Origin: a virus
Length of the DNA: 64,000 nucleotides
Reading direction: 5' to 3' (one strand)
Virus record (IMG/VR): IMGVR_UViG_3300023235_000012
Span: 62,001 to 126,000 of that record
How positions within the stretch are numbered: position 1 is the stretch's first letter; each line of letters begins with the position of its first letter. This document shows, one piece after another, positions 1 to 64,000 of this stretch. Position numbers and translations under genes: made by a program. The notes below the pieces were generated by a model, which saw only the letters and a program-made list of their open reading frames with translations, ran no database searches and was not told the DNA's origin.

Positions 1-45
1 TGAAATTTTCTCGGACACCGTATCTTCCTTTTCTTTATTACTCAT
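1..45 (-). CDS. 5' end of a gene running off the left edge
   Basis: An open frame starts at an ATG at 45-43 and leaves the window. A GTG at 18-16 in the same frame has a better Shine-Dalgarno (AAGGA, 7 bases upstream). The ATG lies only one base below the -10 box of the promoter at 47-74, so the transcript probably begins inside this frame and the GTG may be the true start. Too little is visible to name a product. Confidence 0.35.
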   Translation of the reverse strand, partial: MSNKEKEDTVSEKIS

Positions 46-46
46 A

Positions 47-74
47 ATAATAACACAGAAAAGGAAATTGTCAA
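47..74 (-). promoter_or_regulatory. sigma70-like promoter
   Basis: On the minus strand TTGACA (74-69) is followed by a 16-base spacer and TATTAT (52-47). It lies between the stop of the 84-632 gene and the gene at the left edge, which it should drive. Confidence 0.6.
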
Positions 75-83
75 GCGAAAAGT

Positions 84-632
84 TTAAAAAACATCCATAA
101 TATCCAGAACATCGTTCATCTTGTCTGAATCATCGACGAAATAAACGCATTCGGGATAGCTAGTTTCTTTTCCGGTTATCATATCTTTCCTGCTAACCCA
201 TTCTGACGGGTTCCCTAATGGAACGGCAAGAAGCTGCTTCTTCTGGAGTCTAGGAGTAAACCAACTGGTGACGCTAGTATAGCTATTTGAAATCTGTACA
301 GGCTGAAATTTTGGAACATAGCTCTTGAACGGATTGAGAACATATGCTTCATAATCAAAGTTTGGTAATTCTTCGATGTCGACTAGTTCCAATTCACCCT
401 GAATAGCATCACCTGTCAAAATCCTCCAGTTCATCGGTACTTCGAGTTGATACTTTCCAATCGAAAGTTGAACAGCAGGATATTCATATTCGTTGAACAT
501 CGTCAGGTTAACAAAATAATAGTCAATATCATCCGGATTGGATGCATCCAAAATTGCACATTTCTGCTTACTTATCCCGTCAACTATTTGAGTGATATCA
601 AAAACGGTATTTTCTGGTGTTAAAATTCGGAT
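84..632 (-). CDS. Unknown protein with a probable ATC start codon
   Basis: Product not recognised. With only ATG/GTG/TTG allowed, the frame would begin at a TTG at 551 with no ribosome binding site, inside what reads as continuous coding sequence. The frame is open up to a TAG at 650-648, and the region between codes well (residues such as RILTPENTVFDI). Directly upstream is GAGGAG, and an ATC codon lies 6 bases after it (632-630), giving a 182-residue protein. No ATG, GTG or CTG exists between the stop and 552. The protein is acidic, has no signal peptide and ends with DVLDIMDVF. It has its own promoter at 667-695. The ATC start is an inference from the binding-site spacing; uvsX and the PAAR gene in this window show the same pattern. 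Confidence 0.7.
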   Translation of the reverse strand: MRILTPENTVFDITQIVDGISKQKCAILDASNPDDIDYYFVNLTMFNEYEYPAVQLSIGKYQLEVPMNWRILTGDAIQGELELVDIEELPNFDYEAYVLNPFKSYVPKFQPVQISNSYTSVTSWFTPRLQKKQLLAVPLGNPSEWVSRKDMITGKETSYPECVYFVDDSDKMNDVLDIMDVF

Positions 633-666
633 AGTGATCTCCTCTAACTAAACACAAATAATAACG

Positions 667-695
667 ATAATAACAAAGAAGAGTGTCAATGTCAA
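667..695 (-). promoter_or_regulatory. sigma70-like promoter upstream of the ATC-start gene
   Basis: TTGACA at 695-690, a 17-base spacer, TATTAT at 672-667 on the minus strand. A second overlapping TTGACA lies at 689-684. It sits 35 bases upstream of the proposed ATC start at 632. Confidence 0.65.
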
Positions 696-699
696 TAAA

Positions 700-1269
700 T
701 CAATAGACTTCTTTGACTTCGTCACAGCATTTCAATTTCTTTGCTTGTTTAGCTGACAACCAGACATCGTGTGCAGGTAACAGATACTCTCTGATTTTCT
801 TTTCTGTCATCCCATCGATGCATTTCATATAATGCTTTAAGATACGCTCACTTGTCAGTTCAAAACCTTTCTGTGAAGCGTAAAGGTCATGTTCTTTCCC
901 ACTGCTTCCAGCAGAATATTGATGAGACAAAATACTGGTATTCGGCGTTAGGATCCGATGTCCTTTCTCACCAGCGATGAATGCAATAAAACCACAGCTA
1001 GCAATTTGACCTATAGCGACTGTTCGGATGGGGATTGCGCTTCCTTTCATTGTGTCTACCAATGCAAAGCAAGTCGATACCAATCCACCTGGAGAACAAA
1101 TCACTAAAGTTAGAAATTCTTTACGATCTGTTTTTCGAAGATTTTCAGTTATGATCCATCTGATTGCTTTCTCACAAGATTGATAATTGAAATTATCCAT
1201 AAAAAGATAATATCCATTATCTCGAATTGGATCGAAATCAGTCTCAGTTGATGGATTATTGCTGGTCAT
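700..1269 (-). CDS. clpP: ClpP-like serine protease
   Basis: A 189-residue ClpP-family serine peptidase. The catalytic triad is visible as Ser91 in GQIASCG, His116 in ILSHQ and Asp168 in AHDVWLSA. The Ser-to-His spacing of 25 is the same as in E. coli ClpP. The frame extends to an ATG at 1368, but the ATG at 1269 is preceded by AAAGGAG and lies just after the upstream gene ends (1287), so it is chosen. There is no long propeptide. In phages such proteases can act in head maturation or as free subunits that assemble with, or compete with, host Clp chaperones. A ClpS adaptor is encoded at 16010-16315, so a link to the host Clp machinery is plausible but not shown. Confidence 0.9.
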   Translation of the reverse strand: MTSNNPSTETDFDPIRDNGYYLFMDNFNYQSCEKAIRWIITENLRKTDRKEFLTLVICSPGGLVSTCFALVDTMKGSAIPIRTVAIGQIASCGFIAFIAGEKGHRILTPNTSILSHQYSAGSSGKEHDLYASQKGFELTSERILKHYMKCIDGMTEKKIREYLLPAHDVWLSAKQAKKLKCCDEVKEVY

Positions 1270-1286
1270 TTTTTCTCCTTTGGACT

Positions 1287-1541
1287 TTACTTGATTCTTT
1301 GATTGTCTATTAGGTTTGGGAGTTCCATCCAATGTGTTGGATTTCTGAGTAATCGTCCTCCGACCCATTTGTTTATTCTTCTATTATATGATCCTAACCC
1401 AATCCAAGCAACGTGTTTTTCTGATCTGTCAGAACTCATCCATGTTATAGGATTAAAAATTGATTTTTCTTGAATTGAAAGCACAATGACTTTTCTATTA
1501 GAATTAGGTATTTCTGATATTGGATATAGATCATTAAACAT
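1287..1541 (-). CDS. Small protein with DUF551-like C-terminus
   Basis: 84 residues. The C-terminal half (WIGLGSYNRR ... PTHWMELP) resembles the short DUF551 domain common in phage accessory proteins, whose hallmark is a THWMPLP-type ending. Function unknown. No Shine-Dalgarno precedes the ATG. Instead, a TATAAATA-like element (AGTAAATA) lies exactly 5 bases before it, the same geometry as at terL and the holin gene, which suggests a leaderless late mRNA. It is in the same frame as uvsW, nine codons after the uvsW TAG stop. It ends 17 bases before clpP. Confidence 0.65.
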   Translation of the reverse strand: MFNDLYPISEIPNSNRKVIVLSIQEKSIFNPITWMSSDRSEKHVAWIGLGSYNRRINKWVGGRLLRNPTHWMELPNLIDNQRIK

Positions 1542-1568
1542 AAAAATATTTACTGATTTTATGAAATT

Positions 1569-3044
1569 CTAAGCATGAAGCCTCCAATCAGCAATCTTAT
1601 AAACCGTGTGTTTTTGGATTTTTTCACGATAATATTTACAGCGTTCATTCTTGTGCCTGTTCGAGTATTTGGTTGATGAGCAGATATCAAACACCTGAAC
1701 GTCTTCCTTATCAGATCCTTTTCTAAGTCCACGACCAAGAGACTGTATCACTCTCGTGAAGGCTCGTCCCGATTCAATCATCACTAAATTATGAATCCGC
1801 TGAATATCAATGCCTGTAGAGGCAACACCATATGTAGCAACAGTGACAGTATGATTTCCGGCCTGTACTTCAGCATATCGATCTTGACGATCTTTACTTT
1901 TCATTGCACCTCGGACGAACTCTGCGTCTAATCCTAGCGCTTTAAGTTCTTCGGTTAGCGCTTTTCCGGGATCAACCCTATCGATGAGTATCAAGGTGTT
2001 TCCGGTTGTTTCTGTTATCTCTTTCGTGAATTTTGCTATGTAGCTTATTCTCTCTTCATCTTTGAGGATAGCGTCTAGCTCTGCATGATAATCGATGAAC
2101 TCTCTCTTGTCTACCAGCTGCATGATGGTGATTTCAGAATCAGCTAAGAATCCTTTGTCTTGTAGTTCTTTGGTTTCCACTTGCAAGACACAGGGACCGA
2201 TAGCCAATTCCAGCTGGATAGCTTCAATCTTTTCCTTAGGGATCGTGCCAGTTAGCCCCCAACGAATAGGAATATTTTTGAATTGATTGGTGAACAGATC
2301 CTTCAACACTGCTCCTGACATGGTGTGCGCTTCGTCGGAAATGATCGCCTGCTGACCCTCTAGGACTTCTTCTATTTCTTTCGGTGTTAGCTGATCCATT
2401 CCTCTTGGTTTCTTATAGAAAGCATTGATGGATTGCCATGTACAGATGGTAGCTTGCTTGTTCAACTCTTTCGTCTTCCCATAGAACAGCCCAGTTTCGA
2501 TGCCCATATCCGTGAAAACCTTTGCAGTCTGAGTGACGAGGTCAGTTCGAGGTACCACAATTAGCATTCTACCGTAGTTCTTGACCTTTTTTGCTAACGC
2601 GGCGGCGATTGCTGTATTATGGTGAATTATGCCGGAACTGTCCACATATAGATGAGGAGAAGGCAATGAAACATCAAAGTATTTTTGATTGGGCAATGTC
2701 TCAATTTTTCTAACCTTCTTAAAACCTCGAACGGTGTCGATTTTCTGACCACTGCACAAATCTCTAGCATTTATCTCTTTTCTATTTGAAAACAAAATAT
2801 GACCAGACGAACATTCAATGTTTGAATTATCTTCAAAAAATATCTTAATTCCATCTGTGGATTTCATAATTAGATGCAATATCGGCTCATATGACTCAAT
2901 TGATCTAATATATATTCCACTTGATTTGATATCTTTTTCAATGTTTTCTTGAAATTTAGATTTAGAAAATTCTTCATAATACGAAAATAAATCCCCAATC
3001 TTAAGAGTGCAGCTTTTCAAAAATTTCTCCTTCAATATTTCCAT
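1569..3044 (-). CDS. uvsW: UvsW helicase, C-terminal part, preceded by the C-terminal half of an intein
   Basis: 491 residues. Residues 1-143 are the C-terminal part of an intein: the IGDLF segment near 16-20, a block-B-like segment ending in SSGH (79-82), and the terminal blocks FDVSLPSPH and IIHHN with Asn143 last. Residue Thr144 continues the helicase exactly where the N-terminal gene stops (GAGK then T). After it come the superfamily 2 helicase motifs VVPRTD, SDEAH, GLTGT and the C-terminal RecA lobe with QSLGRGLRK. UvsW is a T4-type branched-DNA/R-loop helicase of recombination-dependent replication. The ATG at 3044 has AGGAG 6 bases upstream and overlaps the end of the N-terminal gene by 44 bases in another frame. 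Spliced, the exteins give about 496 residues, close to T4 UvsW. There is no homing endonuclease domain. Confidence 0.85.
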   Translation of the reverse strand: MEILKEKFLKSCTLKIGDLFSYYEEFSKSKFQENIEKDIKSSGIYIRSIESYEPILHLIMKSTDGIKIFFEDNSNIECSSGHILFSNRKEINARDLCSGQKIDTVRGFKKVRKIETLPNQKYFDVSLPSPHLYVDSSGIIHHNTAIAAALAKKVKNYGRMLIVVPRTDLVTQTAKVFTDMGIETGLFYGKTKELNKQATICTWQSINAFYKKPRGMDQLTPKEIEEVLEGQQAIISDEAHTMSGAVLKDLFTNQFKNIPIRWGLTGTIPKEKIEAIQLELAIGPCVLQVETKELQDKGFLADSEITIMQLVDKREFIDYHAELDAILKDEERISYIAKFTKEITETTGNTLILIDRVDPGKALTEELKALGLDAEFVRGAMKSKDRQDRYAEVQAGNHTVTVATYGVASTGIDIQRIHNLVMIESGRAFTRVIQSLGRGLRKGSDKEDVQVFDICSSTKYSNRHKNERCKYYREKIQKHTVYKIADWRLHA

Positions 3045-3594
3045 TACTTTCTCCTGAACCGGTTATTCCTTCTATTTTATTCATAAGAAACTTACCAAAT
3101 TCAGTATTTTCATCAATTAATATGTCGATATTAGTATTGTATCCTAGACATTTCCCTGCTCCGGTAGCTGCTTCGACTATTGCGTGTTGATTTTCAAGAA
3201 GAGCGTTGACTATTCTTACTTGATGTTCTTCCAAGACGACAGCTTCACCTTCGAGCCGGTGACCCTCGGGCCAATTGACGTCGTTCAAATAATTTTCATC
3301 GATTGGTTTGAAGCCTACTTCGAACTCAGCACGATGATCTTCGATTTCGATGTTATAGAGTCGCTCCTCAATGATTGGAAGGACGCGGTCAAGAAGATTG
3401 ATAAATGTTTCACCGTTTACCGCATTGAAAAAAGCTTTACGTCCATCCCATCTTCCCATCTTCACTGCATAGGTATGGCGGGCTTTGGGATCGTAAAACT
3501 TTAGAGCAGCTGAACAAAGACGCCGTGTTTCAGCGTCTAATCCTTTGAATGTAGCGTTTACTTCGTCTTTTAAAATTAACGTGCAGCTGCGCAT
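3001..3594 (-). CDS. uvsW: UvsW helicase, N-terminal part, followed by the N-terminal part of an intein
   Basis: 197 residues. Residues 1-148 are the UvsW N-terminal domain and the start of the first RecA lobe, ending in the P-loop ATGAGK. The next residue, Cys149, begins an intein (CLGYNTNIDI is a typical block A), and 49 intein residues follow to the stop. The missing Walker A Thr is the first extein residue of the next gene. The gene starts at an ATG behind AAAGGAG and has its own promoter at 3633-3661. Two explanations fit: a natural split intein acting in trans, or a contiguous intein broken by a one-base frameshift (a TTTTT run lies inside the overlap). Confidence 0.85.
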   Translation of the reverse strand: MRSCTLILKDEVNATFKGLDAETRRLCSAALKFYDPKARHTYAVKMGRWDGRKAFFNAVNGETFINLLDRVLPIIEERLYNIEIEDHRAEFEVGFKPIDENYLNDVNWPEGHRLEGEAVVLEEHQVRIVNALLENQHAIVEAATGAGKCLGYNTNIDILIDENTEFGKFLMNKIEGITGSGESNGNIEGEIFEKLHS

Positions 3595-3632
3595 TTTTCT
3601 CCTTTGGAAATTAGACAGTACAATATTATCTT

Positions 3633-3661
3633 AATATAACAGTACAGCGAAAAAAAGTCAA
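3633..3661 (-). promoter_or_regulatory. sigma70-like promoter of uvsW
   Basis: Minus-strand TTGACT (3661-3656), 17-base spacer, TATATT (3638-3633), 39 bases upstream of the uvsW start. Confidence 0.65.
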
Positions 3662-3666
3662 AAAGA

Positions 3667-3693
3667 TACCGTCTTCCGTTCTGGAAGACGGTA
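3667..3693 (-). terminator. Hairpin terminator
   Basis: A perfect 11-bp stem (3667-3677 with 3683-3693) around a 5-base loop. On the minus strand it is followed by ATCTTTTTG, so it should end transcription coming from the AAA ATPase and small membrane protein, just before the uvsW promoter. Confidence 0.75.
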
Positions 3694-3707
3694 TGAAGAT
3701 TTAAAAG

Positions 3708-3797
3708 TTACCAGCTAAACGTTGCTACGGCCCAGACTGCAAAGATAATACCGAGGAAGAACCAATGCACCATCCCATAATCTTTTCGTTTCATCAT
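3708..3797 (-). CDS. 29-residue single-span membrane protein
   Basis: Starts with a doubled ATG, has an AAGGA-type binding site upstream, and ends just before the terminator hairpin. A basic N-terminus (KRKDYG) is followed by a hydrophobic stretch from WFFLGII to the end, as expected for one transmembrane helix. Function unknown. It follows the AAA ATPase gene by 22 bases and is probably cotranscribed with it. Confidence 0.6.
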   Translation of the reverse strand: MMKRKDYGMVHWFFLGIIFAVWAVATFSW

Positions 3798-3819
3798 CTT
3801 CTTTCCTTTCTATTAAAAT

Positions 3820-4905
3820 TCAAATACGCTTCAGCAGTGTATTTCTTGCTAAGTATTGCCAGTCATCTGGTTTCATCCGCATGAGATCGGCAAGATTGAG
3901 CACCGTGCGTAGAGTGATGCCATTCTTCAATTTACCAATGTTCTTTCGGATGAAATCGACGATCTCTTCGCGCTCTTCAGTTTTGAGATCATATTCGTCC
4001 AACATCCCCGACCCCAACGCCACACTCTTCACTCGCAGGAAACGATCCCGCGGTGTGTCAATGGTCAGGTCCAACGAAAGGACTCGATCAAACAGTGCCT
4101 GCACGTGCGCCTTGATTTTTTCGGATCTCGTCGTCTCTGGCTTAAGGTTTGTGATAAAGATCACCGAGCCCTTGAATTCGAAATGATTGGGGATGCCTTC
4201 AGCAGCAAGCAATCTACTATCAGAATTATAGCTGAGATATCGTCGTTTGCCAGTATCCAAGGCTGCTTTCAGCATATTCAGTGCATCACCGTCGAAGAAG
4301 ACACTGTCACAATCATCAAAAACCAAGATCTGGTCTGCGTTGCTGAATGCATAAAGCTTTATGAAAAGCATAATAGGAGTAATCGTACCCTTGACGATGT
4401 CAAACGTCGGCTTCTTATCGGCCATATAATTCATCACGTTGAGCTCTGTCAGGCACTTTTCAACTCCAAAGCTCTTACCTACGCCAGGAGCGCCCGAAAC
4501 GACCAAACCTCGAATGTGACCCCGACCAACGCCAAACGTCAATTCGTCAAGAACGCTAAATCGTTCATTAATCCGTTCGATGGCGTTCTTTTCTGTCTCA
4601 CCGTCGACATCGCCTTCCAATGTTACCTTGGTCCAATCAATTGCGCTGGTCTTAACACCTTCGGGAACTTCGAACACTGGAGCAGAAACTTCGATCTTTG
4701 AATCGACCTTTTCGTAATCATCCTCCGATGAGATCAGCACCCGAGCATTACTATTCGGATGTCCAAAAACTTCACCGTTGACTGTCACCTTCAGGATCGG
4801 CTTCCCTTTGTAGAAACCTTTTTTCGCAGGTTCAATCATCTCAGCAATCGTACCAGAAACATCGGTCTTCCGATATGTTCCTTTTTTAATCCGTATCTTC
4901 TGCAC
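3820..4905 (-). CDS. AAA-family ATPase
   Basis: 361 residues. An N-terminal region of about 120 residues is followed by an ATPase core with Walker A GAPGVGKS, Walker B LVFDDCD and a sensor-1-like FITN. The C-terminal helical domain resembles that of AAA proteins. Single-copy AAA ATPases of this form occur in T4-like phages without a settled role. It has its own promoter (4936-4963), a good AGGAG site, and ends before a small membrane protein. The substrate cannot be told from sequence. Confidence 0.75.
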   Translation of the reverse strand: MQKIRIKKGTYRKTDVSGTIAEMIEPAKKGFYKGKPILKVTVNGEVFGHPNSNARVLISSEDDYEKVDSKIEVSAPVFEVPEGVKTSAIDWTKVTLEGDVDGETEKNAIERINERFSVLDELTFGVGRGHIRGLVVSGAPGVGKSFGVEKCLTELNVMNYMADKKPTFDIVKGTITPIMLFIKLYAFSNADQILVFDDCDSVFFDGDALNMLKAALDTGKRRYLSYNSDSRLLAAEGIPNHFEFKGSVIFITNLKPETTRSEKIKAHVQALFDRVLSLDLTIDTPRDRFLRVKSVALGSGMLDEYDLKTEEREEIVDFIRKNIGKLKNGITLRTVLNLADLMRMKPDDWQYLARNTLLKRI

Positions 4906-4935
4906 TTGCTTCTCCTTCTTCCTTAGTGTCTTTAT

Positions 4936-4963
4936 AGTATAAACTTAAAAAAGATTTTGTCAA
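4936..4963 (-). promoter_or_regulatory. sigma70-like promoter
   Basis: Minus-strand TTGACA (4963-4958), 16-base spacer, TATACT (4941-4936). It lies between the pncA terminator hairpin and the AAA ATPase start. Confidence 0.7.
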
Positions 4964-4991
4964 GTGTTTTCTTGGATTATTTTCGAAGAGT

Positions 4992-5020
4992 CGAAGGGTG
5001 ATCTTTTCGACCACCCTTCG
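4992..5020 (-). terminator. Hairpin after pncA
   Basis: 9-bp inverted repeat (4992-5000 with 5012-5020) with an 11-base loop, 5 bases past the pncA stop. The T-tract after it is poor, so it may be a weak terminator or an mRNA-stabilising end. Confidence 0.5.
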
Positions 5021-5025
5021 TTAGA

Positions 5026-5601
5026 TTAGCCTAGAACTACCCTCTTATTCACCCATTCTTCAGAATAGACTTGCTCAATCTGCCGCTCTATTCCTTTGGT
5101 AAGGTCCTTCTTGACCTTCACTCGAAAGCCATTCTTCACAAGACCGTCGACCGCCCATTTCACACAAAAATCAGCCGCAAAACCTACAACCTCAAAGTCA
5201 AACAGTTCGTCTCGCTTGAGATGAGCGAAGAAAAACTCTCTCGAGCATTTGTGGCCTTCTGCGTCGGTGATGGTCACCTTCTCTTCTTGCCACATGTCAA
5301 AGACGCCTTTCTCCAGTTTATAGACCAAAGGCTCGATGTCAGTTGTGACGGCTAGTTCCCATCCCTCTGTTCCTTTAACACAATGAGGAGGAAAAATTTT
5401 ACCCTCTTCTGATTCTGCGTAAACCTCAGGAACATGAGTGTCGAAGGAATAAAGAACCAGGTGGGTGTCTTCCTTCGTAAGGCTCTTGAGGTAATCATTG
5501 ATCGGTTTGATCAATGGTTCAGCTCCAGGAACCGGTAGATTTGCGCCTTCTTTGATGAAATCTACCTGTGCGTCGACTACGATTACAACTTTCTTATTCA
5601 T
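5026..5601 (-). CDS. pncA: Nicotinamidase (PncA)
   Basis: 191 residues of the isochorismatase/nicotinamidase fold. It deamidates nicotinamide to nicotinic acid. The catalytic triad is Asp10 (VVDAQVDF), Lys98 (LEKG) and Cys146 (AADFC). Metal ligands are Asp54 and His56 (FDTH) and His73 (PPH). This is the first step of the Preiss-Handler NAD salvage route; the other three enzymes are encoded just upstream at 5984-9287. It is separated from them by a small gene with its own promoter. A hairpin follows the stop. Confidence 0.92.
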   Translation of the reverse strand: MNKKVVIVVDAQVDFIKEGANLPVPGAEPLIKPINDYLKSLTKEDTHLVLYSFDTHVPEVYAESEEGKIFPPHCVKGTEGWELAVTTDIEPLVYKLEKGVFDMWQEEKVTITDAEGHKCSREFFFAHLKRDELFDFEVVGFAADFCVKWAVDGLVKNGFRVKVKKDLTKGIERQIEQVYSEEWVNKRVVLG

Positions 5602-5665
5602 CTTACTCTCCTAATATTATAGATGAACTTTTCAAGTGACCAAAATGATCCTTAATTCGATCCTC

Positions 5666-5881
5666 TTATTGAGTGACCTTAATTTCTAACGACTTGGTTT
5701 TGAACATGAAATCCAGAATCGCTTTGACCGCAGCGCATTCTCGAGCGTTAAAGTTTTCTTGATCGATGATAACATTATTAGCATTAATTTCTCGCAAGAA
5801 CGACTGTAGTTCTTCGGTGAAAGCCCAGAGATCTATTTTATGCTCGGGCATCATCGTTTTTGCTTCACTAGCGTTTAACAT
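5666..5881 (-). CDS. Small hypothetical protein
   Basis: 71 residues, unrecognised. It starts behind AGGAG and has a promoter at 5954-5982. It has a mildly acidic, helix-rich composition with no membrane segment. It lies between the nadM operon and pncA, so a link to NAD metabolism is possible but only by position. Confidence 0.65.
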   Translation of the reverse strand: MLNASEAKTMMPEHKIDLWAFTEELQSFLREINANNVIIDQENFNARECAAVKAILDFMFKTKSLEIKVTQ

Positions 5882-5953
5882 TGCAACTCTCCTATGAGTT
5901 TGACGTCTTTTGGTTTATCCCAGGGCAACGTGGCATTCCCTTATTGTCCTTGT

Positions 5954-5982
5954 AGTTTAACACTTTTTTGATGAATTGTCAA
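5954..5982 (-). promoter_or_regulatory. sigma70-like promoter
   Basis: Minus-strand TTGACA (5982-5977), 17-base spacer, TAAACT (5959-5954), immediately after the nadM stop. It should drive the 71-residue gene and pncA. Confidence 0.6.
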
Positions 5983-5983
5983 G

Positions 5984-6580
5984 TCATTTTATTCTATAAA
6001 TTTCTGGGAATTTATCAAGCACCAGCTGATGATTAACCCGCGGGACCCATTCTTTCCAATCTGGTTGACCGAGTTCAAGAAAGGTTCTAAGATCTGTCGC
6101 AGGAGGAACATTGTTATGATCACGATTGATAATATGACATTCCCTTTTTTGATCTTTGATTTTGAATCTATTCTTCCATTGTTCTTGAATCATAAACGTA
6201 TTCCACTGGATTGGTGTTCCTTCCAAGAAAAATCGATCTGTATACCATCGAGAATCAGCTACACTTCCAGTAAAATAATCGGTTGGATCAGGAAGACCAA
6301 TCTTATAGATCTTTTCCAAGACATAATCAATCCAATCGTTATTGTCGTCTTGAGTGTCTAGATCAGCTAGTTGAATAATCTTCAGACGATCTCCAAAAAC
6401 ATTTTGAACCATCATTTTTCGATCTTCGAATGAATAAGGATTCCACTTATTATTGACATTGGTTGAACCAATCCCCAAGATCACCGTCTCACATGACTCG
6501 ATCATTTGATTGATGGTCTGTGTATGTCCTTTATGCAGCGGTTGGATTCGCATGCAGGCAAGTGCTGTCCTTCTAGTCAT
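5984..6580 (-). CDS. nadM: Nicotinamide/nicotinate mononucleotide adenylyltransferase
   Basis: 198 residues of the nucleotidyltransferase alpha/beta phosphodiesterase superfamily. The HxGH motif (HKGH, residues 16-19) follows a short first strand, and the ISTxxR-like motif appears as SxTDLR near residue 162. It joins ATP to NaMN or NMN, giving NaAD or NAD. The start at 6580 is chosen because AGGAGG lies 7 bases upstream and the Nudix gene ends at 6582; the longer frame to 6670 only reads through that gene. It is the last gene of the nadE-pncB-Nudix-nadM operon. Confidence 0.9.
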   Translation of the reverse strand: MTRRTALACMRIQPLHKGHTQTINQMIESCETVILGIGSTNVNNKWNPYSFEDRKMMVQNVFGDRLKIIQLADLDTQDDNNDWIDYVLEKIYKIGLPDPTDYFTGSVADSRWYTDRFFLEGTPIQWNTFMIQEQWKNRFKIKDQKRECHIINRDHNNVPPATDLRTFLELGQPDWKEWVPRVNHQLVLDKFPEIYRIK

Positions 6581-6581
6581 A

Positions 6582-7052
6582 TTAAATCCTCCTACGCTTT
6601 TTCTCTTCAAGAAACGACAAGGCATCTTTGACGATTTCGGTATGATTGAACGCCAACTTGATCTCTTCATTCACCACTGGATCAGTTGACACCCATGCAA
6701 TTGATGAAAGATCGTCACCAGCCCGGACTGATGGTGGATTAACCAGTATGACCAGATAGCAAACATTGACAACATGACAGCGAGGATCAATAATTGGATC
6801 GCTGTAAACTGCGAATAGATTCAATTTTGACAATGGGACTTCCAAGCCGGTCTCTTCTTTGATCTCCCTGATCATAGCTTGTTCTACCTGTTCACCTTCA
6901 TCAACGAAGCCTCCAGGAAGGCAAGAATAACCAGGGAAGGCGTCTGTCTTAGAAGTTCGACGACCAGTCAAAACCGTAGTTCGTCCATTAGAAGGACAAA
7001 TGATAACGGCGGTTGCAGTGACTGCTGGTCTTGGATATTCGTAGCTTATCAT
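6582..7052 (-). CDS. Nudix hydrolase
   Basis: 156 residues with a complete Nudix box, GGFVDEGEQVEQ ... REIKEETG. It resembles ADP-ribose or NAD-type pyrophosphatases. In T4-like phages, Nudix proteins paired with an NMN adenylyltransferase recycle ADP-ribose or control NAD intermediates; in KVP40-type phages the two are fused, here they are adjacent genes. The start overlaps the pncB stop by 4 bases (ATGA), so translation is coupled. Substrate not determinable from the sequence. Confidence 0.9.
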   Translation of the reverse strand: MISYEYPRPAVTATAVIICPSNGRTTVLTGRRTSKTDAFPGYSCLPGGFVDEGEQVEQAMIREIKEETGLEVPLSKLNLFAVYSDPIIDPRCHVVNVCYLVILVNPPSVRAGDDLSSIAWVSTDPVVNEEIKLAFNHTEIVKDALSFLEEKKRRRI

Positions 7053-8353
7053 ACCCTTGTCTCCATTTCAGTTTTTCCATCATTGCCGAAAATCTTCAAG
7101 TATTTTGCAATTTCAGATTGGATACCTGTAGCCTTTTTCGGGTTGTTGCTCAGCTTAACTGCTGGTTTTCCATCTGCTTCGAGTACCTTGCACACCAGAC
7201 TGAAAGAACGAAAACGATCTTCTCCTGATGGATCACAGTTGATGAAATCGTTAGTTAAAGCTGTTCCCCATCCGAACGGTGTGATCATCTGCCCTTCGAA
7301 TTGTGTCTGAAGGTTGACAATATTTTCGTAATCCAAACCGTCCGAGAAAATACAAGCCTTCTCACGTGGATCAACATCATGATCACGCAACCAATAGAAG
7401 AACATATTAGCTTCAACTTCTGGGCTTCCAGAGTCCTGTCTGATTCCTCTCCAGTTGGTGGCGATCTCTTCCGCAAGGTTCCGAGGCATCCCTTTAAAGA
7501 ACTGCGTAGATCCATAGGTATCAGGTAGAACGATCCGAAGACCTTTACCAAACAATGTTCCCCATTCACGAACGATATCATACTGTGCTTTGGGTTTCAG
7601 TTCATCCGGATATAGTGCAGTCACCACCATTGGAAGCTCATGAGCGTTCGTACCAATTGGAACCTTATCCTGATTAAAAGCCAACCAAGTATTGCTAGTT
7701 CCGACGAACTGATCGCCCAGTACATCACTGGCCATCTCAATGGCGAATTTCTGCCAGAGGAAGCTGTGACGACGACGCTGTCCAAAATCCGTGATCTTCG
7801 CGTTTGGTGCGTTTTCTTTGATGAATTTCAGTTTGTTGTACAGCTTGCTGGTCGCGTTCGCGTAGAGGACCTTTCGATCCATCGATGTCATCTTCCGCAA
7901 TTTCTTCCGGTAATAAAGCTCCGACACGATCGCCAGGGCAATGGTTTCCCAAAAAGTTACCTGCTCCCAAGGTCCTTCGAACGTTAGGCTCAGTTCAGGG
8001 CCTTTCATCTCAAGGTGGTAATCAGGCAGACGAACAGTGGAAAGGAACTCGATGTATTCTTCGTCGAACATATTTTCACCGTAGACGTCCATTCCACGAA
8101 GGTAATAAAGGTCGGTTCTTCGAAAGCCCAAGGTGCGAACATGATCGAGCTGCTCTCGGAGCTCCTGTTCGTCAATCATAAATCCTAGTGGAACGTTTTG
8201 ATCACGGTTGATCAATCTAAACTTGACATTGACACCCCGATGTTTTTTGAAAATGTAATAACCCATCGTAAGTTTATAAAAATCGACGTCCATCAGAGAT
8301 CTAATGATGAAATCGGTTTCTTGCAAAGAACTTCGTTCTGCAAAATCAGTCAT
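7049..8353 (-). CDS. pncB: Nicotinate phosphoribosyltransferase (PncB)
   Basis: 434 residues. It converts nicotinic acid and PRPP to NaMN. The match is to bacterial PncB rather than to NAMPT: N-terminal LMDVDFYKLTM, then FVGTSN and GTNAHE with the conserved His238 that is phosphorylated in PncB, then RQDSGSP and FSDGLD. Length is slightly above E. coli PncB (400). The stop overlaps the Nudix start, and its own start overlaps nadE by 8 bases. Together with PncA, NadM and NadE it makes the pathway complete. Confidence 0.92.
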   Translation of the reverse strand: MTDFAERSSLQETDFIIRSLMDVDFYKLTMGYYIFKKHRGVNVKFRLINRDQNVPLGFMIDEQELREQLDHVRTLGFRRTDLYYLRGMDVYGENMFDEEYIEFLSTVRLPDYHLEMKGPELSLTFEGPWEQVTFWETIALAIVSELYYRKKLRKMTSMDRKVLYANATSKLYNKLKFIKENAPNAKITDFGQRRRHSFLWQKFAIEMASDVLGDQFVGTSNTWLAFNQDKVPIGTNAHELPMVVTALYPDELKPKAQYDIVREWGTLFGKGLRIVLPDTYGSTQFFKGMPRNLAEEIATNWRGIRQDSGSPEVEANMFFYWLRDHDVDPREKACIFSDGLDYENIVNLQTQFEGQMITPFGWGTALTNDFINCDPSGEDRFRSFSLVCKVLEADGKPAVKLSNNPKKATGIQSEIAKYLKIFGNDGKTEMETRV

Positions 8354-9287
8354 TGTTCTGTCCTTTCAAAACGCTTGGGGTCCAGATCGAATCAAGTTTT
8401 GCCAGGCTTTCAAATCGCCCAGGGACTGCTTCGAGATAGGCTGGATTGTATCGCTTAAAGGCTGTTCGAGACATCCTTTTTTCAACCTTATCATAAACAT
8501 CAGCTGATCTTCGATCACTTATCGCCGTATCTTTGTTCATGAACGACATCAACATGATATCCCATTCGAGATATGAACAGCCGAACTGTGCTTCGTCACC
8601 GTCATTAATCCCAAGACCGTCGGTTGGTTTAGCCGTATAAACTGACTCTGGAACACCCATCATCTTTGCGATGACTGGCACTTCCCATGACTTCCAAAGA
8701 GATTGGATTGGACTGAGATCACCAACGTCTCCGTGTAGAGTCCAGAAACCTGCAGCCAATTCACTAAAATTATCAGTTGATGCAACCAGGCCCCGTTCAG
8801 CATGTGCTACATTATATAGTGTGATCATTCGAAGTCGAGCTCTAATATTCCCGGTACGAATTTTTTCGTCGTCAGTCATTGGATTAATGTGCACCAATCG
8901 ATCAGACAAAAGCTGCGCTTCACTGGTCAAATCAATCGTTTCGAATGGAATCTCAAGAGCATCACAAACTTCAACACCACGTTCGGTTTCGACCGGATCT
9001 TGATTGATTGGAAGCAATAAACCCTTGACTTTCCATCCTGCTTCTTTAAACAGCGCGGCTACCAGAGCCGAATCAACACCACCAGAAACGCCAAGAACTG
9101 CAACGTCGATACCTGATTGTTTTCGATAATCAACCAGATCCTCGATCAATTTGATCGAGGTCAGTCTTAATTCTGTTTCTTGAATGAATCCACCACTTGC
9201 GATTAGCTTTTTCAATTGGCTATCGAACCACGGTGAAAGTTCTGCGATGGTATCTTGACGAGATACCTTAAGGATTGTATTTTTCAT
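8346..9287 (-). CDS. nadE: NAD synthetase (NadE)
   Basis: 313 residues, N-type ATP pyrophosphatase with the PP-loop SGGVDS at 68-73. It amidates NaAD to NAD. There is no glutaminase domain, so it is the ammonia-dependent form. Other conserved segments are GNIRARLRM and ASTDNFSE. It is first gene of the operon, transcribed from the promoter at 9381-9409, which lies inside the end of the preceding small gene. Confidence 0.92.
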   Translation of the reverse strand: MKNTILKVSRQDTIAELSPWFDSQLKKLIASGGFIQETELRLTSIKLIEDLVDYRKQSGIDVAVLGVSGGVDSALVAALFKEAGWKVKGLLLPINQDPVETERGVEVCDALEIPFETIDLTSEAQLLSDRLVHINPMTDDEKIRTGNIRARLRMITLYNVAHAERGLVASTDNFSELAAGFWTLHGDVGDLSPIQSLWKSWEVPVIAKMMGVPESVYTAKPTDGLGINDGDEAQFGCSYLEWDIMLMSFMNKDTAISDRRSADVYDKVEKRMSRTAFKRYNPAYLEAVPGRFESLAKLDSIWTPSVLKGQNND

Positions 9288-9380
9288 TGTATCACCTCAC
9301 TTTCATGGGTTTAAATACATTTGCTGTGACCAATCGATCCAACTTAAAGCAAAATGACTTTATGTCTATCTTGCCTTTTA

Positions 9381-9409
9381 TTTATACTAAATCTTCTCTT
9401 GATTGTCAA
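9381..9409 (-). promoter_or_regulatory. sigma70-like promoter of the NAD operon
   Basis: Minus-strand TTGACA (9409-9404), 17-base spacer, TATAAA (9386-9381). The -10 is also part of a TATAAATA string, the late-promoter consensus, so dual early/late use is conceivable. Confidence 0.65.
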
Positions 9410-9572
9410 TATTTTTCTTTGCATCTTCGTTGAGAAGCTTAGCAACCCGTTCTGCAGCTGGAATGTTGTATTCTGCGACCGCAGATACCACGCGCCCCAC
9501 GAAACCATTTGCGATTTCGAATTCGATCTTTTCATTTTCTTCGCCGTAAACTATCAACTTATCCATTTTCAT
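9387..9572 (-). CDS. Small hypothetical protein
   Basis: 61 residues (59 if the second ATG at 9566, better spaced from AGAAGG, is used). Unrecognised, charged, no membrane segment. It is read from the promoter at 9599-9626 and its 3' end overlaps the promoter of the NAD operon. Confidence 0.6.
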   Translation of the reverse strand: MKMDKLIVYGEENEKIEFEIANGFVGRVVSAVAEYNIPAAERVAKLLNEDAKKNIDNQEKI

Positions 9573-9598
9573 ACCTTCTTATTTCTTTATCATAATTA

Positions 9599-9626
9599 AT
9601 TATAACACGGTGCAAGAAAAAGTCAA
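9599..9626 (-). promoter_or_regulatory. sigma70-like promoter
   Basis: Minus-strand TTGACT (9626-9621), 16-base spacer, perfect TATAAT (9604-9599). It sits right after the SpoVR stop and drives the small gene at 9387-9572 and possibly the NAD operon. Confidence 0.75.
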
Positions 9627-9629
9627 GCA

Positions 9630-11177
9630 TTAAAAAGGAATGTCGTTAAATTCCCAGATATTTTCATCGTCACTGGAAAGGATGCTTTCGAATATATCCC
9701 GGACGTCTCCTACCTCATCGATGCTTTCAAGCATTATATCAAAGCCCCAGAGTCTACGTAGATGACGGATGGTTTCCTGAGCACTATCATTGTCTAATGG
9801 TATCTTGTCAATCATAGTATGTTCCAGAAATAGAGTCCTATCACCATCAATGGCGAAATCAGTAATCTGAATATCCGGGATGGAACGATTGATTTCATAT
9901 TGTTGAGAAAGATTCTTACGGATTTTAATGTAGCCGTCTTGATCTTGGATATTGGTTACCAGATAATTTTCATCTTCTTCATCTTTTAAGACGAAAAGTT
10001 TCAAATCTCTGATGACTTTGGGACTTAGATATTGTAGGACGAAGCTAGAATCTTTGAAGTTTTCCATTGCGTATTTTATTTCTGTAAGCCAATCTCCACC
10101 GGTGATATCAGGGAACCATTTTTTATCTTCGTCTGTTGGGTTATCACACATCCTCTTGATGTCCATAAAGATCGAAAATCCCAGGTAATATGGATTTAAT
10201 CCAGAATAACGTTGATCATCAAAATCTGGCTGGAATAGAACCGACGTATGACTATGCATAAATTCAAGCATATGTCCATCATCAAGAAAACCTTGTTCCC
10301 ATAATTCATTCATCAAAGTATAATGCCAGAAACTCGCCCATCCTTCGTTCATCACTTTTGTCTGCATTTGAGGATAAAAATATTGACTTGTCTTGCGGAC
10401 TATTCGGATAATTTCTCGCTGCCAATTCTTCAAAAGAGGAGCATTCTTTTCTAGAAAATAGAGGATATTTTCTTGTTTCTCTTCGAGGAAGGGTTTATAA
10501 ACCTTTCCGTTTGGGTCTTTGTTCTTCGATTGCGGCAATGTCTTCCAAAGATCATCAACTGATCGTTGTCTGTACTCTTCTCTTTCGTGAAGACGTTCGA
10601 GCTCTTTCTCTTTGGATTGTCTTTTTGGCTTATGATAGCGATCTACTCCAAAGAATTGCAAAGCATGGCAAGAATCAAGAACCTTTTCTACTGCTTCTAA
10701 ACCATACTTCTCTTCGCATTTTGTGATATATTTTTTAGCAAAAATCAGGTAGTCGATAATGGCCTCTGCGTCTGTCCACTCTTTGAATAGATAATTTCCC
10801 TTGAAGAAGCTATTGTGTCCGAAAGCTGCATGGGCAATAACCAAAGTCTGCATCACCATCGTATTCTCTTCCATCAGATAACTGATGCACGGGCTTGAGT
10901 TAATCACTATCTCATAGGCGAGGCCCATCCTACCACGACGGTAATTATTTTCTGTCTGGGTGAAATTTTTACCAAAAGACCAATGGAAATAGAACACTGG
11001 CATTCCATGACTAGTATAAGCATCCATCATCTGTTCAGAGGAAATAACCTCCAACTGATTTGGATAGCAGTCAAGTCCAAATTTTTCGACTGCTATTTTT
11101 TCGATGATGGTCGTCACTTCATTTAGCCGATCAAAATTCCAATCATTATCGTCCCAAAGTTTTTTGCTCTGTTTCAT
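9630..11177 (-). CDS. spoVR: SpoVR/YcgB family protein
   Basis: 515 residues, close to the usual family length of about 500. Recognised by the N-terminal WNFDRLNEV and FYFHWSFGK and the central MNEGWASFWHY and LNPYYLGF segments. The molecular function is unknown. In many bacteria it is encoded with YeaH and PrkA (E. coli yeaG-yeaH and ycgB), a stress and nutrient-limitation unit. Here all three genes are adjacent and collinear: PrkA first, YeaH next, SpoVR last, with gaps of about 10 and 35 bases. Confidence 0.92.
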   Translation of the reverse strand: MKQSKKLWDDNDWNFDRLNEVTTIIEKIAVEKFGLDCYPNQLEVISSEQMMDAYTSHGMPVFYFHWSFGKNFTQTENNYRRGRMGLAYEIVINSSPCISYLMEENTMVMQTLVIAHAAFGHNSFFKGNYLFKEWTDAEAIIDYLIFAKKYITKCEEKYGLEAVEKVLDSCHALQFFGVDRYHKPKRQSKEKELERLHEREEYRQRSVDDLWKTLPQSKNKDPNGKVYKPFLEEKQENILYFLEKNAPLLKNWQREIIRIVRKTSQYFYPQMQTKVMNEGWASFWHYTLMNELWEQGFLDDGHMLEFMHSHTSVLFQPDFDDQRYSGLNPYYLGFSIFMDIKRMCDNPTDEDKKWFPDITGGDWLTEIKYAMENFKDSSFVLQYLSPKVIRDLKLFVLKDEEDENYLVTNIQDQDGYIKIRKNLSQQYEINRSIPDIQITDFAIDGDRTLFLEHTMIDKIPLDNDSAQETIRHLRRLWGFDIMLESIDEVGDVRDIFESILSSDDENIWEFNDIPF

Positions 11178-11211
11178 TTTTTACCTTTTGTGACTGCATA
11201 AGAAATTAAGT

Positions 11212-12465
11212 TCAAGAAAATAGTTCTCTGAAAACCGGATAGATTTCATTCGGTCCGTTAATTTTTTTCATCTTGAAATTTTTAAATCTTCCCATCATCT
11301 TTTCAAAGCTTTGCCAGAGCTCTTTTTCTCCAAAGGTACCAAACATAAATGAGTCATCATCTTGTTCTAATTGGATATAAGCATAATATTGGACAAGAGG
11401 CATAATAGTTTCAGATAGTAACTCTTCACATTGAGCCGAATCGTTTATCCAGTTATCTCCATCCGATGCTTGAGCAAAATACAAATTCCAATCTGATGAC
11501 GGGTAACGTTTTTGAATAATTTCATGAGCTAATTTCAATGCTGTACTGGCGACGGTACCGCCTGATTCTTTCGAATGGAAAAACTCCTGTTCATCTACTT
11601 CTTTAGCACTATGAGTGTGGCGAATGAAGACAATTTCGATCTTTTCGTATTTTCGCTGTAAGAAAAGGTATAGAAGAATAAAGAATCTCTTGGCGAGATC
11701 TTTTTCATATTCTCCCATTGAGGCACTGACGTCCATGATACAAAACATCGCAGCTTTTGTAGTTGGATCTGGTTTATTTTCAAAAGAATTGAAACGTAAA
11801 TCAACATCATCTATGAACGGTACCTTTTCTCTTAGATCTTTGAGTTCTTCTAATTTCTTTTTAAGTTCTTTAGAAGAAGGATCTTTTTTAATCAACAACT
11901 CGATTTTTTCAATTTCATCATCGAACGCTGCTTGTAAAGCGATCTTGCGAGCTAGCGCTTGCTTCATTGATCTCAAAACATTCAGATTAGATGGATTTCC
12001 TACTGGAGTAAAACCTGATCTCTTTAGTTTCTGGACTTCAATGTCTTTAAGTTGAGTTTTTATTAGATCGGGTAACTCAAGATCTTCGAAGAAGAATTCT
12101 AAGAATTCTTCTCTACTGATGTTGAAGACAAAATCATCTTCACCTTCTCCATCGGATGATCCTTCTCTTCCACCTGCACCACCACATGGTGGACGTTGGA
12201 TTTCATCTCCGACAATGTGTTTTTTGTTTCCGGGGAGGACGTGATCTTTCTTTCCTCCCTTACCGTTTTGGAAGCTAGGCTCTTTAATTCCTTTAGAAGG
12301 GATCTTGATTTTATCACCCGAACCGATATCTTTGATGCTTCGTTCAGAAACGATCTGATCGACTCTTTCTTTGATTACAGCTTTGGAACGTTTGATAAAG
12401 CGTTGTCGGTTGGAAGAACTTTTGTTCTTGCCGTTTTTACGTCGATCGATTATAATTGATGACAC
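11212..12465 (-). CDS. yeaH: YeaH-like VWA protein (DUF444)
   Basis: 417 residues. The basic N-terminus (DRRKNGKNKSS) and a C-terminal von Willebrand A-like domain with a MIDAS-type DVSASM define the DUF444 family. In E. coli, YeaH is the partner of the kinase YeaG (PrkA). Starts at GTG behind AAGGAG, 10 bases after the prkA stop. The full-length protein has an intact MIDAS motif, so there is no sign of decay. Confidence 0.92.
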   Translation of the reverse strand: MSSIIIDRRKNGKNKSSSNRQRFIKRSKAVIKERVDQIVSERSIKDIGSGDKIKIPSKGIKEPSFQNGKGGKKDHVLPGNKKHIVGDEIQRPPCGGAGGREGSSDGEGEDDFVFNISREEFLEFFFEDLELPDLIKTQLKDIEVQKLKRSGFTPVGNPSNLNVLRSMKQALARKIALQAAFDDEIEKIELLIKKDPSSKELKKKLEELKDLREKVPFIDDVDLRFNSFENKPDPTTKAAMFCIMDVSASMGEYEKDLAKRFFILLYLFLQRKYEKIEIVFIRHTHSAKEVDEQEFFHSKESGGTVASTALKLAHEIIQKRYPSSDWNLYFAQASDGDNWINDSAQCEELLSETIMPLVQYYAYIQLEQDDDSFMFGTFGEKELWQSFEKMMGRFKNFKMKKINGPNEIYPVFRELFS

Positions 12466-12474
12466 GTTAGCTCC

Positions 12475-14415
12475 TTATGTCGATTTTTTCACGCGCATAT
12501 ACCATTCGACTAAGAGACGAGTCTGTCTCTCTGTATAACCCTTTTCCTTCATTCGTTCAACAAAATCTTTGTGCTTCTTTTCATCGTCTTCGCTTGACTT
12601 CGAACCAAAGCTAATCACTGGAAGAATGTTTTCAGTTGAACTAAACATCTTCTTCTCAATTACTTCGCGAAGCTTTTCATATGACGTCCATTTTGGATTC
12701 TTGCCTTTGTTTTTGGCGCGGAACCGTAGAGCGAAATTAACCACTTCGCCACGAAAGTCTTTTGGATTAGCGATTCCAGCAGATTTTTCAATTTTCTCTA
12801 GTTCGTCATTTAATGCAGAACGTTCAAACATTTCACCGGTATCATGATCCTTATAATCTTTATCATCAATCCAGTGATCAGCATAATCAATGTAACGATC
12901 AAACAAATTCTGTCCGTATTCTGAATAGCTTTCGAGATAAGCAATTTGAATTTCTTTACCGATATATTCTGCATATTTGTCTTTGAGATATTCGTTAAGG
13001 AAGCCGATGTATTGTTCTTCGGTTTCCGTCGAGAATTGTTCCTTGATTATACTTTCTTCTAAAACTCGCAAAAGATGTACTGGATTAGCACCAATCTCTT
13101 CTGGATCATAATTGAACACCTTTGACAAAATTTTGAACGCAAAGCGAGTTGACAATCCTGACATACCTTCATCAACACCACCTACGTCTCGGTATTCTGA
13201 GATTGACTTAGCTCGAGGATCAACGTCTTTCAAATTTTCACCATCATAAATTCTCATCTTCGAAAATAAACTGCTATTTTCTGGAATCTTGAGGCGGGAT
13301 AAAATGGCCATCTGTGCCATCATCTCTAATGTCTTTGGCGTGCAGGGAGCGTTCGCCAGAGAAGAGCTTGCCAACAGCTTTTCGTAGATCTCCTGCTCTT
13401 CAGTTGTCCGCAAGCAATAGGGAACCTTGACGATGTAAATACGGTCGAGAAAGGCTTCATTGTTTTTGTTGTTTCTAAACGTCGTCCATTCTGATTCATT
13501 CGAGTGGGCCAGGATCACACCATGAAAAGGAATAGCACCAATGTTTTCAGTTCCGATATAATTCCCTTCTTGTGTCGCCGTGAGTAACGGATGCAATACC
13601 TTGATCGGGGCTTTGAACATTTCCACGAATTCCAATACCCCTTGGTTTGCCCGGCATAGCCCACCATCATAAGAATAGCAATCCGGGTCATTCTGTGCGA
13701 ATTTGTTCAATTTTCTGATATCAACCTTACCAACCAAGGCACTGATATCCTGGTTATTCTCATCACCTGGTTCAGTCTTTGAGATTGCAATCTGATTAAG
13801 CTTAGATGGATTCAAACGAACCACCTTGAACTTGCTGATATCACCATCAAAATCTTCACGAAGCCTCTTGTTCGCCCATGGACTCATTAGTCCATTTAGG
13901 TATCGACTTGGAATATTATATTCTTTCTCGAGTCGATCGGTCCATTGTTCAGGATCGAATAGCCCTAGCGGACTTTCGAAAATGGGACTAGTGGAGTCGT
14001 CTGTCGCCAGAGCATAAATTGGAAAACTTTCAGCCAAAGATTTGATTCTTTCTGCGAGGCTTGATTTTCCTCCACCGACTGGCCCTAGGAGATAGAGGAT
14101 CTGCTTCTTTTCTTCGAGTCCTTGTGCTGCGTGCTTGAAATAACCGACGATCTGTTCAACAGTGTCTTCCATCCCGTAGAAATCTTTGAAGGAAGGATAA
14201 ACCTTAATGGTCCGATTATTAAAGACGCGACTAAATCGAGCGTCGTCGCTGGTGTCTACCATTTCTGGTTCACCAATAGCTTTCAACATTCTTTCTGCTG
14301 CTGTTGCGTAGGTTGATGGGTCTTCTTTGCACAGCTTTAAATATTCCTGTATTGTAAGTTCTTCTTGCTTCTTAGTATCATAGTGACTCTTGAAATCTTG
14401 AAAGATATTGGTCAT
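12475..14415 (-). CDS. prkA: PrkA/YeaG serine protein kinase
   Basis: 646 residues, the normal size of PrkA. An AAA-type ATPase module carries Walker A at 111-118 (GPVGGGKS); the C-terminal part is the PrkA kinase-like domain. The family phosphorylates proteins on serine and acts in stress survival and sporulation-related programmes. It is first in the prkA-yeaH-spoVR block. What a lytic phage gains is unknown; hijacking of the host stress response is a reasonable guess. Confidence 0.93.
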   Translation of the reverse strand: MTNIFQDFKSHYDTKKQEELTIQEYLKLCKEDPSTYATAAERMLKAIGEPEMVDTSDDARFSRVFNNRTIKVYPSFKDFYGMEDTVEQIVGYFKHAAQGLEEKKQILYLLGPVGGGKSSLAERIKSLAESFPIYALATDDSTSPIFESPLGLFDPEQWTDRLEKEYNIPSRYLNGLMSPWANKRLREDFDGDISKFKVVRLNPSKLNQIAISKTEPGDENNQDISALVGKVDIRKLNKFAQNDPDCYSYDGGLCRANQGVLEFVEMFKAPIKVLHPLLTATQEGNYIGTENIGAIPFHGVILAHSNESEWTTFRNNKNNEAFLDRIYIVKVPYCLRTTEEQEIYEKLLASSSLANAPCTPKTLEMMAQMAILSRLKIPENSSLFSKMRIYDGENLKDVDPRAKSISEYRDVGGVDEGMSGLSTRFAFKILSKVFNYDPEEIGANPVHLLRVLEESIIKEQFSTETEEQYIGFLNEYLKDKYAEYIGKEIQIAYLESYSEYGQNLFDRYIDYADHWIDDKDYKDHDTGEMFERSALNDELEKIEKSAGIANPKDFRGEVVNFALRFRAKNKGKNPKWTSYEKLREVIEKKMFSSTENILPVISFGSKSSEDDEKKHKDFVERMKEKGYTERQTRLLVEWYMRVKKST

Positions 14416-14453
14416 CTTTTCTCCATTCGGTCTTTAAATTAATTCATTTCTAT

Positions 14454-15227
14454 TTAGTCGCCTAAGTCAGCGACCCGACGCTCAATTTCTTTTTCTATTG
14501 TAGAATAAAGATCCGGGTCGAATCTTTCATCTTTTGGATTTAATGAATCCATATTATCACACATCCAGACGAAATAACCGGTCGGAATGTCTTTCAACAG
14601 TTTTCCTTTATGTTTTCCAAAAGGAAATCGGGCGAATACATATCGCTGCCAACAGAGATCAATCAATTCTTCATCAGATAAATCTTCGTAGTCATTCTTA
14701 CGAAGTTGATTGAATAATCGCAAAGCCATCCATACATCAGCTTCTGCGCGGTGGACTGTATCTGCTTCTGGAACATCCAGATTGAAAAACTCAATAGCCG
14801 CTGGAAGATTCGTGTATTTTAGGCGAGGTTTGTGTCCGTGAGCCCGTCGCAACAGTCGATTGGTACAGAGCCAATTTTCTCTAGAAAGCCATTCGGTGTC
14901 TTTTTCGGTTAGGCCGGCGAAATCAAGGTTGTTTCGAATAACTGGCATGTCGTACGGTGCGTGATGAGCGACGTATATTGGGTTATCTCCTGGACGGAGA
15001 AGCTTAATCACATCTTCGATTTTTTCAAAGAAAGTAGGTTGATCTTTAACCATTTCCTCATCAATACCTGTCAATTTCTGTACGTTTTCTGGAATACCTT
15101 CAACCGGGCGAAGAAGAAACGATTCCATTGTCTCTGTCTCTACATCACAAACGGCGATCTCAATAATCTCAGCTGTCTTCACGTTAAGACCGGTCGTTTC
15201 GGTGTCTACTACCAGGATAGGTCGCAT
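14454..15227 (-). CDS. DEDDh 3'-5' exonuclease, DnaQ/exonuclease X type
   Basis: 257 residues. The exonuclease motifs are DTETTG (Exo I), APYDMP (Exo II) and HRAEAD (Exo III, DEDDh type). The C-terminal segment FPFGKHKGK ... IPTGYFVWM is the DUF3820-like domain often fused to exonuclease X. Probably trims DNA or RNA ends; the precise role is unknown. Starts behind AAGGAG and overlaps the membrane-protein gene upstream by 19 bases. Confidence 0.85.
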   Translation of the reverse strand: MRPILVVDTETTGLNVKTAEIIEIAVCDVETETMESFLLRPVEGIPENVQKLTGIDEEMVKDQPTFFEKIEDVIKLLRPGDNPIYVAHHAPYDMPVIRNNLDFAGLTEKDTEWLSRENWLCTNRLLRRAHGHKPRLKYTNLPAAIEFFNLDVPEADTVHRAEADVWMALRLFNQLRKNDYEDLSDEELIDLCWQRYVFARFPFGKHKGKLLKDIPTGYFVWMCDNMDSLNPKDERFDPDLYSTIEKEIERRVADLGD

Positions 15228-15451
15228 CGTCGACTCCTTATTTTATCACGTCTTTTTGTATATAATGTTTCAATATTTCTAAAAAACACAAGAGTCCAAA
15301 GATGTTCTTGAAAAGATACAGACCAGATTCCGCCTATTTCTTTTCTATTTATCATCGCTATTCTTTCTTTGTAAGTTTTTTCATTGCAATATAAAAACCA
15401 AATTAAAAACAATATTAGGCTAGAAAGAACGACCACCCAAAAGAAAAACAT
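15209..15451 (-). CDS. Small membrane protein
   Basis: 80 residues. The N-terminal 22 residues (MFFFWVVVLSSL and onward) form one hydrophobic span, followed by a basic cytoplasmic-type tail. GAGGAG lies 9 bases before the ATG, inside the end of the previous gene, whose TGA directly abuts this ATG. Function unknown. Confidence 0.6.
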   Translation of the reverse strand: MFFFWVVVLSSLILFLIWFLYCNEKTYKERIAMINRKEIGGIWSVSFQEHLWTLVFFRNIETLYTKRRDKIRSRRCDLSW

Positions 15452-15619
15452 TCAACACTGCTCCTCGATTTCAGTTTCAAAACCAAGCTCTTCAAGAAGA
15501 GCTTGCAACGCTAAGGTCCCATTGTCTTCTTCATTATGATTCCACGAAAATCTTTTCTCATTTGGAAGTATGATTTCCCATCCATCATATTGTAATCCAA
15601 TCGTTATTTTTTCAGTCAT
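15452..15619 (-). CDS. Small hypothetical protein
   Basis: 55 residues, acidic at the C-terminus. It starts at an ATG behind AAAGGAG and overlaps the end of the HExxH gene by 8 bases; its TGA is immediately followed by the ATG of the membrane protein gene. The close packing on both sides supports it as a real gene. Product unrecognised. Confidence 0.65.
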   Translation of the reverse strand: MTEKITIGLQYDGWEIILPNEKRFSWNHNEEDNGTLALQALLEELGFETEIEEQC

Positions 15620-16013
15620 TATTCAACACTCCTTTAATTATTTCTCTTGCTTGTTTTGGTTTGATAAGCTGACCATAAAGAGGAGCTGAAAGCTTCTTCG
15701 AAACAATCTTCAAGGCAGATTTTCGTTCGTGCCTGTTTCCATTTTCCATAAGCCATTTATATTCCGCTTGATGAGCTGGAATTTCTTCCTGGATTCTGAA
15801 GACCGGATCTTCGATGTATCGTGCCCACCAACCTTCTACGTCGGGTTTTTGTCGGGCACCATGAATTTCTTCATGGGAGATGAGCTCGGCGGGAATATGA
15901 ATCCTATTCGGATTATAAATTTTGTCTCCCCATGCGAAGATAACAGTTTTAGTAATCGGAAAAACCTTTATCAATTCATCAAAATTTGGAGGATAGTCTT
16001 CAATTATTTTCAT
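15612..16013 (-). CDS. HExxH putative metallopeptidase
   Basis: 133 residues. The motif SHEEIHGARQ is a classic HExxH zinc site, with conserved acidic residues downstream (EEIPAHQAEY) that could supply the third ligand. No signal peptide. It overlaps the ClpS stop by 4 bases (ATGA), so it is translationally coupled to a protease adaptor, suggesting a role in proteolysis. Peptidase activity is inferred from the motif only. Confidence 0.65.
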   Translation of the reverse strand: MKIIEDYPPNFDELIKVFPITKTVIFAWGDKIYNPNRIHIPAELISHEEIHGARQKPDVEGWWARYIEDPVFRIQEEIPAHQAEYKWLMENGNRHERKSALKIVSKKLSAPLYGQLIKPKQAREIIKGVLNND

Positions 16014-16315
16014 TCTTCTACAACTTGTGCCGTCAAAGGAAATTCACTTTGCCGAGCTAACATGATCGTTTCTGCTGCTTTTGTTTCGGCAATTTCCAGT
16101 GAAAAAGTTCCGGCAATGCCTTTACCTTTCTCGTGAATTTCTCGTGTGATGTTGAACGCCTCTGAATCGGTTTTATGGAAAACAAATGATAACAGACCAA
16201 TCACAAATGCCATAGTGGTATAGTCATCATTTAAAAGAATAACATGATAATTCTTTGGTTTTTGAACCTTCGATTTTGTTTTAGTCTTCTTATCTATTAC
16301 TGTTTCATCAGTCAT
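16010..16315 (-). CDS. clpS: ClpS N-degron adaptor
   Basis: 101 residues, the usual ClpS length. A flexible lysine-rich N-terminus (1-21) precedes the folded core: HVILLNDD with the N-degron pocket residues Asn29-Asp30-Asp31, and His61 in REIHEKG, matching E. coli Asn34, Asp35 and His66. ClpS delivers proteins with destabilising N-termini to ClpAP and blocks other ClpA substrates. A phage copy could redirect host proteolysis. Driven by the promoter at 16346-16374 and coupled to an HExxH gene. Confidence 0.92.
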   Translation of the reverse strand: MTDETVIDKKTKTKSKVQKPKNYHVILLNDDYTTMAFVIGLLSFVFHKTDSEAFNITREIHEKGKGIAGTFSLEIAETKAAETIMLARQSEFPLTAQVVEE

Positions 16316-16345
16316 ATTTTCTCACTTTCTCACTTTCTATAATAG

Positions 16346-16374
16346 ATAGTAACACTTGATTAGAAGAAAATCAA
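16346..16374 (-). promoter_or_regulatory. sigma70-like promoter of clpS
   Basis: Minus-strand TTGATT (16374-16369), 17-base spacer, TACTAT (16351-16346), about 30 bases upstream of the clpS start. Confidence 0.55.
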
Positions 16375-16389
16375 TTATTTTCGTTATAA

Positions 16390-16554
16390 TTAAAAATCAT
16401 GCCAATCAGTTGGATTAAGACCTTGAGGTGCGCGGCGCTGTCTGTGTGCACAACTTCTACAAAATCTCCAACGATATCCGTTTGTATAATTATCATCTTC
16501 ATCGTATGGATGAATACCAAAAAAACATTTGAGATCTTCCCATATTTTTTTCAT
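16390..16554 (-). CDS. Small zinc-ribbon-like protein (DUF1660-like)
   Basis: 54 residues with KCFFGIH and WRFCRSCAHRQ, resembling the small phage DUF1660 family, in which an LMCxxxGH element precedes a CxRCG ribbon. Function unknown. AAGGAAA lies about 10 bases before the ATG. The upstream leader contains a 7-bp tandem repeat. Confidence 0.6.
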   Translation of the reverse strand: MKKIWEDLKCFFGIHPYDEDDNYTNGYRWRFCRSCAHRQRRAPQGLNPTDWHDF

Positions 16555-16587
16555 CTTGGGTGTTTCCTTTCTATAAGCTTCTTCGAA

Positions 16588-16622
16588 TCTAGTGTCTAGT
16601 GTCTAGTGTCTAGTGTCTAGTG
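16588..16622 (-). repeat. Five tandem copies of a 7-bp unit
   Basis: The unit TCTAGTG (plus strand) is repeated five times without mismatch in the leader of the 54-residue gene. On the minus strand it is preceded by a possible promoter (TTGATT-N16-TATTAC) and a 9-codon ORF that ends within the repeat. Copy number probably varies by slippage. Confidence 0.9.
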
Positions 16623-16695
16623 TATCGCCCATATCACAAATCCTTCTCGATGTTTTATTGTAATAACACGAACATCTTAGAAATCAAGAAGAAAA

Positions 16696-17193
16696 TTAGT
16701 CGTCTTTTTTATATTCGGCTCTAAGATCTTCTTTGTACTCTCGAATTAATATTATCTCATTGTTAAACTCTGGAAGATCGTCCACCTTAATGTCTCCGGC
16801 ATCATAACTGAAAGTAAGATGAGGCTTGTAATCTGGAAAATCAGAAGTCGCTTCATGCTCAGTCATAAGTGTTTGATTTCTTTCTTTGATTTCTGGGCAA
16901 TCAATTTTCAAAACAAGACAATTTGGATTTCCTTCGATATGAGTACTAGTCCAGATGTCAAACCTATCGGATTTAGCAGTGATCGGATATATATCCCGTG
17001 CAGCTTTATAGTTTGGGCACGGCTTCTTAGAATAAAGAAGAGTGATGTGTAGCTTCTCTGAAGTTAGTGCATTCTGAATCTTATTTTTATCCATATATTC
17101 TTTGATATGATCCAATGTTTCTTCTGCAAGATGGATTCCGACGAAAGTTCCCGGTTGTTCTGTTTCCATAATCAATAATTCCTTAATCTTCAT
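16696..17193 (-). CDS. Acb1-like 2H phosphoesterase (candidate anti-CBASS)
   Basis: 165 residues with the two catalytic H-x-T motifs of the 2H superfamily: His49-Ile-Thr51 (LHITLLYS) and His125-Leu-Thr127 (PHLTFSY), 76 residues apart. Size, fold order and the LYSKKP context resemble T4 gene 57B product Acb1, which hydrolyses cyclic oligonucleotide signals and so blocks CBASS immunity. The N-terminus MKIKELLIME matches a capsid-targeting-like peptide shared with four late proteins in this window. Other 2H functions (ligase-like or tRNA-related cyclic phosphodiesterase) are not excluded. Confidence 0.75.
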   Translation of the reverse strand: MKIKELLIMETEQPGTFVGIHLAEETLDHIKEYMDKNKIQNALTSEKLHITLLYSKKPCPNYKAARDIYPITAKSDRFDIWTSTHIEGNPNCLVLKIDCPEIKERNQTLMTEHEATSDFPDYKPHLTFSYDAGDIKVDDLPEFNNEIILIREYKEDLRAEYKKDD

Positions 17194-17205
17194 TATTTTT
17201 CCTCG

Positions 17206-17865
17206 TTAACTAACGATACCTAATTCTTCTATGGTCAAGCGATTTCCAAATACAGCACCAGTATCAATAAATCTAGAATTACCAAGTTGTTTGGTTGACT
17301 GTAGCGGGGTATGTCCATGATACGTCATGAAGATATTCTTGATGATAAAGCTGTCATTGTGACTAATTTTTGAACGCGACCATAGAACATCATGTTCATA
17401 GGCAAATGGTTCTTCATGCAATTTTGACCAATCATCTACTGCGGGATCTGCATGCGTAATTCCTATTAAACCAGATAAGGTCTCGACCTCAAAAACTAAT
17501 GGCAAATTCTTAGCATATTCAAAACATCTTCGTATTTTTTCTTGATCAATATTAAGCATCCATTCTCCACCATTATGAACATGATGCTGGATTTTTTGTC
17601 CATATGCAGTCTCATCAATAATAGCGTCCATCATCATTAATTCATGATTCCCCATCACCGAATGAAACCATTCATTTTCTAATAATAACAAACATTCAAA
17701 AGATTTTGGACCCCGATCGACTAAATCACCAACAGAAAACATTCTGTCGACGCTTGAATCAAACGAAATCTCTTGTAATTTTTCGTTGAATAAATCAAGT
17801 TCACCATGGATATCCCCGACGACGAAATCTCGGCCGTCGATGTTTTGTCGAAAACGTTTTATCAT
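17206..17865 (-). CDS. PPP-family protein phosphatase
   Basis: 219 residues, like phage lambda phosphatase. All metal-binding motifs are present: GDIHG, GDLVDRG and GNHE, plus a C-terminal His in TYHGHTP. It removes phosphate from Ser/Thr (sometimes Tyr or His) or small substrates. It is 12 bases upstream of the Acb1-like gene. A phage-encoded phosphatase next to a phage-encoded PrkA kinase region is suggestive but not evidence of a pair. Confidence 0.9.
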   Translation of the reverse strand: MIKRFRQNIDGRDFVVGDIHGELDLFNEKLQEISFDSSVDRMFSVGDLVDRGPKSFECLLLLENEWFHSVMGNHELMMMDAIIDETAYGQKIQHHVHNGGEWMLNIDQEKIRRCFEYAKNLPLVFEVETLSGLIGITHADPAVDDWSKLHEEPFAYEHDVLWSRSKISHNDSFIIKNIFMTYHGHTPLQSTKQLGNSRFIDTGAVFGNRLTIEELGIVS

Positions 17866-18006
17866 AGAAGATTTTCCAAGATGAACTCTTTCAAATCTTC
17901 AATAGTGTGACAGTTCTCTAATCGATCGAGTAAAAGTTCGCACCTTACACAATACTTTTTCAGTCCACTCTATCTGGGATTCGCATTGGATATATTTTTC
18001 ATTCAT
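17862..18006 (-). pseudogene. Two overlapping small frames, possibly one frameshifted gene
   Basis: An ATG at 18006 opens a 35-residue frame ending at 17899. A second frame, one base over, codes from about 17963 (CTG start, weak site) to a TGA that overlaps the phosphatase ATG (17862). The second frame looks the more protein-like (CVRCELLLDRLEN, IEDLKEF) but has no ATG, GTG or TTG. Either the two halves were one gene before a one-base shift near 17950, or the second starts at CTG. Confidence 0.4.
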
Positions 18007-18018
18007 GATTAATTCCAG

Positions 18019-18123
18019 TTAATACAACAATATAAAAATGACAGGCGAAACAGCGAGCATCAGCAACACACAGGTGATCTTCATATCAATATCCCACCAC
18101 GGGTTGTAGTTACTTCTTTTCAT
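18019..18123 (-). CDS. 34-residue membrane protein
   Basis: A charged N-terminus (MKRSNYNPWWD) is followed by one hydrophobic span (CVLLMLAVSPVIFILLY) running to the C-terminus. Starts inside the last codons of the Hc1-like gene. Function unknown; the binding site is weak. Confidence 0.5.
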   Translation of the reverse strand: MKRSNYNPWWDIDMKITCVLLMLAVSPVIFILLY

Positions 18124-18289
18124 TCTTTGCTGCTTGAATTTCTTTACGACGAACGTCTGCTAGCTTCTTAATTTCCATCAAAGCTTTTCGTGCACGTGTT
18201 CCAGCAGCGCTGTTCTTTTTGTCTTCAAATTTCTCGTTTTCTGCTAGAAAGAGTTCAACTTGTTCTGCTAGTTGTGTCGTGGTTGTCAT
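18110..18289 (-). CDS. Histone H1-like (Hc1-type) small basic protein
   Basis: 59 residues, lysine- and alanine-rich. The core AGTRARKALMEIKKLADVRR is the conserved Hc1/H1-like phage motif. Proteins of this kind bind DNA non-specifically and are common in T4-like and chlamydial genomes. Starts behind AGGAG, one base after the upstream gene. Confidence 0.75.
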   Translation of the reverse strand: MTTTTQLAEQVELFLAENEKFEDKKNSAAGTRARKALMEIKKLADVRRKEIQAAKNEKK

Positions 18290-18290
18290 G

Positions 18291-18689
18291 TTATCTCCTT
18301 TTGATTATTTGGACCTCAACTGGGCCTCTTGGTTTTCGTGAGATTTGAGGTTTCTTTCTGTTTCTTCTATTGTATTCGTTCCTAATTTTTCTCTCGTCAA
18401 TTTGACTTATCGGTAGAATAATCCCTATCGTTTTAAGATCATTCATCGCTTGTTCGTATGGTTGAAGTTTAAATAATGTTCTAACCCATCCTGTCACGTT
18501 CAAAAGATCTGTACGATTAACATTTAAAGTTAATGCATTATTCAATTTCTTTCTTTCGAAAAACTTAGCAATTATGATTATTTCACTTGTTAATAAACCT
18601 TCTCTGTTTTTCCTCTTTTCGATAGCTCCCAGATGATTTAGATACTTATTTTTCTTTTTTGCGTCTGGATCTAAAAATCTAATTTCCAT
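18291..18689 (-). CDS. Hypothetical basic protein
   Basis: 132 residues, strongly basic C-terminus (NRRNRKKPQISRKPRGP). Not recognised. A TATAAATA element at 18722-18729 lies upstream, so it is probably late expressed. The basic tail suggests nucleic acid binding (inference). Confidence 0.6.
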   Translation of the reverse strand: MEIRFLDPDAKKKNKYLNHLGAIEKRKNREGLLTSEIIIIAKFFERKKLNNALTLNVNRTDLLNVTGWVRTLFKLQPYEQAMNDLKTIGIILPISQIDERKIRNEYNRRNRKKPQISRKPRGPVEVQIIKRR

Positions 18690-18721
18690 TTTTCTTCCTA
18701 TTTTTATTCCTATTTCTACTC

Positions 18722-18729
18722 TATTTATA
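18722..18729 (-). promoter_or_regulatory. Late promoter (TATAAATA)
   Basis: A perfect T4 late-type TATAAATA on the minus strand with no -35 hexamer at the right distance, 33 bases upstream of the gene at 18291-18689. Confidence 0.6.
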
Positions 18730-19186
18730 TGGAAGCATCTTCGATCCCAGCCGAGCGAAGACGAATAATATTATTCAATTGGAAACCTTTAGCTTCAAAT
18801 CCTTTGGTAAGAGCCAAGAATTTATTTCGGATCAAAGCTACCTCATTTAGTAATATCTGAAGTTCGACAATTTCTGCTTCGCCGTCGATATATTTGTCAA
18901 TATCTCTAGACGTCAATTGTCTTTTATAATTCTCTAAATATTTCTTATAAAGAGAAGATCTTTCTCTTCTGAGATCAATGTTTAAGAATTCGAGAACAGC
19001 TTCGATCTCTTGTAATTGACGATAGCGGTATTCAAATTCACCTGGCAATCTAGCTGAATTATCTTCAATACGTCCTTCAAGTTTTACTTCCTTGGTTGCA
19101 TCTTGATATTCTTTTTCAAAATACTCCACAAAGGGAAGAATATTATTGTAAGACTCCTGAATTTTATAAACCCAGCCTGACATCAA
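18725..19186 (-). CDS. uvsY: UvsY recombination mediator
   Basis: 153 residues, helical and charged. The C-terminal pattern KGFEAKGFQLNNIIRLRSAG is typical of UvsY homologues in T4-related phages, and the gene lies next to uvsX. UvsY loads UvsX on gp32-coated single-stranded DNA. Its ATG overlaps the stop of the small acidic gene upstream (ATGA). Late-promoter DNA for the next gene lies within its 3' end. Confidence 0.75.
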   Translation of the reverse strand: MMSGWVYKIQESYNNILPFVEYFEKEYQDATKEVKLEGRIEDNSARLPGEFEYRYRQLQEIEAVLEFLNIDLRRERSSLYKKYLENYKRQLTSRDIDKYIDGEAEIVELQILLNEVALIRNKFLALTKGFEAKGFQLNNIIRLRSAGIEDASI

Positions 19187-19410
19187 TAATCCACGTCATA
19201 TTCGTCATCGGGATCTTCTTCTATCTTCGTTTTTTCTTCTATGGCTTCATCTAGAAAGCTACAGCGTCCATGAACTTCTTCAAAACGACTCACATCAATT
19301 CCACAATCCTCAAATATTTCAACAAATCGAAAAGCAGCTTCTTCAAGCTCTTTATCGGTAGTATGTGCCATAAAAAGCTGCCAAAGATCAATAAACAATT
19401 CTTCTTGCAT
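19183..19410 (-). CDS. Small acidic protein between uvsX and uvsY
   Basis: 75 residues, very acidic C-terminus (EEDPDDEYDVDY). Unrecognised. Its ATG overlaps the uvsX stop by one base and its stop overlaps uvsY, so the three are translationally coupled. A DNA mimic or a regulator of recombination would fit the acidity but is a guess. Confidence 0.7.
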   Translation of the reverse strand: MQEELFIDLWQLFMAHTTDKELEEAAFRFVEIFEDCGIDVSRFEEVHGRCSFLDEAIEEKTKIEEDPDDEYDVDY

Positions 19411-20489
19411 TATTCCTCCAAAACTTCACCGGTTTCCGGATCGATTTCTTCTGTTTGTTTAACTTCTGGTTCATCATATCCAGCCATCATTTTGTCAAAA
19501 ATTTCAGGTCCATAATTCTTGCGGAAATCTTTAAATTCAGTACCATCTGGACTATTGTACTTATACCGATTTCCTTCTTTGATAATCAGACCTTTCTTCT
19601 CAAACAAATCGAACAAACCCGAATATGGATCCATTCCTGTTTCCCAAGGAATTCTGATTTCAATCTTCTCAAAGGGTTTCGCATAACGAGACTTTCTAAC
19701 TTGTGTCGATGCGCGGATACCAGTAACGTTTGTTACCTTGTTTCCATTTGCATCTTCCTTTAGCTTTAATTTTTCAAGTGCAACGATGATTGAACTTGCA
19801 AATTCAATAATCTTCCCACCAGTGATAACTGAATCAGGTCTGAACATGTCCTGTGAATCATATGTATGATTTGTGACCACCAATCCAATGTTCTCCGAGC
19901 CGATAAGAGCAGTGACATTCTTTACCAATGATCCAAGCTGTTTAGCTTTTCGACCCATATCACCTTTCATATCACCTTTCTGAAATTGATCCTGATCGGT
20001 CGGTGTTAATAGCATCCCAATAGAATCAACGACGAAGAGTAGCATTGGTCGATCTTCAAGTGGAAGATTGCCATATTCTCCCTTGTACTCTTTGATAAAA
20101 TCATTGATGAACTTGGCGACATCATCGATAAAACTAGCATTAATCTTCATGATTTTATCAGGACTAGTATCGACTCCTAGTTTTGTAAGCCATTCTTCAT
20201 CTAGAGCGTTTTCACTATCAATGATTACCGGGAAGATGCCTTTCTTTTGTGCATCTTTTACCAAATTTGCTGAGACGATATACGACTTTCCTGAACCCGA
20301 TGATCCGGCAAACATTGTCATCTTTCCTTCAAGAGGAACACCCCCATCCCATCTTCCAGAAATCAGAAAATTAAGGGCATAACTTCCGGTATCTAGCCAG
20401 GTTTTTGGATCATTAAAACCTTCACTAATTCCACCGATCCCCTTAGTTACTGACTTGCGAAATTTTGAAATATCAACTGGTTTTGTGAT
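19410..20489 (-). CDS. uvsX: UvsX RecA-like recombinase, ATC start
   Basis: 359 residues, RecA-fold strand-exchange protein. Walker A is GSSGSGKS near 62-69; Walker B is LLFVVDS; the L2-like region and TGEVLEE C-terminus follow. The first ATG of the frame (20321) lies at the P-loop, which would delete the N-terminal 56 residues needed for filament formation. Those residues are coded upstream (VDISKFRKSVTKGIGGIS ...). AAGGAGG lies 5 bases before an ATC at 20489, and the frame upstream of it holds no ATG, GTG or TTG before a TAA. So translation must begin at ATC (or the neighbouring ATA). Confidence 0.93.
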   Translation of the reverse strand: MTKPVDISKFRKSVTKGIGGISEGFNDPKTWLDTGSYALNFLISGRWDGGVPLEGKMTMFAGSSGSGKSYIVSANLVKDAQKKGIFPVIIDSENALDEEWLTKLGVDTSPDKIMKINASFIDDVAKFINDFIKEYKGEYGNLPLEDRPMLLFVVDSIGMLLTPTDQDQFQKGDMKGDMGRKAKQLGSLVKNVTALIGSENIGLVVTNHTYDSQDMFRPDSVITGGKIIEFASSIIVALEKLKLKEDANGNKVTNVTGIRASTQVRKSRYAKPFEKIEIRIPWETGMDPYSGLFDLFEKKGLIIKEGNRYKYNSPDGTEFKDFRKNYGPEIFDKMMAGYDEPEVKQTEEIDPETGEVLEE

Positions 20490-20532
20490 TATAACCTCCT
20501 TCTGTCTATTGTCAGACAGGTATTACGATAAA

Positions 20533-20553
20533 GAAAAGATCATTGATCTTTTC
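20533..20553 (-). terminator. Hairpin terminator after gene 32
   Basis: 9-bp perfect inverted repeat (20533-20541 with 20545-20553), loop ATT; on the minus strand followed by TTTATC. It separates gene 32 from uvsX. A second small inverted repeat (TGTCT...AGACA) lies at about 20502-20519. Confidence 0.65.
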
Positions 20554-20595
20554 TTTTGAAAAGATGACAAGGGAATTAACCCCTGCCATCTGATT

Positions 20596-21717
20596 TTATT
20601 TAGATGATTGACGAGCCTTTAATTTCGCGATAAGATCTGCAGTGCTTGCCGATTGTTTTTCGGTCTTCACTTCTTCCTTTACCTCTTCCTTTACCTCTTC
20701 TTTAGGCTCTTCTTTAGGCTTTTCATCGACGTCGAATGGTGGTTCATCGTCGTCAGCTGCCTTTTCTTTTTTGAGCTTGCTTAGCAGATCCTTAGTCTTA
20801 GAATTTTCTGCTTCGGCCTCTGATTCCTGTTCCTTATCAGCGGATTTGTCGGCGCCGTTCGGCTGACTCGATTCGCTGAGATTAACACCAGTTGGCTTAA
20901 AATATTCACCCCAACGATCAGGATCATAAGGTAGGCCAGCAACTGATGCCTGAAACAATTCAATCATTGCTTCAACATGTGCATCATCTGGACGATTCGG
21001 AATAAAATCACTAAGATTAGACAAACCAAATTTCTCAATAGCTTCGAGCTCTTCGACTGTTAGAGCATCTTCTTCGAACGACCACTGACTAGCATCGTAA
21101 TTGTTATGCTCGCCTTTCTTACGCATATGGATTTCAAAGTCTCTACCATGCTCATAATCCGTAGGAGAGTATCTCATCTTTGGATTCATGATGATTGCTC
21201 TGATAGTTTCGTAAATACCAGGACTCATAATAAACCGACGAATTGGATTTTCTGGTGAAGTGGACTCTGCAATATTTCCTTTCTTATCAAGAAAACCTGG
21301 ATGCTTTCTAACTAATCCTTGATAAATATAAGAAATTCTTTTCTTGTAAGTTCGGTATTCTTCGAATCGGTTTTCTTCCCACCAAGGACCAATCTCTTTC
21401 TGGATCGGATCGATATTCTTATCAAAAACGTTCAAGTCAGGGACTACAACTTCAACTGTTGATCGATTACCAATATCAAATCCTTTCACTGCCGTGAATG
21501 GAAGTTTACGAATTGATCGTTCTTGCCAAAAGAATGGGTTTGATTCGTTACCATCTGGTAAAAACCTTAGGATAGCTTTGGAATCAATTGGGATCGCCCA
21601 ATGCGGATAAACTGGTCCATCACCCGGTAATTGGTTGTTAGAATTATTTCCACGATTTTGATTTTTTTCCTCTTCTTGAGCGAGAAGAGCGCGCATTTTT
21701 TCCATGTTTAGTGCCAT
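20596..21717 (-). CDS. 32: Single-stranded DNA binding protein gp32
   Basis: 373 residues. The N-terminal basic segment precedes an OB-fold core with aromatic-rich segments (PFFWQERSIRKLPF, WEENRFEEYRTYKKR). The C-terminal 100 residues are acidic and low in complexity (KEEVKEEVKEEVK), as in gp32, but the last residues are basic rather than acidic. A decapeptide-like motif recurs: DLLSKLKKEK near 310 and DLIAKLKARQ at the end. It coats replication and repair intermediates and recruits UvsY and UvsW. The leader contains A/U-rich direct repeats that could serve for autoregulation. Confidence 0.9.
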   Translation of the reverse strand: MALNMEKMRALLAQEEEKNQNRGNNSNNQLPGDGPVYPHWAIPIDSKAILRFLPDGNESNPFFWQERSIRKLPFTAVKGFDIGNRSTVEVVVPDLNVFDKNIDPIQKEIGPWWEENRFEEYRTYKKRISYIYQGLVRKHPGFLDKKGNIAESTSPENPIRRFIMSPGIYETIRAIIMNPKMRYSPTDYEHGRDFEIHMRKKGEHNNYDASQWSFEEDALTVEELEAIEKFGLSNLSDFIPNRPDDAHVEAMIELFQASVAGLPYDPDRWGEYFKPTGVNLSESSQPNGADKSADKEQESEAEAENSKTKDLLSKLKKEKAADDDEPPFDVDEKPKEEPKEEVKEEVKEEVKTEKQSASTADLIAKLKARQSSK

Positions 21718-21730
21718 AGTTACTCCTTTG

Positions 21731-21769
21731 TGCCTATAATTGCCTATAATTGCCTAATGTGCCTAAATG
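21731..21769 (-). repeat. Direct repeats in the gene 32 leader
   Basis: Two exact copies of a 10-bp unit TGCCTATAAT (21731-21750, plus strand) followed by two degenerate copies (TGCCTAATG, TGCCTAAA). On the mRNA this reads as AUUAUAGGC repeats just before the gene 32 ribosome binding site. T4 gp32 represses its own translation by binding A/U-rich leader RNA, so these are a candidate operator (inference). Confidence 0.7.
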
Positions 21770-21852
21770 CCATTGTGAAATTTAACTTCCACAATATTAT
21801 TTAGTCTTTATTCTCATTAGTCTATTCATATTACAATAAAGAGGAGATTTTT

Positions 21853-22134
21853 TCAAATATATTTTACTATATCTACCGAAATAAATTTAGTCTTTTGAAG
21901 GGGATCTGCATGTGCTATTTTGATTTCACTAATAGTCGCTTCGATGTTTTCTTTCCAAAAATCTAAGAATCTATATACTCTAGGAAAAGATGGAACATCA
22001 TCCATTGTCTGCCATATAAATTCTTGTAAAACGCTTGAATGATCTGGCAGCCAATAAAGGATGTCCAATAGGACTAAACGATGATTCGAACGTATCATCC
22101 GTTCAAAATCACTTTGCATTGCATTCATTATCAT
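21853..22134 (-). CDS. usg: Usg-like family protein
   Basis: 93 residues matching the small Usg family: DILYWLPDHSSVLQEFIWQ and FPRVYRFLDFW are the conserved core, followed by IEATISEIKIAHADP. I know this family from alphaproteobacterial chromosomes; its function is unknown. Its presence is the best host clue in the window. Starts near a GAGG site, just after the large late gene ends. Confidence 0.7.
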   Translation of the reverse strand: MIMNAMQSDFERMIRSNHRLVLLDILYWLPDHSSVLQEFIWQTMDDVPSFPRVYRFLDFWKENIEATISEIKIAHADPLQKTKFISVDIVKYI

Positions 22135-22148
22135 ACCCGGCCTCGCAT

Positions 22149-24194
22149 TTACCCTTCTGAGATGAAAGGCTTCATTGCTGTTTCAGTAATGTAAGTTTCT
22201 AATTCCAACAAAGAATCCTGTTCCATCGTCGTCTGTTCTTTGATGTTACCCAACACGCCATCTTTAATCATATTAGCAATAGCTAATTCATGCTTTGCTA
22301 CCTTATCATCGTGGACCAACTTATCGACGATTCTATTGAACAGTGTACTTAAGAAATCATCATTAATTGACATTGCGATCCTATCGATCTGATCTGAGAT
22401 CTTCCCTTGATGCTCTTTCCAAAGCTTACGAACACCGATACCGACCATATAAGCCATTTGTTTTTTATCTTCATTGCTCAAACTATTAGCTACTTTTTTA
22501 AGGACCAAAGCTTTAGCAAGGTCTTCGATTCCGGTTTCCTTTCTTCCAGATTCTCTGTCACCCTTAAGATGCGAAAGCACGTGAGCCACGTTCTTGATCA
22601 TAATAGCATTTTCTTGAACCATCATCTTTGCAAGATATTGAATTCCTTCATGCAAATCAGCGTCTTCATTTAGTCCGAGATCAGCGGCGATGTAAAGTGA
22701 CATTTCGTTGATTCTTTCTTTTCCTATTCTTTTCTGCTTGGTGAATGATTCTTTGAACGCATGATATCCTTTAGGACCAGTCATCTTACCACATTCTTCT
22801 CGCAAAGAACGGACTCGACTTTTTGCCATTTCCAGAAGATTAGCGGGACCATTTGATCGATATTCTTTAATGAAAGAACGGAGAGAACCCGCTTCTCTGC
22901 ATCTTTCCATAATTCTTTTTCCGGTTTTGTCCATAGCAGAGCCGCCTTCGTTGAGATGCCTACACATCGCTTTACCGCCCATCAAATAATTTTCTGGGAT
23001 ACGGAACCTCTCTCCCCTAGCTTCAACGTACATTTCTTTGATATTGCGAGAACGAGCTCCTCGTTTTTCTTCGTCGATCATCTTCTCGTGGACAACCACC
23101 AGACGAGCTTCTTCCAAGCTGTAATACGATCTCTTAGAATTTCCCGACATCGATTCCATTATTCCATCTTCCTCTTCGAAAAATTCAGGACCCCAAGCAT
23201 GTGATCCGATGTCGTTCTCTTCAATATCATCAGTCAATAAACCCATTGAATCGAGTCGATGGAAGATCCATTCTGCTGGGTCACCATCATCACCATTTGC
23301 GATACCATAAGGCATATCACCGCCGTGTACAAAATAAGCGTAGAGGTCTTGAAATACTTCAGTATCACTTTCAAGGTCTTGATCGTGTATCGTCTGCATT
23401 TGATGCTTATCAAGAATAGCTTTCACTTGGTCGTCTTGAAACATTGAATCAGTGCTGTCTTCATGGACATAATCTTCTCGACCGTATTCTTCATTATCGC
23501 TATTTTCTAACTCTTCATAATATTCTTTATCTGCCATACCATCCTCATCGACTTCAATATCACTGGCATGAAAATTACCAGTTTGACCATTTGCGAAACG
23601 AACAAATACCTGTTCAACTTCTCCTTGTCTATTTTTATGGAACCCAGTTACTTCAGCTGGTCTTCCACCATGAATCATTGCTTGAGAAATCCGAACAATT
23701 TCTCCTTCTTCTGGAACATAGTCTTCAGATTTTTCATCGTCCCAATTCTGGAAACCTTCTTCGTTATTTTCTTCTATTCCAGAAAGTTTTGCTAATCTTT
23801 CAATTGATTCATCCATTTGATCTTCCTCTATTTCTCTGGCAGTCATATCACTAAATTTTTTTTGCATTTCTGAACGAGCGAAATCCTTTACTGTAAGACC
23901 TACACCGAAAAGGTTGCAGACCTTTCTGATTCGTCCGATGATCTTAATCATCTTATCTTTATCGAGATCTTGATTTTTCCAGAAGAAAATTTCTTCATTC
24001 CGTACGCCATTCTTTGCTTCGCCCCGAACCGACAATCGAATGATGATATCATCTGGTTCAACGTAAATCCATTTGGCCCTTGTTGGAGTAGCTGTTGAAT
24101 TTCCTTCTTGGTCATATATCTTCAAGGTATAATCGTAAGATGGGGCCGCCAATATTTCGTAAATTTCAGAAGCTAGGCGGTTATATGAAATCAT
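22149..24194 (-). CDS. Large hypothetical protein, late expressed
   Basis: About 681 residues from the ATG at 24194 (GGAG upstream); an ATG at 24251 adds 19 residues that look like promoter DNA (LSINKTKN). Strongly acidic centre, a short segment like a KOW or SH3 fold (GEIVRISQAMIHGGRPAEV), and helical C-terminal part. Not recognised. The divergent late promoter with the terminase gene and its size suggest a virion or assembly protein; no targeting or membrane signal is seen. Confidence 0.7.
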   Translation of the reverse strand: MISYNRLASEIYEILAAPSYDYTLKIYDQEGNSTATPTRAKWIYVEPDDIIIRLSVRGEAKNGVRNEEIFFWKNQDLDKDKMIKIIGRIRKVCNLFGVGLTVKDFARSEMQKKFSDMTAREIEEDQMDESIERLAKLSGIEENNEEGFQNWDDEKSEDYVPEEGEIVRISQAMIHGGRPAEVTGFHKNRQGEVEQVFVRFANGQTGNFHASDIEVDEDGMADKEYYEELENSDNEEYGREDYVHEDSTDSMFQDDQVKAILDKHQMQTIHDQDLESDTEVFQDLYAYFVHGGDMPYGIANGDDGDPAEWIFHRLDSMGLLTDDIEENDIGSHAWGPEFFEEEDGIMESMSGNSKRSYYSLEEARLVVVHEKMIDEEKRGARSRNIKEMYVEARGERFRIPENYLMGGKAMCRHLNEGGSAMDKTGKRIMERCREAGSLRSFIKEYRSNGPANLLEMAKSRVRSLREECGKMTGPKGYHAFKESFTKQKRIGKERINEMSLYIAADLGLNEDADLHEGIQYLAKMMVQENAIMIKNVAHVLSHLKGDRESGRKETGIEDLAKALVLKKVANSLSNEDKKQMAYMVGIGVRKLWKEHQGKISDQIDRIAMSINDDFLSTLFNRIVDKLVHDDKVAKHELAIANMIKDGVLGNIKEQTTMEQDSLLELETYITETAMKPFISEG

Positions 24195-24223
24195 TTTTGA
24201 GCTCCAAGCATTGTTCTTTGTTT

Positions 24224-24239
24224 TATTTATTGATAAATA
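24224..24239. promoter_or_regulatory. Divergent late promoters between the large late gene and terL
   Basis: A near-palindromic AT string contains GATAAATA on the plus strand (24232-24239) and AATAAATA on the minus strand (24231-24224). The plus element lies exactly 5 bases before the terL ATG, which puts the predicted T4-type start site on the A of the start codon. Confidence 0.6.
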
Positions 24240-24244
24240 AGAGT

Positions 24245-25882
24245 ATGACAATTAAGAAACCGGGAATTCACTCAAAATATCTGAAGATACCTAATGGAGC
24301 GTATAAAAAATCGTCAATTAGGATTACATATAATGATGCGATGAAAATAGAACTCAAGAAATGCAAAAGCGATCCTGAGTATTTCCTTCGGAACTATTAT
24401 TACATTCAGACCATGGTTGGAAAGCAAGGCAAATCTTCCCGTGAACTTTTCCAACCATTTTCATATCAGATTGAGATGATTGCGAATTTTCTCAATTTCA
24501 ACGATAATATCGCCATGCTTGCTAGACAGATGGGAAAAACAACTGTTGTAGGTGGATTGATCCTCTGGTTTACTATGTTCCACAAAGATGAAACCGTCTT
24601 GATTTGTGCTAATAATCAATTGCAGGCTCTTGAAATTATGGAAAGAATTCAGTTTGGATATGAAAATTGCCCGGACTTTATTCGAGCCGCCGTTAGAACC
24701 GACGGATATGCTAAAGGTCATGTCCTCTTTACTAATGGATCACGGGTTGTTTCTCGTGCAACCGGACCTCATTCTGGTCGTGGTTTGTCTATTTCTCTTC
24801 TTTACGTTGATGAGTTCGCAGCCATCCACCCAAATATGCAAGCCGATTTCTGGGCGGCGATTTCACAGACATTGGCAACAGGTGGTCGATCGTTTATAAC
24901 TTCGACACCGTACACAGAATATGATACTTTCGCTAGTCTTTGGCGGGGATCTACACGATATACTGACGAGGACGGAAAACCGTTGGATCCAAAGGGACCT
25001 GGCTACAACGAATTCAAATCGATTAAGGCGACCTGGAAAGCTCATCCATTTAGAGATAAAGAATGGGAACGTCGACAACGTGCTAAAATGAATGATGACC
25101 AGAAATTCGAACGAGAGCAGCTATGTGAATTCGTTGGATATTCTGAAACCTTGATTGACGGGATGATCCTGAAAACGATCATGGAAGAGGTTGATCAGGT
25201 TCGTCCTCTTGAAGCTATGGGCGAGGTCACTTGGTGGAAGAAACCCAAAGGAGGAAATACTTACATTATTGGATATGATCCTTCTCTCGGGACTGGTGGT
25301 GATTTCGCCGCCATTCAGATTTTTGAGCTTCCCGGTATGGAACAAGTAGCTGAATGGCAGTCCAGAATTTTGGGGATTCCTGACCAGGTGCGCGTCATGA
25401 GACAGATCCTAACGATCATTGATCAAGAAATGAGAAAAGACGGTGACACTAATCCTGAGATTTATTGGTCTGTAGAGAACAATACGATAGGCGAAGCTGC
25501 GTTGGTAATCATCGACGAAATCGGAGAGGATAATTTTGACGGTTCTTTTTTGACTGAACCAAGAAAGACAAGAGGCAAGCGGATCCGGAAAGGTTTCAAC
25601 ACGACAAATAGAACAAAAGTCGGTGCTTGTTCTCGATTGAAGACGCTCTTAGAGAAAAGAGCAATGAAAATCAATTCAAAGGAATTAGCTCGTCAATTCA
25701 ACTTCTTTGTTGCCGCAGGAACAGGATTCAAAGCTAAGCTTGGAGAACATGATGATTTGGTTATGGCAGTGATTCTGATAATTCGGATGCTTGATCAAGT
25801 CATGTGGTATGATGAATCGAAAAGTAGTGACTTACGGGAAGTTGCAGAAGAACAAAATATTCCACCGATGGGGATTTTCTAA
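24245..25882 (+). CDS. 17: Terminase large subunit gp17
   Basis: 545 residues. ATPase domain with Walker A RQMGKTT (94-100), Walker B LLYVDEFA, and coupling motif STP. RNase H-like nuclease domain with GYDPSLGTGGD and a late HDDLVMA carrying the catalytic acids. It powers DNA packaging and cuts concatemers. The frame extends to an ATG at 24095, but that part reads through the promoter and the opposite gene. The start at 24245 has only a weak AAGAG and seems leaderless. It is the only packaging gene on the plus strand, flanked by minus-strand genes on both sides. Confidence 0.95.
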   Translation: MTIKKPGIHSKYLKIPNGAYKKSSIRITYNDAMKIELKKCKSDPEYFLRNYYYIQTMVGKQGKSSRELFQPFSYQIEMIANFLNFNDNIAMLARQMGKTTVVGGLILWFTMFHKDETVLICANNQLQALEIMERIQFGYENCPDFIRAAVRTDGYAKGHVLFTNGSRVVSRATGPHSGRGLSISLLYVDEFAAIHPNMQADFWAAISQTLATGGRSFITSTPYTEYDTFASLWRGSTRYTDEDGKPLDPKGPGYNEFKSIKATWKAHPFRDKEWERRQRAKMNDDQKFEREQLCEFVGYSETLIDGMILKTIMEEVDQVRPLEAMGEVTWWKKPKGGNTYIIGYDPSLGTGGDFAAIQIFELPGMEQVAEWQSRILGIPDQVRVMRQILTIIDQEMRKDGDTNPEIYWSVENNTIGEAALVIIDEIGEDNFDGSFLTEPRKTRGKRIRKGFNTTNRTKVGACSRLKTLLEKRAMKINSKELARQFNFFVAAGTGFKAKLGEHDDLVMAVILIIRMLDQVMWYDESKSSDLREVAEEQNIPPMGIF

Positions 25883-25887
25883 TCTAC

Positions 25888-26091
25888 TTAACTCTTCGTA
25901 AATGCTCCTCCATCTATTCGATTTGAAGGATCAACCTTTTCTACTTCGATAGTCTTTAGCACTATCAACTTGCTGATTTCAATTGCGATAGACGTTGCTT
26001 CTTCGGTCGTTAATCTAAATTCCTTTGATTTAGTACCACGAGCTCTCTGAACCCTACTAATAAAATTTTCTAGAGATGGATAGGAACTCAT
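25888..26091 (-). CDS. Small hypothetical protein
   Basis: 67 residues, unrecognised. Ends 5 bases from the convergent terminase stop. Its ATG overlaps the stop of a 40-residue gene upstream (ATGA). The C-terminus NRIDGGAF recalls short phage proteins of unknown role. Confidence 0.6.
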   Translation of the reverse strand: MSSYPSLENFISRVQRARGTKSKEFRLTTEEATSIAIEISKLIVLKTIEVEKVDPSNRIDGGAFTKS

Positions 26092-26210
26092 GCTTTAGCT
26101 CTTTCAAACTCTTTAGTCAGAGTAGAAATTATTCTACCAAATTTCTCAAGTTCGTTTAAACAGTGGTCTAGATCAACAATTTTCTTTGTGTTAAATAGAT
26201 TCATCATCAT
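26088..26210 (-). CDS. 40-residue hypothetical protein
   Basis: Begins with three consecutive ATG codons after TTAGGG; the third is best spaced. Helical, charged (LNELEKFGRIISTL). Overlaps its neighbours on both sides (stop in ATGA with the 67-residue gene, start within the end of 26191-26673), which supports it. Function unknown. Confidence 0.55.
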   Translation of the reverse strand: MMMNLFNTKKIVDLDHCLNELEKFGRIISTLTKEFERAKA

Positions 26211-26673
26211 CCCTAATTTGTTGGTTTTTGATTTTTACTGATGCCTCTGCTTCCATCTTAGTCTTAAAAGGACCGACAAAATCGTTCCCTTCTAATGAAC
26301 CCGGTTTGGGACAGAGGAAAGTAATAAATCCTCTAGTAAATCTGATTCCCCACCATCCTGCAATCCACCTAACTGATGAATTGGGACTAGCTTTGTAAGT
26401 GATCAACTCACCTTTTTCAATGTCAAATATTTCAACATGACGGCAAGGATACCCATTAATATCGATATCTGATTGACCTTTATTTTCTATGGGCTTAATA
26501 AAATGGATAGAACCGCCGAGAAGATCTTCCAGTGATTCTAAATTAGGAAATTCATTCTGTGTATCCGATGTGATTAATTCTACGCCTAGATCTTTCTTCA
26601 ATAACAACCCGAAACGATCTCCTGCATCGGTCATCAATATAAAAGAGGATTCAGTTAACGGTTTAGCTTGCAT
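26191..26673 (-). CDS. Hypothetical protein
   Basis: 160 residues from the ATG at 26673, 5-6 bases after AAAAGGAG; an upstream ATG at 26691 lies within that binding site region. Rich in aromatic residues (RWIAGWWGIRFTRGF). Product unrecognised. A late-type AGTAAATA element lies just upstream, so it may be late. Confidence 0.6.
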   Translation of the reverse strand: MQAKPLTESSFILMTDAGDRFGLLLKKDLGVELITSDTQNEFPNLESLEDLLGGSIHFIKPIENKGQSDIDINGYPCRHVEIFDIEKGELITYKASPNSSVRWIAGWWGIRFTRGFITFLCPKPGSLEGNDFVGPFKTKMEAEASVKIKNQQIRDDDESI

Positions 26674-26799
26674 CAACACTCCTTTTCTCATTATTTACTC
26701 CATTAGAACTCTGATGTTTTATCTTCGACATTTTGGATTCTTGAAAATTAGAAAATAATTCAGTAATCGATTCTCAATAGTCTAATGAAGAACTAATGT

Positions 26800-27312
26800 T
26801 CATCTATGTAAAGTCAATAGAATATTGTAATGTTCCCATGCTGTCTGTAGGCTAGGATTATCTTCTCTAATCTTTTTCTCTTTTTCTCTTTTGTCTTCTT
26901 CTTCTTTCAAATGGTTATATTCTTCAATTTGATTTTTAACATTTTCATCGTTATTTACTATATGATTGATTAGATCGACACCTCTTTTACTAAGGATAAT
27001 AGCATATTCTTTTTGTTTTTTTATTTGTATTTCACATTCATCTTTGAATTCACTTTTTTTTCTGGTAGGTGTAAATATTGATTTCTGAAAATATTTTTCT
27101 CTGAAACCAATAAAAGAGAATTCAGCACAATCGAATCCCAATTCTTCTAATGGGCGTTGAATTGAAGTAAATCCATCTAAACAAACTCCTCGTCTTTTTT
27201 CAGCTAATCTAGTATTCACAAATGGCTCATCAATGTTTTTAATGTTGATCCATTCTTCTCTTTTATTAAGATATTCTTCGTAAGCTTGTTCTTTGCTATA
27301 AATTCCTAGCAT
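26800..27312 (-). CDS. Hypothetical protein with shared AW tail
   Basis: 170 residues, charged and helical with a coiled-coil-like stretch near 125-150. It ends NPSLQTAWEHYNILLTL. The same C-terminal signature (D/NPxLxxAWxxY/S) ends the protein at 32951-33307 and, in modified form, all five MORN-repeat proteins. Starts with GGAG upstream, inside the end of the exonuclease gene. Function unknown. Confidence 0.65.
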   Translation of the reverse strand: MLGIYSKEQAYEEYLNKREEWINIKNIDEPFVNTRLAEKRRGVCLDGFTSIQRPLEELGFDCAEFSFIGFREKYFQKSIFTPTRKKSEFKDECEIQIKKQKEYAIILSKRGVDLINHIVNNDENVKNQIEEYNHLKEEEDKREKEKKIREDNPSLQTAWEHYNILLTLHR

Positions 27313-28327
27313 TCAGCATCTCCACAAAGTCATTTGGATTTTTTGTAATCTCAGCTAAATCATATTTTCCAGCAAAACGAAGGAAATGAAATCCAAGTTG
27401 CTTCACTGGTTCTTTCTCGTAATTCAATATATATTCATCAAATGCTTCCTTAACTTCGAAAGGCATTTTTTTAAGATCAATCAATGTCTCATTTGTCTCG
27501 AACAGATCACGGACGATGTGTTCTGTTCCGTTGTGATCTGTCCACCGCTGATTCATAAAATTGAACCACTCAAATCCTTGATCTTTCCTGTCTTCAAAAC
27601 ATTCGATAATTCCAGCTTTTTTAGATGAACCTTTCTGTCGTGTTCCGGGCTCACACGCCGTGAAAACATTATCGCCTTTGTCACCTCGAATGATCTTCGT
27701 GAATAAAGCATATTCGATCCAATCTGCGCGCTCTGGAAACGAATCGGTTTCTTTGATAATCTGCTTCCCTACTCTAACCTTTCCATCATTCTTCACGGAA
27801 AAATCCAAAGAACGGCCCTTATCATCAAAGACACCTGCTGGAGTGAAAGTCACATCACGAATTCCATTGTAGAGCGTGACCTTTTCATTTATTAGCTGAA
27901 CAAAATCACTGTCACTAGAACAGATGATATGATTGTCATCTGGATGTACTGCGATCCACCGAGCGATCATATCATCTGCTTCTGCTAATGAATGACGAAG
28001 AACAGTTACGTTTGTATGTTCTTCGAACATTTCTTTCATGTGAGTAAAGGCGCCGTACATTGCTTCCTGTTCTGCCTGTTCCTTCGGGTCCGTTATTTCT
28101 TCATGGACTCGATTGGCTTTGTACGCGGGATATACTTCTTTTCTCCACGAGTGGCCTTCTAAACACACGACGAGATGGCTAGCATTGAATTTTTTCCAAA
28201 CCTTGCGCAAACTCATCAAATTTATATGCAAGCACATTCCCGCTTTTTCTTCTGGGGTGTCGCCTCGAACGACATGTTTCGCCCGGAAATAAAGGTTTGC
28301 TAGATCTATTAAGATGAATGTTTTCAT
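27296..28327 (-). CDS. rnh: 5'-3' exonuclease / RNase H (FEN family)
   Basis: 343 residues of the PIN/FEN family to which T4 RNase H belongs. Acidic metal-binding residues: IDLAN near the N-terminus, EADDMIA, SSDSDF, and the helix-hairpin-helix region RGDKGDN. It should remove RNA primers and flaps in lagging-strand synthesis. T4 RNase H is about 305 residues, so this one is slightly longer. Confidence 0.88.
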   Translation of the reverse strand: MKTFILIDLANLYFRAKHVVRGDTPEEKAGMCLHINLMSLRKVWKKFNASHLVVCLEGHSWRKEVYPAYKANRVHEEITDPKEQAEQEAMYGAFTHMKEMFEEHTNVTVLRHSLAEADDMIARWIAVHPDDNHIICSSDSDFVQLINEKVTLYNGIRDVTFTPAGVFDDKGRSLDFSVKNDGKVRVGKQIIKETDSFPERADWIEYALFTKIIRGDKGDNVFTACEPGTRQKGSSKKAGIIECFEDRKDQGFEWFNFMNQRWTDHNGTEHIVRDLFETNETLIDLKKMPFEVKEAFDEYILNYEKEPVKQLGFHFLRFAGKYDLAEITKNPNDFVEMLNARNL

Positions 28328-28366
28328 ATTTTTATTATAATACTTTTTCTCAGAATTTCAAAAATA

Positions 28367-28855
28367 TTATTGAGGCGCAGAATACAATCCTTCAATATTG
28401 GGATCAGGAATTAACATTGCATTGGTGATATGAATCGCTTCATCCAGCGTCGGGACGATAAAGCCAACGGACTCACGCACCATTGCATGCCAGTGTGGAT
28501 TTCCTTCTTGCATGACTGCAACGCATGGAACGTTGAAAGCCTTTGCCCATGCTATCTCTATTACGGTTCCAATACTGACTGCACGTGCACCGGCGAAATT
28601 AGCGATCACCATATCGGCACGTCGACAATCATTAAAGTCCCTTGCGGTAATACCTTTCGCACAAGAAAGAGCAATATCTTCATAGGTGTCCTGAATATTT
28701 TCAACCTGGCTCAAATATGTTTTCCCACGTAGAGGACTCATTCCAGCGATGCTCGGATCCAATTTCTCTTTTGCATATTCTCTCCAATCAGTAGCTGTTC
28801 CATATGACAGTCCGGTAATTGGTCCTGCTAAATACGCGATATATCGATAACTCAT
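28367..28855 (-). CDS. Nucleoside 2-deoxyribosyltransferase-like protein
   Basis: 162 residues. N-terminal YLAGPITG and central DFNDCRRADMVIANF with GTVIEIAWA are typical of the nucleoside 2-deoxyribosyltransferase superfamily (including DUF4406 members and dNMP hydrolases). Probably acts on nucleotide bases to alter the deoxynucleotide pool. The exact substrate is unclear. Confidence 0.75.
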   Translation of the reverse strand: MSYRYIAYLAGPITGLSYGTATDWREYAKEKLDPSIAGMSPLRGKTYLSQVENIQDTYEDIALSCAKGITARDFNDCRRADMVIANFAGARAVSIGTVIEIAWAKAFNVPCVAVMQEGNPHWHAMVRESVGFIVPTLDEAIHITNAMLIPDPNIEGLYSAPQ

Positions 28856-28870
28856 CTCTTCTCCTTATTT

Positions 28871-29116
28871 TCAATCAATCTCTTCATAATTTTTTAATGT
28901 GGCGTTAGTTAGATCCGGGTTTCGGAGGATAAAGACTACTTCTTTATCCTCATCATCCCACGCTATTCCTATAATTGGCTCATGGTAACGGTATTCGAAT
29001 GGCCCATCTTCTAATTCTCCAGTTCCATCATCCAAGAAACATAGCATGGTTTGAAGCTGTACATCGTAATCATCAGGTACATCAGTGAGTCTTTCTTTTA
29101 GAGATTTGACGTTCAT
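28871..29116 (-). CDS. Small acidic hypothetical protein
   Basis: 81 residues. The N-terminal VKSLKERLTDVPDDYDV is a motif seen in many short phage proteins of unknown function. Its ATG overlaps the deaminase stop (ATGA). Confidence 0.6.
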   Translation of the reverse strand: MNVKSLKERLTDVPDDYDVQLQTMLCFLDDGTGELEDGPFEYRYHEPIIGIAWDDEDKEVVFILRNPDLTNATLKNYEEID

Positions 29117-29700
29117 AGATTGAATTCCTTACCTCTAAAAAATCCGATAGGTTTCCAAAGATCACCACTCCACCAACGCAGAATCGAAAGCCTTTGATCT
29201 GGAAAAGGAACCGTTGTACCAGACTTTCCTTTCAATGATCTCGCGTAAGGCGTTTTGAATAAATTTAAAGCCGCTGCATGACTGCTATCCCATTCTCCAC
29301 CAGTTATTCCTGACGCTTCATCGAATGCTGCTTGCCCTTCTTTGTGAACGATGACCTCAGTAATCCCCGTCTGTACAATAGCTCTAGCACCGTCTGAACA
29401 GGGTAGAAAATTAACATAAAGTCTACACCCATCCAACCCTCCTTCGTTTTTGGCGGCGGCGAAGATTGCATTCCGTTCAGAGTGTTCCATATAGAAATAT
29501 TTTTCTGGTCTAGTCTTTGGTATTTCTTCAATCTCCATACCTCGGATTGGACTATTATATCCTGAACTTACGATCGTGTTATCTGGTCTCACAATAATAG
29601 AGCCGGCATGAGTCGATTCATCTTTGCTTCGACTTGCGGCCAGATAAGCCATTGTCATAAAATATCTCGTCCAGTCGGGACGTTTTTCATCATTTACCAT
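29113..29700 (-). CDS. dCMP deaminase-like protein lacking one zinc cysteine
   Basis: 195 residues of the cytidine/deoxycytidylate deaminase fold. The catalytic HSE (HxE) is present, but the second zinc motif reads LPCSDGARA where PCxxCA is expected; the second Cys is Gly (GGT instead of TGT, one base). Family knowledge says one His and two Cys bind the zinc, so activity is doubtful unless another residue substitutes. A 45-residue C-terminal extension is present. It overlaps both neighbours by a few bases. Confidence 0.75.
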   Translation of the reverse strand: MVNDEKRPDWTRYFMTMAYLAASRSKDESTHAGSIIVRPDNTIVSSGYNSPIRGMEIEEIPKTRPEKYFYMEHSERNAIFAAAKNEGGLDGCRLYVNFLPCSDGARAIVQTGITEVIVHKEGQAAFDEASGITGGEWDSSHAAALNLFKTPYARSLKGKSGTTVPFPDQRLSILRWWSGDLWKPIGFFRGKEFNL

Positions 29701-29969
29701 GTGATCTCCTTTTTTTGATTACTTGCTACTGGTGGTTTTGGTCGGCTGATTAACAAATCCCAATCACTTCCTAGTCTTCGATATAGCATCCGATATTGAC
29801 CATTGCTTGCTGGCTCTTTTCGATACTCTAATCGTGAGAAACTTCTACTAAAATTAATTAGCTCATCTGATAACCAAGGTGCAGATGCATGTATTGTTTC
29901 AAGCGGTTTGGAAAAAATGAAGAACCCTTCTTTCTATTCTGTTCTTCTTCTATAATCAATGATTGTCAT
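29694..29969 (-). pseudogene. Small gene interrupted by an in-frame TAG (or restarting at ATT)
   Basis: An ATG at 29969, coupled to the previous stop (ATGA) and preceded by GAGG, opens a frame with codon 12 = TAG (29936-29934). The same frame stays open for another 80 codons to 29694 and reads as protein (KPLETIHASAPWL, RMLYRRLGSDWDLL). No ATG, GTG or TTG lies near the start of the second part; an ATT at 29918 has AGAAGG 7 bases upstream. So this is an amber-interrupted gene, a readthrough gene, or another ATT-initiated gene. Product unknown. Confidence 0.6.
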
Positions 29970-30184
29970 CGGGCTTCCTCTATTTCAATTTCTAATGTAC
30001 CGAGTCCATTGACATACGGATCAGATGTAGCTTTGAATTCATATTTTCCCTTATAACGGACAGGAGTGACTCGTCCATCAAAAAGTCTGAATGTATCTTC
30101 CTTCTTAAGATCTCTGAAATGGATTTCCTTCCATTTTCCGTCAACGCAAATTTCTGTCTTTCTATCTTTAATCGATTTAGTCAT
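29966..30184 (-). CDS. Small hypothetical protein
   Basis: 72 residues from the ATG at 30184, which has AAAAGG 6 bases upstream. Beta-rich composition (GKWKEIHFRDLKK, TFRLFDGRVTPV) like a small SH3/intein-regulatory-type fold, not recognised. Overlaps the DUF3850-like gene by 8 bases. Confidence 0.6.
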   Translation of the reverse strand: MTKSIKDRKTEICVDGKWKEIHFRDLKKEDTFRLFDGRVTPVRYKGKYEFKATSDPYVNGLGTLEIEIEEAR

Positions 30185-30519
30185 TCTCAACCTTTTCAAT
30201 ACTAAGTACGGTATGATTCCTATCCAGTGCTACACTAGACATCGCACATGGAGTATTTCTATTGGTAACATACGTGATAATACAAAGCTGCTCTCTGCCA
30301 GTATATTGGCCGACAGTCTGATCAAACTCTTGTAGCAAAAGATGATCACCTGCTTTGTAATCACGCTCGTTCATATTTCAAAAGTCATGCTTTTTTTCTG
30401 TCATCCAGAACAGCTTGAAAAAGATACGGCCATGATTTTACTTTATGAATTGTCATTTGTTGGGTCCCTTTAAGGTTTAAATTCTTCAACTGATCCATTA
30501 CGGACAAATCTATTTCCAT
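30177..30519 (-). pseudogene. DUF3850-like (ASCH-fold) gene broken into three ATGA-linked pieces
   Basis: The C-terminal piece (30177-30374: ERDYKAGDHLLLQEFD, YTGRE) matches DUF3850, whose N-terminus should read like HxxKxxPxYFxAV ... KTFEIRxNDRDYxVGD. The missing part is upstream in other frames: an ATG at 30519 (GAGG site) gives residues through IHKVKSWPYLFQAVLDDRKK, then a TGA inside ATGA leads to a five-residue piece MTFEI, then another TGA inside ATGA leads to the main piece. One extra A in the A7 run at the first junction restores the first two pieces. Decayed gene, sequence error, or reinitiation chain. Confidence 0.65.
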
Positions 30520-30589
30520 CTATACTGCCTCTTCGCTATAATCTAAAATATATCACCACATGATTCACGTGCAGAACATTCTATCTTCT

Positions 30590-31138
30590 TCATAGATATT
30601 CTATCTTTCCATCTTCTCTGGGTTTTGCTCTGATTTGTAATTCTTCAGGTTCCGGGGCTTGATCTTCGCCAGACAATTCATTCTCAAGGATCTGAGATCG
30701 ATATATATCAGCTAACCAGGAATCAAATATTTGCGGGTCGCCCGCTCCTTCATATCCCTGATCTTTTAAAAATTCAATAAATTCATAATTCCAATCGAAT
30801 TCCATCCAGAACCCACCTGGCCCTTGTTCCCAGTCAAACCCAGATTCTATCACTCTGACAAAAGGATTACCTTCAATCGTTGCTATCGCATTTTGATAAA
30901 AAGAATTGCTTATCTTATCGAAAGACAAATCAAGTTCCAATAATCCTCTTTGAAATTGAAGAGGAATTTCTTCTATTGACCCTTCTTCTTGTTCTTTGGT
31001 GACATCATAATCAATGCGAAGAAGAGTTCGGGCCAATTCATATGACCCCGCTGCCATTTCATATTCTGCTTTTGCTCTGGCTTTTGTCTTTCCTTTAAGA
31101 CCCCATGATCCAGGCATCCATTCGAATGGTATTCGCAT
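30590..31138 (-). CDS. Hypothetical protein
   Basis: 182 residues. The N-terminus FEWMPGSWGLKGKTKARAKA and a long C-terminal acidic/proline-rich stretch (EDQAPEPEELQ) look familiar from T4-like phages but carry no known function. Follows an AAGGAG site. Downstream 70 bases hold only a 16-codon frame (not listed) before the DUF3850-like gene. Confidence 0.6.
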   Translation of the reverse strand: MRIPFEWMPGSWGLKGKTKARAKAEYEMAAGSYELARTLLRIDYDVTKEQEEGSIEEIPLQFQRGLLELDLSFDKISNSFYQNAIATIEGNPFVRVIESGFDWEQGPGGFWMEFDWNYEFIEFLKDQGYEGAGDPQIFDSWLADIYRSQILENELSGEDQAPEPEELQIRAKPREDGKIEYL

Positions 31139-31170
31139 TTTTCTCCTTGTTAATCTTACAGAAATAATCT

Positions 31171-31947
31171 TTAAAGATTGAACTCTTGTCCCCTAATCAC
31201 CCATCCTAAAAAACCATCTTTTTTACAATCCACTTTTTTACCTGGATGATAGTGATAGAGCCACATCTTAGCTTTAGTTTCTTCTGGAAGAGTTTTGAGT
31301 TCTTCATAGTGAGCATGAACACCAGAAGCAAAAGGACTCGTCTCACAATCATGAAAAATTACATCAGATTGATCGTAAAATTTTTTGATTTGGTTTGGAT
31401 TGAATTGTGTATCGGTAGTTAGAAATGCTTTGGTTCCATTAGGACCTGTCCACATCAAACCATAACTTGGAACGATGCTAAAGCCATCCATAAAATGAAC
31501 CACCTGAACGAGTTGGAAATCAATCTCTTCCCATTTAGCTACACCGTTCTCTGGAATTGAGACTACTTCAAAATAATCGTCAAGTTTCACTTTTTGCCCT
31601 TCGATGCTTCCGAGTCCACCACACAATGAGTCATCCCAGAGATCTTCAAGCAATCGATGATTTCCGAACATAAAAGGTTTCTTCATAGTCGGATTAAAAA
31701 ACGTCGAAAAGGCTAGATATTCCAGACCTCCAATATGATCAGCATGTTGATGACTAATGTAGATACCATCAATATCACCTATTGTTAAACCCGCTTTCGT
31801 CAATGAAAATCGTATGTCAGACCCACAATCTATCAAGAGGTTTTTTCCATTGAGTCTAACAATCATGTTCGACTGAAAATCACATTGATTCAAATCTCCT
31901 GATTCTGGCACAGTGAACGCGGATCCAGTTCCTAAAAATTTCAACAT
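31171..31947 (-). CDS. Metallo-beta-lactamase-fold hydrolase, RNase Z-like
   Basis: 258 residues. Metal-binding motif SHQHADHIGG (HxHxDH), later His in VVHFMDG, the Asp in LTTDTQF, and terminal His in YHYHPG. Arrangement resembles RNase Z or phosphodiesterases of the MBL superfamily. It follows queE with no gap. Possible tRNA processing or cyclic nucleotide hydrolysis; substrate undetermined. Confidence 0.8.
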   Translation of the reverse strand: MLKFLGTGSAFTVPESGDLNQCDFQSNMIVRLNGKNLLIDCGSDIRFSLTKAGLTIGDIDGIYISHQHADHIGGLEYLAFSTFFNPTMKKPFMFGNHRLLEDLWDDSLCGGLGSIEGQKVKLDDYFEVVSIPENGVAKWEEIDFQLVQVVHFMDGFSIVPSYGLMWTGPNGTKAFLTTDTQFNPNQIKKFYDQSDVIFHDCETSPFASGVHAHYEELKTLPEETKAKMWLYHYHPGKKVDCKKDGFLGWVIRGQEFNL

Positions 31948-32913
31948 TTATTTTCCTATAGCGTTATTGAAGATCCATGAGTGAATGCGAGCACTGAAGT
32001 TGTATCCTCGTCGAACAGTTTCTTCACAAATTCTAGCTTGAATTTCTTCCTGTTGTTCTCCGGATGAACCTACCGGCATGATCCACACTGGCCATTCAAT
32101 ACCAACATCACGATACGTGTTAGTGGCTCTTTCTACTTCGTCCCATGATCTCTCTGAACCATCTACAACGTATTTCAATTGTCCATTGTCGGACGCATCA
32201 GCGTATGATCGTAACACGGCTGCTTTTATTGCCTTTTCCCAAGATTCACCTGATGCGTATAGCTTCGGTGAAACTGACCAAAACCATTCAACCGGTCCTT
32301 GCTCATCAGGAACCAATCCACCACATTCGCTTGCTGTTTTGAACGCATTAATCAACTCTTCTGCGTTTGGACGCAGTCGTTGTGTTCCATTTGTCTCTAC
32401 GGTCACAAATGATGGAACATTCGATCTCTTCACAAATTCACGAAAAATTTCACAGATAGCAGTTTGGTTCATCATCGGCTCTCCACCAGTGAACGCCATA
32501 TGAATCGATTGTTTAGAGCGTGGATGAATAAACTTCCCATCTGGGTTGGTTTCGTGTATCATTAATTTTTCAAGTTTATCCACCATTTCTCTGGGGGTTT
32601 CTTGGTGTACCAAGTGCTGGAATTTTTTCGCCCAGCTATAAGCCGAATCGCACCCAAATTTTAAGATTGGAACATCTTCCATACTTTTGATGTCAGTTAG
32701 ATCGAGATTTTCATACTCTGTTTCCCAGGTACTCGGATCTCCTGGATTTTTTTGCCCGAAGCCTTGGCAAGAAAAATTGCAACCCCAAAATCTAACCCAA
32801 ATAGTAGGAACTCCGGTATACTGTCCTTCTCCTTGGATGGTTTCACCGAAGATTTCAGAATAACGAAATTTCTTTTCTTTCATATTTTTTCCGCATTTAG
32901 AACAAATTTCCAT
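31948..32913 (-). CDS. queE: QueE-like radical SAM 7-carboxy-7-deazaguanine synthase
   Basis: 321 residues. A CxxC pair at the N-terminus precedes the QueE signature GETIQGEG, then FWGCNFSCQGFG and FGCDSAYSW, which together supply the cluster cysteines in the phage QueE type, and FTGGEPMMNQ and TNGTQ. It makes CDG from carboxy-tetrahydropterin in the preQ0 pathway. Partners FolE, QueC and the DpdA-like transglycosylase are encoded at 37-43 kb. Confidence 0.88.
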   Translation of the reverse strand: MEICSKCGKNMKEKKFRYSEIFGETIQGEGQYTGVPTIWVRFWGCNFSCQGFGQKNPGDPSTWETEYENLDLTDIKSMEDVPILKFGCDSAYSWAKKFQHLVHQETPREMVDKLEKLMIHETNPDGKFIHPRSKQSIHMAFTGGEPMMNQTAICEIFREFVKRSNVPSFVTVETNGTQRLRPNAEELINAFKTASECGGLVPDEQGPVEWFWSVSPKLYASGESWEKAIKAAVLRSYADASDNGQLKYVVDGSERSWDEVERATNTYRDVGIEWPVWIMPVGSSGEQQEEIQARICEETVRRGYNFSARIHSWIFNNAIGK

Positions 32914-32950
32914 TGTTTAATATACACTCAAATGATAGGCATGGTCAATA

Positions 32951-33307
32951 TTATTCTACCATATTTAACACTACCTGATAATTATCCCATGCTGCTTGAA
33001 GTGATGGATCCTTCTTCCGAAGATTAGCCTCTTTTTCAAGGCGATTAGTAATTTCCAGAAGTTCGTCGTTTTGAGCCTCTATTTCACTAACTCGTTCATT
33101 TTGAATCCTGCCAAATTTTTCGGCGGTCAGCGCCTTCGCTTTCATCCTGCGAGCGTATTTTCCATTTTTTTCTAGAGAATCATCCCAGAACCAACTTTCA
33201 TAATCTTCTTTAATCCAATTAAGAGATTTTGATACGTTTATCAATTCTCTGTAATAGACGACCTCTTGTTCCGAAAGATAATCTTTGTTACACATCTCGT
33301 CTATCAA
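32951..33307 (-). CDS. Hypothetical coiled-coil protein with AW tail
   Basis: 118 residues, helical; residues 70-100 form a probable coiled coil (ERVSEIEAQNDELLEITNRL region). It ends DPSLQAAWDNYQVVLNM, the same tail as 26800-27312. Function unknown. Confidence 0.65.
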   Translation of the reverse strand: MIDEMCNKDYLSEQEVVYYRELINVSKSLNWIKEDYESWFWDDSLEKNGKYARRMKAKALTAEKFGRIQNERVSEIEAQNDELLEITNRLEKEANLRKKDPSLQAAWDNYQVVLNMVE

Positions 33308-33391
33308 TTTTTATAGGTTATTGATTTCAACCCTAATTTTGTCAACACCGAATTCTTTTTCCATCAATTGACTTCTCCAGAATCATTTAAT

Positions 33392-33733
33392 CTAGTCTTT
33401 CAGAACTGGTCCAAATGGCAGAGTCCGCAACAATTCGATCCGACGATTTGTGCACGTTCGAATAGCAGCCGAAGACCCCTTTCCTGCCAAACGATGGATT
33501 TCGAAGGCTCTTGCAAATTCTTCGTCTTGCATGCAATACTCTCTGATATCTTTCTTTGAAGGAATTACCTTCTTAGAATTGATTGGAGTCCTACTGTTCT
33601 TTGCTTTGGTGATATTTGCTTGTATTATAGATGATGCTGTTTTTCTTCGAGGAGCAGGTTGCTGATTAATAGCGTATTTCCCCGAGTTGCCAAGATAAGG
33701 AGCCTTTATCGAAGTCAATCCAAAACCTTGCAT
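33392..33733 (-). CDS. Hypothetical basic protein
   Basis: 113 residues from the ATG at 33733 (GGAG 8 bases upstream, immediately after the upstream stop). The longer frame to 33778 overlaps the upstream gene. Basic, no recognised domain. The 84-base gap after it holds only a 17-codon frame. Confidence 0.55.
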   Translation of the reverse strand: MQGFGLTSIKAPYLGNSGKYAINQQPAPRRKTASSIIQANITKAKNSRTPINSKKVIPSKKDIREYCMQDEEFARAFEIHRLAGKGSSAAIRTCTNRRIELLRTLPFGPVLKD

Positions 33734-33734
33734 A

Positions 33735-34049
33735 TTATGCGCTCCAATACCGTTCCGTGCTAGGATCACAAATACCACCGATCAGTTCAGCCCGAATCTG
33801 CACCGACTTATCATTCATCAAATTTTTGACCGTTACGAGCTTTTGAGATTCTTCGAACAAATGATCCATAATCTGCTTCTTCAAGCTAGTCATTGTTTCC
33901 GCTACGAACGAAGTACCGTCATGCATTAATGCACATAAAAGGCCGCCCTCGATTTTATCGACCATCCCAACTTCTTTACGACCACGATATCCTTTGTCTT
34001 CAAAAACATAACCAGTTTCATTTTTCCATTTTACCAGAATCTTCGTCAT
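33735..34049 (-). CDS. Hypothetical protein
   Basis: 104 residues, mixed alpha/beta, unrecognised. Driven by the strong promoter at 34080-34107. Its stop is one base from the next ATG, so the two are coupled. Confidence 0.6.
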   Translation of the reverse strand: MTKILVKWKNETGYVFEDKGYRGRKEVGMVDKIEGGLLCALMHDGTSFVAETMTSLKKQIMDHLFEESQKLVTVKNLMNDKSVQIRAELIGGICDPSTERYWSA

Positions 34050-34079
34050 GTGGTAGTCCCTTTCTCAATATGTAATTAT

Positions 34080-34107
34080 ATTATAACACATCACGAGAAA
34101 AAGTCAA
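34080..34107 (-). promoter_or_regulatory. sigma70-like promoter
   Basis: Minus-strand TTGACT (34107-34102), 16-base spacer, perfect TATAAT (34085-34080), 31 bases upstream of the gene at 33735-34049. It overlaps the end of the last MORN-repeat gene. Confidence 0.75.
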
Positions 34108-34622
34108 GTGATTAATGCTTTCACTAACTCTAGTTCTTTTCGTCCGCCTGATTCCCAGGCTATTTTCAACGTTGGATTCTCTTCACCCATAGCAGTTGAA
34201 TAGATGAGTTCATTGTATTCCCACCATTCTTCAGCTCCATTTACATATTCAATAGCAGGACCATCTTCACGATGCCGTTCTCCATCTAACCACCATTCTT
34301 TGGACCCATTTACATAATATTCAACAGCCGGACCCTGTTCACGATGACGTTTTCCATTCACATACCAATATTTATTTCCATATTTGGAATAAGCCGCAGG
34401 GCCATCTTCACGATGGAGTTGTCCATTCAGATACCATGCGTTGAATCCATCTGGTGAAATAACAGCCGGACCCTGTTCACGATGCCGTTCTCCATCTAAC
34501 CACCATTCTTCATATCCATCTGGGCAAATAACAGCCGGGGCTTGTTCTCGATGGAGTTGTCCATTCAGACGCCATTCTTTAGATCCATCTTCGCATTCAC
34601 TCATTCTTGATTCATCGATCAT
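34104..34622 (-). CDS. MORN-like repeat protein, copy 5 of 5
   Basis: 172 residues with five 23-residue repeats of the type xEWWLDGERHREQGPAV, then a capping unit ending in NELIYSTAMG and the tail NPTLKIAWESGGRKEL. Repeats of this kind resemble MORN-variant/YwqK-like repeats that form a beta hairpin sheet. Function unknown; cell-surface, scaffold or antitoxin-like roles are known for relatives. ATG overlaps the stop of copy 4. Confidence 0.8.
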   Translation of the reverse strand: MIDESRMSECEDGSKEWRLNGQLHREQAPAVICPDGYEEWWLDGERHREQGPAVISPDGFNAWYLNGQLHREDGPAAYSKYGNKYWYVNGKRHREQGPAVEYYVNGSKEWWLDGERHREDGPAIEYVNGAEEWWEYNELIYSTAMGEENPTLKIAWESGGRKELELVKALIT

Positions 34623-35134
34623 GATATCAAAGCTTTCACCAAATTGAATTCTTCTCGATTATCTGATTCCCAAGCTTTTTTCAACGTGAGATTCTCTTCA
34701 CCCATTTCAGTTGAATAGATGAGTTTATTGTATTCCCACCATTCTTTGGATCCATCTGAGTGTTCAATTGCGGGTCCTTGTTCACGATGCCGTTCTCCAT
34801 TCAGATACCATTCTTCAGCTCCATCTGGCCATATAACAGCCGGACCTTGTTCACGATGGAGTTGTCCATCTAACCACCATGTTTTATATCCATCTGGCCA
34901 TATAACAGCCGGACCTTGTTCACGATGGAGTTTTCCATTCAGATACCATGCTTTATATCCATCTGAGTCTATAATTGCCGGACCATCTTCATTATGGCGT
35001 TCTCCATCTTTCCACCATTCTTTAGTTCCATCTGGTGATATAACAGCAGGGCCTTGTTCACGATGGAGTTTTCCATTCAGATGCCATTCTTTAGATCCAT
35101 CTTCAAGTTCACTCATTCTTGATTCATCGATCAT
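34619..35134 (-). CDS. MORN-like repeat protein, copy 4 of 5
   Basis: 171 residues from the ATG at 35134, which overlaps the stop of copy 3 and gives the N-terminus MIDESRMSELEDG shared with copy 5. The longer frame to 35185 only reads through copy 3. Five repeats plus cap; one repeat has HNED in place of HRED. Tail NLTLKKAWESDNREEF. Confidence 0.78.
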   Translation of the reverse strand: MIDESRMSELEDGSKEWHLNGKLHREQGPAVISPDGTKEWWKDGERHNEDGPAIIDSDGYKAWYLNGKLHREQGPAVIWPDGYKTWWLDGQLHREQGPAVIWPDGAEEWYLNGERHREQGPAIEHSDGSKEWWEYNKLIYSTEMGEENLTLKKAWESDNREEFNLVKALIS

Positions 35135-35973
35135 GATATCAAAGCTTTCACTATATTGAATTCTTCTCTTGAACCAGATTCCCAAGCTTTCTTCAAAATT
35201 GGATTCTCTTCACCCATTTCAGTTGAATAGATGAGTTCATTGTATTCCCACCATTCTTTGGATCCATCTGAGTGTTCAATTGCGGGTCCTTGTTCACGGT
35301 GGAGTTGTCCATTTAACCACCATTCATTGGATCCATTTGATCGTATAACAGCTGGGCCTTGTTCACGATGCCGTTCTCCATTCAGATACCATGCTTTATA
35401 TCCATCTGGTGATATAACAGCAGGGCCTTGTTCACGATGGAGTTTTCCATTTAAGAACCATTCTTTGGATCCATTTGATCGTAAAATTGCCGGACCTTGT
35501 TCACGATGGAGTTGTCCATCTAACCACCATGTTTTATATCCATCTGGCCATATAACAGCAGGGCCATCTTCACGATGCCGTTCTCCATCTAACCACCATG
35601 CTTTATATCCATCTGGCCATATAACAGCAGGGCCATCTTCACGATGCCGTTCTCCATCTAACCACCATGCTTCAGCTCCATCTGGTGATATAACAGCAGG
35701 GCCTTGTTCACGATGGAGTTTTCCATTTAAGAACCATTCTTTGGATCCATTTGATCGTAAAATTGCCGGACCTTGTTCACGATGCCGTTCTCCATCTAAC
35801 CACCATTCTTCATATCCATCTGGGCAAATAACAGCCGGGGCTTGTTCTCGATGGAGTTGTCCATTCAGACGCCATTCTTTAGATCCATCTGGGCAAATAA
35901 CAGCCGGGGCTTGTTCTCGATGGAGTTTTCCATTCAGACGCCATTCTTTAGATCCATCTTCAAGTTCACTCAT
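35131..35973 (-). CDS. MORN-like repeat protein, copy 3 of 5, longest
   Basis: 280 residues, ten repeats plus the cap. Several 69-bp units are nearly identical in DNA, a sign of recent expansion. The expected upstream ATG at 35990 (coupled by ATGA to copy 2) opens only six codons before a TGA: the other copies read AAGAATGAG at this point but here one A is missing, so translation must use the inner ATG at 35973. Tail NPILKKAWESGSREEF. Confidence 0.78.
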   Translation of the reverse strand: MSELEDGSKEWRLNGKLHREQAPAVICPDGSKEWRLNGQLHREQAPAVICPDGYEEWWLDGERHREQGPAILRSNGSKEWFLNGKLHREQGPAVISPDGAEAWWLDGERHREDGPAVIWPDGYKAWWLDGERHREDGPAVIWPDGYKTWWLDGQLHREQGPAILRSNGSKEWFLNGKLHREQGPAVISPDGYKAWYLNGERHREQGPAVIRSNGSNEWWLNGQLHREQGPAIEHSDGSKEWWEYNELIYSTEMGEENPILKKAWESGSREEFNIVKALIS

Positions 35974-35986
35974 CTTGGTTCATTTG

Positions 35987-36571
35987 TCATGAGATCAAAG
36001 CTTTCACCATATTGAATTCTTCTCGATTACCTGATTCCCAAGCTTTTTTTAATATTGGATTCTCGTCACCTATATCAGTTGAATAGATGAGTTCATTGTG
36101 TTCCCACCATTCTTTAGTTCCATCTGAATCTATAACAGCCGGACCTTGTTCACGATGCCGTTCTCCATCTAACCACCATTCTTTGGATCCATTTGATCGT
36201 AAAATTGCCGGACCTTGTTCACGATGGAGTTTTCCATTTAAGAACCATTCTTTAGTTCCACCTGGTGATATAACAGCCGGACCTTGTTCACGATGGAGTT
36301 TTCCATTTAAGAACCATGCTTCAGTTCCATCGGGCCAAATAATAGCCGGACCATCTTCACGATGGAGTTTTCCATTTAAGAACCATTCTTTGGATCCATC
36401 GGGCCAAATAATAGCCGGACCATCTTCACGATGGAGTTCTCCATTCAGACACCATTTTTTGGTTCCATTTGGCCTTTCAACAGCTGGGCCTTGTTCACGA
36501 TGCCGTTCTCCATTCAGACACCATTCTTTAGATCCATCTTCAAGTTCACTCATTCTTGGTTCATTTGTCAT
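35987..36571 (-). CDS. MORN-like repeat protein, copy 2 of 5
   Basis: 194 residues, six repeats (SKEWCLNGERHREQ type) plus cap EHNELIYSTDIG. Its ATG overlaps the stop of copy 1 (36568-36571). Tail NPILKKAWESGNREEF. Confidence 0.8.
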   Translation of the reverse strand: MTNEPRMSELEDGSKEWCLNGERHREQGPAVERPNGTKKWCLNGELHREDGPAIIWPDGSKEWFLNGKLHREDGPAIIWPDGTEAWFLNGKLHREQGPAVISPGGTKEWFLNGKLHREQGPAILRSNGSKEWWLDGERHREQGPAVIDSDGTKEWWEHNELIYSTDIGDENPILKKAWESGNREEFNMVKALIS

Positions 36572-37014
36572 GAGATCAAAGCTTTCACCATATTGAATTC
36601 TTCTCGATCACCTGATTCCCAGGCATTCTTCAATATTGGATTCTCTTCGCCTATATCAGTTGAATAGATGAGTTCATTGTATTCATACCAATATTTATTT
36701 CCATATTTGGAATAAATCGCAGGACCATCTACTCTATGACGTTTTCCATTTAAGAACCATGCTTCATATCCATCGGGCCAAATAATAGCCGGACCTTGTT
36801 CACGATGCCGTTCTCCATTCAGATACCACTCTTTGGACCCAACTTGACCTTCATATGCAGGGTAATATACTCTATGACGTTTTCCATTCAGATACCATTC
36901 TTTAGTTCCATTTGACCGTATAATTGCCGGACCATCTTCACGATGGCGTTCTCCATTCAGACGCCATTTTTTGGTTCCATCTAGATATTCAGTCATTGTT
37001 GGTTCATCGGTCAT
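36568..37014 (-). CDS. MORN-like repeat protein, copy 1 of 5
   Basis: 148 residues, four repeats, two of them diverged (KRHRVYYP, KRHRVDGP), plus cap. First gene of the array. It has no Shine-Dalgarno. Its ATG is 7 bases past the -10 box of the promoter at 37021-37049 and lies within one arm of an inverted repeat, so the mRNA is probably leaderless. Confidence 0.78.
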   Translation of the reverse strand: MTDEPTMTEYLDGTKKWRLNGERHREDGPAIIRSNGTKEWYLNGKRHRVYYPAYEGQVGSKEWYLNGERHREQGPAIIWPDGYEAWFLNGKRHRVDGPAIYSKYGNKYWYEYNELIYSTDIGEENPILKNAWESGDREEFNMVKALIS

Positions 37015-37031
37015 GTTATTAACATAACATG
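37012..37031. repeat. Inverted repeat over the -10 box and start codon of the MORN operon
   Basis: Perfect 8-bp arms CATGTTAT and ATAACATG around TAAC. One arm contains the start codon, the other part of the -10 region. Could be an operator for a repressor or an RNA hairpin hiding the start. Confidence 0.6.
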
Positions 37032-37049
37032 ATAATTAAGGTGAGTCAA
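37021..37049 (-). promoter_or_regulatory. sigma70-like promoter of the MORN-repeat operon
   Basis: Minus-strand TTGACT (37049-37044), 17-base spacer, TATGTT (37026-37021). Six bases separate the -10 from the ATG, so the start site should coincide with the start codon. Confidence 0.6.
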
Positions 37050-37056
37050 GCAGAAA

Positions 37057-37524
37057 TTATGATTTTACCCAGAAATTTTCCCACGGAAAACATATCCATC
37101 GGTCTTCATCTTTTCGATTAATTTCTCTAGCATAGAAATCAGGATTTATTTTCTGTGCGGTATTGTACCAAAGACTAGCAACTCTATAATTCATCGACTC
37201 TCTAATCATAGTTCCTTTTTCTTTTTTGAACTGACTTTCGATTTTTTCAAATGTGGAACCAGAATCTATAATATCATCGAAGACTAGCACGTAGTCTTCT
37301 TTTGTCATGTCTAATAATGAATCTATTTTCAGTTTTTTGTGATCTCGCAAAGAACAATGAATGATGTCTACTGGACAATCAAACCATTGCGCAAGAAAAA
37401 CAGCTGGAATAAGACCACCGCGACTTATTCCAAAGATATGATTCGGATGGAATTTTTTGAAAGTCATCTGTCGAGCAATTTCAATCATATCACCTTCGAA
37501 TTGTTCTTGTGAATAATGAATCAT
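37057..37524 (-). CDS. Phosphoribosyltransferase (Gpt/Hpt-like)
   Basis: 155 residues. The PRPP-binding loop is VLVFDDIIDSGST; the N-terminal GISRGGLIPA is the usual PRTase segment. Likely purine base salvage (hypoxanthine, xanthine or guanine), or formation of a modified nucleotide, given the preQ0 genes next to it. Coupled to a 14-codon frame upstream (not listed). Confidence 0.82.
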   Translation of the reverse strand: MIHYSQEQFEGDMIEIARQMTFKKFHPNHIFGISRGGLIPAVFLAQWFDCPVDIIHCSLRDHKKLKIDSLLDMTKEDYVLVFDDIIDSGSTFEKIESQFKKEKGTMIRESMNYRVASLWYNTAQKINPDFYAREINRKDEDRWICFPWENFWVKS

Positions 37525-37572
37525 GCGTTTTCCATCTCAAATAAAGGTCTCATTTCATCTATCATTCCTTTC

Positions 37573-38370
37573 TCACTCTGAAAAACTTTTACTTGATTGG
37601 ATTAGACTATAGAACTCGGCACGAATAGCATCAATCTCTTTGAATTTACCACCTAGATAGGTAGTACACATATCACTGCTATGCTCCCGTACACCTCTTG
37701 AAGTCATGCAATGATGCTCTGCTTTCACGATCACCGCGATATCTTCTGTTTGTGCGAATTCTTTCAATGCACTGGCGATCTGGGTAGTCATCTCTTCTTG
37801 GATTTGTGGACGATAAGCGATGTGATGAACTATCCTATTGAACTTTGATAAGCCGATCACACAATCACCGGGGACTACGCCGACCCAAGCCTTCCCGACG
37901 ATGTTTTGAAAGTGGTGGGCACAGGTGCTGTGGATTGAAATCGGCCCGGCGGTATAGAGACCATCATACCCCATGTTTGGAAAAGCTGTTATTTCCGGAG
38001 GAGGTGAGTAACGCCCTCCGAAAATTTCTAGCACCATCATCTTGGCTACACGATTTGCCGTGTCTATGGTGTTGTGATCATTAGCGGTGTCAATTATCAA
38101 TGATTCAAGCACGCCTTGCATTTTCTCAGCAACTTCATCGATCAGAGCATCAATTTCACCTTCATTGATAAATTCACTTATATTATCATTGCATCTAAAA
38201 GTAACTTTATCAGAACCATTCTTATTATTATCAATAATCCTTTCTTTGATCACATTTGATATTTTGAGATTTTCTATTATGTCAATGGCATAAGACATCT
38301 GATTTTTTATCTCTTTCAATTCATCTGCATCTGATTCGCTGATGAGTTTCTTTATGTTTTCAACAGTCAT
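37573..38370 (-). CDS. folE: GTP cyclohydrolase I (FolE)
   Basis: 265 residues. The C-terminal 190 residues are a GTP cyclohydrolase I domain with zinc ligands in STCAHHF and EHHCMTSRG, and the conserved GLSKFNRIV. The N-terminal 75 residues are an extension not typical of the family. It makes dihydroneopterin triphosphate, the entry to both folate and preQ0 synthesis; the queC and dpdA genes nearby favour the latter. Confidence 0.92.
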   Translation of the reverse strand: MTVENIKKLISESDADELKEIKNQMSYAIDIIENLKISNVIKERIIDNNKNGSDKVTFRCNDNISEFINEGEIDALIDEVAEKMQGVLESLIIDTANDHNTIDTANRVAKMMVLEIFGGRYSPPPEITAFPNMGYDGLYTAGPISIHSTCAHHFQNIVGKAWVGVVPGDCVIGLSKFNRIVHHIAYRPQIQEEMTTQIASALKEFAQTEDIAVIVKAEHHCMTSRGVREHSSDMCTTYLGGKFKEIDAIRAEFYSLIQSSKSFSE

Positions 38371-38407
38371 TTTTTCTCCTTGTTTAATTTTTAATTATAA
38401 GACTTTT

Positions 38408-39244
38408 CTATTGATTGTTCAATTTGTTTCTTGCTTGATCAATTAAAATACCAAATTGCTCTGAGAACGGATCATTATCCTTAAAGAAACGAATCATCAT
38501 ATCTACCATATTCAATTCATCTCTATTGGATGCGTCTTCTGAATAAAGAAAGTCAATAAGATAATTGATCATATTTTTCTGTTGGATCTCTGAATCTGTT
38601 GGATGAATCACATAATCTTCTGTAAAGCCATTCAATCCAAATGACAAAAATCTCTTAGTGCACTGTTTACATTCACCGCAAGGTTTTCCATCTTTTGGAT
38701 GCCAGCAACTTATGCTCGAATCACGAATTTCTTTGGCTGTTAATCCATTAGTAAGAGCCCATTTCACACATTTTTCCTTTGTCCACTCTTCTTCGACAAA
38801 AGGAAATACTAATTTACAATCATCTAGGAATGGACTTAAAACATACGACAAGAGTTCACTTGTCATATTTCGAAACTTTTCATTTTTGTCGGTTCCTTTT
38901 GGATTGTCTTCATCCCACACCGTTCCCATCCAAACTTCATTGGCTAATTCTTGCGATGCTGCTAAAACACCAAAGACAAGATTCCGGCCAGGAATATAAA
39001 TTGCTCCGGCATACGGATCATCTTTCTTTGCAATTGGTTTGATTGTATCATTCAACCAATCCACCTTTCGAACAATGACGAATTCTGGTAAACTATCTAG
39101 CTCTTCTTTTTCAGCTGCCTGACCGTGTGCAAAGAACAGGCATTTCACTTCTGCTTCGGGGTATTTGATTTTAGCATAATGGTACATCAAGAAGGAATCA
39201 AGTCCTCCACTGTAAAGAATAACTATCTTCTTTGCTTTATTCAT
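38408..39244 (-). CDS. queC: QueC-like 7-cyano-7-deazaguanine (preQ0) synthase
   Basis: 278 residues. PP-loop ILYSGGLDS at the N-terminus and the zinc cysteines near 180-200 (SCW, CGECKQC). Makes preQ0 from CDG. A C-terminal extension of about 60 helical residues follows the QueC domain. Its ATG overlaps the TGA of the frameshifted gene upstream. Confidence 0.9.
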   Translation of the reverse strand: MNKAKKIVILYSGGLDSFLMYHYAKIKYPEAEVKCLFFAHGQAAEKEELDSLPEFVIVRKVDWLNDTIKPIAKKDDPYAGAIYIPGRNLVFGVLAASQELANEVWMGTVWDEDNPKGTDKNEKFRNMTSELLSYVLSPFLDDCKLVFPFVEEEWTKEKCVKWALTNGLTAKEIRDSSISCWHPKDGKPCGECKQCTKRFLSFGLNGFTEDYVIHPTDSEIQQKNMINYLIDFLYSEDASNRDELNMVDMMIRFFKDNDPFSEQFGILIDQARNKLNNQ

Positions 39245-39485
39245 TTTATTTCCTCTTTTCTTGGATTAAATCCTTTGTTTCTTAATGTTTCTTTATGAAA
39301 ATCTTCTGCACTATAATATTTCCATCCTTGTTTTTGAAAGAGCCACATTCAAATGGAGAAGGAGGAGAATTAAATCCACAAAAAGAAGCTGCATTGTTCC
39401 AAATAACAACTCCTCTTTTGGATTTTTGACAGGGCCCAAGGTTAGCAGTTTTTACAGCTAAATCTATGATTTGATTTGGAATCAT
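39241..39485 (-). pseudogene. Frameshifted small deaminase-like gene
   Basis: The frame from the ATG at 39485 codes 67 residues (LGPCQKSKRGVVIWNN, GFNSPPSPFECG) resembling the N-terminal half of a small phage cytidine-deaminase-like domain. After SPFE the good coding continues in the -1 frame (KQGWKYYSAEDFHKETL ...) to a TGA at 39241 that overlaps the queC start. A one-base change near 39345 would join the parts. Zinc motifs of a complete deaminase are not seen, so the function is doubtful. Confidence 0.6.
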
Positions 39486-39922
39486 TATTTCTCTTGCTTT
39501 GAAATCACGTAGATCAGTTCCACATCAGTTTCATGTTCAATGATTTCTGCTTGGATAGGATCATCTTCAAAGAATTTTTTTATCTTCGGAATAGATTTGA
39601 TCATTTTTGCTTTCCATTTCCCACTGGAAGCTCTAGTGTTATCTTTACGCAATTCTGGATTGAAATATACAGGATTATTAATTTTCTTTTTTCTGAGCAT
39701 TTCGTTAGTTTCATTAGCCATTTGAAAACTTCGTCCAGTGATTATAACATCTTTCGGACCAGGAAAAATTCCTGCAGTGATCACTCCATCAATATCAAAC
39801 CCACTGATTTCTAATGGATTATCTGAATTTTGTGCTAACCTTTTCTGCCTGCGATTATTAATTTCTTTTTTCGATTGTGGAACGCTCTGTTCCTTAACTA
39901 GTCGTCGTAATCGTACAGTCAT
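39485..39922 (-). CDS. HAD-like hydrolase
   Basis: 145 residues from the ATG at 39922, coupled by ATGA to the previous gene with GGGAG upstream. HAD motifs: FDIDGV (motif I), ITGRS (motif II), KAKMI (Lys) and FFEDDP (motif IV). Probably a small phosphatase or nucleotidase. The short N-terminal basic extension is unusual. Confidence 0.7.
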   Translation of the reverse strand: MTVRLRRLVKEQSVPQSKKEINNRRQKRLAQNSDNPLEISGFDIDGVITAGIFPGPKDVIITGRSFQMANETNEMLRKKKINNPVYFNPELRKDNTRASSGKWKAKMIKSIPKIKKFFEDDPIQAEIIEHETDVELIYVISKQEK

Positions 39923-40338
39923 CCAAGCTCCCATGAACCATTAAACATTTTCAAAAAAGGATCTTCATTAATTACTTCTTTTGCAATCTTTTCAATATCT
40001 ACTATGCTACCTATCCACCATTCCCCATGACCGGTTTGAGTTGTTTCTTGATGAAGATTCTGAAACCCTTTCTGCTTTAATTTCTCAGAGATCCGATCCT
40101 CTAATCTCTTCGTTATGGATTTTTCATAGAAAGGTGACAACTGTTCGAATTTTAATCCAGCTGGATTCCCTTGATTCAGCGCACGATTTCTTTGGTAGAA
40201 TATATCATCTTTTTTCGATTTGCACGCAATGCCAATTTTTGCCACGTTCAACCTAGCGTCAAAAAACTTATTTCCACGCTCGGTAGCAATATAGACACAT
40301 TTATGCTCATCACTAACCATTGCTATTGTTTCGGCCAT
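39919..40338 (-). CDS. T5orf172/GIY-YIG-like protein
   Basis: 139 residues. VYIATERGNKFFDARLNVAK followed by IGIACKSK and a spaced RNRALNQG resembles the T5orf172 (Mug113) branch of the GIY-YIG nuclease fold. A later GEWWIG fits the same fold. Catalytic residues are not certain. Its ATG overlaps the last base of the inositol phosphate synthase stop. Confidence 0.5.
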   Translation of the reverse strand: MAETIAMVSDEHKCVYIATERGNKFFDARLNVAKIGIACKSKKDDIFYQRNRALNQGNPAGLKFEQLSPFYEKSITKRLEDRISEKLKQKGFQNLHQETTQTGHGEWWIGSIVDIEKIAKEVINEDPFLKMFNGSWELG

Positions 40339-41639
40339 TATTCGTAATCATTCCTATCTGTCTGGAAGGTGTACTGTAGGTCTTTAGCTTTTGGAAAATT
40401 TTCAATCAGTTGTGGTTTGGTAAGATTCGTTATTTCTCGACGAGACAACGCGTCACATTCAAATTTGGCGTCTTCTGTTCTAAGCTGCAGTGGAGGCGTC
40501 TTTTGTGTCCATGCCGATGGTCCTCTTAGAAAACCAACGACTCCCATTTCTGCCGCTACTTTACAGAAGCGAATGGCACTGATGACGACCCCGCCACTGT
40601 TTGGTGAATCCTGGACCGAAAGCCTTGCAGACAGTTCGTATCTAGCCCCGCCAAATCCATAAGCTATGATATCGAAGTTAGCTATCTTGTTGTCGCTTCC
40701 AACATACTCACCACCTGGCTTCTGAACAACAGTCAACGATGGACCTGCGTAAAAAGTGTGACCGGCGATACTTTGATCTCGGACGACGTTCTGTCCGTTA
40801 AGAACATTCTCTTTGCTTATGTGTTTACCTTTAAGACGACTTGGTTCGGCCATATTTAGGAAGTCGGTGTTCGCTGTTCGACCGCTTCTGATCGTTTCTT
40901 GCCCCTGCGTAGAACCTGCCGCCATGTTCATTTGGATATGTTGAGTAACCATTAAGCCTGAATCAAGCATGGCGCCTTGAAGCACTTCGCTCATACGAGA
41001 TGCTCCCCAGGCGGACCTCATATCCGACCCAACGATCGTCAATTTTTTATCAATAAATCGTTGTTCTACTTCCTGAGTGTCTTTAGTGCTGATCAAGGTC
41101 GGGATGCAATTTACAAAGTGAACATTTGCTTCCAAGGCAATGTCGATATAAAATCGACTTGCTTTCTCAGATCCGACCGGTAGGTAATTAATCAAGACGT
41201 CTACTCTAGTTTTCTTAATGATATCAACGATGTCTTCGAAAGATTCTGCTCGTTTAGCTCCAGTTCGGAAACTAACTTCTTCCGGAAAATCTAGCATATA
41301 TGGAGCAACCCCGTCGAGCTCTGGTCCAGAATAAACCATTGCTCCAGCTTCTACACATCCTGGACTATTATGATTGATTTCTAGAATTTCTTCGACGTGA
41401 TTCATCGCACAATTTGGCCGTGACCGCAATGCTTCTACAAGTGGCCGATTAACTTTGCGTCGATCAACATCAAAACCAACGACGAACTCAATTTCATCTA
41501 CAGTGTATCCACCAATGTCATGATACATCAATCCGACTTTATCTTCTGGATTTGTTCGATAATATTGAACACCTTCAACAAGGGATTTTGCACAATTACC
41601 AACACCGATAATTCCTACGCGGATTTTCTCTTTTTTCAT
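40338..41639 (-). CDS. ino1: myo-Inositol-1-phosphate synthase
   Basis: 433 residues from the ATG at 41639 (GAAGGAG 8 bases upstream). Rossmann motif VGIIGVGNCAKSL, then NYLPVGSEKA and GSDMRSAWGA, match the actinobacterial/archaeal-type enzyme. It converts glucose-6-phosphate to inositol-1-phosphate using NAD. An uncommon phage gene; it might feed cell-wall or capsule lipid changes, or osmoprotectant synthesis (guess). The 165 bases upstream contain a short hairpin-like sequence but no recognised gene. Confidence 0.88.
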   Translation of the reverse strand: MKKEKIRVGIIGVGNCAKSLVEGVQYYRTNPEDKVGLMYHDIGGYTVDEIEFVVGFDVDRRKVNRPLVEALRSRPNCAMNHVEEILEINHNSPGCVEAGAMVYSGPELDGVAPYMLDFPEEVSFRTGAKRAESFEDIVDIIKKTRVDVLINYLPVGSEKASRFYIDIALEANVHFVNCIPTLISTKDTQEVEQRFIDKKLTIVGSDMRSAWGASRMSEVLQGAMLDSGLMVTQHIQMNMAAGSTQGQETIRSGRTANTDFLNMAEPSRLKGKHISKENVLNGQNVVRDQSIAGHTFYAGPSLTVVQKPGGEYVGSDNKIANFDIIAYGFGGARYELSARLSVQDSPNSGGVVISAIRFCKVAAEMGVVGFLRGPSAWTQKTPPLQLRTEDAKFECDALSRREITNLTKPQLIENFPKAKDLQYTFQTDRNDYE

Positions 41640-41804
41640 TCTAAACTCCTTCAGTTTTGTTATTAACACTTGACTTTCTTTCGAAAACTTGAATTATTAG
41701 AAACAAGTCCATCAAATGGTTGGTGGTAAGGTTATCACCCTTTGTCCGGTAGTAATGAACCATATGGTCTGTTGTTTACCGTACCATTTATTTATGTGCT
41801 ATTG

Positions 41805-43427
41805 TCAAAAATCAAATAAATTATGTCTTGCTTTTGGTTTCTCTTTTGGTTTCTTAATTTTGATTTTTTCCGGTGGCATAAATTCTTTCAATCCTTCCAA
41901 AGATGGATTATCATAATTAACTGTATCAGTTACAAACCTCGGGGTGTTAAATTCTTTTAGCTGCTTCTTATATAATTCTATCTTATCCATTGGATTTTCA
42001 CTTTCGAAGATCTCTGGAATAATTTGGTTAAGCATCTGAAATAATTCCAACGGACATTCTCCACCCTCTTCATGCCATTCTAATCCGTGCTTGTACGTTC
42101 CGTCGCAGATTTTATTGGCTTCTTGAATTCCTCGGATCATTATTTCAGTGTTATGATTCATAAGAAACATATAGGTAATGGTATCCCAGGATGAGTTAGA
42201 ATCAATATCAAATCCCTTAACACAAAAATCACCTAAAGTTAGCTTTGTGCTAATCCCTGATAAATCTTTATCTTTTACTCCATGTTCTTCTTTGAGCCAA
42301 TCTCCTAAAAGAGTAGATGAACCAACGAACTTTTTATCATCGGGACCAGCAACTGCACTAGTGCTAAATCGTTTGGCTGTCATCTTAGTCTGTGCATAAA
42401 TCAACGCCTTAGAGGCAGAAAGGAACGGCGAGCTTGAGTCAAAACTTATCGTTACACTTGGGTCAATCTGCTGTCTAAGGATTCGTTGAATTTTTGTTAG
42501 AATCGGAGCATTGGAAACTCTTGATAAACCAAGTAAATGAATCCAAGCCTGATCTTTATTGATCTTCTGCTCGTCCCTCATCTTAATTAGCAACTGAAGT
42601 GAGGAACTATAATCCAAAGTGATGTTACCTGCTAGAGCCCAGCCTTCTAAAGGAAGATCCTTAACTCGATCATACCAATAATCTGCTTGCTCTGGATTCG
42701 CACCTTGAACAACATTCAGAAATTTTGTTGCTCCTGGTGTTCTATGCTTTAGAAAATAGTCGATATTTTCTAACGTAAACTCTAGACACGCATTGAATTT
42801 GTCAACTGTTGGATGCGTTTTCAAGACCATATTGTAGAAGGAATCAAAATCTGGATTTAAAACTATTCCATTTGCTGGAAAATCCAAAACCATGCTATAA
42901 TCAGCTGTGAGTTCAAGCCATTTCAAGACCGTAGCACGAACTTTATCAATGCCATTCAGATCAGTCCAATCTGTTTTCCATGTCCCAGTTGCCCACTGAA
43001 ATCCACCCGAGTCACCAATCAAGGTTACATCTGGATCTCGTTCATGAACAAAAAATTCTCGGTCTAATGTTTTTATTGGATCCAACGTGGCATGACCAGA
43101 AGAATAGAGGCCTGCGCCATAATAGAAACCGCCGCAATCTTTTTGATAATAATTCAGTTCATCGCCTTGTTCTCGAAAACCAGATGGAATCCTCTGTCCT
43201 GGTTGATAACCATTTGTTTTCAAACCAAATTCACTAATTCTGTTTCGTGAATTATAAGATACATAATTGGAACTTGTTGCTGGCAGATACACTGCATATT
43301 GACCCTGTGGATCATCGAATGGTAATTCTTGGTCTCGATGAGTAACCCAGTAATCACGAGTATCTTCAATTAAAGATTCGTTAAGGGGTCGTCGCTGTCT
43401 GTAATTCGATTTTGTGTCTGTAGGCAT
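41805..43427 (-). CDS. dpdA: DpdA-like DNA 7-deazaguanine transglycosylase
   Basis: 540 residues of the TGT superfamily. Catalytic segments are GDSGGFQWATG and MVLDFPANG; a barrel with AGNITLDYSS and HLLGLSR follows. Phage DpdA proteins exchange guanine in DNA for preQ0 or a derivative, protecting against restriction. FolE, QueE and QueC for precursor synthesis are in this window; QueD was not found. It starts after GGAG. Confidence 0.85.
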   Translation of the reverse strand: MPTDTKSNYRQRRPLNESLIEDTRDYWVTHRDQELPFDDPQGQYAVYLPATSSNYVSYNSRNRISEFGLKTNGYQPGQRIPSGFREQGDELNYYQKDCGGFYYGAGLYSSGHATLDPIKTLDREFFVHERDPDVTLIGDSGGFQWATGTWKTDWTDLNGIDKVRATVLKWLELTADYSMVLDFPANGIVLNPDFDSFYNMVLKTHPTVDKFNACLEFTLENIDYFLKHRTPGATKFLNVVQGANPEQADYWYDRVKDLPLEGWALAGNITLDYSSSLQLLIKMRDEQKINKDQAWIHLLGLSRVSNAPILTKIQRILRQQIDPSVTISFDSSSPFLSASKALIYAQTKMTAKRFSTSAVAGPDDKKFVGSSTLLGDWLKEEHGVKDKDLSGISTKLTLGDFCVKGFDIDSNSSWDTITYMFLMNHNTEIMIRGIQEANKICDGTYKHGLEWHEEGGECPLELFQMLNQIIPEIFESENPMDKIELYKKQLKEFNTPRFVTDTVNYDNPSLEGLKEFMPPEKIKIKKPKEKPKARHNLFDF

Positions 43428-43512
43428 AGTACTCCATGAATTTCTTCAGTAAACTATTGAAATTCCAGTAAAAAAGTCTGATAAAGACAACGAAAAGGCA
43501 CTAGGGCCAGTC

Positions 43513-44247
43513 TTAGGTATGACCAGGGAACAAGAATTCATAATTAGCGATGCCAGTGTCGATGTCGATCTTCAAAATGCCATCGTTAGACAAAGCTATA
43601 TTAGTTTTTCCCGAGTCAGCTAGCTTTAAGACAGTCAATACTTGATCAATTGGCCAAGCAAAACCACCGTCATAACCTTTACCCACGTCCTTTGAGAAAA
43701 GAACAGAAGCTGAATGGCTTGCACTGTTTTCTTCACCGATTGCAAAAATCAAATGATTATCAATAACTTTTGGCGTAAACTTCGTTTCTTGTGCTGAATA
43801 CAAACCGGCCATTTCACTAAACTCGTTGATCTTCTGACGGGGTGGCTCATCTATCTCAATAACATAGGTCGTCCCAGCGAATTTTGGTTGAGCTGGAATA
43901 GCTGTCTCTGACATCAATCGATAAGTCGCGTGCATTCCCGCGTCGTTGTCAAACACAATAGAGATTGGAACTTCTTTATTGTCTCTTTTTTCGCGCTTCA
44001 TTGTTACAGTTCCATCATCGCCTTTGAATGATTTCGATCCAGCGAGACCAGACAACAGACCAAGATTTGAAAGACCAAAAATTCCTTTAAAATCTTCAAC
44101 CGGATCACTGGTTGTGGCGTTCATGATAACTGTTCGGTCATCACTGGTCGACTGGTATTTCGTTTCTTTATCTGTGCCTTCGACACGCACCACACTAAAC
44201 TCGATTCCTGAAGTGCTGCGCACAATGTCTTGTAAATTCTTTTTCAT
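43513..44247 (-). CDS. 45: Sliding clamp gp45
   Basis: 244 residues; T4 gp45 is 228. Clamp-type repeated beta-alpha-beta folds; conserved FAWPIDQVLTVL and terminal YEFLFPG. Processivity factor for gp43 and co-activator of late transcription in T4. Driven by the promoter at 44274-44302. Confidence 0.88.
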   Translation of the reverse strand: MKKNLQDIVRSTSGIEFSVVRVEGTDKETKYQSTSDDRTVIMNATTSDPVEDFKGIFGLSNLGLLSGLAGSKSFKGDDGTVTMKREKRDNKEVPISIVFDNDAGMHATYRLMSETAIPAQPKFAGTTYVIEIDEPPRQKINEFSEMAGLYSAQETKFTPKVIDNHLIFAIGEENSASHSASVLFSKDVGKGYDGGFAWPIDQVLTVLKLADSGKTNIALSNDGILKIDIDTGIANYEFLFPGHT

Positions 44248-44273
44248 AGATACTCCTTTTCGTGATTTTTATA

Positions 44274-44302
44274 ATATTAAACGATTATTGGGATTCTGTC
44301 AA
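44274..44302 (-). promoter_or_regulatory. sigma70-like promoter of gene 45
   Basis: Minus-strand TTGACA (44302-44297), 17-base spacer, TAATAT (44279-44274), 27 bases upstream of gene 45. Confidence 0.65.
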
Positions 44303-44304
44303 TA

Positions 44305-44619
44305 TTAGTTTGACTGTTCGAATGTCTTCATATATTTTGAAAGCTGGAGATTTTTATTTTTCATTCCTTGTTCGATGTGATCTTCTGAAATCAATCCTGC
44401 GTTTTTTGCGTGCCTGATCATTTCTAATAGATCACCTATTTCCAAAGAAAGTCGTTGGACGTTGTTCAGATCTTGCTCGGGTTGGCTTTCTTCCGGACCA
44501 AAACGCAAGGTCTTCGTTGCTATCTGTTGAACTTCCGCAGCTTCCTCTAGTAGTATGATGAGTATCTCAGTTTGATTTTCATTAGTCGGGTCGTGAACAA
44601 ATTTAAATTTATCTACCAT
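44305..44619 (-). CDS. MazG-like NTP pyrophosphohydrolase
   Basis: 104 residues. The magnesium-binding pattern LLEEAAEV followed by LSLEIGDLLEMI is MazG-like (ExxE ... ExxD). Hydrolyses (d)NTPs or lowers (p)ppGpp-related signalling in some hosts. Follows the polymerase stop codon: TAG is directly followed by the GAGAG site. Confidence 0.75.
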   Translation of the reverse strand: MVDKFKFVHDPTNENQTEILIILLEEAAEVQQIATKTLRFGPEESQPEQDLNNVQRLSLEIGDLLEMIRHAKNAGLISEDHIEQGMKNKNLQLSKYMKTFEQSN

Positions 44620-44628
44620 CTTTCTCTC

Positions 44629-47439
44629 CTAAAACGAAAACATTGAATTGACTACTTCTGAATGGGCGGCTTCGCCTATATGAAGGTCCCAGTCTAAAAT
44701 CTCAAAAATATTATTCAGTTTCTGCTCAACCATTCCTGTTTCCATTGCATCATCGTCGAATGGAAGTTTTTTGAACCATGAAGGAAGATTTAGTTCATCT
44801 GCTGGAAAGGCGACGCTGGTCATATTCATTGGATTTTGTGGTTTCAATTTACAGACCACAATCCGTCCACCATCCGTAACTCTAAGAGATTGCCTGTCGC
44901 CATATGCAGCACATAATTTATTCCAATTAATACTAGCAGTGATATGGCCTGGAACTCGGACATTCTTCGATCCTTTCTTTTCTACTTCTTCTGTATATTC
45001 GGTGATTTTGTTGGCTGATTTAGGTGAACCTTTCTCCCAAGAATTAAGAGATTTGAAGATTACTCGGAAGTTTCGGATTTTTTCTTTAAGTCCATCTTCG
45101 TTTCCTCCATCTAACACATACATCGCACAATCTTGTAGAAATTCCTGAATCACTTTAGAACTATCGGCTCGTTTAATGTCCATTCCCATAACCTTTAGCT
45201 TACCAGACTTACCGTCTCGATCTCGTCTAATCCCCTTATCATCGTAAATCAGAATGGCATATCTTTTCTTTGCGACAAATAGCCCTCTAGTTCCAATTAG
45301 TTCTCTACCGGCCTGAATTATTCCACCACGTTCAACACCCGAATGAAATAAATCATGCATTTTTTCTGGAAAGGTTTCATTAGTCATAGCTGCAATCTGA
45401 TCATAGAGTTCAGTTACATCATCTTTTTCCCAAGTGAATTCGATGTTTTCTTTTTGGAAATAATTCCACACGCTGAAATACGCAGAGTCGGTATCACCAT
45501 AAATTATCGCGTCTCCAGTATAATCATATTCACCTGTGATTATCTCGTTGATTTTTGATGTCATATGTCGCGTGATACAACGGCCAGTCAATGTCACTGA
45601 TTGTCCCATTCTTCTGTCATGGAATTTTGATGATGCATTCAACAAACATCCATATAAACTATTAAGCTGAATTTTACGAACCTGTTGGCGCATATTCCAG
45701 AAGATGAAGTTCTCTTTTGCTTGTTTAATATCAACAGGAAACCATGTTCCTGCTCTGTTCTGACGAGTTTCTTCTGGAATTTCTTTCAGCATAGAATCAT
45801 ATAAGTGATTATCTTCTGAAATTCCACTCTCGGTCAATGTTTCCCATATTGAAGCAGTCTTCTGCATAATCTTTCGTTCAGTATACCATCTTTTCAAAAG
45901 ACTAGGAATGAGACCATCAATATCAGTTCTAAATAAAGTTCCGTTGGCGCTGATATTTAAATTCGAATCTTCTTGGAAAATAATTTCATATAATTCTGCG
46001 CCTGTCAGTTGTTGAATTGTGTCATCATTAAAATCAACGGTGATTTCATTGTCTGTTTTATCAATGACATAATTGTATTCTAGGGTTCCAAAATGACCGG
46101 CCCAAGCTGCTGCCCAATCTGGAACCCTAACACCTTTGACAGATTTTATCAAGTTTTCTTTTTCAATTCGTTCTTCAAGTGCAGTCATCGTATCATCTGG
46201 TCGAATCTGACCAACGATCGTTTCCGGGCTCATATTTAATAACCGGATACATGATGGATAAAGTGAATTGATGTCAACTGCACCTACCCAATCCTGGAGT
46301 CCTTGCTTTGGATCGGCGACCCATGCACCTGCGGCTTTAGCATCGAATTCTTCTTCTTTTTCTTTAGTGGGAACCACCATTCCACGATTATGAGCTTCAT
46401 TGATGATTGATTGATCAACCCACGCAACCGTTCCCATTGTAGATGACATCAAAACATAATTCGCCGTGGCGATCTGATTGGCTAAATCTAGATAGCGTAG
46501 CTTCTTGTCAAGTTTATCCAGGAGAACCGTGTCTTGTCTGTTGTACTCAATGAAAAGTTTAAAATCTTTTCTATATAGATTATATAATGTTCCTTCGTAT
46601 TGAACTTTTCGTTCACCTATTTCAACCTCACCCACATAATCCAATTTATACGTTGGCATCTGTTTTGGAGTATGCTTCTTGTACAGATCCAGATAATCAA
46701 TGTGAAGTCGACCTTTGATTGTAAAGCTAAGGTTTTCTCGTCCAAAGTTATCTTTACTGATTCCTCTGATCGGTTGAAAACCCCATAGACACCAACCAGA
46801 TGTCGCTTGTTTATTCAAAACTTTAATGGTTCTATTGACCATATATGGAACATCGTATGTTTCACTGTTCCAACCTGAGATGACATCCGCATCTTCGATC
46901 AGATCTTGAAACATCATCAAGAGTTCTTTCTCAGAACAAAGAACAGTGTTCGGGAAATCATCTACTATTTTTTGTGCTTCATCGTCTGTCAGTGTTTCGG
47001 GGCGGACGACCAGCGTAAATAATTCATCGAGCCAGTTGCAATAAACCGAGACGGCTGTCACCGGATTGAAAGGATCTTCAGGGGTGGAATAACCTTTGAT
47101 GGGATCGAAATCCACTTCGATATCAAAAAATGCTACGTGTAGGTTTGCTGGATTTGGAGTGGGGAAATTCTGTTTGAGCGTCTTGAATAAAACGTTATGA
47201 TCTGCTTCGAATGTTTTACGGCCTTGCATCGATCGAAGGTCTCGTTTAAAATCTCGATACCTTCGACTAGTTACTTCTCGGACTCTCGCACCGGTGGTGG
47301 CCTTATGAGAGCCATTTTCATCTTCATAGTAAAATTGATAGATAGGAGGGAGTTCTCTAACTATTCTTCTTCCATTAATTCTTTCAGTTACCAGGACGAC
47401 GTCGGTATTCCTGTCCCAGTGTGCATCGATATATGTCAT
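44629..47439 (-). CDS. 43: Family B DNA polymerase gp43
   Basis: 936 residues (T4 gp43: 898). Exonuclease motifs FFDIEVDF, GWNSETYDVPY and YNRQDT; polymerase motifs DINSLYPS, NSLYGCLLN and YGDTDSAYF. C-terminus VNSMFSF is the likely clamp-binding tail. No intein or split, unlike many relatives. TAG stop. Confidence 0.95.
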   Translation of the reverse strand: MTYIDAHWDRNTDVVLVTERINGRRIVRELPPIYQFYYEDENGSHKATTGARVREVTSRRYRDFKRDLRSMQGRKTFEADHNVLFKTLKQNFPTPNPANLHVAFFDIEVDFDPIKGYSTPEDPFNPVTAVSVYCNWLDELFTLVVRPETLTDDEAQKIVDDFPNTVLCSEKELLMMFQDLIEDADVISGWNSETYDVPYMVNRTIKVLNKQATSGWCLWGFQPIRGISKDNFGRENLSFTIKGRLHIDYLDLYKKHTPKQMPTYKLDYVGEVEIGERKVQYEGTLYNLYRKDFKLFIEYNRQDTVLLDKLDKKLRYLDLANQIATANYVLMSSTMGTVAWVDQSIINEAHNRGMVVPTKEKEEEFDAKAAGAWVADPKQGLQDWVGAVDINSLYPSCIRLLNMSPETIVGQIRPDDTMTALEERIEKENLIKSVKGVRVPDWAAAWAGHFGTLEYNYVIDKTDNEITVDFNDDTIQQLTGAELYEIIFQEDSNLNISANGTLFRTDIDGLIPSLLKRWYTERKIMQKTASIWETLTESGISEDNHLYDSMLKEIPEETRQNRAGTWFPVDIKQAKENFIFWNMRQQVRKIQLNSLYGCLLNASSKFHDRRMGQSVTLTGRCITRHMTSKINEIITGEYDYTGDAIIYGDTDSAYFSVWNYFQKENIEFTWEKDDVTELYDQIAAMTNETFPEKMHDLFHSGVERGGIIQAGRELIGTRGLFVAKKRYAILIYDDKGIRRDRDGKSGKLKVMGMDIKRADSSKVIQEFLQDCAMYVLDGGNEDGLKEKIRNFRVIFKSLNSWEKGSPKSANKITEYTEEVEKKGSKNVRVPGHITASINWNKLCAAYGDRQSLRVTDGGRIVVCKLKPQNPMNMTSVAFPADELNLPSWFKKLPFDDDAMETGMVEQKLNNIFEILDWDLHIGEAAHSEVVNSMFSF

Positions 47440-47726
47440 CTTACTCCTATGATTCCAACTAGTCCAATTATGTTAATTAATGTAAAGCCGATATTTAAAA
47501 AAATTAATGGAGATGAGTTCCTCAAGTATCCGGCGAGTATCAGCAGAATGTTTGCTAATAAAAAAATAGAAAATACAAGCAAAAATGGTGCATCCTGATT
47601 CATCAAAGCTATCAAGCTAGCTGAGATCAAAGACAAAAGAGTCCCTGTGTTTTCAAGAAAGAAAAGTAGGCGATTGTTCTTCCAATCGCCAACATAGAAA
47701 TTTTTACAATCACGCAGAAGCTTCAC
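47436..47726 (-). CDS. Small multi-span membrane protein
   Basis: 96 residues with three hydrophobic spans (about 28-45, 48-66, 73-94). Overlaps gene 43 by 4 bases and the next gene by one. Resembles short CBU_0592-like or PnuC-like bacterial membrane segments only in composition. Function unknown. Confidence 0.6.
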   Translation of the reverse strand: MKLLRDCKNFYVGDWKNNRLLFFLENTGTLLSLISASLIALMNQDAPFLLVFSIFLLANILLILAGYLRNSSPLIFLNIGFTLINIIGLVGIIGVR

Positions 47727-48025
47727 TAAATACTTTTTCCAATTGCAGCCAATCCATCTTCCACTTCTGCAACCCTATCTTTGTCATCTTGAAGATTTCT
47801 TTTGTGAACTGCTCTCATCATCTTATTGACGATGCTTGATTTAATCTTCTGATCCGGATCGTCAATGGAGTCATTGAGTTTTTGAACAGCACTTTCTACC
47901 ACATCCTTCAAGGACTCTCGCTCAAGATGGATCGTTTCAAGGTATTTCACTCCATCTTCAATTGTCTGTTTCAAAAGTGCCTGTTCGACAGCAGTTAGAA
48001 CTCGGTGACTAAAAACATTGGTCAT
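47726..48025 (-). CDS. Possible DsbA-like dsDNA-binding protein
   Basis: 99 residues, helical and charged. Pattern IKSSIVNKMMRAVHKRNLQD and C-terminal EVEDGLAAI recalls the small T4 DsbA late-transcription-region protein family. Low certainty. Expressed from the promoter at 48075-48103. Confidence 0.45.
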   Translation of the reverse strand: MTNVFSHRVLTAVEQALLKQTIEDGVKYLETIHLERESLKDVVESAVQKLNDSIDDPDQKIKSSIVNKMMRAVHKRNLQDDKDRVAEVEDGLAAIGKSI

Positions 48026-48044
48026 TTATTTTCCTTTCATTTGA

Positions 48045-48065
48045 TTTAATTTAATTTAATTTAAT
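48045..48065 (-). repeat. Four tandem copies of a 5-bp unit
   Basis: TTAAT repeated four times between the -10 box and the gene at 47726-48025. It would make the leader long and unstructured; copy number may vary. Confidence 0.75.
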
Positions 48066-48074
48066 TGAAGTTTT

Positions 48075-48103
48075 AGTATAACGAGATTTCGAGACAATGT
48101 CAA
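48075..48103 (-). promoter_or_regulatory. sigma70-like promoter
   Basis: Minus-strand TTGACA (48103-48098), 17-base spacer, TATACT (48080-48075). It may lead transcription into the membrane protein and gene 43. Confidence 0.7.
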
Positions 48104-48171
48104 ATTTGATGTAATCTAAATTCTGTTTGTCAATTTGAATAGAAACCCTATCCTATTTGTTTTTGATCTGC

Positions 48172-48612
48172 TCATTTAAAAAGATAAACAGTTACTGGTT
48201 GAGAACAAGTTTCTTCGATAATAGTTTCAATTTTCTTCCAATCTCCGCCTCCGAGCCCGGCACCAATCTGAGGCATAGCTATTTCGTAATTCAAAGCCTT
48301 TGCCATATCATCGACTTCTTTTAATGCAACTTTAATAGCTTCGTAATCAACAAAGCGTTTTCCAGTGCTACCAAAATCTTTCTGTGTGATCGCATTAACA
48401 ATGATTTTGTTTTCTTTGGTAAGATAGAATATGGTTTCACCAAGTTCCAGGCCTTTTTCTTCAAATTGTTTTCGATAAGCTTCATAAGCACCGGGCCATC
48501 TTTCTCTAATAGCTTTTGCTACTCCTGAGCCCATAACTCCTTTTGCATTACATCCATGAACGATGATTTTTTCTTTCGCATCGAGTACATTTCCGTCTTG
48601 ATAAGTTATCAT
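48172..48612 (-). CDS. Macro domain protein (YmdB-like)
   Basis: 146 residues, one macro domain: VHGCNAKGVMGSGVA near the start and MPQIGAGLGGGDW near the end form the ADP-ribose pocket. Such proteins bind or remove ADP-ribose, or hydrolyse O-acetyl-ADP-ribose. Fits the NAD theme of this genome; protection against host ADP-ribosylation or ADP-ribose-signal defence is a possible role (inference). Confidence 0.88.
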   Translation of the reverse strand: MITYQDGNVLDAKEKIIVHGCNAKGVMGSGVAKAIRERWPGAYEAYRKQFEEKGLELGETIFYLTKENKIIVNAITQKDFGSTGKRFVDYEAIKVALKEVDDMAKALNYEIAMPQIGAGLGGGDWKKIETIIEETCSQPVTVYLFK

Positions 48613-48617
48613 TGGTA

Positions 48618-49991
48618 TTACCTTTCTACTTCAAATTTGATCTTCTTAAGACCGAGTACTTCTTGTTTGAAAATTTCTCTAATTTCAGTATGATTACCTA
48701 GGAGTCGTTTGTATCGTTTGATAGCAAGCTCCAACTCTTTGATTTTTTCCTGGACAATTTTGTAACGATCCTTCGCCCAATTAAACGTAGGAAGGCTTGC
48801 AATACGATTAAGTTGCGAATCGTCCAGCTTATAGACCTTAGTAAGGCTTTGAATCCTTTTAATAACCGCAGCTTTATCTTTAGCTTTAAGTATATCAGAT
48901 GGAAGTCCATTATCGAAACAAATCTTAAGAGCTTTCCAATAACGAAGCTCGTATTCATCTTCTTCCAATAATTTCTCAAAACGTCTAACATAAAAACCAA
49001 ACCTTTCCTCGACGAATTCTTTAATCAGCTGTTCAGCCGAATCAAATTGTCTGATAGATTTATTATCCCAGTCTACCGTTACTATACGTTCTGTTTTTCG
49101 ACTTGTCAATTTTAAAATCTTTATTATATCATCTACAGTCTTCTTCTGGAGATCACCTCTCCGAAATTTAACCTCTAGATCGATATGATCAGTGCTGTTG
49201 TCAGTAAAAGATTGGATAATCTTTTGGTCTTCAAGTTGTATGAGCTTGTCTTTGAATCTCTCTAGTGATAGGTCAGGTGGTAATTCTTTGACAGTAACCG
49301 TAGTGGAATTGTCTATCTTTACTTTACCTTTGAATTCCCAGACATTAGAATCAATCTTAGTCACATCACAATCTATATATTCATAATTAGGTGCTAAGAA
49401 ATTGAATCTTTTTCCTTCAATCGCAGCCGAGGTGGCTCTGATAAGATCATCCAATGCTCTAGGAAGAATTTCTGTTGACCAGCCAACCGCAATTCCGGAT
49501 ACCCCATTAAGTAAGACAGTAGGAATGATAGGAAGAAAATGAAGAGGCTCTTCCGTACTTCCATCATAATTTTCTTGCATTGGTATGATATCTCTATCCG
49601 CATATAAAATCTCCTCTGCCGCTTTTGAGCGCTTAACATAAGTATATCTTGGGGCAGCAAAAGCTTTTGGATTTACTTTCGTACCAAAGGTTCCAATTCC
49701 GTGTAACCAAGGAAGGTTGTTCGAATAAGGTGCCGCCAGAAGACTTATTGTATCAGACATTGATCCATCTCCGTGAACATAAAGTCCCTTAGAGATTGTT
49801 TCACCTGACAACGAAACCGTCTTGATTTCGTTTGATTTCGTCTGCATTAGGAACAAAGCTTTTCGCTGAGCCGACTTCAATCCATCCATTGCTTTTGGTA
49901 TGGCCCTTTGCTCGCCAACGTAGAGGCTGTATTCTTTGCTGGAGTCGTTAATGTGATCAGTTGAATTTATTGGTATTAAAATTTCACTCAT
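48618..49991 (-). CDS. 52: DNA topoisomerase II subunit gp52 (GyrA-like)
   Basis: 457 residues (T4 gp52: 442). The active-site Tyr lies in APRYTYVKRS; IPMQENYDGS and GWSTEILPR are typical of the breakage-reunion domain. It cuts and rejoins DNA with gp39/gp60. Adjacent to the ATPase subunit. Confidence 0.92.
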   Translation of the reverse strand: MSEILIPINSTDHINDSSKEYSLYVGEQRAIPKAMDGLKSAQRKALFLMQTKSNEIKTVSLSGETISKGLYVHGDGSMSDTISLLAAPYSNNLPWLHGIGTFGTKVNPKAFAAPRYTYVKRSKAAEEILYADRDIIPMQENYDGSTEEPLHFLPIIPTVLLNGVSGIAVGWSTEILPRALDDLIRATSAAIEGKRFNFLAPNYEYIDCDVTKIDSNVWEFKGKVKIDNSTTVTVKELPPDLSLERFKDKLIQLEDQKIIQSFTDNSTDHIDLEVKFRRGDLQKKTVDDIIKILKLTSRKTERIVTVDWDNKSIRQFDSAEQLIKEFVEERFGFYVRRFEKLLEEDEYELRYWKALKICFDNGLPSDILKAKDKAAVIKRIQSLTKVYKLDDSQLNRIASLPTFNWAKDRYKIVQEKIKELELAIKRYKRLLGNHTEIREIFKQEVLGLKKIKFEVER

Positions 49992-50021
49992 GAAAATTCC
50001 TAAGATTGATTGTTGCTTTTG

Positions 50022-51896
50022 TCATATGGCCATCCAAGCTTTTCTATCATCTGCTCTCTTACCGTCGAAAATCAAGTTTAGCGTTTCCTCTAGCTTGCCA
50101 TCATCTGTTAATAAAATCAAGCGGGGATTATCAATCGCGTGCTTCCAATTTTCCTTTCTCAACGTCCCTAATCCTTTTGCACGTCTAACCGTGGCTCCTT
50201 TCCAATCACTAGACTTGAACTGTTCATAATCGTTGCTATACCAATAATGTCTTTCTTTTCCTTTTTCAACGATGATAAATGGTGTCAAGAAAATATAAAA
50301 GAATGGATTTTTTTCATCAAAAAGTTCAGGCCAAAATCGATAGAAGAAGTTGGTCAAAAGAGCAGTGATGTTTGCACCATCTTGATCCATGTCACATGCG
50401 ATGTAGACCTTACCGTATCGTAGACCTTGTCTATTTGCTGGTTGTCCAATGACAAGTCCCAAGCTATTCATTATATCTGCTAGGGCCTTGGACTCGAGGA
50501 CTTTCTTGGGATTTTCTCCGTGAACGTTCATGACCTTTCCTCTAAGAGGAAGTCCACCGTGAAGTTTAGGGTTTCGAACGTTTGAAAAACCTGAGATAGC
50601 TGAATCGCCTTCTGCTAGCATCAAGATGCAATCAGTTCTGATACGACTCGTGGCATCCATAAGACTAGGTATCTTATTTCTAAGGTTTCTCTTCGCTTCT
50701 CTCGTTACATCCGCTTGATCTTTCTTTTGTGTACGAACCGCGGTACGTTCAAGGATTTCTTCCACCCATTTTTTGTTCTGTGAAATTACCTGCTTAAACA
50801 ATTCCTCTTGATCAAGTTGAGCTCTGATTGGTTTCTTCACTTCTTCATTGATCAATTTCGTTTTCGCCTGATTCCCAAAATAAGGAGCCTTCATCTGCGT
50901 TACACTAAAAATCAAAAGACCCTCGAGTAAATCAGAACGATTTGGGACCAGTTTTTGTCTCCGAGCAGGTTTCTCCAAGGCTTTAAGCATCTGATAGGTA
51001 AAAATTCGCTTGAACTCATCAACGTGCTCGCCACCATCAAAGGTTGGCACGTTGTTTACCAAGCTATGAACATGATCGCCTTGTTCCGTCACGTTCGGAA
51101 GAACATAAAAAACAGATTTGAAATCTTCTTGCTCGATAGTAAAGATGATCGGCTTCTGTGTTCCAAAAAGTGTCTTCTCTAAGCTTGCTTTTGCTTGTAC
51201 CTTCTTTCCATTAAAATAAATCTTCAGCTTCGGGTTTGCTGCTGCAATTTCAAGGAGACGGGATTCTAAAAACTCGATTGGCAAGGTGAGGTTTTTGAAC
51301 ACTTCTTCCGATGGTCGGAAGTGGATGAACGTCCCTGTTCTTGGACTACTGTTCTTTGAAATTTTTGGTTTGAAAATCTGAAGGGCATCATCTACCGCGT
51401 TTCCCTGTGTGAAACGCTGTGTGAATTTTTTTCCATCTCTGATAATTTCGACCTCAAAAAACTCTGAGCAATAATTTGCAATAGAAGCACCCACACCATT
51501 CATTCCGGCGCCGACTCTCATGCTATCATCAAAGTTTCTGCCTGCCCTCGCTTCAGAAAGGACCATCGTCGCGAGGTACTCTTTATGGGTCTTATCTTTT
51601 TCGATTGGTATACCACGACCGTTGTCTCGAACACTGAAGTCCATTTTTTCTTGATCGTAGGTTACGTCAAGGCGATCACCGTGTTTTTTTCCAATCAATT
51701 CATCCAATGCATTATCGATGATTTCTCTGACTGCTGTCAAAAGAGCAGGTACCCAAATCATCTCTTTTACCACTGCCTTTCCACCTTCGAACATTAAAAC
51801 AGTCTGTGCGTGGTTTGATCTGGACCCAAAATAAGTTTCTGTTCTCAACCTTGCGTGCTGATAGTCAGATAACTTCTTGATATCATCGTCTTTCAT
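50022..51896 (-). CDS. 39: DNA topoisomerase II ATPase/TOPRIM subunit (gp39/60)
   Basis: 624 residues. GHKL ATPase motifs IIDNALDE, RDNGRGIP and GAGMNGVGAS; TOPRIM motifs LAEGDSA and DMDQDG. In T4 the subunit is split into gp39 and gp60; here it is one polypeptide. A late-type GTAAATAA element is 30-40 bases upstream. Confidence 0.93.
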   Translation of the reverse strand: MKDDDIKKLSDYQHARLRTETYFGSRSNHAQTVLMFEGGKAVVKEMIWVPALLTAVREIIDNALDELIGKKHGDRLDVTYDQEKMDFSVRDNGRGIPIEKDKTHKEYLATMVLSEARAGRNFDDSMRVGAGMNGVGASIANYCSEFFEVEIIRDGKKFTQRFTQGNAVDDALQIFKPKISKNSSPRTGTFIHFRPSEEVFKNLTLPIEFLESRLLEIAAANPKLKIYFNGKKVQAKASLEKTLFGTQKPIIFTIEQEDFKSVFYVLPNVTEQGDHVHSLVNNVPTFDGGEHVDEFKRIFTYQMLKALEKPARRQKLVPNRSDLLEGLLIFSVTQMKAPYFGNQAKTKLINEEVKKPIRAQLDQEELFKQVISQNKKWVEEILERTAVRTQKKDQADVTREAKRNLRNKIPSLMDATSRIRTDCILMLAEGDSAISGFSNVRNPKLHGGLPLRGKVMNVHGENPKKVLESKALADIMNSLGLVIGQPANRQGLRYGKVYIACDMDQDGANITALLTNFFYRFWPELFDEKNPFFYIFLTPFIIVEKGKERHYWYSNDYEQFKSSDWKGATVRRAKGLGTLRKENWKHAIDNPRLILLTDDGKLEETLNLIFDGKRADDRKAWMAI

Positions 51897-51933
51897 GTTT
51901 GGTCTCTTTATAGTTGCCTATTATTTACACATA

Positions 51934-51967
51934 GAAATTCCGTGTTATTTTCATAACACGGAATTTC
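51934..51967. terminator. Strong hairpin between the VWA pair and gene 39
   Basis: Perfect 14-bp stem (51934-51947 with 51954-51967), 6-base loop. Only short T tracts follow on either side. Probably ends transcription of the VWA operon. Confidence 0.65.
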
Positions 51968-51982
51968 ATTTAAGTCAATAAC

Positions 51983-52786
51983 TTACTTCGGACGTGTACA
52001 GTAATCACTTGGGAACGCTTCCGCACCCTGTATTGATCTCCGCTGTTTTTTGAGAAAAACATCAACACCGCGGGCCTTCAGACCTTTCAAGGTGTCGTAG
52101 TATATTACAACGTCTTCGACATGATCTCCCTTTTCAAACTCTTCTCGAACCGTGGAAAAGTTAGTGTCCTTTCCCCAACCAGTTCCGAGCTCTTTTGGTT
52201 GTTGTCGTGTATCGGCCATTGAAAAATTATCCGCTGGAGTAAGTACAAAGCTCGAAAAAGTTCCACTATCCGAACCACTTTCCCAATGAAATGGACTTTT
52301 CCTCCACAACGGCACATCATCAAATGGCAATGGAGGAAAATTCCAAGGTACTGGGTAATCAGGAACCTTTGGGATCTTTGGGATTATGATCGGTTGCTTT
52401 TCATCAAAGATTCTAACCCCAATCACACCGTTATTTTTATCACCATGACCCATCTTCTGTGCATAGCTTTCCTCTTTCTTCGAAAGACTGAAGTAGAATT
52501 TCGCAGCAGTCTGCTCATTCTGAAGCCAACCAGGAATAGAGATCGATTCAAACGCATCGATAATAAAACCTTTGGAGCTATCGCCTGCAAGCTCACCGTC
52601 GATGGTTGAAAGGCCATCCACCGAAGTAATACATAGCCTTCGTTTATTTGATCTATTCTTGATGGAGATCTCAAAATTAGAACCGTGTCTTCCTTCAATG
52701 AAGGTAAGGCCTTCGTGCTTAAATTCTTGGATACTATTTCCACGAACAAGGATTGTGATTTCTGAATTAACTGTCTTCATTATCAT
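51983..52786 (-). CDS. Hypothetical partner of the VWA protein
   Basis: 267 residues. N-terminal beta-rich part, a proline-rich linker (IPKIPKVPDYPVPWNFPPLP) near 140-160, C-terminal mixed region. Not recognised. Overlaps the VWA gene by 20 bases, so the two are coexpressed and may form a complex, as in VWA-based bacterial systems. Confidence 0.65.
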   Translation of the reverse strand: MIMKTVNSEITILVRGNSIQEFKHEGLTFIEGRHGSNFEISIKNRSNKRRLCITSVDGLSTIDGELAGDSSKGFIIDAFESISIPGWLQNEQTAAKFYFSLSKKEESYAQKMGHGDKNNGVIGVRIFDEKQPIIIPKIPKVPDYPVPWNFPPLPFDDVPLWRKSPFHWESGSDSGTFSSFVLTPADNFSMADTRQQPKELGTGWGKDTNFSTVREEFEKGDHVEDVVIYYDTLKGLKARGVDVFLKKQRRSIQGAEAFPSDYCTRPK

Positions 52787-53513
52787 CTTCTTTGAAAAAA
52801 ACTTCTGAGGAAGTATCGGCGAATGCTCTGGTTACATCTTCGACCGTTGCGTTGTAGTCCATGGTATCTAAGGTTTTAGTATATGCTGTTCGACGTTGAA
52901 CAGTGGAACCAGCCAACCTACTGAAAGCTGCGGCCATATTACCGGTGTCGTATGTTCTCATTTTTCCGACCTTAAATCCAAGACTGCCACCAATTGCTTC
53001 AGCGTTTTGATTTGCACCCATATAGGTTACAGTCCAACCATCGGCTTCGCATTCATCAATCATCTTTTTGATTGTTTCGGCGCGGTACTCCTTACTTGCA
53101 TTTTCACCACCATCGGTCATAATGACTACGACTGCAGTGTTGGTTCCTTTCTTCGCCGAAAGGCGTCGCTTGCTTTCGTTCAAGCTAATGCCGGTTGCAT
53201 CGTGCAGAGGAGTCATTCCACTCGGTTCAAAATCTTTCTGGGTGAGCGTTGGTACCTTTTCCAATTGAATATCAGTGAAGGTGTCTTCGAGGCGTGGCCC
53301 TTTTATATCGGTGTCGAATTGTGTCAAGGTGACAAAATACTTACCGTCTGTATCTGATCGGAGCGTATTGATGTATTCATTGAACCCATCAATGGTAGAT
53401 TGTCTGCAAGTTGTCATCGATCCAGATCGATCTAAAACGATATGAACATGAGTCTTGAGATTTTTCTTGGATTTTGTTGAATCAGATTGATTCACTTTGA
53501 AGTGTTTAGTCAT
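52767..53513 (-). CDS. VWA-domain protein
   Basis: 248 residues. Von Willebrand factor A domain with an intact MIDAS: DRSGSM (about 28-33), a Thr in SGMTPLHDA and Asp in MTDGGEN. Cytoplasmic (no signal peptide). Role unknown. A second, unrelated VWA-type protein (YeaH) is at 11212-12465. Expressed from the promoter at 53604-53632. Confidence 0.85.
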   Translation of the reverse strand: MTKHFKVNQSDSTKSKKNLKTHVHIVLDRSGSMTTCRQSTIDGFNEYINTLRSDTDGKYFVTLTQFDTDIKGPRLEDTFTDIQLEKVPTLTQKDFEPSGMTPLHDATGISLNESKRRLSAKKGTNTAVVVIMTDGGENASKEYRAETIKKMIDECEADGWTVTYMGANQNAEAIGGSLGFKVGKMRTYDTGNMAAAFSRLAGSTVQRRTAYTKTLDTMDYNATVEDVTRAFADTSSEVFFKEDDNEDS

Positions 53514-53569
53514 TTTTCTCCTTTGATGGTCTTGTCTGCCTTGACGTCTTTCAAGGTCTTATCTGCCAT
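53510..53569 (-). CDS. 19-codon leader ORF before the VWA gene
   Basis: ATG at 53569, TGA overlapping the VWA ATG. It has an internal near-repeat (ADKTLKDVK / ADKTIKGEK). It sits after a short hairpin in the leader (AGACAG / CTGTCT). May be a translated leader that couples to the VWA gene, or chance. Confidence 0.3.
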   Translation of the reverse strand: MADKTLKDVKADKTIKGEK

Positions 53570-53603
53570 CGAGTTTAGACAGAAAAATTACTGTCTATCC
53601 TTA

Positions 53604-53632
53604 TTTATACAGAGTTTTTAGAAGAAAGTCAA
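53604..53632 (-). promoter_or_regulatory. Promoter with sigma70 and late-type features
   Basis: Minus-strand TTGACT (53632-53627), 17-base spacer, TATAAA (53609-53604). The -10 is part of a full TATAAATA string. Confidence 0.65.
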
Positions 53633-53634
53633 AA

Positions 53635-53940
53635 TTATTCTGGAATCCATCCTATCTGAAGCATGGCTTCAATCAGATCCTCTAAGCAACGAGCTGAAAA
53701 AATTTCTTCTTCTAGTTTCGTGATTATCGTTTCAATCAATTCTTCTGAGAACGGATTAATTAATTCTTCGACTTTTTCTTTTGATAGAAAAAAGGATACT
53801 ACCTTTAAAGTAAGCCATAATTCTAAATTCAATTTTCGTGTGAAGTTTCCAGTGATTAAAAGAAAGCAGAGTTCGTTACGTTTATATAAAGGCACGCTTT
53901 TCAGATCTTTAATAATTTTTTTTAAGGTGACTTCGGTCAT
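53635..53940 (-). CDS. Hypothetical helical protein
   Basis: 101 residues, helical and leucine-rich, acidic C-terminal half. Unrecognised. Has its own promoter at 53961-53989. Confidence 0.6.
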   Translation of the reverse strand: MTEVTLKKIIKDLKSVPLYKRNELCFLLITGNFTRKLNLELWLTLKVVSFFLSKEKVEELINPFSEELIETIITKLEEEIFSARCLEDLIEAMLQIGWIPE

Positions 53941-53960
53941 ATATTATTCCTTTCGAACAT

Positions 53961-53989
53961 AATATAACACGATTTTGACGGGTTGTCAA
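53961..53989 (-). promoter_or_regulatory. sigma70-like promoter
   Basis: Minus-strand TTGACA (53989-53984), 17-base spacer, TATATT (53966-53961), just after the holin gene stop. Confidence 0.65.
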
Positions 53990-53995
53990 GCGTTT

Positions 53996-54319
53996 TTAAT
54001 AATTTTCTGCTCTTGCGATTTTTTCACGTGATCGACCATGTGCTGCGAAACCTAAGATAGCACCAAACGAAAGATGGAATATGGCATTTCCTTCAGTTGT
54101 AAGTGGCTTCCATGCTTGATGATTAGCAAAACTGCTTAATGCGGCAATCTGAACAGAAGTGTCGTCAAGCTTCATCACTTGTTCGATAACTTCAGCTGGT
54201 GAGCTCTTCTCTGCAAAAATAATAGGCATGATGACAAAATCGGCTAGGCAGATTGTAAGATATATCGCCGCAGAAGCTGGTCTCCAAGCTCCTTTCCAAA
54301 TTGGTTCTTTCTCTGTCAT
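53996..54319 (-). CDS. Putative holin
   Basis: 107 residues. WKGAWRPASAAIYLTICLADF and a second hydrophobic segment with FHLSFGAILGFAAHGRSREK near the C-terminus match a phage holin type I recall (WRPA...Y...DF, then GAILG...R..EK). It would permeabilise the inner membrane at lysis. The ATG is exactly 5 bases after a perfect TATAAATA, with no Shine-Dalgarno; a leaderless late mRNA is likely. Confidence 0.65.
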   Translation of the reverse strand: MTEKEPIWKGAWRPASAAIYLTICLADFVIMPIIFAEKSSPAEVIEQVMKLDDTSVQIAALSSFANHQAWKPLTTEGNAIFHLSFGAILGFAAHGRSREKIARAENY

Positions 54320-54324
54320 ACCGT

Positions 54325-54336
54325 TATTTATAAATA
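54325..54336. promoter_or_regulatory. Bidirectional late promoter
   Basis: A palindromic TATTTATAAATA gives perfect TATAAATA on both strands (plus 54329-54336; minus 54332-54325). It should fire toward the holin gene on the minus strand and the gene at 54362 on the plus strand. Confidence 0.7.
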
Positions 54337-54361
54337 AAAGAAAACAGGAAGGAATTACTTT

Positions 54362-55411
54362 ATGAGAATTAAGGAAATTATTTCAGAAGAAACGGCGGCG
54401 AGCTTGAAAAGCAAGCTCGCCAAAGCAATCAAGGCTCTGCCTGATGATAACTCTTCTGTCAAGGCTCTACAGGAGATCGAGGATATTCTGCAGCACGTCA
54501 ACGCTGGTGGAAAGATTGGGATCATCAAAGGACACCTTCGTACGCTCGATGATCCTGAAGTTCAGAAGGCTCAGAAAGAATTGGCTAGGTACCTTCTTTC
54601 AATTGAAATGACCCAAACAGATCGGAAAGAACTTTTCACCGAATGGAAGAACGATAACATCGTGAGAAGAGAGATTTTGCTGAAACCTGGCAAAACCTCT
54701 AACTTCAGTGATATTTTTAATCTTTATGATACCAACCCTGCTGCTAGAGAATTTATCGAAGATGTGATGAACGTCTCGGCTTTGGGACAAGGGAAAGGTG
54801 AGTTTGGTCTCAGTGTCCTTAGTTCAAAAATCAACAAACAAGCAGGAAAAGGTGACCTCAATATTGATGGAAAGGGAATTGAGGTTAAAACTGAGGATGG
54901 CGGAGCCGGGAGATTTACTGATCAAGAAGTTCGTCCTGGGCCAGGATTTGAACAAGCCGCTCGAGATCTTGAAACTTTTGTTAGAGAAAATGGATTTAAA
55001 TTTTCACCGTCTGGATTGAACCTAAATGATTCAATACGACTTGGTCAATCTTTGGAAGGTGAAATAGAAAAAGAATATTTTGAACATATTGAAAAAGTGA
55101 TTTCCTTAATTTTTCATGGAACCGACATCAATCCTATTGTTCAAGCTATTCGTTCAGGTGATTCGGGTAGGGCAAAGCAAGCGTATGCACAATCTTCATT
55201 CAATTATTACTTTAATCAAAAGAAAGATGATTATGGAATTCTTTATATCAATTTACGAAAAAGCCCGATGGAATTCACGTTCTTTAGAAACACTGTTGAC
55301 TTAACTAAGGGTGGATTAAGACTGCACGCGAAGACAATCTATCTATCAAACGTGAAAGATCCAAGACTCAATTATCCTCAGATTAGTATCACTCCAACAT
55401 CTAGGAATTAA
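54362..55411 (+). CDS. Late protein with capsid-targeting-like N-terminus
   Basis: 349 residues, unrecognised. Starts behind AGGAAGGA. The N-terminus MRIKEIISEE resembles the T4 capsid-targeting sequence, with a possible cleavage after IISE (I-x-E). The C-terminal half resembles a restriction-endonuclease-like fold in parts (GDLNIDGKGIEVKTEDG, with an ExK), which would make it a candidate packaged nuclease. It overlaps the opposite metallophosphatase gene by 11 bases at the 3' ends. Confidence 0.7.
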   Translation: MRIKEIISEETAASLKSKLAKAIKALPDDNSSVKALQEIEDILQHVNAGGKIGIIKGHLRTLDDPEVQKAQKELARYLLSIEMTQTDRKELFTEWKNDNIVRREILLKPGKTSNFSDIFNLYDTNPAAREFIEDVMNVSALGQGKGEFGLSVLSSKINKQAGKGDLNIDGKGIEVKTEDGGAGRFTDQEVRPGPGFEQAARDLETFVRENGFKFSPSGLNLNDSIRLGQSLEGEIEKEYFEHIEKVISLIFHGTDINPIVQAIRSGDSGRAKQAYAQSSFNYYFNQKKDDYGILYINLRKSPMEFTFFRNTVDLTKGGLRLHAKTIYLSNVKDPRLNYPQISITPTSRN

Positions 55412-55952
55412 CTTTTACGTTAGTTTTCTTGATGGCGTTCATATACTCGACGATTTCATCAAACTCCCATGGAGTAAAATTATGAGTGTCAACCCCTACA
55501 TCTAAACGGAGTTTTCTGTTTCCGTTGTCCCATGTTTCTTCAGTATATTTTCCATGTGAATGGCCGTGTAGATGAAACGAATTATGGAAACTTTTATTCC
55601 ACGAACCTATCGGATAATGAAAAAGAATCAAATCATATCCTTGGTGCTTTAACTCAAAATATTGATGAACTTGGTTCCATTCGGACAATGAGCGAACGTT
55701 ATTGCGATCATGGTTTCCTGCAATTAAAATCTTTCTTCCATTAAGGGCTCGAAGGATTTCTTTCGTTACATTTATATCACGGTAGAATGCAAAGTCACCG
55801 ATATGATAAATCGTATCTTTGGGACTCACCACCTTGTTCCAATTTTCTATCATTGCCATATCCATGTCCGTGACAGAATCAAAAGGACGGGTGCAGAATC
55901 GTATAATCGATCGATGACCGAAATGATTGTCTGAGGTAAAATGTATTTTCAT
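55401..55952 (-). CDS. Metallophosphoesterase
   Basis: 183 residues. Calcineurin-type motifs TSDNHFGH, GDFAF, AGNHDR, and HGHSHG. Small phosphodiesterase or nucleotidase of the type common in T4-like phages. Substrate unknown. Confidence 0.85.
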   Translation of the reverse strand: MKIHFTSDNHFGHRSIIRFCTRPFDSVTDMDMAMIENWNKVVSPKDTIYHIGDFAFYRDINVTKEILRALNGRKILIAGNHDRNNVRSLSEWNQVHQYFELKHQGYDLILFHYPIGSWNKSFHNSFHLHGHSHGKYTEETWDNGNRKLRLDVGVDTHNFTPWEFDEIVEYMNAIKKTNVKVNS

Positions 55953-55966
55953 AATAAATTATAACA

Positions 55967-57343
55967 TCAACTCCAATGATGGTCAAATTCTTTCTGAATA
56001 AATGGATACATCTCTAATCCATTTCTTTTGACGATTTTGTAAAACTCTTTAATGATGAATTTCGCCCTTGGATGTTTCTTTACCAATTCCCAGATCTTAT
56101 CGAAGTGCTTGAGATCATCTGGGTTTGTTCCTTTACCGAACATTAATTCAGCCGCTTGTTTGGGATCTTGAATGGTTTCATATTCTTGATCATTAAGGTC
56201 TGGATGTTCCCATTTTTCCATATCTCTGACACCAGTGAGGTTTCCAGTGTATGGAACTTTCTTTCCTTTCTTTTTCTGCTGGAATTGCTTGATCATCCCC
56301 CGGCCCCTACCATACTCGTAACCTACTCTTGCTACGATATCACCGTTATCATCGAGTTTCAGATTTCCTGTGTTTTGGATGATAGCTTGTATCAAATTTC
56401 CTCTATGGGCACCAGAAACCTTGGAAGGAACTCCGCCCATCGCCCATTTCAACCATTTAGCATCTCCAGTGATGAAATCGACCTGTACTCTATTAGGTTC
56501 TTCACCAACGATAGGGATAGCTGCTTTTGCTAACTTCTTTACGTGCTGGAACTGAACGTTATCTTCGCCTAGAGATTTCATCAGATTATTGTAGAGATCG
56601 TCTAGATTGGTGTCTGGAGGGACAATGACATCAATATCACCCGAAACTGGTTTTAATCCTGCAGATCCAAGCATGTGATTCTTTAACCATTCAAACGGGA
56701 TCCCGCTGAATTTTGCCACATTCTTCAACGTAGGTACAATATTTTCTTTCTTGATTCCAGTCGTTCCAGGGAAGGCCATGCCACCTTCGTTGAGGTCTCT
56801 TTTGTTTTCAAAATAGATAAAATAATCTACTGTTGCGTCATCTTTGATCTGATTTACTGTTTCTTTTGATTTTTCTACTGTTCTTTCTATTTTGTATTCT
56901 TGTTCAGGTGGAATTCCTCTCCCACCCGAAGAAATTCGATCTGCATTTTGTTTTAGAGCTTGTTCTAATGAGACATCAACATAAAAAAGAACAGTGGTAA
57001 ATCCACGTTTCTTTGCTGCTTCAAATCCTTTCAGGATAGGTCCTGGATTCTGTCCCACTTGATGTCGGACAAATGATTGACCTCTCAGAATAAATTCTGC
57101 TTGTCTTCGTTCTGCTTCTGCACGAGATTTTCCAGTCAATTTAGAATCAAATTCACCTAGTGATAATTCTTGATTGATTAGATCAGTATCAATTGATTTT
57201 AATTTCCCAAGAAATTGATCTTGTACCCATGATTTACCGGCTCCTATTGGTCCCGCCATCATAATAAAAACAGGCCCTTCAATCTTTTTTATTTCATGTG
57301 GAGAAATTTTCTTTGATTCTACAAGCAACTCTTTAATCAACAT
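55967..57343 (-). CDS. P-loop kinase fused to a nucleotidyltransferase, capsid-targeting-like N-terminus
   Basis: 458 residues from the ATG at 57343, which has AAGGAG 10 bases upstream. N-terminus MLIKELLVES fits the capsid-targeting pattern with L-V-E. The first domain has GPIGAGKS and resembles Zeta-toxin/polynucleotide kinase P-loop proteins; the second has GSAGLKPVSGDIDV and VQVDF, the signature of a pol-beta-like nucleotidyltransferase. It overlaps the following gene's stop by 11 bases. A role in modifying a host nucleic acid or nucleotide is inferred. Confidence 0.7.
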   Translation of the reverse strand: MLIKELLVESKKISPHEIKKIEGPVFIMMAGPIGAGKSWVQDQFLGKLKSIDTDLINQELSLGEFDSKLTGKSRAEAERRQAEFILRGQSFVRHQVGQNPGPILKGFEAAKKRGFTTVLFYVDVSLEQALKQNADRISSGGRGIPPEQEYKIERTVEKSKETVNQIKDDATVDYFIYFENKRDLNEGGMAFPGTTGIKKENIVPTLKNVAKFSGIPFEWLKNHMLGSAGLKPVSGDIDVIVPPDTNLDDLYNNLMKSLGEDNVQFQHVKKLAKAAIPIVGEEPNRVQVDFITGDAKWLKWAMGGVPSKVSGAHRGNLIQAIIQNTGNLKLDDNGDIVARVGYEYGRGRGMIKQFQQKKKGKKVPYTGNLTGVRDMEKWEHPDLNDQEYETIQDPKQAAELMFGKGTNPDDLKHFDKIWELVKKHPRAKFIIKEFYKIVKRNGLEMYPFIQKEFDHHWS

Positions 57344-58910
57344 ATTTCTGAAGCTCCTTGAAGAATTTATGAACACCCGGCGGGGTCAATTTCTTAAACT
57401 CCTCTTCATTTTCAGATTCTATTGCTTGGAATGTCCTAGTGGCAGAAACATTTTCTGCCGAATCCATATCTCGCTTAACTTCGATGACCTCTACGTTCGG
57501 TGATCTCTTCAATTGATCCTTATAAGCATCTACTCGATCAGATCCAGCAATGACTGCGTTGATCATTCTTTTTGATTTGTTAAGAGCTGTCAAAATATTT
57601 CCAGTGCTGACTTCCATAACATCAACTCCAGGAAAAACTGATTGTACCATCTTTTTTCTCAATTCAAATGGTACTTTAGTATCTTTTCCAGTGACCAATG
57701 CTACCACAACATTATTTGCTACATCTAATCCTTGTTGAATGGCACCAGCGTGTGCTGTTGTCAATACTCTCATTTTTCCAATAAACAGAGCATTCTTATT
57801 TTCCGGCATCGATCTGACCACCAATTCTCGACCAGTCAAATAAACATCGTCTTGGATTTGATGTTGATCTTTTTTTGGATGGTCAGGAAGAATGTCCTCA
57901 TCAGCTTTATAAACTACCGCACTAAATTGTTTAAGTTTTTGGTTTATTGATCCATCTTTAAGTTTTCCAGCTATTTTCTTAGCGAGAGAATTTACTTCTG
58001 CCCAATATTGATTTTCTTGTTCTTCATCATCCGCTTTCCACTTCATCTTCTTCTGCATGCGAACTTCTTTATCATGCTGATCAGTCTGTAGGATCTTGAA
58101 GAAGTTTCCATCATCGCTTAATAAGACTACTCCTTCTTCTTTACCGCCGAATGGGGATTGAACAGATCGGAACATTTCTTTGATAGCCTCAAATGTTTGA
58201 AGCCAATCCTGGAAGTCCATTTGATCCTTATGTTGTTCATAAGCATTTAATAGTTCTTCTGATTCAATTCCTTTTCTAATCTCAGAATGACTATTAAGCT
58301 TTCCTTTGAATATTTGAGGTGGTGTCATCATAGATAGCGCTGCTGCGTATTCATCAACCCGGTCTTGATTGAATCCTTGTGGAGCGGTTCGGATCATCCC
58401 ACCTTCTATCACTGCTTTCGAAGGAGCGTAAGCCAGAAGGACCATTGCATGATATTTTTCATAGTCTCTAGTGGTCGTCGGCTTGTTCATAATAAACTCA
58501 ACGAACATCTCTGTCTCTTCTGGAATCATCTTGAGATTTTTATGATTTTCTTCCAGATGATCATGAACCAAAGCGTATTGGCTAACAGAAGTCGATTTTG
58601 TCTTGATCTTTTCTCGATCAATGGTTTCAAAATCCTCTGGGAACATGATCCGGTTCTTATAAGCTACTACCCAGTTTTTACTGTAGTCATTTGGATCATA
58701 AGGTTGATTGTTTCTCCAAAGTGTTAATTTTACGCCATCGAATTTTTGTGTGACGGTGACGTCTAATGACAATAATTTTTGGATTTTTGCAGGAACAGGA
58801 TTTTTCTTAGAGTCAGCAACTGCCTTGTCGACATTGGTGATACTTATGTCCAACATGTCGCCGCCGGCTTCTCTAAGCTGCAGGCTCTCTGTTAATTCTC
58901 TAATCTTCAT
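57333..58910 (-). CDS. Ligase-like adenylyltransferase fused to an NMNAT-like domain
   Basis: 525 residues, N-terminus MKIRELTESL (L-T-E). Residues about 50-290 look like a nucleic-acid ligase core: motif I QKFDGVK with Lys56, motif IIIa-like EMFVEF, motif IV EEGVVLL, and motif V-like FKILQ. The C-terminal 160 residues are NMNAT-like: FIGKMRVLTTAHAGA replaces the usual HxGH by HxGA, and SATRTF matches the second motif. So one half may ligate or cap RNA while the other is a catalytically altered adenylyltransferase. Central gene of the three-gene cassette. Confidence 0.75.
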   Translation of the reverse strand: MKIRELTESLQLREAGGDMLDISITNVDKAVADSKKNPVPAKIQKLLSLDVTVTQKFDGVKLTLWRNNQPYDPNDYSKNWVVAYKNRIMFPEDFETIDREKIKTKSTSVSQYALVHDHLEENHKNLKMIPEETEMFVEFIMNKPTTTRDYEKYHAMVLLAYAPSKAVIEGGMIRTAPQGFNQDRVDEYAAALSMMTPPQIFKGKLNSHSEIRKGIESEELLNAYEQHKDQMDFQDWLQTFEAIKEMFRSVQSPFGGKEEGVVLLSDDGNFFKILQTDQHDKEVRMQKKMKWKADDEEQENQYWAEVNSLAKKIAGKLKDGSINQKLKQFSAVVYKADEDILPDHPKKDQHQIQDDVYLTGRELVVRSMPENKNALFIGKMRVLTTAHAGAIQQGLDVANNVVVALVTGKDTKVPFELRKKMVQSVFPGVDVMEVSTGNILTALNKSKRMINAVIAGSDRVDAYKDQLKRSPNVEVIEVKRDMDSAENVSATRTFQAIESENEEEFKKLTPPGVHKFFKELQKYVD

Positions 58911-58912
58911 TC

Positions 58913-60439
58913 TTATCCCTTAATTTCGTCTGAATCGGTTCCGGCAGAACGCAGGCGTTGATATGCTTCACCTTCTTTACCATAATAGATAAAGAGGATT
59001 TTTTGAAGAACTTTTTCTGGAAGTTTCGTCTCTGGAAACTTCTGACTGAATCTGTCTAGCGCGGCGACTTTGATGTCTTTGTCAATTTCCCAACGATCTC
59101 TTTCTAGAGCTTGTGCTACTTTATATTTGTTTATTTCATCTGGACTTGAAAGCTGCAAAGCTTCTTCTGGTCGGAATCCCCAGAGTCTGCGAATAAATTC
59201 ATCTCTTAAATCTTTAACAGACTGAGGATCGTCTCGATATTCTTCAACCAAATCCAACAGACCAACAAAAGATCTGAATTGTTTTATCTCCTGAGTAGAT
59301 GGTTGGGATCCAAATAATTTTTCGAACATTTCTACTGGACGATTGATATATCCAGAAGTAGCAGGATCCATTGCTTTGTAGGTCTTTTTGCCACCTACTG
59401 TAAAATGTGACCCATCAGGAAGTTTTTGTGCTTGCATTTTGTTACGTAAGCCATAAAGAACAGAGAAGGTTAATTCGCTGACGTCTTTCCCTTCTGCTGC
59501 TTTTGGAATTTTTGGAATTGATTTTTTGATTTCTTTCTCTAACTCGGTCTTTTTCTTTTTAAGATCCTTCAATTCTTTGCTTATCTCTTTTACCTTACCT
59601 TTAATTTCTGGTTCGGGTTTTATCTTGTTATCAATAACAAATTTCTCTTTTTCTTCAAAGTCAGTCGAAATTTCTTCAAGCTCTTTGGCTAATGCTTCTA
59701 CTTTCTTTGGATCGACAACGGTTGAAGCTGGAGTTAATTCTACCGAGTCTTTCACCTTTCCTAGAACATTAGCAACCGACTGTAATAGGAATTTATGAAA
59801 TACTCCTTTAATACCTGATTCAATATCTGCCCAATCACTTGAGTGACTAAATTTTGCCCATTCACTCGGTTTATTGTCTTCGAATTCACTTGCCTCAAAA
59901 TCAACCTGTCCAAGGACAGTTCCTCTTTCGTCAGTGTAATCAAATACTGCATTGATTTGTTCACCAATAGCAGAGGCTGCTTTCTTATTGTTACCTACAT
60001 AGATCACTTTATCAGTTATGTTTTTTCCTTCAATTCCTTTTAGAAAATCCCAAAGATCGTTAATAACATCTTTTGGTACAGAAACATCAATGTCGCCTAC
60101 CTTAGGCTTGTGTTTAACATAAAGTTTATCTTCTATGTCAGGATCAAAGAAGCTTTCAGATGAGCCGTTGAAAGCATGTCCAGAAGTGATAACTCTGAAG
60201 TCCGCCCAAATTGGTGTACCTGTCTGCTTTTCAAAGGCTTTGTTTAAATTATCAAACGCCGCTACGAAAGCGTCACGGACGTTAGAGCGGCCATGCTTCG
60301 TCAAGTCCATTTTTTGCGCGTATGCTGGCTCACCTTTCCAGAGCATAATATTTCCATCACTATCAATTGCTCTGGAGTTGCCACCTTCAAACATCTTTTC
60401 TTTTTTCGGTTCAATTTTGAAGAGTTCATATAATCGCAT
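58913..60439 (-). CDS. Nucleotidyltransferase-like late protein
   Basis: 508 residues. N-terminus MRLYELFKIE resembles the targeting peptide but lacks an exact (L/I)-x-E. Residues about 60-200 have TSGHAFNGSSES and KVGDIDVSVP with GQVDFEAS, the same type of pol-beta nucleotidyltransferase as in 55967-57343. A coiled coil of charged residues follows (about 265-320), then a helical C-terminal domain. Late-type AATAAATA is 20-30 bases upstream. Function unknown. Confidence 0.65.
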   Translation of the reverse strand: MRLYELFKIEPKKEKMFEGGNSRAIDSDGNIMLWKGEPAYAQKMDLTKHGRSNVRDAFVAAFDNLNKAFEKQTGTPIWADFRVITSGHAFNGSSESFFDPDIEDKLYVKHKPKVGDIDVSVPKDVINDLWDFLKGIEGKNITDKVIYVGNNKKAASAIGEQINAVFDYTDERGTVLGQVDFEASEFEDNKPSEWAKFSHSSDWADIESGIKGVFHKFLLQSVANVLGKVKDSVELTPASTVVDPKKVEALAKELEEISTDFEEKEKFVIDNKIKPEPEIKGKVKEISKELKDLKKKKTELEKEIKKSIPKIPKAAEGKDVSELTFSVLYGLRNKMQAQKLPDGSHFTVGGKKTYKAMDPATSGYINRPVEMFEKLFGSQPSTQEIKQFRSFVGLLDLVEEYRDDPQSVKDLRDEFIRRLWGFRPEEALQLSSPDEINKYKVAQALERDRWEIDKDIKVAALDRFSQKFPETKLPEKVLQKILFIYYGKEGEAYQRLRSAGTDSDEIKG

Positions 60440-60467
60440 TTCAATCCCCCATCCTTTCTTTTATTTA

Positions 60468-61238
60468 TTAGGAATTAAATCCTTCTGTAAAAGAAAGGGC
60501 CGATTTCAATTCTTGTGGTGCCACAATATTAATCACTTGTTTCAGACAAGGATCTTGAAAAAGATTTGGGAGTGCGAGAGTTTGTGCGAATTTCAAAGTT
60601 TCTGCTACGATTTTAGAAAGTTCAGATAATTCTCTGGCTATCGTCTCAGTTATTTCATTAACCGCGTTAGCGATAGCGGCGACCGCTGGTCCGATGACTG
60701 AAGCAATCGCAGCAACAACAGCAGTGATTCCTTCTCCTATTTTTTCAATGATAAGTGCCACTGCATCGAAAACTGTTGTCACTATTGGCTCTAATGCACC
60801 AGTCACTGAACCAAATAATCCACTTATCGCATCACATGGATTTGTCGGCGCTATACCTAAAGTCTCTTGCCTTGTCTTTTCCATTGATGAAAAGCTCATG
60901 TTCTTCACTAAATTGGCGGAACCCATCGATCCTGCTTTTCCAGAATCTGCGCCTTGGATACCAACCATATGAGTCTGTAACGATAACAAACCACCTTGAG
61001 CGTCATCTAATTGTTGAGCAGTGTCACTAAAAAATTCTGGATCTACACCTACGTCAATCAATTCCTGTGGATCATGTAACACGTCATCGGGATTATTCCA
61101 ACTGGCAAAGTAATCTTTTGCTAAAGTTAAGCTCGACATCGAGTCTGCCAACGTTTTCATTCCTATAGGTTGGAAACCTTGAGAATGAAGAACATTGTGA
61201 ATATCAGGAATGTTACTCGGTGATGTAATTGCAACCAT
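60468..61238 (-). CDS. Putative baseplate or virion protein
   Basis: 256 residues. Central small-residue-rich, Ala/Val-rich helical stretch (170-215) like a structural or membrane-interacting segment. Two short Cys-containing motifs (NPCDAISGLFG, QDPCLKQV) frame it. Placed directly downstream of the M15 peptidase and PAAR genes, so probably part of the baseplate hub region. No family recognised with certainty. Confidence 0.55.
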   Translation of the reverse strand: MVAITSPSNIPDIHNVLHSQGFQPIGMKTLADSMSSLTLAKDYFASWNNPDDVLHDPQELIDVGVDPEFFSDTAQQLDDAQGGLLSLQTHMVGIQGADSGKAGSMGSANLVKNMSFSSMEKTRQETLGIAPTNPCDAISGLFGSVTGALEPIVTTVFDAVALIIEKIGEGITAVVAAIASVIGPAVAAIANAVNEITETIARELSELSKIVAETLKFAQTLALPNLFQDPCLKQVINIVAPQELKSALSFTEGFNS

Positions 61239-61246
61239 TTTCTACC

Positions 61247-61969
61247 TCAGGCATAATGTAATGTAAGACCGCCACTATAATCGTTATTGATCATCGTCAA
61301 GACTTGTCTTCGTTGTGATCCGCTAGCTCCGTTGAAACTGACATGAAGCCAGATGTTATTTCCGTGTTCAAGAATAAACTGATCAAACAGGAGGTTATCT
61401 CGACAAAAATTTGCTCTTCTCAAATATTCTTGATTTGAGATCCCAGGCCATTGAACGTCCGCTGCCATTCCTCTTTCATGTTGACTTTTACCACCTGTTC
61501 CAGTTCTGAATCCAGAGTTAATCCTGAATCCTGGAAAAGCAGACCACAATGGCTCTAAGCAATTTTCACATAAAGACTTTAGATTACATATCATTTCAAG
61601 ATCGGTGAAACCATGCTGTGCTTGAATTGAATGAGAGAAGAATGCCCCAAGTGATAGATCTCTGACAGTGAAATTTCGAGATAACGAAAAACTATAATCA
61701 ACTTCCGTAAAATCACCACAAGAAGTAATCTCTGGTGAGATTGAAGATGTAGGCTCAGTTAGATCCGTCGGGCCAGAACTCGTAGTTGGTGGGTTATTCA
61801 ATGGATACGATTCAGGAATCTGGTCTTTGGTAACCTCTTCATCAAATGGTGCTTCTCTTCCTGCGACGGAAATCAGCTTTGCTGCTGCTTGTGGAGAGTA
61901 ACTATTGATAACTCCTACTGGAATATTTCCAGTATATGATGTCGATGAACAAGATGGATTGATTGACAT
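61247..61969 (-). CDS. M15-type peptidase domain protein (tail-associated)
   Basis: 240 residues from the ATG at 61969, one base after the PAAR stop. The longer frame to 62023 reads through the PAAR gene. The C-terminal 110 residues contain SQHERGMAADVQ (zinc His and Asp) and WLHVSF (last His), typical of the D-Ala-D-Ala carboxypeptidase (M15) fold. In this neighbourhood it may digest peptidoglycan cross-bridges during DNA entry. N-terminal 120 residues are low-complexity, Ser/Thr-rich, perhaps a linker. Confidence 0.8.
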   Translation of the reverse strand: MSINPSCSSTSYTGNIPVGVINSYSPQAAAKLISVAGREAPFDEEVTKDQIPESYPLNNPPTTSSGPTDLTEPTSSISPEITSCGDFTEVDYSFSLSRNFTVRDLSLGAFFSHSIQAQHGFTDLEMICNLKSLCENCLEPLWSAFPGFRINSGFRTGTGGKSQHERGMAADVQWPGISNQEYLRRANFCRDNLLFDQFILEHGNNIWLHVSFNGASGSQRRQVLTMINNDYSGGLTLHYA

Positions 61970-61970
61970 T

Positions 61971-62255
61971 TTACCCCGCGAAGACGTTTCCTGATCCTGT
62001 TGCGCAGAATGACCCGCATGCAATAGGATCGCCTATTCTAGCTAATTGAAGACCGTTTACCATAACGATAGGCGATCCTGCCGCCAGATTTGAGTCATGA
62101 CACGGAGGTGGACAGCAATGGGTCACCCAGTGATCTCCTAGTCGGTGTGCTGGGATTCCATTGACAAAAACATTCGAAGATCCTTGGTCGTTTGGGCGTG
62201 GTGGCCAACAATCGTGGCCGCTGCAAATATCTCCTAGTCTGACTACTGCTGGAAT
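61971..62255 (-). CDS. PAAR spike-tip protein, ATT start
   Basis: 94 residues. The PAAR signatures are clear: RLGDICSGHD, NVFVNGIPAHRLGD, WVTHCC and the C-terminal ARIGDPIACGS. PAAR proteins cap the baseplate spike. No ATG, GTG or TTG lies before the first conserved residues; AAGGAGG ends 6 bases before an ATT at 62255, giving M-P-A-V-V, which is just where PAAR proteins begin. Upstream in this frame are only ATA, TAT, CTA, TTA, AGG, AGG, TGT, ATC down to a TAA. So the start is ATT (or ATC). Confidence 0.9.
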   Translation of the reverse strand: MPAVVRLGDICSGHDCWPPRPNDQGSSNVFVNGIPAHRLGDHWVTHCCPPPCHDSNLAAGSPIVMVNGLQLARIGDPIACGSFCATGSGNVFAG

Positions 62256-62302
62256 GATACACCTCCTTAATAGATATATTTATTATTCCAGCATAGAGGA
62301 TA

Positions 62303-62860
62303 TTAGTAGAAAAGAGCTTTTGGCTTTGCTCTGCCCCAGAACTCATCTTCTGTTTTTTCAAATTCCCACCAATTTGGAAGCCTCTTCATTTTTAATGGAA
62401 TTCGCCTTGGAGTGCCGTCAATATTGAATGGGATTTCGATATTTGAAGTCAAGGCGACTTTCTGGTGTTCCTTTTCAGGAATATAAAAGAAATAGTTTTC
62501 TCTAGTCATTGGCTCTAATACCAAAGATACAATATCACCTTCTTTTCGGTGACTTCCGGCTTTACTTCGCGGTTCGATGTTTACACCGTAAGACTTCCCA
62601 TAAGAATTAAATCTTGGTGTTCTAAGTTTTGCTTCTATTTTTCTACCAGTCTTCCGACAGATCAGATCATGTGTTGGTGCTTTGACCATTTCCAGATCAT
62701 GAATTTTGGAATAGATGTATTCAAATAATGTTGACGTGTCAACTAATCCGCGCGACGTAAACTTTTTGAGAGATTCCACCTCATACGGAGAAAATATTTC
62801 TGATAGGTAAGAGATAAGGTACGCTACTTGATTAATTTCGATTGTTGTGTGTTGTCCCAT
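62303..62860 (-). CDS. Hypothetical protein, possibly nuclease-like
   Basis: 185 residues from the ATG at 62860; a longer frame to 62923 reads through the 8-bp repeats. A stretch HDLICRKTGRKIEAKLRTP resembles the strand-E-x-K element of PD-(D/E)xK folds, but the rest is unclear. Weak ribosome binding site. No firm function. Confidence 0.5.
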   Translation of the reverse strand: MGQHTTIEINQVAYLISYLSEIFSPYEVESLKKFTSRGLVDTSTLFEYIYSKIHDLEMVKAPTHDLICRKTGRKIEAKLRTPRFNSYGKSYGVNIEPRSKAGSHRKEGDIVSLVLEPMTRENYFFYIPEKEHQKVALTSNIEIPFNIDGTPRRIPLKMKRLPNWWEFEKTEDEFWGRAKPKALFY

Positions 62861-62874
62861 TTTTACATTTCTTT

Positions 62875-62898
62875 CTTTGTTTCTTTGTTTCTTTGTTT
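62875..62898 (-). repeat. Three tandem copies of an 8-bp unit
   Basis: CTTTGTTT (plus strand) repeated three times, flanked by partial copies. It lies in the leader of the gene at 62303-62860 and gives an A-rich mRNA leader (AAACAAAG units). Confidence 0.8.
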
Positions 62899-62947
62899 GT
62901 CTGTTGAATTTAATATACAACAACCAGAAAAGAAATCAAAAAGAAAA

Positions 62948-63206
62948 TTAAAAGAATTTTGAAAGATCAACCACATAGAGACCAACCACATCAGCCTTTT
63001 CAATTCTTCAACAGCTAGTTCTTTGGATGGGGAGGATCTCCATCAATATTGATATGACAGTCAGAAGTTGCTACTAATCGAAAAACACCAGAGCTATCAA
63101 CTCCAGCACTAGCTGTAGTAGTTGCACCAATTGCTACGATCATTGTTGTTCCTGGTGTTAGAACACTGATTGGGACTAATCTATCATCTCTTGGAAATTC
63201 AGCCAT
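62948..63206 (-). pseudogene. Small virion-type protein gene with two frameshifts
   Basis: The frame from the ATG at 63206 (AGGAG site, late-type CATAAATA upstream) codes 63 residues (VRL-like FRLVATSDCHINIDGDPP) and stops at 63015. Just beyond, the other frames encode PSKELAVEELK, then ADVVGLYVVDLSKFF to a TAA at 62948. This tail closely matches the C-terminus of the next gene (PSKELSVNQLKK ... GLYVKDLLKF). Adding one C to the C4 run near 63028 and one A to the A4 run near 63000 restores one long frame. Decay or sequence error. Confidence 0.6.
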
Positions 63207-63274
63207 AATAACTCCTTTTGTCTTTGTTCATACTATTTATGGATTTCACCATAGACTCAAAGACTCGAAGATCG

Positions 63275-63544
63275 TCAGATAAATTTCAAAAGGTCTTTCA
63301 CATACAAACCAATGACACCAATTTTTTTAAGCTGATTTACTGATAATTCTTTAGATGGCATTGGTTCACCAACTATAAACCGACGACGCCATTTAATGTG
63401 TTTGTTAAGAGCTTGTTCAGGGGATTCACCTGCATTAGGTTGTACCATTTCCAGGGTTGGATCTGATACATCATTACAAACCCAACGTAGGTTCTTATCG
63501 GTCTTGTTTATTCTAGCTTGAGCTCTGCGCTGTTGTCTGTTCAT
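63275..63544 (-). CDS. Small hypothetical protein sharing its C-terminal tail with the previous gene
   Basis: 89 residues, basic N-terminus (NRQQRRAQARINK), tail MPSKELSVNQLKKIGVIGLY. Unrecognised. The tail is paralogous to the out-of-frame end of the 62948-63206 gene, so the two genes share a C-terminal module. Confidence 0.6.
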   Translation of the reverse strand: MNRQQRRAQARINKTDKNLRWVCNDVSDPTLEMVQPNAGESPEQALNKHIKWRRRFIVGEPMPSKELSVNQLKKIGVIGLYVKDLLKFI

Positions 63545-63563
63545 TATTTCTATCCATTTTCGC

Positions 63564-63591
63564 TTGACATTTTATCTTTTTATGTTATACT
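63564..63591 (+). promoter_or_regulatory. sigma70-like promoter on the plus strand
   Basis: TTGACA (63564-63569), 16-base spacer, TATACT (63586-63591). The only strong early-type promoter seen on the plus strand; it reads into the 36-residue ORF. Confidence 0.75.
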
Positions 63592-63616
63592 ACACTTAAC
63601 AGTAAGGAGTAAGTAA

Positions 63617-63727
63617 ATGTTTGTTTTGATCGGTGAAGGTTACAATGTTGTTCAAAAAAGAATTGGTGATTCTTTTGAAAACGTATCTTTTCTTCTGTGC
63701 GGCGGATATTTTAGCAATCACTTCTAG
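63617..63727 (+). CDS. 36-residue plus-strand ORF
   Basis: Starts behind AAGGAG, 26 bases after the promoter, and ends at TAG (63727). Contains RIGDSFENVSF and a Cys-Gly-Gly. Unrecognised. It is convergent with the endonuclease-like gene (63742 onward). A near-consensus promoter and binding site for so short a gene suggest high expression. Confidence 0.6.
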   Translation: MFVLIGEGYNVVQKRIGDSFENVSFLLCGGYFSNHF

Positions 63728-63741
63728 AGTGTTCTTCTTGT

Positions 63742-64000
63742 TTACTGTTTCCAGAGCCATTTTTTCTTTCCACAATCATATATCCTATGATAACCTAATT
63801 TAACCATCATCTCTTTCTCAGTTCCCTCATCAATTCCAAACTTTTTCTTGATCTCTTTTTTCGAAAAGCGCATTGGATGAAACCGATCTAGGAAATTAGG
63901 AGAAACATAATAATGTCCAAAATCACTTTCAGACTGTAATTTAAATCCTAATTTTTCATACATTTCACCAGAGAACCATCGATTATCTGAATATGAAACT
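63742..64000 (-). CDS. C-terminal part of a putative homing endonuclease, cut by the window edge
   Basis: The frame is open through the right edge (residues SYSDNRWFSGEMYEKLGF at the start). The ending GYHRIYDCGKKKWLW is a hallmark of the C-terminal domain of many phage GIY-YIG or HNH homing endonucleases, where YSDNRW and RIxDCGNxKW recur. N-terminal catalytic domain not visible. Confidence 0.65.
   Translation of the reverse strand, partial: VSYSDNRWFSGEMYEKLGFKLQSESDFGHYYVSPNFLDRFHPMRFSKKEIKKKFGIDEGTEKEMMVKLGYHRIYDCGKKKWLWKQ

Follow-up and report, generated by a model that had tools for sequence, protein, structure and literature searches.

Does a T4-like phage carry its anti-CBASS enzyme into the cell inside the capsid? 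The question is raised by an acb1-like gene whose product begins with ten residues, MKIKELLIME, that resemble a capsid-targeting sequence (CTS) of phage T4. The gene lies in a window, the whole stretch of 64,000 nucleotides analysed here, taken from a virus record of 137,267 bases that represents a T4-like phage (G000 below). Timing of a counter-enzyme matters here, because CBASS is a signal-based immune system.

The Acb1 enzyme and the segment ahead of its fold

Sequence comparison firmly supports the product as an Acb1 in which all known catalytic positions are kept. The protein matches the PF23474 profile over residues 15–163 with 111.4 bits, against a curated cut-off of 27, and its nearest solved sequence by phmmer is the crystal structure of FBB1 Acb1 (7T26, E 1.8e-16). 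The catalytic tetrad and the aromatic ligand positions have been reported for T4 Acb1 (PMC9117128). H49, T51, H125 and T127, which make up the two H-x-T motifs, align at T4 H44, T46, H113 and T115, while F17, W81, F119 and Y161 stand as ligand-stacking aromatics at T4 Y12, W74, F107 and W147. E155 falls at the position of T4 E141, the glutamate that contacts adenosine; E155 and Y161 were set by hand in the alignment. The sequence-only reading had called the protein Acb1-like, an identity that is now firm, and the open reading frame with both motifs and the MKIKELLIME start is real by its sequence and by alignment with T4 Acb1.

In T4, the CTS is ten residues long; positions 4 and 7 of the IPIII CTS direct targeting, positions 8 and 10 direct processing, and cleavage follows L/I-x-E (PMC9026906). 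With I at position 8 and E at position 10, MKIKELLIME agrees with the T4 pattern and the I-x-E site that had been proposed for it. I8-M9-E10 forms the predicted gp21-type cleavage motif, and the predicted mature N-terminus is TEQPG. The tag residues 1–10 precede the enzyme domain. FBB1 Acb1 was crystallised as G8–D152, both free and with a cGAMP analogue (PMC9117128), and G8 of that protein corresponds to the core glycine G15 of the window Acb1. The segment ahead of G15 is thus dispensable for fold and ligand binding, so an enzyme whose tag has been cleaved off should still work.

The tag would be missing from the protein if translation began at the second in-frame ATG, which encodes M9 and is preceded by AAGGAA, a possible ribosome-binding site. 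Against this start, GAGG stands 7 nt ahead of the first ATG, and two relatives at 43–47% identity (L003 and L098) start at an upstream ATG of their own, with a tag of this type. We consider initiation at M9 highly improbable.

The NinI-like phosphatase gene, 12 nt upstream, is probably co-transcribed with acb1 and is best seen as context outside the tag system. Other neighbours of acb1 are DNA-metabolism genes. A search for T4 late promoters with TATAAATA returned five sites in the window against 3.05 expected, which is no enrichment, and none in L018, which spans the head gene cluster. The phage also encodes ClpS, an adaptor of the host Clp protease (window 16010–16315, minus strand; PF02617, E 9e-26). 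Separately, a viral contig of 6.9 kb (L002) encodes an identical Acb1 protein.

Table 1. Coordinates of the features discussed; positions refer to the window unless another sequence is named.
Feature	Position	Strand	Basis or remark
acb1-like gene	16696..17193	-	165 aa, ATG start; PF23474 Acb1 E 3.8e-32; 7T26 by phmmer
N-terminal tag MKIKELLIME, residues 1–10, CTS-like	17164..17193	-	tag family of the phage itself; T4 CTS rule
First H-x-T motif, H49-I-T51	17041..17049	-	alignment with T4 Acb1
Second H-x-T motif, H125-L-T127	16813..16821	-	alignment with T4 Acb1
RBS-like GAGG	17201..17204	-	before acb1 ATG; sequence
NinI-like metallophosphatase gene	17206..17865	-	phrog_246 E 4e-69
Tagged gene MRIKEIISEE, 349 aa	54362..55411	+	no family match
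Tagged zeta-toxin-type kinase, MLIKELLVES, 458 aa	55967..57343	-	PF06414 E 1.9e-7
Tagged gene MKIRELTESL, 525 aa	57333..58910	-	phrog_27149; weak citrate-lyase-ligase-type C-terminus
Tagged gene MRLYELFKIE, 508 aa	58913..60439	-	phrog_19290
Tagged ART-PolyVal protein, MRIKEITEE	L015:2038-3786	+	same phage; ART domain from residue 12
Tagged CCA-adding tRNA nucleotidyltransferase, MKIKEIFNLLE	L015:8215-9372	-	same phage; unexpected candidate cargo
Five consecutive tagged ART-like genes of G002	L036:10995-14479		near capsid genes
Portal-Acb1 fusion	L008:502-2679		PF23474
Portal-Acb1 fusion	L009:8510-10654		PF23474
Portal-Acb1 fusion	L159:2978-5209		PF23474
Portal-Acb1 fusion	L163:8600-10642		PF23474
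Portal-Acb1 fusion	L164:3227-5302		PF23474
Portal-Acb1 fusion	L166:1849-3786		PF23474

Proteins that share the tag within the phage

The start of Acb1 recurs on other proteins of the same phage. The pattern M[KRL][IL]xE[LI] opens 8 of 188 genes: acb1, four other window genes and three elsewhere on the 137-kb contig. When residues 2–16 were permuted 500 times, the mean count was 0.19 and the maximum 4, a comparison that is descriptive only because the pattern was written after the sequences had been inspected. Seven of the eight tagged genes carry [LIVFMYTA]-x-E; the exception, at 58913–60439, has none in residues 5–16 and reads MFE at 17–19. Clustering N-termini de novo in this phage alone gave a group of 5, no larger than the 4–8 obtained from shuffles.

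The four window genes had been described earlier as late genes with N-termini like that of Acb1. The likeness holds and the label "late" is not established: the products are enzyme-like (a zeta-type kinase, a nucleotidyltransferase-like protein) and their genes lie near tail genes. One tagged protein of the phage is an ADP-ribosyltransferase (ART), the class of T4's packaged Alt, which according to its annotation is found in the capsid and accompanies the DNA into the cell. The phage also has T4-type head genes, including gp21 (PF03420, E 2.5e-25), gp23 (E 2.9e-77) and a gp20/portal homologue, and a match to the phrog head maturation protease (E 1e-53).

Tag dialects across phages

To place the tag in a wider setting, Acb1 homologues were gathered from IMG/VR and phage records and their N-termini were read. 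They start with a Met-anchored, variable linker segment of 5–20 residues that leads to the core G-[TLI]-[YF]. L/I-x-E occurs in 10 of the 19 extensions of at least 11 residues, against 3.7 in shuffles (p 0.0004, with homologues that are not independent). Among cultured phages, the starts read MLKSFSEFTE followed by A in an Aeh1-like Aeromonas phage, MKLSKFLE followed by S in KVP40, and MNFKEMLPFLIE followed by G in Astolliot.

We then scored each Acb1 against the tag of its own phage in a hold-out test on 14 genomes, in which the largest non-paralogous N-terminal cluster was found without Acb1. An earlier form of the clustering was dominated by paralogues (the MSELEDGSKEW repeat genes) and left offsets unaligned; the version used drops paralogues and allows offsets. 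A paralogous gene run with SELEDGSKEWRLNG repeats occupies window 34104–37014 on the minus strand. Non-member genes that matched the dialect at least as well as Acb1 numbered 0 of 173 in G000, 0 of 518 in G001, 0 of 218 in G002, 0 of 209 in G008 and 4 of 205 in G012. In the other nine phages the de novo cluster was not CTS-like and the Acb1 match was weak or absent, with a best p of 0.04. Fisher's combination across all 14 phages gave 1.3e-6, uncorrected for kinship among the phages. When pure PSSMs were compared in a cross-matrix, the own dialect ranked first only for G001, G002 and G008.

The dialects themselves differ. MKIKELL in our phage corresponds to MKLTEII in G001, with partners of the MKVSDILKE type; to MQTFKEFLIE in G002, with MKTFKQFILE partners; to MRFSEFCNE in G008, with MKFSEFIDE; and to METFKEFITE in G012, with MSFKQFLTE. 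The G002 Acb1 reads MIQTFKEFLIE from a GTG, and its near relative L005 reads MQTFKEFLIE from an ATG. The company that these tags keep suggests, as far as sequence can tell, that their bearers are head cargo. In G002, all five tagged genes sit together close to gp23 and gp21. Four of them match ADPrib_exo_Tox; the remaining one shows an ART-like FYHGT start. LYHGT starts, with their ART-like motif, are frequent in the tagged set of G012, whose Pfam matches are weak; one of them belongs to the gene that overlaps the end of acb1. The Acb1 of G008 stands within a row of tagged genes. T4 served as a positive control: there the generic pattern gave 12 matches, which include IPI, IPII, IPIII, Alt and gp24 and do not include T4 Acb1.

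An ordinary reading of the segment would be that Acb1 is newly made in the cell and that the residues are a native lead-in of the MxFx[DE]F kind (compare T4 MMEFKDFSTG), their CTS likeness being a family trait. Short MxFxDF starts without L/I-x-E are indeed common in enterobacterial Acb1, and the placement of acb1 among DNA-metabolism genes would suit such a protein. However, the segment varies in length and sequence and does so in step with the tag of the phage that carries it, the same tag stands on unrelated proteins including ARTs, L/I-x-E is enriched in the longer extensions, and the segment is absent from the crystals. We therefore regard a native lead-in as unlikely but not negligible. 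Far less probable, in our estimate, is a shared tag whose destination is not the capsid but, say, a compartment, the membrane or a chaperone. The mixed cargo (CCA-adding enzyme, kinase, ART and Acb1) would fit such a destination, as would G008, which is tagged and on whose contig gp21 and gp23 are not detectable; yet the tags resemble the experimentally defined T4 CTS and the gp24 propeptides with their L/I-x-E rule, and ARTs are a packaged class in T4.

Probable delivery with the virion, and known systems

The reading of MKIKELLIME as a CTS is supported by the position of the motif, by a tag family that does not look like chance and includes an ART, and by the hold-out matching in five phages. 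Since Acb1 bears the kind of address label that this phage, like several unrelated ones, puts on proteins apparently loaded into the head, its delivery along with the DNA, rather than synthesis after infection alone, is probable. The proposed course runs as follows. MKIKELLIME, as the phage's own capsid-targeting sequence, would draw a catalytically intact Acb1 into the prohead core, where a gp21-type protease would cut it after I-M-E. The mature enzyme (TEQPG...) would remain in the head, enter the cell with the DNA and, by hydrolysing CBASS cyclic (oligo)nucleotides, clear the signals before new protein is available. Packaging, cleavage, injection, substrate range and benefit are what we infer from these patterns, along with the head direction of the other tagged proteins. 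Judged by its N-terminus, the tagged Acb1 is quite likely packaged in the virion, and we hold the entire chain from tag to signal clearance to be likely as well.

T4 Acb1 has hitherto been thought of as made during infection. With an injected Acb1, the phage would be able to destroy the signal from the first minute on, much as IPI already serves T4 against restriction. More generally, tag dialects would serve as a sequence-only predictor of host-delivered proteins in uncultured T4-like phages, and they make phage head content directly testable. For T4, Acb1 activity is reported to appear only some 15 min after infection (PMC9117128), and because that protein also has no cleavage site, the packaging claim does not transfer to all Acb1. 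A broader scheme, in which Acb1 is recurrently virion-borne (CTS-tagged according to dialect in many T4-like phages, built into the portal in others, with the untagged, late-acting T4 enzyme as a derived exception), is possible but on balance doubtful.

The enzyme itself has close counterparts in T4 Acb1 (gene 57B) and in the Acb1 of Erwinia phage FBB1 (7T26/7T27), which share its 2H phosphoesterase domain, tetrad, aromatics and size. Its N-terminal extension is longer than in either and ends in I-M-E, whereas the T4 start MMEFKDFSTG lacks L/I-x-E. The tag has its parallel in the injected T4 proteins IPI, IPII, IPIII and Alt. In these, as in the window Acb1, cargo proteins that are not otherwise related start with a short tag that closes with [LIVF]-x-E. 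IPI, whose gene adjoins T4 acb1, is injected to counter host defence. The difference lies in the cargo, here a cyclic-nucleotide hydrolase with predicted packaging.

A second parallel is offered by 2H domains that occur as fusions to portal or MuF proteins and have been predicted to be packaged and injected against immune nucleotide signals (PMC5512222, PMC9503650). We found Acb1 domains C-terminal to Mu-type or Phage_portal_3 portal proteins (PF23474, E 1e-32 to 1e-40; Table 1), and one fused to Mu F in L152. Such fusions were seen in the isolates phiPSA1, RHEph04 and Yong-M2-251, and the Pam3 portal (8HDS) matches PF23474 weakly. The sequence-only reading had held delivery of this kind to be undescribed. 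That stands for a CTS on a free-standing Acb1, of which a literature search combining "capsid targeting" and "CBASS", in papers outside subscription, returned no instance; it does not stand for injection as such, already predicted for the portal and MuF 2H domains. In those fusions, too, a domain of the Acb1 family is predicted to travel with the virion, there as part of a structural protein, whereas the window Acb1 stands by itself as an enzyme and bears a tag of the cleavable type. The new element is thus a CTS on a free-standing Acb1, tuned to each phage, within an idea of injection that is partly prefigured.

Follow-up and report, generated by a model that had tools for sequence, protein, structure and literature searches.

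Three near-cognate AUC and AUU start codons behind Shine-Dalgarno sequences in a phage that encodes its own IF3

Introduction

Where does translation of a phage recombinase begin when its reading frame offers no ATG, GTG or TTG ahead of a conserved N-terminal segment? The uvsX gene raises this question in a 64,000-nucleotide stretch of viral DNA (the window, positions 62001-126000 of the 137,267-base virus record G000), for which an initial annotation had proposed a start at ATC. Near-cognate starts with extended Shine-Dalgarno (SD) motifs that attenuate bacterial translation are already known; what is new here is the occurrence of three near-cognate starts in one phage with its own IF3. The interest lies in the fact that the same record encodes the factor that polices start codons, and start-codon stringency may be under this phage's control. 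If so, a phage could possess initiation fidelity as a layer of control of its own, and the many phage IF3 and bS21 genes would gain a specific role open to testing. For annotation, gene callers restricted to ATG, GTG and TTG would truncate uvsX and lose the N-terminal half of the PAAR protein in this phage.

Results

The uvsX locus was resolved into the following features.

19410-20489, minus strand: uvsX, a RecA/UvsX-like recombinase of 359 aa with start codon ATC at 20489-20487 (PHROG 97, PF00154, relatives' starts, contig L087)
20495-20501, minus strand: extended SD AAGGAGG of uvsX, 5 nt before ATC (from the sequence; -12.4 kcal/mol, second strongest of 128 starts)
20319-20321, minus strand: first canonical uvsX start in frame, an ATG just before the P-loop, use of which would drop 56 conserved residues
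20502-20519, minus strand: putative hairpin element just 5' of the uvsX SD, stem CTGTCT/AGACAG, overlapping a sigma70-like promoter match

Direct checking of the sequence bore out the initial annotation on two points. After the TAA at 20525-20523, the minus-strand frame is open for 370 codons (20522-19410) and holds no ATG, GTG or TTG before the ATG at 20321. The AAGGAGG (20501-20495) is followed by TTATA and then by ATC, placing it 5 nt 5' of the proposed start. The alternative ATA at 20492 would leave a spacing of only 2 nt. The product belongs to the UvsX family over its ATPase core (phrog_97 E=2.3e-64; PF00154 E=5e-16), with the Walker A P-loop GSSGSGKS, and the N-terminal columns D6, K9, F10, R11, T15 and K16 are invariant in an alignment with 13 relatives. 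An AlphaFold model of UvsX had a mean pLDDT of 54.9, too low for use. The sigma70-like promoter match (CTGACA-16-TATAAT, 11/12, window 20488-20515, minus strand) overlaps the uvsX SD and ATC, and a terminator-like hairpin at 20584-20570 follows the SSB gene.

The segment upstream of the internal ATG behaves as coding sequence. Codon usage scanned over every gene of the 137-kb record singled out uvsX as a clear outlier for coding upstream of the first canonical start, with a score of 15.5 against 4.5 for the next gene. Compared with the contig of its nearest relative, L001, codons 2-56 gave pN 0.13 vs pS 0.78. These codons are conserved at least as well as the remaining ones and are therefore taken to be translated; judged by this comparison, purifying selection acts on the 55 codons that precede the internal ATG.

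The starts of uvsX were then compared across 80 relatives from metagenomic viral contigs (54-69% identity); a search of bacterial genome contigs for relatives found none. Canonical starts coincided with the ATC column or preceded it by one codon, mostly as ATG with a few GTG or TTG, and never as ATC, ATT or ATA at the aligned column (n=80). At this point L001 (69% identity) has ATG ACC AAA CCA against ATC ACA AAA CCA in the window. The possibility that independent sequence would show ATG or GTG at 20489 was largely set aside by a second, separately assembled contig (IMGVR_UViG_3300022842_000274, L087), 99.97% identical with two mismatches, which also carries ATC. In PA5oct-like phages (L238, PA5oct NC_071039, 2626-3897), the UvsX match does not start until query residue 74, and another site in the record also matches, next to a Hef-like homing endonuclease; this is possibly a split intein at the P-loop.

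The initial annotation had mentioned two further cases in the window, most probably the ATC at 632 and the ATT at 62255, and relatives supported both.

84-632, minus strand: phrog_11279 protein of 182 aa with start codon ATC at 632-630 (PHROG E=1.2e-40; relatives; contig L088)
639-643, minus strand: SD AGGAG of gene 632, 6 nt before ATC (from the sequence; SD rank 14/128)
61971-62255, minus strand: PAAR-motif spike-tip protein with start codon ATT at 62255-62253 (PF05488 E=9.5e-14; no canonical start before mid-gene)
62262-62269, minus strand: extended SD TAAGGAGG of PAAR, 6 nt before ATT 62255 (from the sequence; -13.4 kcal/mol, strongest of 128)
62247-62293, minus strand: 9-bp perfect inverted repeat TGCTGGAAT/ATTCCAGCA at the PAAR start, pairing the ATT start with the SD in the loop

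For gene 632, all 11 relatives checked have ATG in the ATC column, and contig L088 (metagenome 3300022842) repeats the ATC. L087 and L088 each differ from the window by 2 mismatches per about 6.5-6.9 kb, which makes sequencing error at the two ATC codons very unlikely. For PAAR, ATG or GTG occupies the column of ATT 62255 in 58 of 80 relatives, and most of the remaining ones start one or a few codons off; the collection held no second independent contig covering this start. The N-terminal segments gave pN 0.08 vs pS 0.64 for PAAR and pN 0.32 vs pS 0.66 for gene 632. The hairpin at the PAAR start is a possible second control of this gene. After PAAR lies an endolysin-like gene (window 61247-62032, minus strand) listed from TTG 62023, for which an in-frame ATG just past the PAAR stop is the likelier start.

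The whole record was searched for more such starts. A homology scan of all open frames, independent of SD motifs and later extended with 56 frames having a homologue above 60 bits, returned uvsX, gene 632 and PAAR, with no further convincing case. The codon-usage scan flagged two of these three genes, picking up 84-632 as well as uvsX; it missed PAAR, which scored negatively on the codon model and was recognised by reading open frames. Neither scan used the SD. In all three genes no canonical start gives the conserved N-terminus, relatives place their canonical start in the near-cognate column, and the change affects the third base only. Additional candidates from a scan of strong SDs were internal to longer genes or had no homology support, and -_60180_60743 and -_65820_66944 were judged chance alignment extensions. 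No Rfam elements were found in the window.

The SDs of the three genes are unusually strong. By SD:anti-SD duplex energy, PAAR (-13.4), uvsX (-12.4) and gene 632 (-9.1 kcal/mol) ranked 1, 2 and 14 among 128 starts, and the three exceeded the canonical starts with a rank-sum P of about 2.4e-4. AAGGAGG precedes none of the 125 canonical starts. The extended SDs of uvsX (5 nt) and PAAR (6 nt) stand at productive spacing, and the AGGAG of gene 632 (6 nt) is shorter. Altogether, strong SDs precede 43 canonical starts and the three near-cognate genes in this record.

The record also encodes two components of the initiation machinery, about 10 kb outside the window (G000 51804-52703, equivalent to window -10196 to -9297).

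G000 52212-52703, minus strand: IF3, complete gene with start TTG (PF00707 E=3.4e-25)
G000 51804-52205, minus strand: bS21 homologue, directly downstream of IF3 (PF01165 E=7.8e-10)

The phage IF3 aligns to solved IF3s in the N-domain, linker and C-domain (phmmer to 5me0_Y E=8.9e-32, residues 3-146). It carries a five-residue deletion in the N-domain loop that corresponds to E. coli residues 29-33, a variable feature that does not define IF3 membership; the other phage IF3s examined have lost at most about two residues there. Work exists on residues R25, Q33 and R66 of the E. coli IF3 N-domain, and our literature search found no paper testing the loop equivalent to residues 29-33. An effect of the deletion on initiation fidelity is plausible because the IF3 N-domain contacts the elbow of the initiator tRNA (PMC5037330). 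Searches of the record yielded no IF1 gene and no suppressor or initiator tRNA genes, and the collection held no second independent contig for the IF3 region. Sinorhizobium phage Phosso has a tRNA-Ile(tat) annotated a short way downstream of its IF3 gene (L208 1819-1911).

Relatives and other IF3-bearing phages were examined for the same trait. Among strong-SD starts, supported near-cognate cases numbered 0/197 at uvsX loci, 0/79 at IF3 loci, 0/25 in G004 and 0/13 in the Atu_ph07 stretch. Four larger IF3-bearing contigs yielded no supported case. G009 gave one ATT candidate, which had no homology support, and none came from the G007, G010, G012, 121Q and Atu_ph07 stretches. Fisher tests gave P = 0.016 when the large relatives served as comparison and 0.002 once the uvsX loci were included, values that are rough in that starts are not independent and the unsupported ATT candidate was left out. 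A general use of near-cognate starts by phages with IF3 was thus rejected, and IF3 is not a sufficient cause, since other IF3-bearing phages have no supported case. Because each gene has ATG in its closest relative, the near-cognate starts are a recent trait of one lineage. The suggestion in the initial annotation of a rule rather than an accident therefore holds in part: the pattern is structured, with third-base changes only and the two strongest SDs of the record, but it does not extend to other phages that carry IF3.

Discussion

Initiation very probably does occur at AUC in uvsX, at AUC in the phrog_11279 gene and at AUU in PAAR. The start positions, the compensation by strong SDs, the conservation of the N-termini and the occurrence of genes for IF3 and bS21 are established. 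From these we infer reduced, IF3-dependent translation and a role for the phage factors. A strong SD at optimal spacing would hold AUC or AUU in the P site, where the initiator tRNA would be placed. The weak third base pair would lower the yield and expose initiation to the stringency of IF3, and the SD would restore part of the loss. Once made in the infected cell, the phage IF3 with its shortened loop and bS21 would be the likely partners setting the efficiency of these starts, and they may shift the initiation balance as infection proceeds.

Precedents for the separate steps exist. AUU and AUA starts with extended SDs in S. aureus gave about 10% of AUG expression (PMC13009471), a GTC start is repressed by IF3 in Streptomyces sigR (PMC5472188), and IF3 allows departures from Watson-Crick pairing at the third position of the codon alone, the weakest pairs there being excluded (PMC10158994). 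The added claim, that initiation at the three phage codons is reduced and governed by initiation factors, has about an even chance of being right. The same balance of belief and doubt applies to the full account, namely AUC and AUU initiation with SD compensation, an IF3-sensitive lowering of yield and phage IF3 and bS21 as likely partners, which we consider the best explanation. UvsX is normally an abundant protein, so attenuation of uvsX in particular is odd. A stronger version, which we regard as rather improbable, is a start-codon switch. Here the loop-shortened IF3 and bS21 would change ribosomes so that AUC and AUU behind strong SDs become productive, and uvsX, the PAAR tip and the phrog_11279 gene would be turned on only after the phage factors are made.

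Near-neutral drift with SD compensation is a serious rival, to which we give somewhat less than even weight. Three starts would have lost their third-base G and been rescued by strong SDs; AUC and AUU initiation would be real, would serve no regulatory purpose and would be unrelated to IF3. The ATG in the closest relative of each gene makes the changes recent, other phages carry IF3 and no such starts, and uvsX, PAAR and gene 632 share no obvious function, all of which agrees with drift. Against it, about 130 genes show three losses, each at the third base, whereas roughly 1.5 Mb of sequence from relatives contains no supported case. ATC also reverts to ATG by one mutation, and a quick regain would be expected if the codon were a mere handicap.

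The remaining explanations are far weaker. A host with relaxed initiation, or a phage initiator tRNA reading AUC and AUU, would make these ordinary starts. In its favour, the 137-kb record is perhaps incomplete and its tRNA genes could be missing; this reading is nonetheless quite unlikely, given that the record has no tRNA and only about 3 of 130 starts are near-cognate, with extreme SDs that mark them as weak and not ordinary. Still less credible is production of UvsX only from the internal ATG at 20321, perhaps via the promoter match over ATC. The 11/12 promoter match and the AAGGA upstream of ATG 20321/20315 speak for it, but the 56 residues that would be lost are conserved in relatives and under purifying selection, the perfect SD would precede nothing, and the AAGGA derives from conserved EGK codons. 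The promoter match is treated as a rival only, because transcripts from it would lack the uvsX start. Sequencing or assembly error with true ATG codons is the least credible of all: the record is a metagenome assembly with PAAR and IF3 regions covered by a single contig in the collection, but the separately assembled 3300022842 contigs, which differ elsewhere, repeat ATC at both sites, and third-base hits in three starts with exceptional SDs would be improbable. The repeated ATC in L087 and L088 and the conservation of codons 2-56 thus make the internal-ATG and error readings unlikely.

The preferred reading, of SD-supported and IF3-sensitive AUC and AUU starts, can be set beside known systems. 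The initial annotation had placed such starts mainly in infC; they do occur there, and also outside it in E. coli pcnB (cited in PMC13009471) and in S. aureus cvfC1 (AUU) and ccpN (AUA) (PMC13009471). Like the phage genes, infC, pcnB, cvfC1 and ccpN have AUH instead of AUG and an extended SD at proper spacing (PMC13009471). Those genes are bacterial, whereas the present ones are phage recombination and virion genes with predicted attenuation. With Streptomyces sigR (PMC5472188) the common proposed principle is a non-canonical start that depends on IF3 stringency; here IF3 is also phage-encoded, and the dependence is putative. Phage-encoded bS21 has been described (PMC9723584) and is located at the SD-antiSD helix; start-codon choice was not linked to it there, and the homologue in our record adjoins the IF3 gene. 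For jumbo phage IF3, a role has been proposed only in general terms (PMC7824862). The IF3s of 121Q, RaK2, Atu_ph07 and Phosso are homologous over both domains, but the present phage differs from them in the five-residue loop deletion, the adjacency of bS21 and the near-cognate starts in its record. Nivinskas et al. reportedly described in 1992 an internal AUU start in T4 gene 26, so AUU initiation in a large myophage is shared with our case. The T4 start is internal and secondary, whereas in the phage analyzed here the near-cognate codon is the main and only start of the full-length proteins.

What the first reader, a model, noticed from the sequence alone, without database searches (positions are those of the whole stretch)
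54362..60439. Family of late proteins with a shared capsid-targeting-like N-terminal peptide
Four late genes begin MRIKEIISE, MLIKELLVE, MKIRELTE and MRLYELFKIE; bodies are unrelated. T4 uses M-K-x-x-x-E-F/L-x-x-E peptides cleaved at (L/I)-x-E to load internal proteins and Alt into the head for injection. Three of the four have an exact (L/I)-x-E. The cargo would include a P-loop kinase/nucleotidyltransferase, a ligase-like fusion, a second nucleotidyltransferase and a possible nuclease: an injected nucleic-acid-modifying kit.
Basis: partly seen in the sequence, partly recalled or inferred. Interest (0 to 1): 0.8.

Follow-up and report, generated by a model that had tools for sequence, protein, structure and literature searches.

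The report
Phage enzymes with a head-loading tag
This T4-like phage puts the same short N-terminal tag, resembling the one T4 uses to load proteins into its head, on at least nine otherwise unrelated proteins (RNA-repair enzymes, a tRNA-end-repair enzyme, an ADP-ribosyltransferase-like protein and possibly an immune-evasion protein), so it probably delivers them ready-made with its DNA at the start of infection.

Summary
The four start peptides are real. Cargo: a Rnl2-like ligase fused to an adenylyltransferase, a P-loop kinase fused to a Pol-beta NTase, a second Pol-beta-like NTase, a CCA-adding enzyme, ADP-ribosyltransferase- and metalloprotease-like proteins, and Acb1 (anti-CBASS). The tag is detachable. 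Orthologues in a 91%-gp23-identical phage and in Vibrio and Campylobacter phages begin exactly where the tag ends. Relatives of the ligase carry non-homologous leaders before an identical body start, most with (L/I)-x-E. AlphaFold leaves the tag disordered. The genome encodes the T4-type prohead protease. The same motif opens the gp67-position prohead core protein in dozens of T4-like phages. In jumbo phage PA5oct, six of seven proteins with the (slightly widened) motif are flagged as virion proteins by mass spectrometry. Four of nine tagged genes have a T4-type late-promoter box. The best reading is a T4-type capsid-targeting propeptide loading an RNA-repair and anti-defence kit. Packaging, cleavage and injection in this phage are inferred, not shown. 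The Acb1 tag is the least certain.

The parts
54362..54388 (+). Leader MRIKEIISE; phi-x-E-phi-(L/I)-x-E in the order of residues 4-10 of the T4 IPIII leader
54362..55411 (+). Leader gene F, 349 aa, body unidentified (PD-(D/E)xK-like GDLNIDGKGIEVKTE by eye only)
54329..54336 (+). TATAAATA, T4-type late promoter box 33 bp upstream of F
55401..55952 (-). Metallophosphoesterase-like protein (PHROG 547), no leader; same operon
57317..57343 (-). Leader MLIKELLVE
55967..57343 (-). Leader gene G, 458 aa: Zeta-toxin/AAA_33 P-loop kinase plus C-terminal Pol-beta-type NTase; orthologue in G002 has no leader and no NTase domain
58857..58910 (-). Leader MKIRELTESLQLREAGGD, (L/I)-x-E at LTE and LRE; pLDDT < 50 for residues 1-21
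57333..58910 (-). Leader gene H, 525 aa: T4 Rnl2-like ligase domain (KxDGxK) fused to a PPAT/NMNAT-type adenylyltransferase (PHROG 27149)
60386..60439 (-). Leader MRLYELFKIEPKKEKMFE, sits exactly before the GGN start of all unleadered orthologues; pLDDT < 50 for residues 1-19
58913..60439 (-). Leader gene I, 508 aa: Pol-beta-like NTase (GDIDVSVP), PHROG 19290
60462..60469 (-). AATAAATA, T4-type late promoter box 30 bp upstream of the I-H-G operon
17152..17193 (-). Leader MKIKELLIMETEQP on Acb1
16696..17193 (-). Leader gene E, Acb1 anti-CBASS protein (PF23474, 4e-32, residues 15-163)

Best explanation
The shared N-terminal peptide is a T4-type capsid-targeting sequence (a propeptide). Late in infection the tagged proteins are made and the peptide (M-[K/R]-phi-x-E-phi ...) docks them onto the scaffold core of the prohead, the same motif being the natural N-terminus of the small core protein encoded next to the portal. 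The gp21-type prohead protease then cuts after an (L/I)-x-E-like site, frees the enzymes in the head, and they are ejected with the DNA. The cargo is mainly an RNA-repair set (ligase-adenylyltransferase, kinase-NTase, Pol-beta NTase, CCA-adding enzyme) with ADP-ribosyltransferase- and metalloprotease-like proteins and perhaps Acb1, acting on host tRNA-cleaving or CBASS defences before any phage gene is expressed. Shown: motif, statistics, modular gain and loss, predicted disorder, protease gene, core-protein match, MS presence of motif proteins in PA5oct. Inferred: docking, cleavage, injection and the purpose.
For: (1) Nine genes with the motif, p about 4e-9 out of sample. (2) Orthologues of I begin M|GGN in G002, Vibrio SRILMA and six other contigs; leaders in G000 (..KMFE|GGN) and jumbo contig G017 (MKKEITPSLLE|GGN) end in E exactly there. 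(3) Orthologues of H start at (L/I)DISI, preceded by unrelated leaders: LIFE^A, YIVE^A, TILE^N, LLLE^S, YILNE^A, YLLE^G, FINE^S; none in CP220 and SRILMA. (L/I)xE[AGS] in at least 7 of about 10 distinct leaders against 3-6% interior background. (4) Same motif at the start of the core protein next to the portal: MILREL (about 40 contigs), MKIFEF, MRVQEL, MKLTEL (Atu_ph07), MKINDI (PA5oct). (5) PA5oct: 6 of 93 MS-flagged proteins against 1 of 177 others, p=0.0075; its homologue of the G NTase domain is also MS-flagged. (6) gp21, gp23 and portal encoded, gp22-like scaffold between them. (7) ATAAATA box in 4/9 leader genes against 11/150, p=0.005. (8) AlphaFold disorder matches the leader. (9) T4 CTS: first 10 residues suffice, cleavage at L/I-X-E, foreign proteins packaged (PMC9026906).
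Against: No virion proteomics or cleavage data for this phage. Two of nine leaders (MKLNELFSGE, MRLYELFKIE) lack a canonical (L/I)-x-E after the motif. The PA5oct MS list also contains likely co-purified enzymes (RNR, ThyA, ClpP). The generic (L/I)xE test alone is not significant in PA5oct. The tag is missing from some orthologues in phages that have the protease, so packaging of these enzymes is not obligatory. G000's own core protein has H at position 3 (MKHIEI).
Confidence: 0.8

Rival explanations
1. The peptide is an assembly tag for another virion part (tail, baseplate, neck) rather than the head interior; proteins ride with the tail.
For: The I-H-G operon lies next to genes whose products look tail- or baseplate-related (60468-62023).
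Against: The same motif opens the core protein next to the portal; it resembles the T4 internal-protein leader in residue order; (L/I)-x-E is the head protease motif (PMC9026906).
Confidence: 0.07
2. The peptide is packaging-neutral: a short N-terminal interaction helix or expression-favouring start sequence that binds a common host or phage partner (for example a chaperone or the nucleoid).
For: The AlphaFold models show a short helix at residues 3-9 or 3-6.
Against: It is gained and lost between phages with 91% identical gp23; leader-body junctions often end in E; late promoter boxes; MS presence in PA5oct.
Confidence: 0.08
3. Recent duplication of one 5' gene end (mosaic recombination) spread the sequence without function.
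For: Four of the genes are neighbours.
Against: Synonymous codons differ throughout and upstream DNA is unrelated; five others lie elsewhere in the genome, on both strands.
Confidence: 0.02
4. Acb1 is not part of the set: its N-terminus is intrinsic to the Acb1 family and only looks like the tag.
For: T2 Acb1 starts MEFKDFSTG|LYVA, Vibrio MKLSKFLESQG|TYVG, PspYZU05 MKLSELNRG|FYAA; no late promoter box.
Against: The extension varies in length (9-16 aa), lies before the Pfam domain, and in G000 and G017 matches the tag closely (MKIKELLIME, MKVNELLEKE).
Confidence: 0.5

Closest known systems
T4 capsid-targeting sequences of IPI, IPII, IPIII and Alt (Straboviridae)
   Same: About 10-residue N-terminal propeptide on unrelated proteins; phi-x-E-phi followed by (L/I)-x-E (T2 IP MKTFKEFINEA); gp21 protease, gp22-like scaffold and gp67-position core protein present; late promoter boxes
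   Different: Basic motif sits one residue nearer the start (MKIKEL against MKTFKEF); cargo are large catalytic enzymes, mostly RNA repair; motif shared with the small core protein next to the portal
Propeptides of SPN3US/phiKZ ejection proteins
   Same: N-terminal propeptides target proteins into the prohead and are removed by a gp21-related protease (PMC5694885)
   Different: Those are mostly over 100 residues and cut at S/A-x-E
Jumbo-phage RNA-repair sets (PMC7824862)
   Same: ATP-dependent RNA ligase, kinase, phosphoesterase, Pol-beta NTase and CCA enzyme encoded together
   Different: Described as enzymes encoded by the phage; here they carry head-loading-like tags
T4 Alt (injected ADP-ribosyltransferase)
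   Same: One tagged protein (G000 21038-22786) has an ART-PolyVal domain
   Different: Different ART family; fused to a metalloprotease-like HExxH domain

Membership tests
T4-type capsid-targeting sequence (CTS) | Short (10-20 aa) N-terminal peptide shared by proteins with unrelated bodies | tested here: met
   Nine genes, p about 4e-9
T4-type capsid-targeting sequence (CTS) | Peptide not part of the folded or conserved body | tested here: met
   Orthologues lacking it start at the body; pLDDT < 50 at the leader
T4-type capsid-targeting sequence (CTS) | (L/I)-x-E cleavage motif at the end of the peptide | tested here: inconclusive
   Present after the motif in 7 of 9 G000 leaders and most H-family leaders; absent in MKLNELFSGE and MRLYELFKIE
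T4-type capsid-targeting sequence (CTS) | Residue pattern of the T4 IPIII targeting determinant | tested here: inconclusive
   Full phi-x-E-phi-(L/I)-x-E in two of nine by the pattern; core phi-x-E-phi in all nine
T4-type capsid-targeting sequence (CTS) | gp21-family prohead protease encoded | tested here: met
   PF03420, 5e-24, G000 130049-130690
T4-type capsid-targeting sequence (CTS) | Late expression | tested here: inconclusive
   ATAAATA box in 4/9 genes, p=0.005; sequence only
T4-type capsid-targeting sequence (CTS) | Protein present in virion | tested here: inconclusive
   Only by proxy in PA5oct: 6 of 7 motif proteins MS-flagged
T4-type capsid-targeting sequence (CTS) | Cleaved by gp21 after targeting | not testable with these tools
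   Needs virion N-terminal or semi-tryptic MS data
Acb1 anti-CBASS | Acb1 domain | tested here: met
   PF23474 4e-32; activity not tested
T4 Rnl2-type RNA ligase (gene H, N-terminal half) | KxDG motif and nucleotidyltransferase fold | tested here: met
   Invariant K56xDGxK61 and E259G260; Foldseek 2hvr 4e-6

The most novel reading that the evidence does not exclude
T4-like phages use a transferable capsid-targeting peptide to preload their heads with a ready-made RNA-repair and anti-immunity kit (ligase, kinase, NTases, CCA enzyme, Acb1, ADP-ribosyltransferase) that works in the host before the first phage gene is transcribed; even T4/T2 Acb1, with its leader-like MEFKDF start, may be an unrecognised injected protein.
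Probability: 0.4. Interest if true: 0.88.

Novelty: new variant of a known kind. Interest (0 to 1): 0.74.

Why it matters
If right, a nine-residue motif predicts from sequence alone which proteins a T4-like phage packs in its head. RNA-repair enzymes and perhaps Acb1 would then be delivered with the DNA, explaining how phages could outrun tRNA-cleaving and CBASS defences that fire at once. It also suggests that the targeting peptide imitates the N-terminus of a prohead core protein, which is directly testable, and gives natural tags for loading enzymes into phage heads.

Tried and rejected
DNA-level duplication of the leader: rejected, codons differ. Single-protein scans for relatives of H, F and C in viral contigs: nothing; an alignment of H worked. 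A first query for the core protein was partly typed beyond a truncated print-out and is void; the true sequence also found nothing in 'phages', so its named relatives were reached through the portal. The CBB (Rak2-like) virion MS table was considered as a test, but CBB has too few motif matches. The Atu_ph07 virion list is in a supplement that could not be read. Generic (L/I)xE counts alone do not separate virion proteins in PA5oct and are weak in G018. PADLOC gave no defence-system call for the tagged cargo beyond coiled-coil-type weak hits. CCA-enzyme homologues in other phages start without the tag. PDB sequence search for I found nothing convincing.

Full report
WHAT IS THERE. The window is bases 62001-126000 of a 137,267-base viral record (G000) with a T4-type head module just outside the window: portal, a 69-aa core protein in the gp67 position, an acidic protein, gp21 protease (PF03420), a gp22-like scaffold and gp23. 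F, G, H and I start with the four peptides quoted; the phosphoesterase does not.

IT IS NOT CHANCE. It hits nine genes and nothing else: the four above plus G000 18118-20115 (MKLNELFSGE), 20102-20824 (MKINELFEG), 21038-22786 (MRIKEITEE), 27215-28372 (MKIKEIFNLLE) and 78696-79193 (MKIKELLIME, window 16696-17193). Expected number outside the interval 0.054, observed 5 (p about 4e-9); shuffled N-termini give at most 2 in 5000 trials. Codons differ, so selection acts on the protein sequence.

CARGO. H: a T4 Rnl2-like ligase domain (invariant KxDGxK; Foldseek to T4 Rnl2 2hvr, 4e-6) fused to a PPAT/NMNAT-like adenylyltransferase. G: Zeta-toxin/AAA_33 P-loop kinase plus a Pol-beta-type NTase. I: Pol-beta-like NTase, weak by fold. 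27215: CCA-adding enzyme (PF01743, 1e-31). 21038: ART-PolyVal domain plus HExxH. 78696: Acb1 (PF23474, 4e-32). 18118 has an ART-like YHGT motif and 20102 an HExxH motif by eye only; 20102 and 21038 share a stretch around HExxH (8e-4). F is unidentified. Ligase, kinase, phosphoesterase, Pol-beta NTase and CCA enzyme are the components of the RNA-repair sets described for jumbo phages (PMC7824862).

THE TAG IS A DETACHABLE MODULE. Relative G002 (gp23 91% identical) has the same operon. Its I starts M|GGNSRA where G000 has MRLYELFKIEPKKEKMFE|GGNSRA; its G has no tag; its H keeps a short one (MKINEING|MLDISI); in place of F it has an unrelated protein with a similar start (MRVNEVINLKEA). Eight unleadered I orthologues (including G002 and Vibrio SRILMA) begin M|GGN; jumbo contig G017 has MKKEITPSLLE|GGN, so cutting after E would restore the ancestral N-terminus in both leadered cases. 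For H, orthologues from other contigs start at the same (L/I)DISI, preceded by leaders with no mutual homology, most ending in (L/I)-x-E plus A/G/S/N; CP220 and Vibrio SRILMA have none. AlphaFold gives pLDDT below 50 for residues 1-21 of H and 1-19 of I and confident bodies after that.

LINK TO THE PROHEAD. The core protein encoded next to the portal starts with the same motif in relatives: MKIFEFYEA, MKLFEFYEA, MRVQELLEF, MRYTEL, MILREL[FY] in about 40 marine contigs, MKLTELF in Atu_ph07, MKINDIITEG in PA5oct; G000's own is MKHIEILEA. In T4 the first 10 residues of IPIII suffice for capsid targeting and gp21 cuts after L/I-X-E (PMC9026906; PMC5694885). F and G match the IPIII order (YQEFIAE, IPIII sequence from general knowledge; T2 IP MKTFKEFINEA read here) in pattern (IKEIISE, IKELLVE), shifted by one residue.

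LINK TO VIRIONS. The GenBank record of jumbo phage PA5oct flags proteins found by ESI-MS/MS. Of seven proteins with M[KRL][ILV]x[ED][ILFM], six are flagged (93 flagged, 177 not; one-sided p=0.0075). This motif was widened after seeing MKIKDILVES; with the exact reader motif it is 2 against 1, with E only and I/L/F/M 4 against 1 (p=0.049), and without the prompting example 5 against 1 (p=0.020). The PA5oct homologue of G's NTase domain is itself flagged, though untagged. The list may include co-purified enzymes, so this is support, not proof.

EXPRESSION. ATAAATA boxes of the T4 late-promoter type lie upstream of 4 of 9 tagged genes (TATAAATA at -33 of F, AATAAATA at -30 of the I-H-G operon) against 11 of 150 other genes (p=0.005); the portal gene has one too.

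WEAK POINTS. No virion or cleavage data exist for this phage. Acb1's own N-terminus in T2, Vibrio and Pseudomonas phages is tag-like as well, so it may be intrinsic, or Acb1 may be tagged generally; G017's Acb1 (MKVNELLEKETVKG) resembles the G000 one. Two leaders lack a canonical cleavage motif. Gene calls outside the examined genes came from a simple ORF picker.

VERDICT. A T4-type capsid-targeting system with an unusual, enzyme-rich cargo; new variant of a known kind. No report of head-targeting tags on RNA-repair enzymes or Acb1 turned up in the paper searches made; that is absence in an open-access library, not proof of novelty.

Noticed in passing
window 5984-8353: NMN-adenylyltransferase-like gene (NF002243, 3e-11) next to a nicotinate phosphoribosyltransferase (PRK05321, 8e-115): a possible NAD+ salvage pair as used against NAD-depleting defences.
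   Followed up: partly
window 34104-39014: Tandem array of about five related ORFs starting with a repeat like 'MSELEDGSKEWxLNGxxHRE'.
   Followed up: no
G000 50900-51154 (L007): 84-aa ORF MKLYQVILENHD with an ATAAATA box upstream: a possible tenth leader gene (Q in place of E).
   Followed up: no
L204 1870-2367 (G017 261870-262370): Acb1 orthologue in a 306 kb jumbo phage contig with leader MKVNELLEKETVKG.
   Followed up: partly
L175-L184 (G018): Three proteins start MKFKEIFYES, MKFKEMFLEA, MNFKELFYEN, the full T4 CTS pattern (0 of 697 interior Met controls).
   Followed up: partly
L029 (phage T2) 977-2140: acb1 lies directly upstream of two internal head protein genes in T2, and its product starts MEFKDF.
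   Followed up: no
L062 and L073 (relatives G006, G007), L078 (G012): Adenylyltransferase with leader MRIFEVIKSN before GGRFQPMHKGH: another tagged nucleotide enzyme.
   Followed up: no

Follow-up and report, generated by a model that had tools for sequence, protein, structure and literature searches.

The window analysed here, a 64,000-nucleotide stretch comprising bases 62001-126000 of a 137-kb contig, carries a PAAR spike-tip gene on the minus strand (window positions 62255..61971; 94 codons plus stop, from ATT to TAA). The frame is uninterrupted from the ATT through to the TAA at 61971, and the product matches PF05488 in Pfam (E 1e-13, 51.7 bits against a curated cut-off of 27) as well as PHROG 281 (E 1.5e-33), which bears out the sequence-only reading that a complete PAAR protein starts at this ATT. 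Alignment with the solved tips 4JIV and 4JIW revealed His/His/His/Cys at four of four positions, with the same residues conserved in relatives, and we take these positions to have a zinc role in PAAR tips. On these grounds the gene is intact and its product a predicted spike tip of the PAAR kind, for which T4 gp5.4 and others have been solved (4JIV, 4KU0, 5IV5). Its neighbours include a gene of the peptidase/endolysin type and a DUF7217 gene, the latter with PHROG matches that are weak and tape-measure-like.

Read along the minus strand from 62285, the start region is TAA TAA ATA TAT CTA TTA AGG AGG TGT ATC ATT CCA GCA GTA GTC AGA ... GGG TAA, with the putative ATT (AUU) initiation codon at 62253..62255. 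None of the eight codons between the prior in-frame stop and the ATT is ATG, GTG or TTG, in agreement with the earlier claim that the frame has no conventional upstream start, and the earliest canonical start in frame is a GTG (62126) that lies 43 codons into the domain, at codon 44. Gene finders confined to canonical starts would thus truncate or miss the gene, as had been anticipated. The AAGGAGG reported six bases before the ATT has the spacing described, and the site proved even stronger than that motif implies, with pairing that extends to a ten-base Shine-Dalgarno sequence, TAAGGAGGTG (62260..62269, minus strand), complementary to the anti-Shine-Dalgarno at 10 of 10 positions and with its GGAGG core 6 nt from the ATT. 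When duplex energies with the anti-Shine-Dalgarno were computed for the 141 canonical gene starts on the contig (median -6.2 kcal/mol), the PAAR site, at -16.0 kcal/mol, was stronger than every one of them (rank 1 of 142), and TAAGGAGGTG occurs only once in the contig.

Relatives of the PAAR gene place the start at the same column. A scan of IMG/VR revealed 37 of them (48-76% identity), in 35 of which the column of the ATT holds ATG, the other two having ATG a few codons away, so that the comparison proposed earlier as a check on ATT conservation returned the opposite, a codon that is not conserved. Neither blastn against the phage collection nor a search of IMG/VR with a degenerate DNA pattern found close relatives of the locus. 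Because the relatives' ATG falls on the same column, the ATT stands, as judged from the alignment, at the correct start codon position and is a derived state in this phage. Conservation of the frame begins at codon 2, nucleotide changes being mostly third-position, and together with the top-ranked Shine-Dalgarno site this argues that the ATT start is not a product of chance. The same data bear on translation from the internal GTG at 62126, the start that automatic annotation would give. That codon is present, but its use would remove the first half of the 94-aa PAAR domain, conserved His residues included, and the amino acids ahead of it are at least as conserved as the remainder; this conservation and the third-position changes therefore fit a start at the ATT and do not fit one at the GTG, which we regard as hardly credible.

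Extending the analysis to every open frame on the 137-kb contig, by codon usage and strong ribosome sites, revealed two more homology-supported genes that lack a canonical start, and all three genes have AUY (AUU or AUC) at the homologous column. The first is a uvsX/RecA-like recombinase gene (19410..20489, minus strand), which opens with ATC at 20489-20487, has no canonical start before codon 57 and appears in the list of open reading frames in a version 56 residues short. Its start region reads AGAAGGAGGTTATA ATC ACA AAA CCA GTT GAT, and its relatives (MTKPVDISKFRKS...), which read ATG ACA AAA CCA or similar, have ATG at the column of the ATC. The second is a conserved GAP32_278-family gene with no function assigned (84..632, minus strand), whose ATC at 632-630 within TTAGAGGAGATCACT ATC CGA ATT TTA ACA CCA shares its column with an ATG in 20 other IMG/VR loci, ATG being the codon there in nearly all other loci found. 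A conserved ATC was not seen among the relatives of either gene, save for a second assembly of the same phage and an ATT in a Vibrio phage. Other apparent orphan starts (L040:14356, opposite-strand hits, Atu_ph07 185,197 and Phosso 102.5-103.7 kb) were discarded, as they either had a canonical start or lay inside other annotated genes.

Both additional genes also possess strong ribosome sites. The Shine-Dalgarno of uvsX, AAGGAGGT (20494..20501, minus strand; -12.9 kcal/mol), is exceeded by one of the 141 canonical starts and is the third strongest on the contig, and the GAGGAG ahead of the GAP32_278-family gene (639..644, minus strand; -9.7 kcal/mol) would rank eighth against the canonical starts, seven of which are stronger. 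Taken together, the three AUY genes hold ranks 1, 3 and 10 of 144. The rank-sum P is about 7.5e-5, a somewhat flattering figure, since the strength of their Shine-Dalgarno sites was part of the reason for listing uvsX and the third gene.

The ATG in relatives, which the sequence-only reading had named together with a sequence error as what would count against it, raises the possibility that the PAAR ATT is a sequencing or assembly artefact and that the true codon is ATG. The ATT is covered by a single assembly, which leaves room for such an error, but two contigs from an independent dataset (3300022842) represent 18,311 nt of the same phage with 8 mismatches and include the starts of uvsX and of the third gene. 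The ATC codons of uvsX (L045/L318) and of the GAP32_278-family gene (L125/L284) are unchanged there, and this second metagenome assembly rules out an assembly error at either codon. Since the assemblies agree so closely, an error exactly on the PAAR start codon is unlikely, and the strongest Shine-Dalgarno of the contig at this gene is what one would expect where a weak codon is being offset. The relatives' ATG was thus found, and with two further AUY starts identical in both assemblies we consider the artefact very improbable.

A second question is how the ATT arose. The start codon lies in a hairpin (62247..62293, minus strand) whose arms, UGCUGGAAU and AUUCCAGCA (62285-62293 and 62247-62255), form a perfect 9-bp stem with the AUU in its 3' arm, and an inner 8-bp helix contains part of the Shine-Dalgarno. 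The fold has an energy of -17.3 kcal/mol (z -2.5, a value equalled or bettered in 4 of 200 shuffles) and is the second most stable among 141 start regions. Because its z drops to -0.8 when a longer stretch is folded, the contig contains 81 inverted repeats with arms of this length, and the repeat is absent from the PAAR relatives, we treat the hairpin as suggestive only; zero matches to Rfam elements were found in the window. AUU completes the stem and AUG would leave one mismatch, so that a templated mutation could be the origin of the ATT. The start codon may have been lost by recent mutation, possibly through quasi-palindrome correction of ATG to ATT templated by UGCUGGAAU/AUUCCAGCA, leaving a gene now poorly expressed and either decaying or dispensable. 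The perfect repeat and its absence from the relatives fit such a loss, but the frame is intact with every conserved His and Cys present, the ten-base Shine-Dalgarno has been kept, and no comparable repeat accompanies the AUC of uvsX or of the third gene. A mutational origin is moreover compatible with present function, and loss of the start seems to us rather unlikely.

The reading that we favour, at a probability of roughly 0.8, is that PAAR, uvsX and the GAP32_278-family gene are genuinely initiated at AUU or AUC and rescued by Shine-Dalgarno pairing, which at PAAR is a perfect ten bases, with an output that is probably attenuated and sensitive to IF3, a host factor that rejects AUU and AUC starts. 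Under this mechanism the strong Shine-Dalgarno would hold the 30S subunit at the AUY start, where the initiator fMet-tRNA could pair with AUU or AUC with its third position mismatched, and a minority of these complexes would escape IF3 rejection, giving a yield below that of AUG. The PAAR protein would then begin fMet-Pro-Ala, made by the ordinary initiator fMet-tRNA at AUU; an initiator tRNA of the phage's own with an altered anticodon was considered and set aside, as the 137-kb contig holds zero tRNA genes. We infer that AUU and AUC are the codons used, that yield is lowered and that IF3 is relevant. Against this, the nearest relatives all have ATG, so the AUY codons are particular to this lineage and might have arisen by recent mutation at a mild cost.

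A lowered yield may be harmless for PAAR if one tip is needed per virion, and the sequence-only reading had gone further, proposing that a weak start behind a strong site sets PAAR stoichiometry against the peptidase. The weak codon and the exceptional Shine-Dalgarno were both confirmed, and the peptidase/endolysin-like gene (61247..61969, minus strand; PHROG 894, with an SQHERGMAADV motif) does begin one base after the PAAR stop, with its ATG at 61969, one base past the TAA; viral relatives of this gene were not found by the scan as used. The adjacency of the two genes and the single-copy PAAR tip of T4 would suit a weak start adapted to tune PAAR copy number to that of the peptidase. The proposed balance nevertheless fares poorly, as relatives that make the same low-copy protein use ATG, and the same kind of start, AUC, is found at uvsX, whose T4 counterpart is produced abundantly. 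The peptidase itself has a weak Shine-Dalgarno (GCGGGGTAAAATG), and because this weak site stands one base past the PAAR stop, its translation is probably coupled to PAAR rather than balanced against it. We thus regard the copy-number adaptation as unlikely.

The contig also encodes translation factors of its own. An IF3 gene with a TTG start lies on the minus strand at contig 52.2-52.7 kb (L042:12212-12703) and matches both domains of the factor (PF00707, 3.4e-25; PF05198, 8.7e-23), and a gene for ribosomal protein S21 follows directly, in tandem (contig 52008-52166, minus strand). Aligned with E. coli IF3, the phage protein is missing the N-terminal tail and part of an N-domain hairpin, and in its C-domain several basic positions differ (R112K, R116E, R147K), with R99 and RFRGRE kept. 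The presence of IF3 and S21 in huge phages is already known (PMC7162821, PMC7824862), and our literature search found no paper tying phage IF3 or S21 to non-canonical phage starts. Under genuine AUY initiation, how much of the three products is made could depend on the way host and phage IF3 are balanced on the ribosome. A stronger form, in which the IF3-S21 pair retunes start selection on captured ribosomes and the PAAR, uvsX and GAP32_278-family genes form a regulon set by the phage:host IF3 ratio, is one that we entertain tentatively and hold to be doubtful; if true, such a regulon would give a jumbo phage a switch that acts at the level of translation. The IF3 and S21 of huge phages have so far been without a clear target, and AUY starts, being what IF3 polices, make the function of phage IF3 testable.

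Comparison with other phages gave one further case. The jumbo phages RaK2, GAP32, 121Q and Vibrio phage 2.275.O resemble the present phage in having homologous uvsX, GAP32_278-family and IF3 genes; the present contig is a 137-kb linear fragment, and the jumbo-phage criterion is a genome above 200 kb. In a survey of eight phages totalling about 2.5 Mb, of which five encode IF3 and three do not, the only credible AUY start was in Vibrio phage 2.275.O, so that AUY starts distinguish the present phage from these four save for this single instance. The IF3-encoding phages GAP32, RaK2, Atu_ph07 and Phosso yielded no credible AUY starts in the same survey. A general rule of AUY starts in IF3-encoding phages was not supported, with one case among the five others that encode the factor. 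Three AUY starts on one contig are unusual against the comparison phages, and an association with phage IF3 is not established.

The Vibrio case concerns the homologue of our third gene (about 40% protein identity), NVP2275O_010, which reads AACAAGGAGGATAGGGTT ATT TTA ATC ATT ACC CCT GAA, with the ATT behind AAGGAGG (L127:598-640; MG592671.1, about 9510-9549). The record starts the gene at an ATG 12 codons later, which would lose the family-invariant residues T5, P6, E7 and F11, and we conclude that the annotation is probably 12 codons too short, the ATT being the likely start. A GTT codon directly ahead of the ATT is a less likely start because it is the ATT that aligns with the relatives' ATG. 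Gene finders limited to ATG, GTG and TTG thus overlook or shorten genuine phage genes, among them those for a spike tip and a recombinase, and such gene finding is probably also why the annotated Vibrio gene is truncated.

Rare starts of this kind have precedents, chiefly in bacteria. In E. coli, infC and pcnB start with AUU, infC has ATC in Streptomyces, and IF3 discriminates against the rare AUU and AUC (PMC5472188); the pcnB start is cited in PMC13009471. These genes share a rare AUU or AUC start with ours, but they are chromosomal housekeeping genes, infC being autoregulatory, whereas ours comprise a recombinase gene, a structural gene and one with no assigned function, and the IF3 gene of our phage starts at TTG, unlike the AUU of E. 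coli infC. Closer in architecture are S. aureus cvfC1 (AUU) and ccpN (AUA), which likewise combine a non-canonical AUN start with a very strong extended Shine-Dalgarno and give about 10% of the AUG yield (PMC13009471), and Streptomyces sigR, a GTC start with the near-perfect site AGGAGGTG that is IF3-repressed and was missed by annotation (PMC5472188). These are bacterial genes, sigR being a regulator with GTC rather than AUU or AUC, and the starts of cvfC1 and ccpN are conserved across Staphylococci, whereas ours are lineage-specific and in a phage. Conservation of the start codon among close homologues, as in sigR and cvfC1, is not strictly required and is not seen for the present genes, where AUY recurs only in the one Vibrio homologue of the third gene and, for uvsX and that gene, within the population of the present phage itself. 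Among phages, T4 gene 26' is likewise a tail baseplate gene with an ATT start, but its AUU is an internal alternative start within gene 26, whereas the entire PAAR gene has AUU as its sole start. Strong sites ahead of AUU starts are already known (infC, pcnB, cvfC1, T4 26'), and several such starts in one IF3-encoding phage look new. Elsewhere in the window, positions 57333-58910 on the minus strand encode a 525-aa protein that matches PHROG 27149 (unknown) and has a weak C-terminal match to citrate lyase ligase (nucleotidyltransferase-like).
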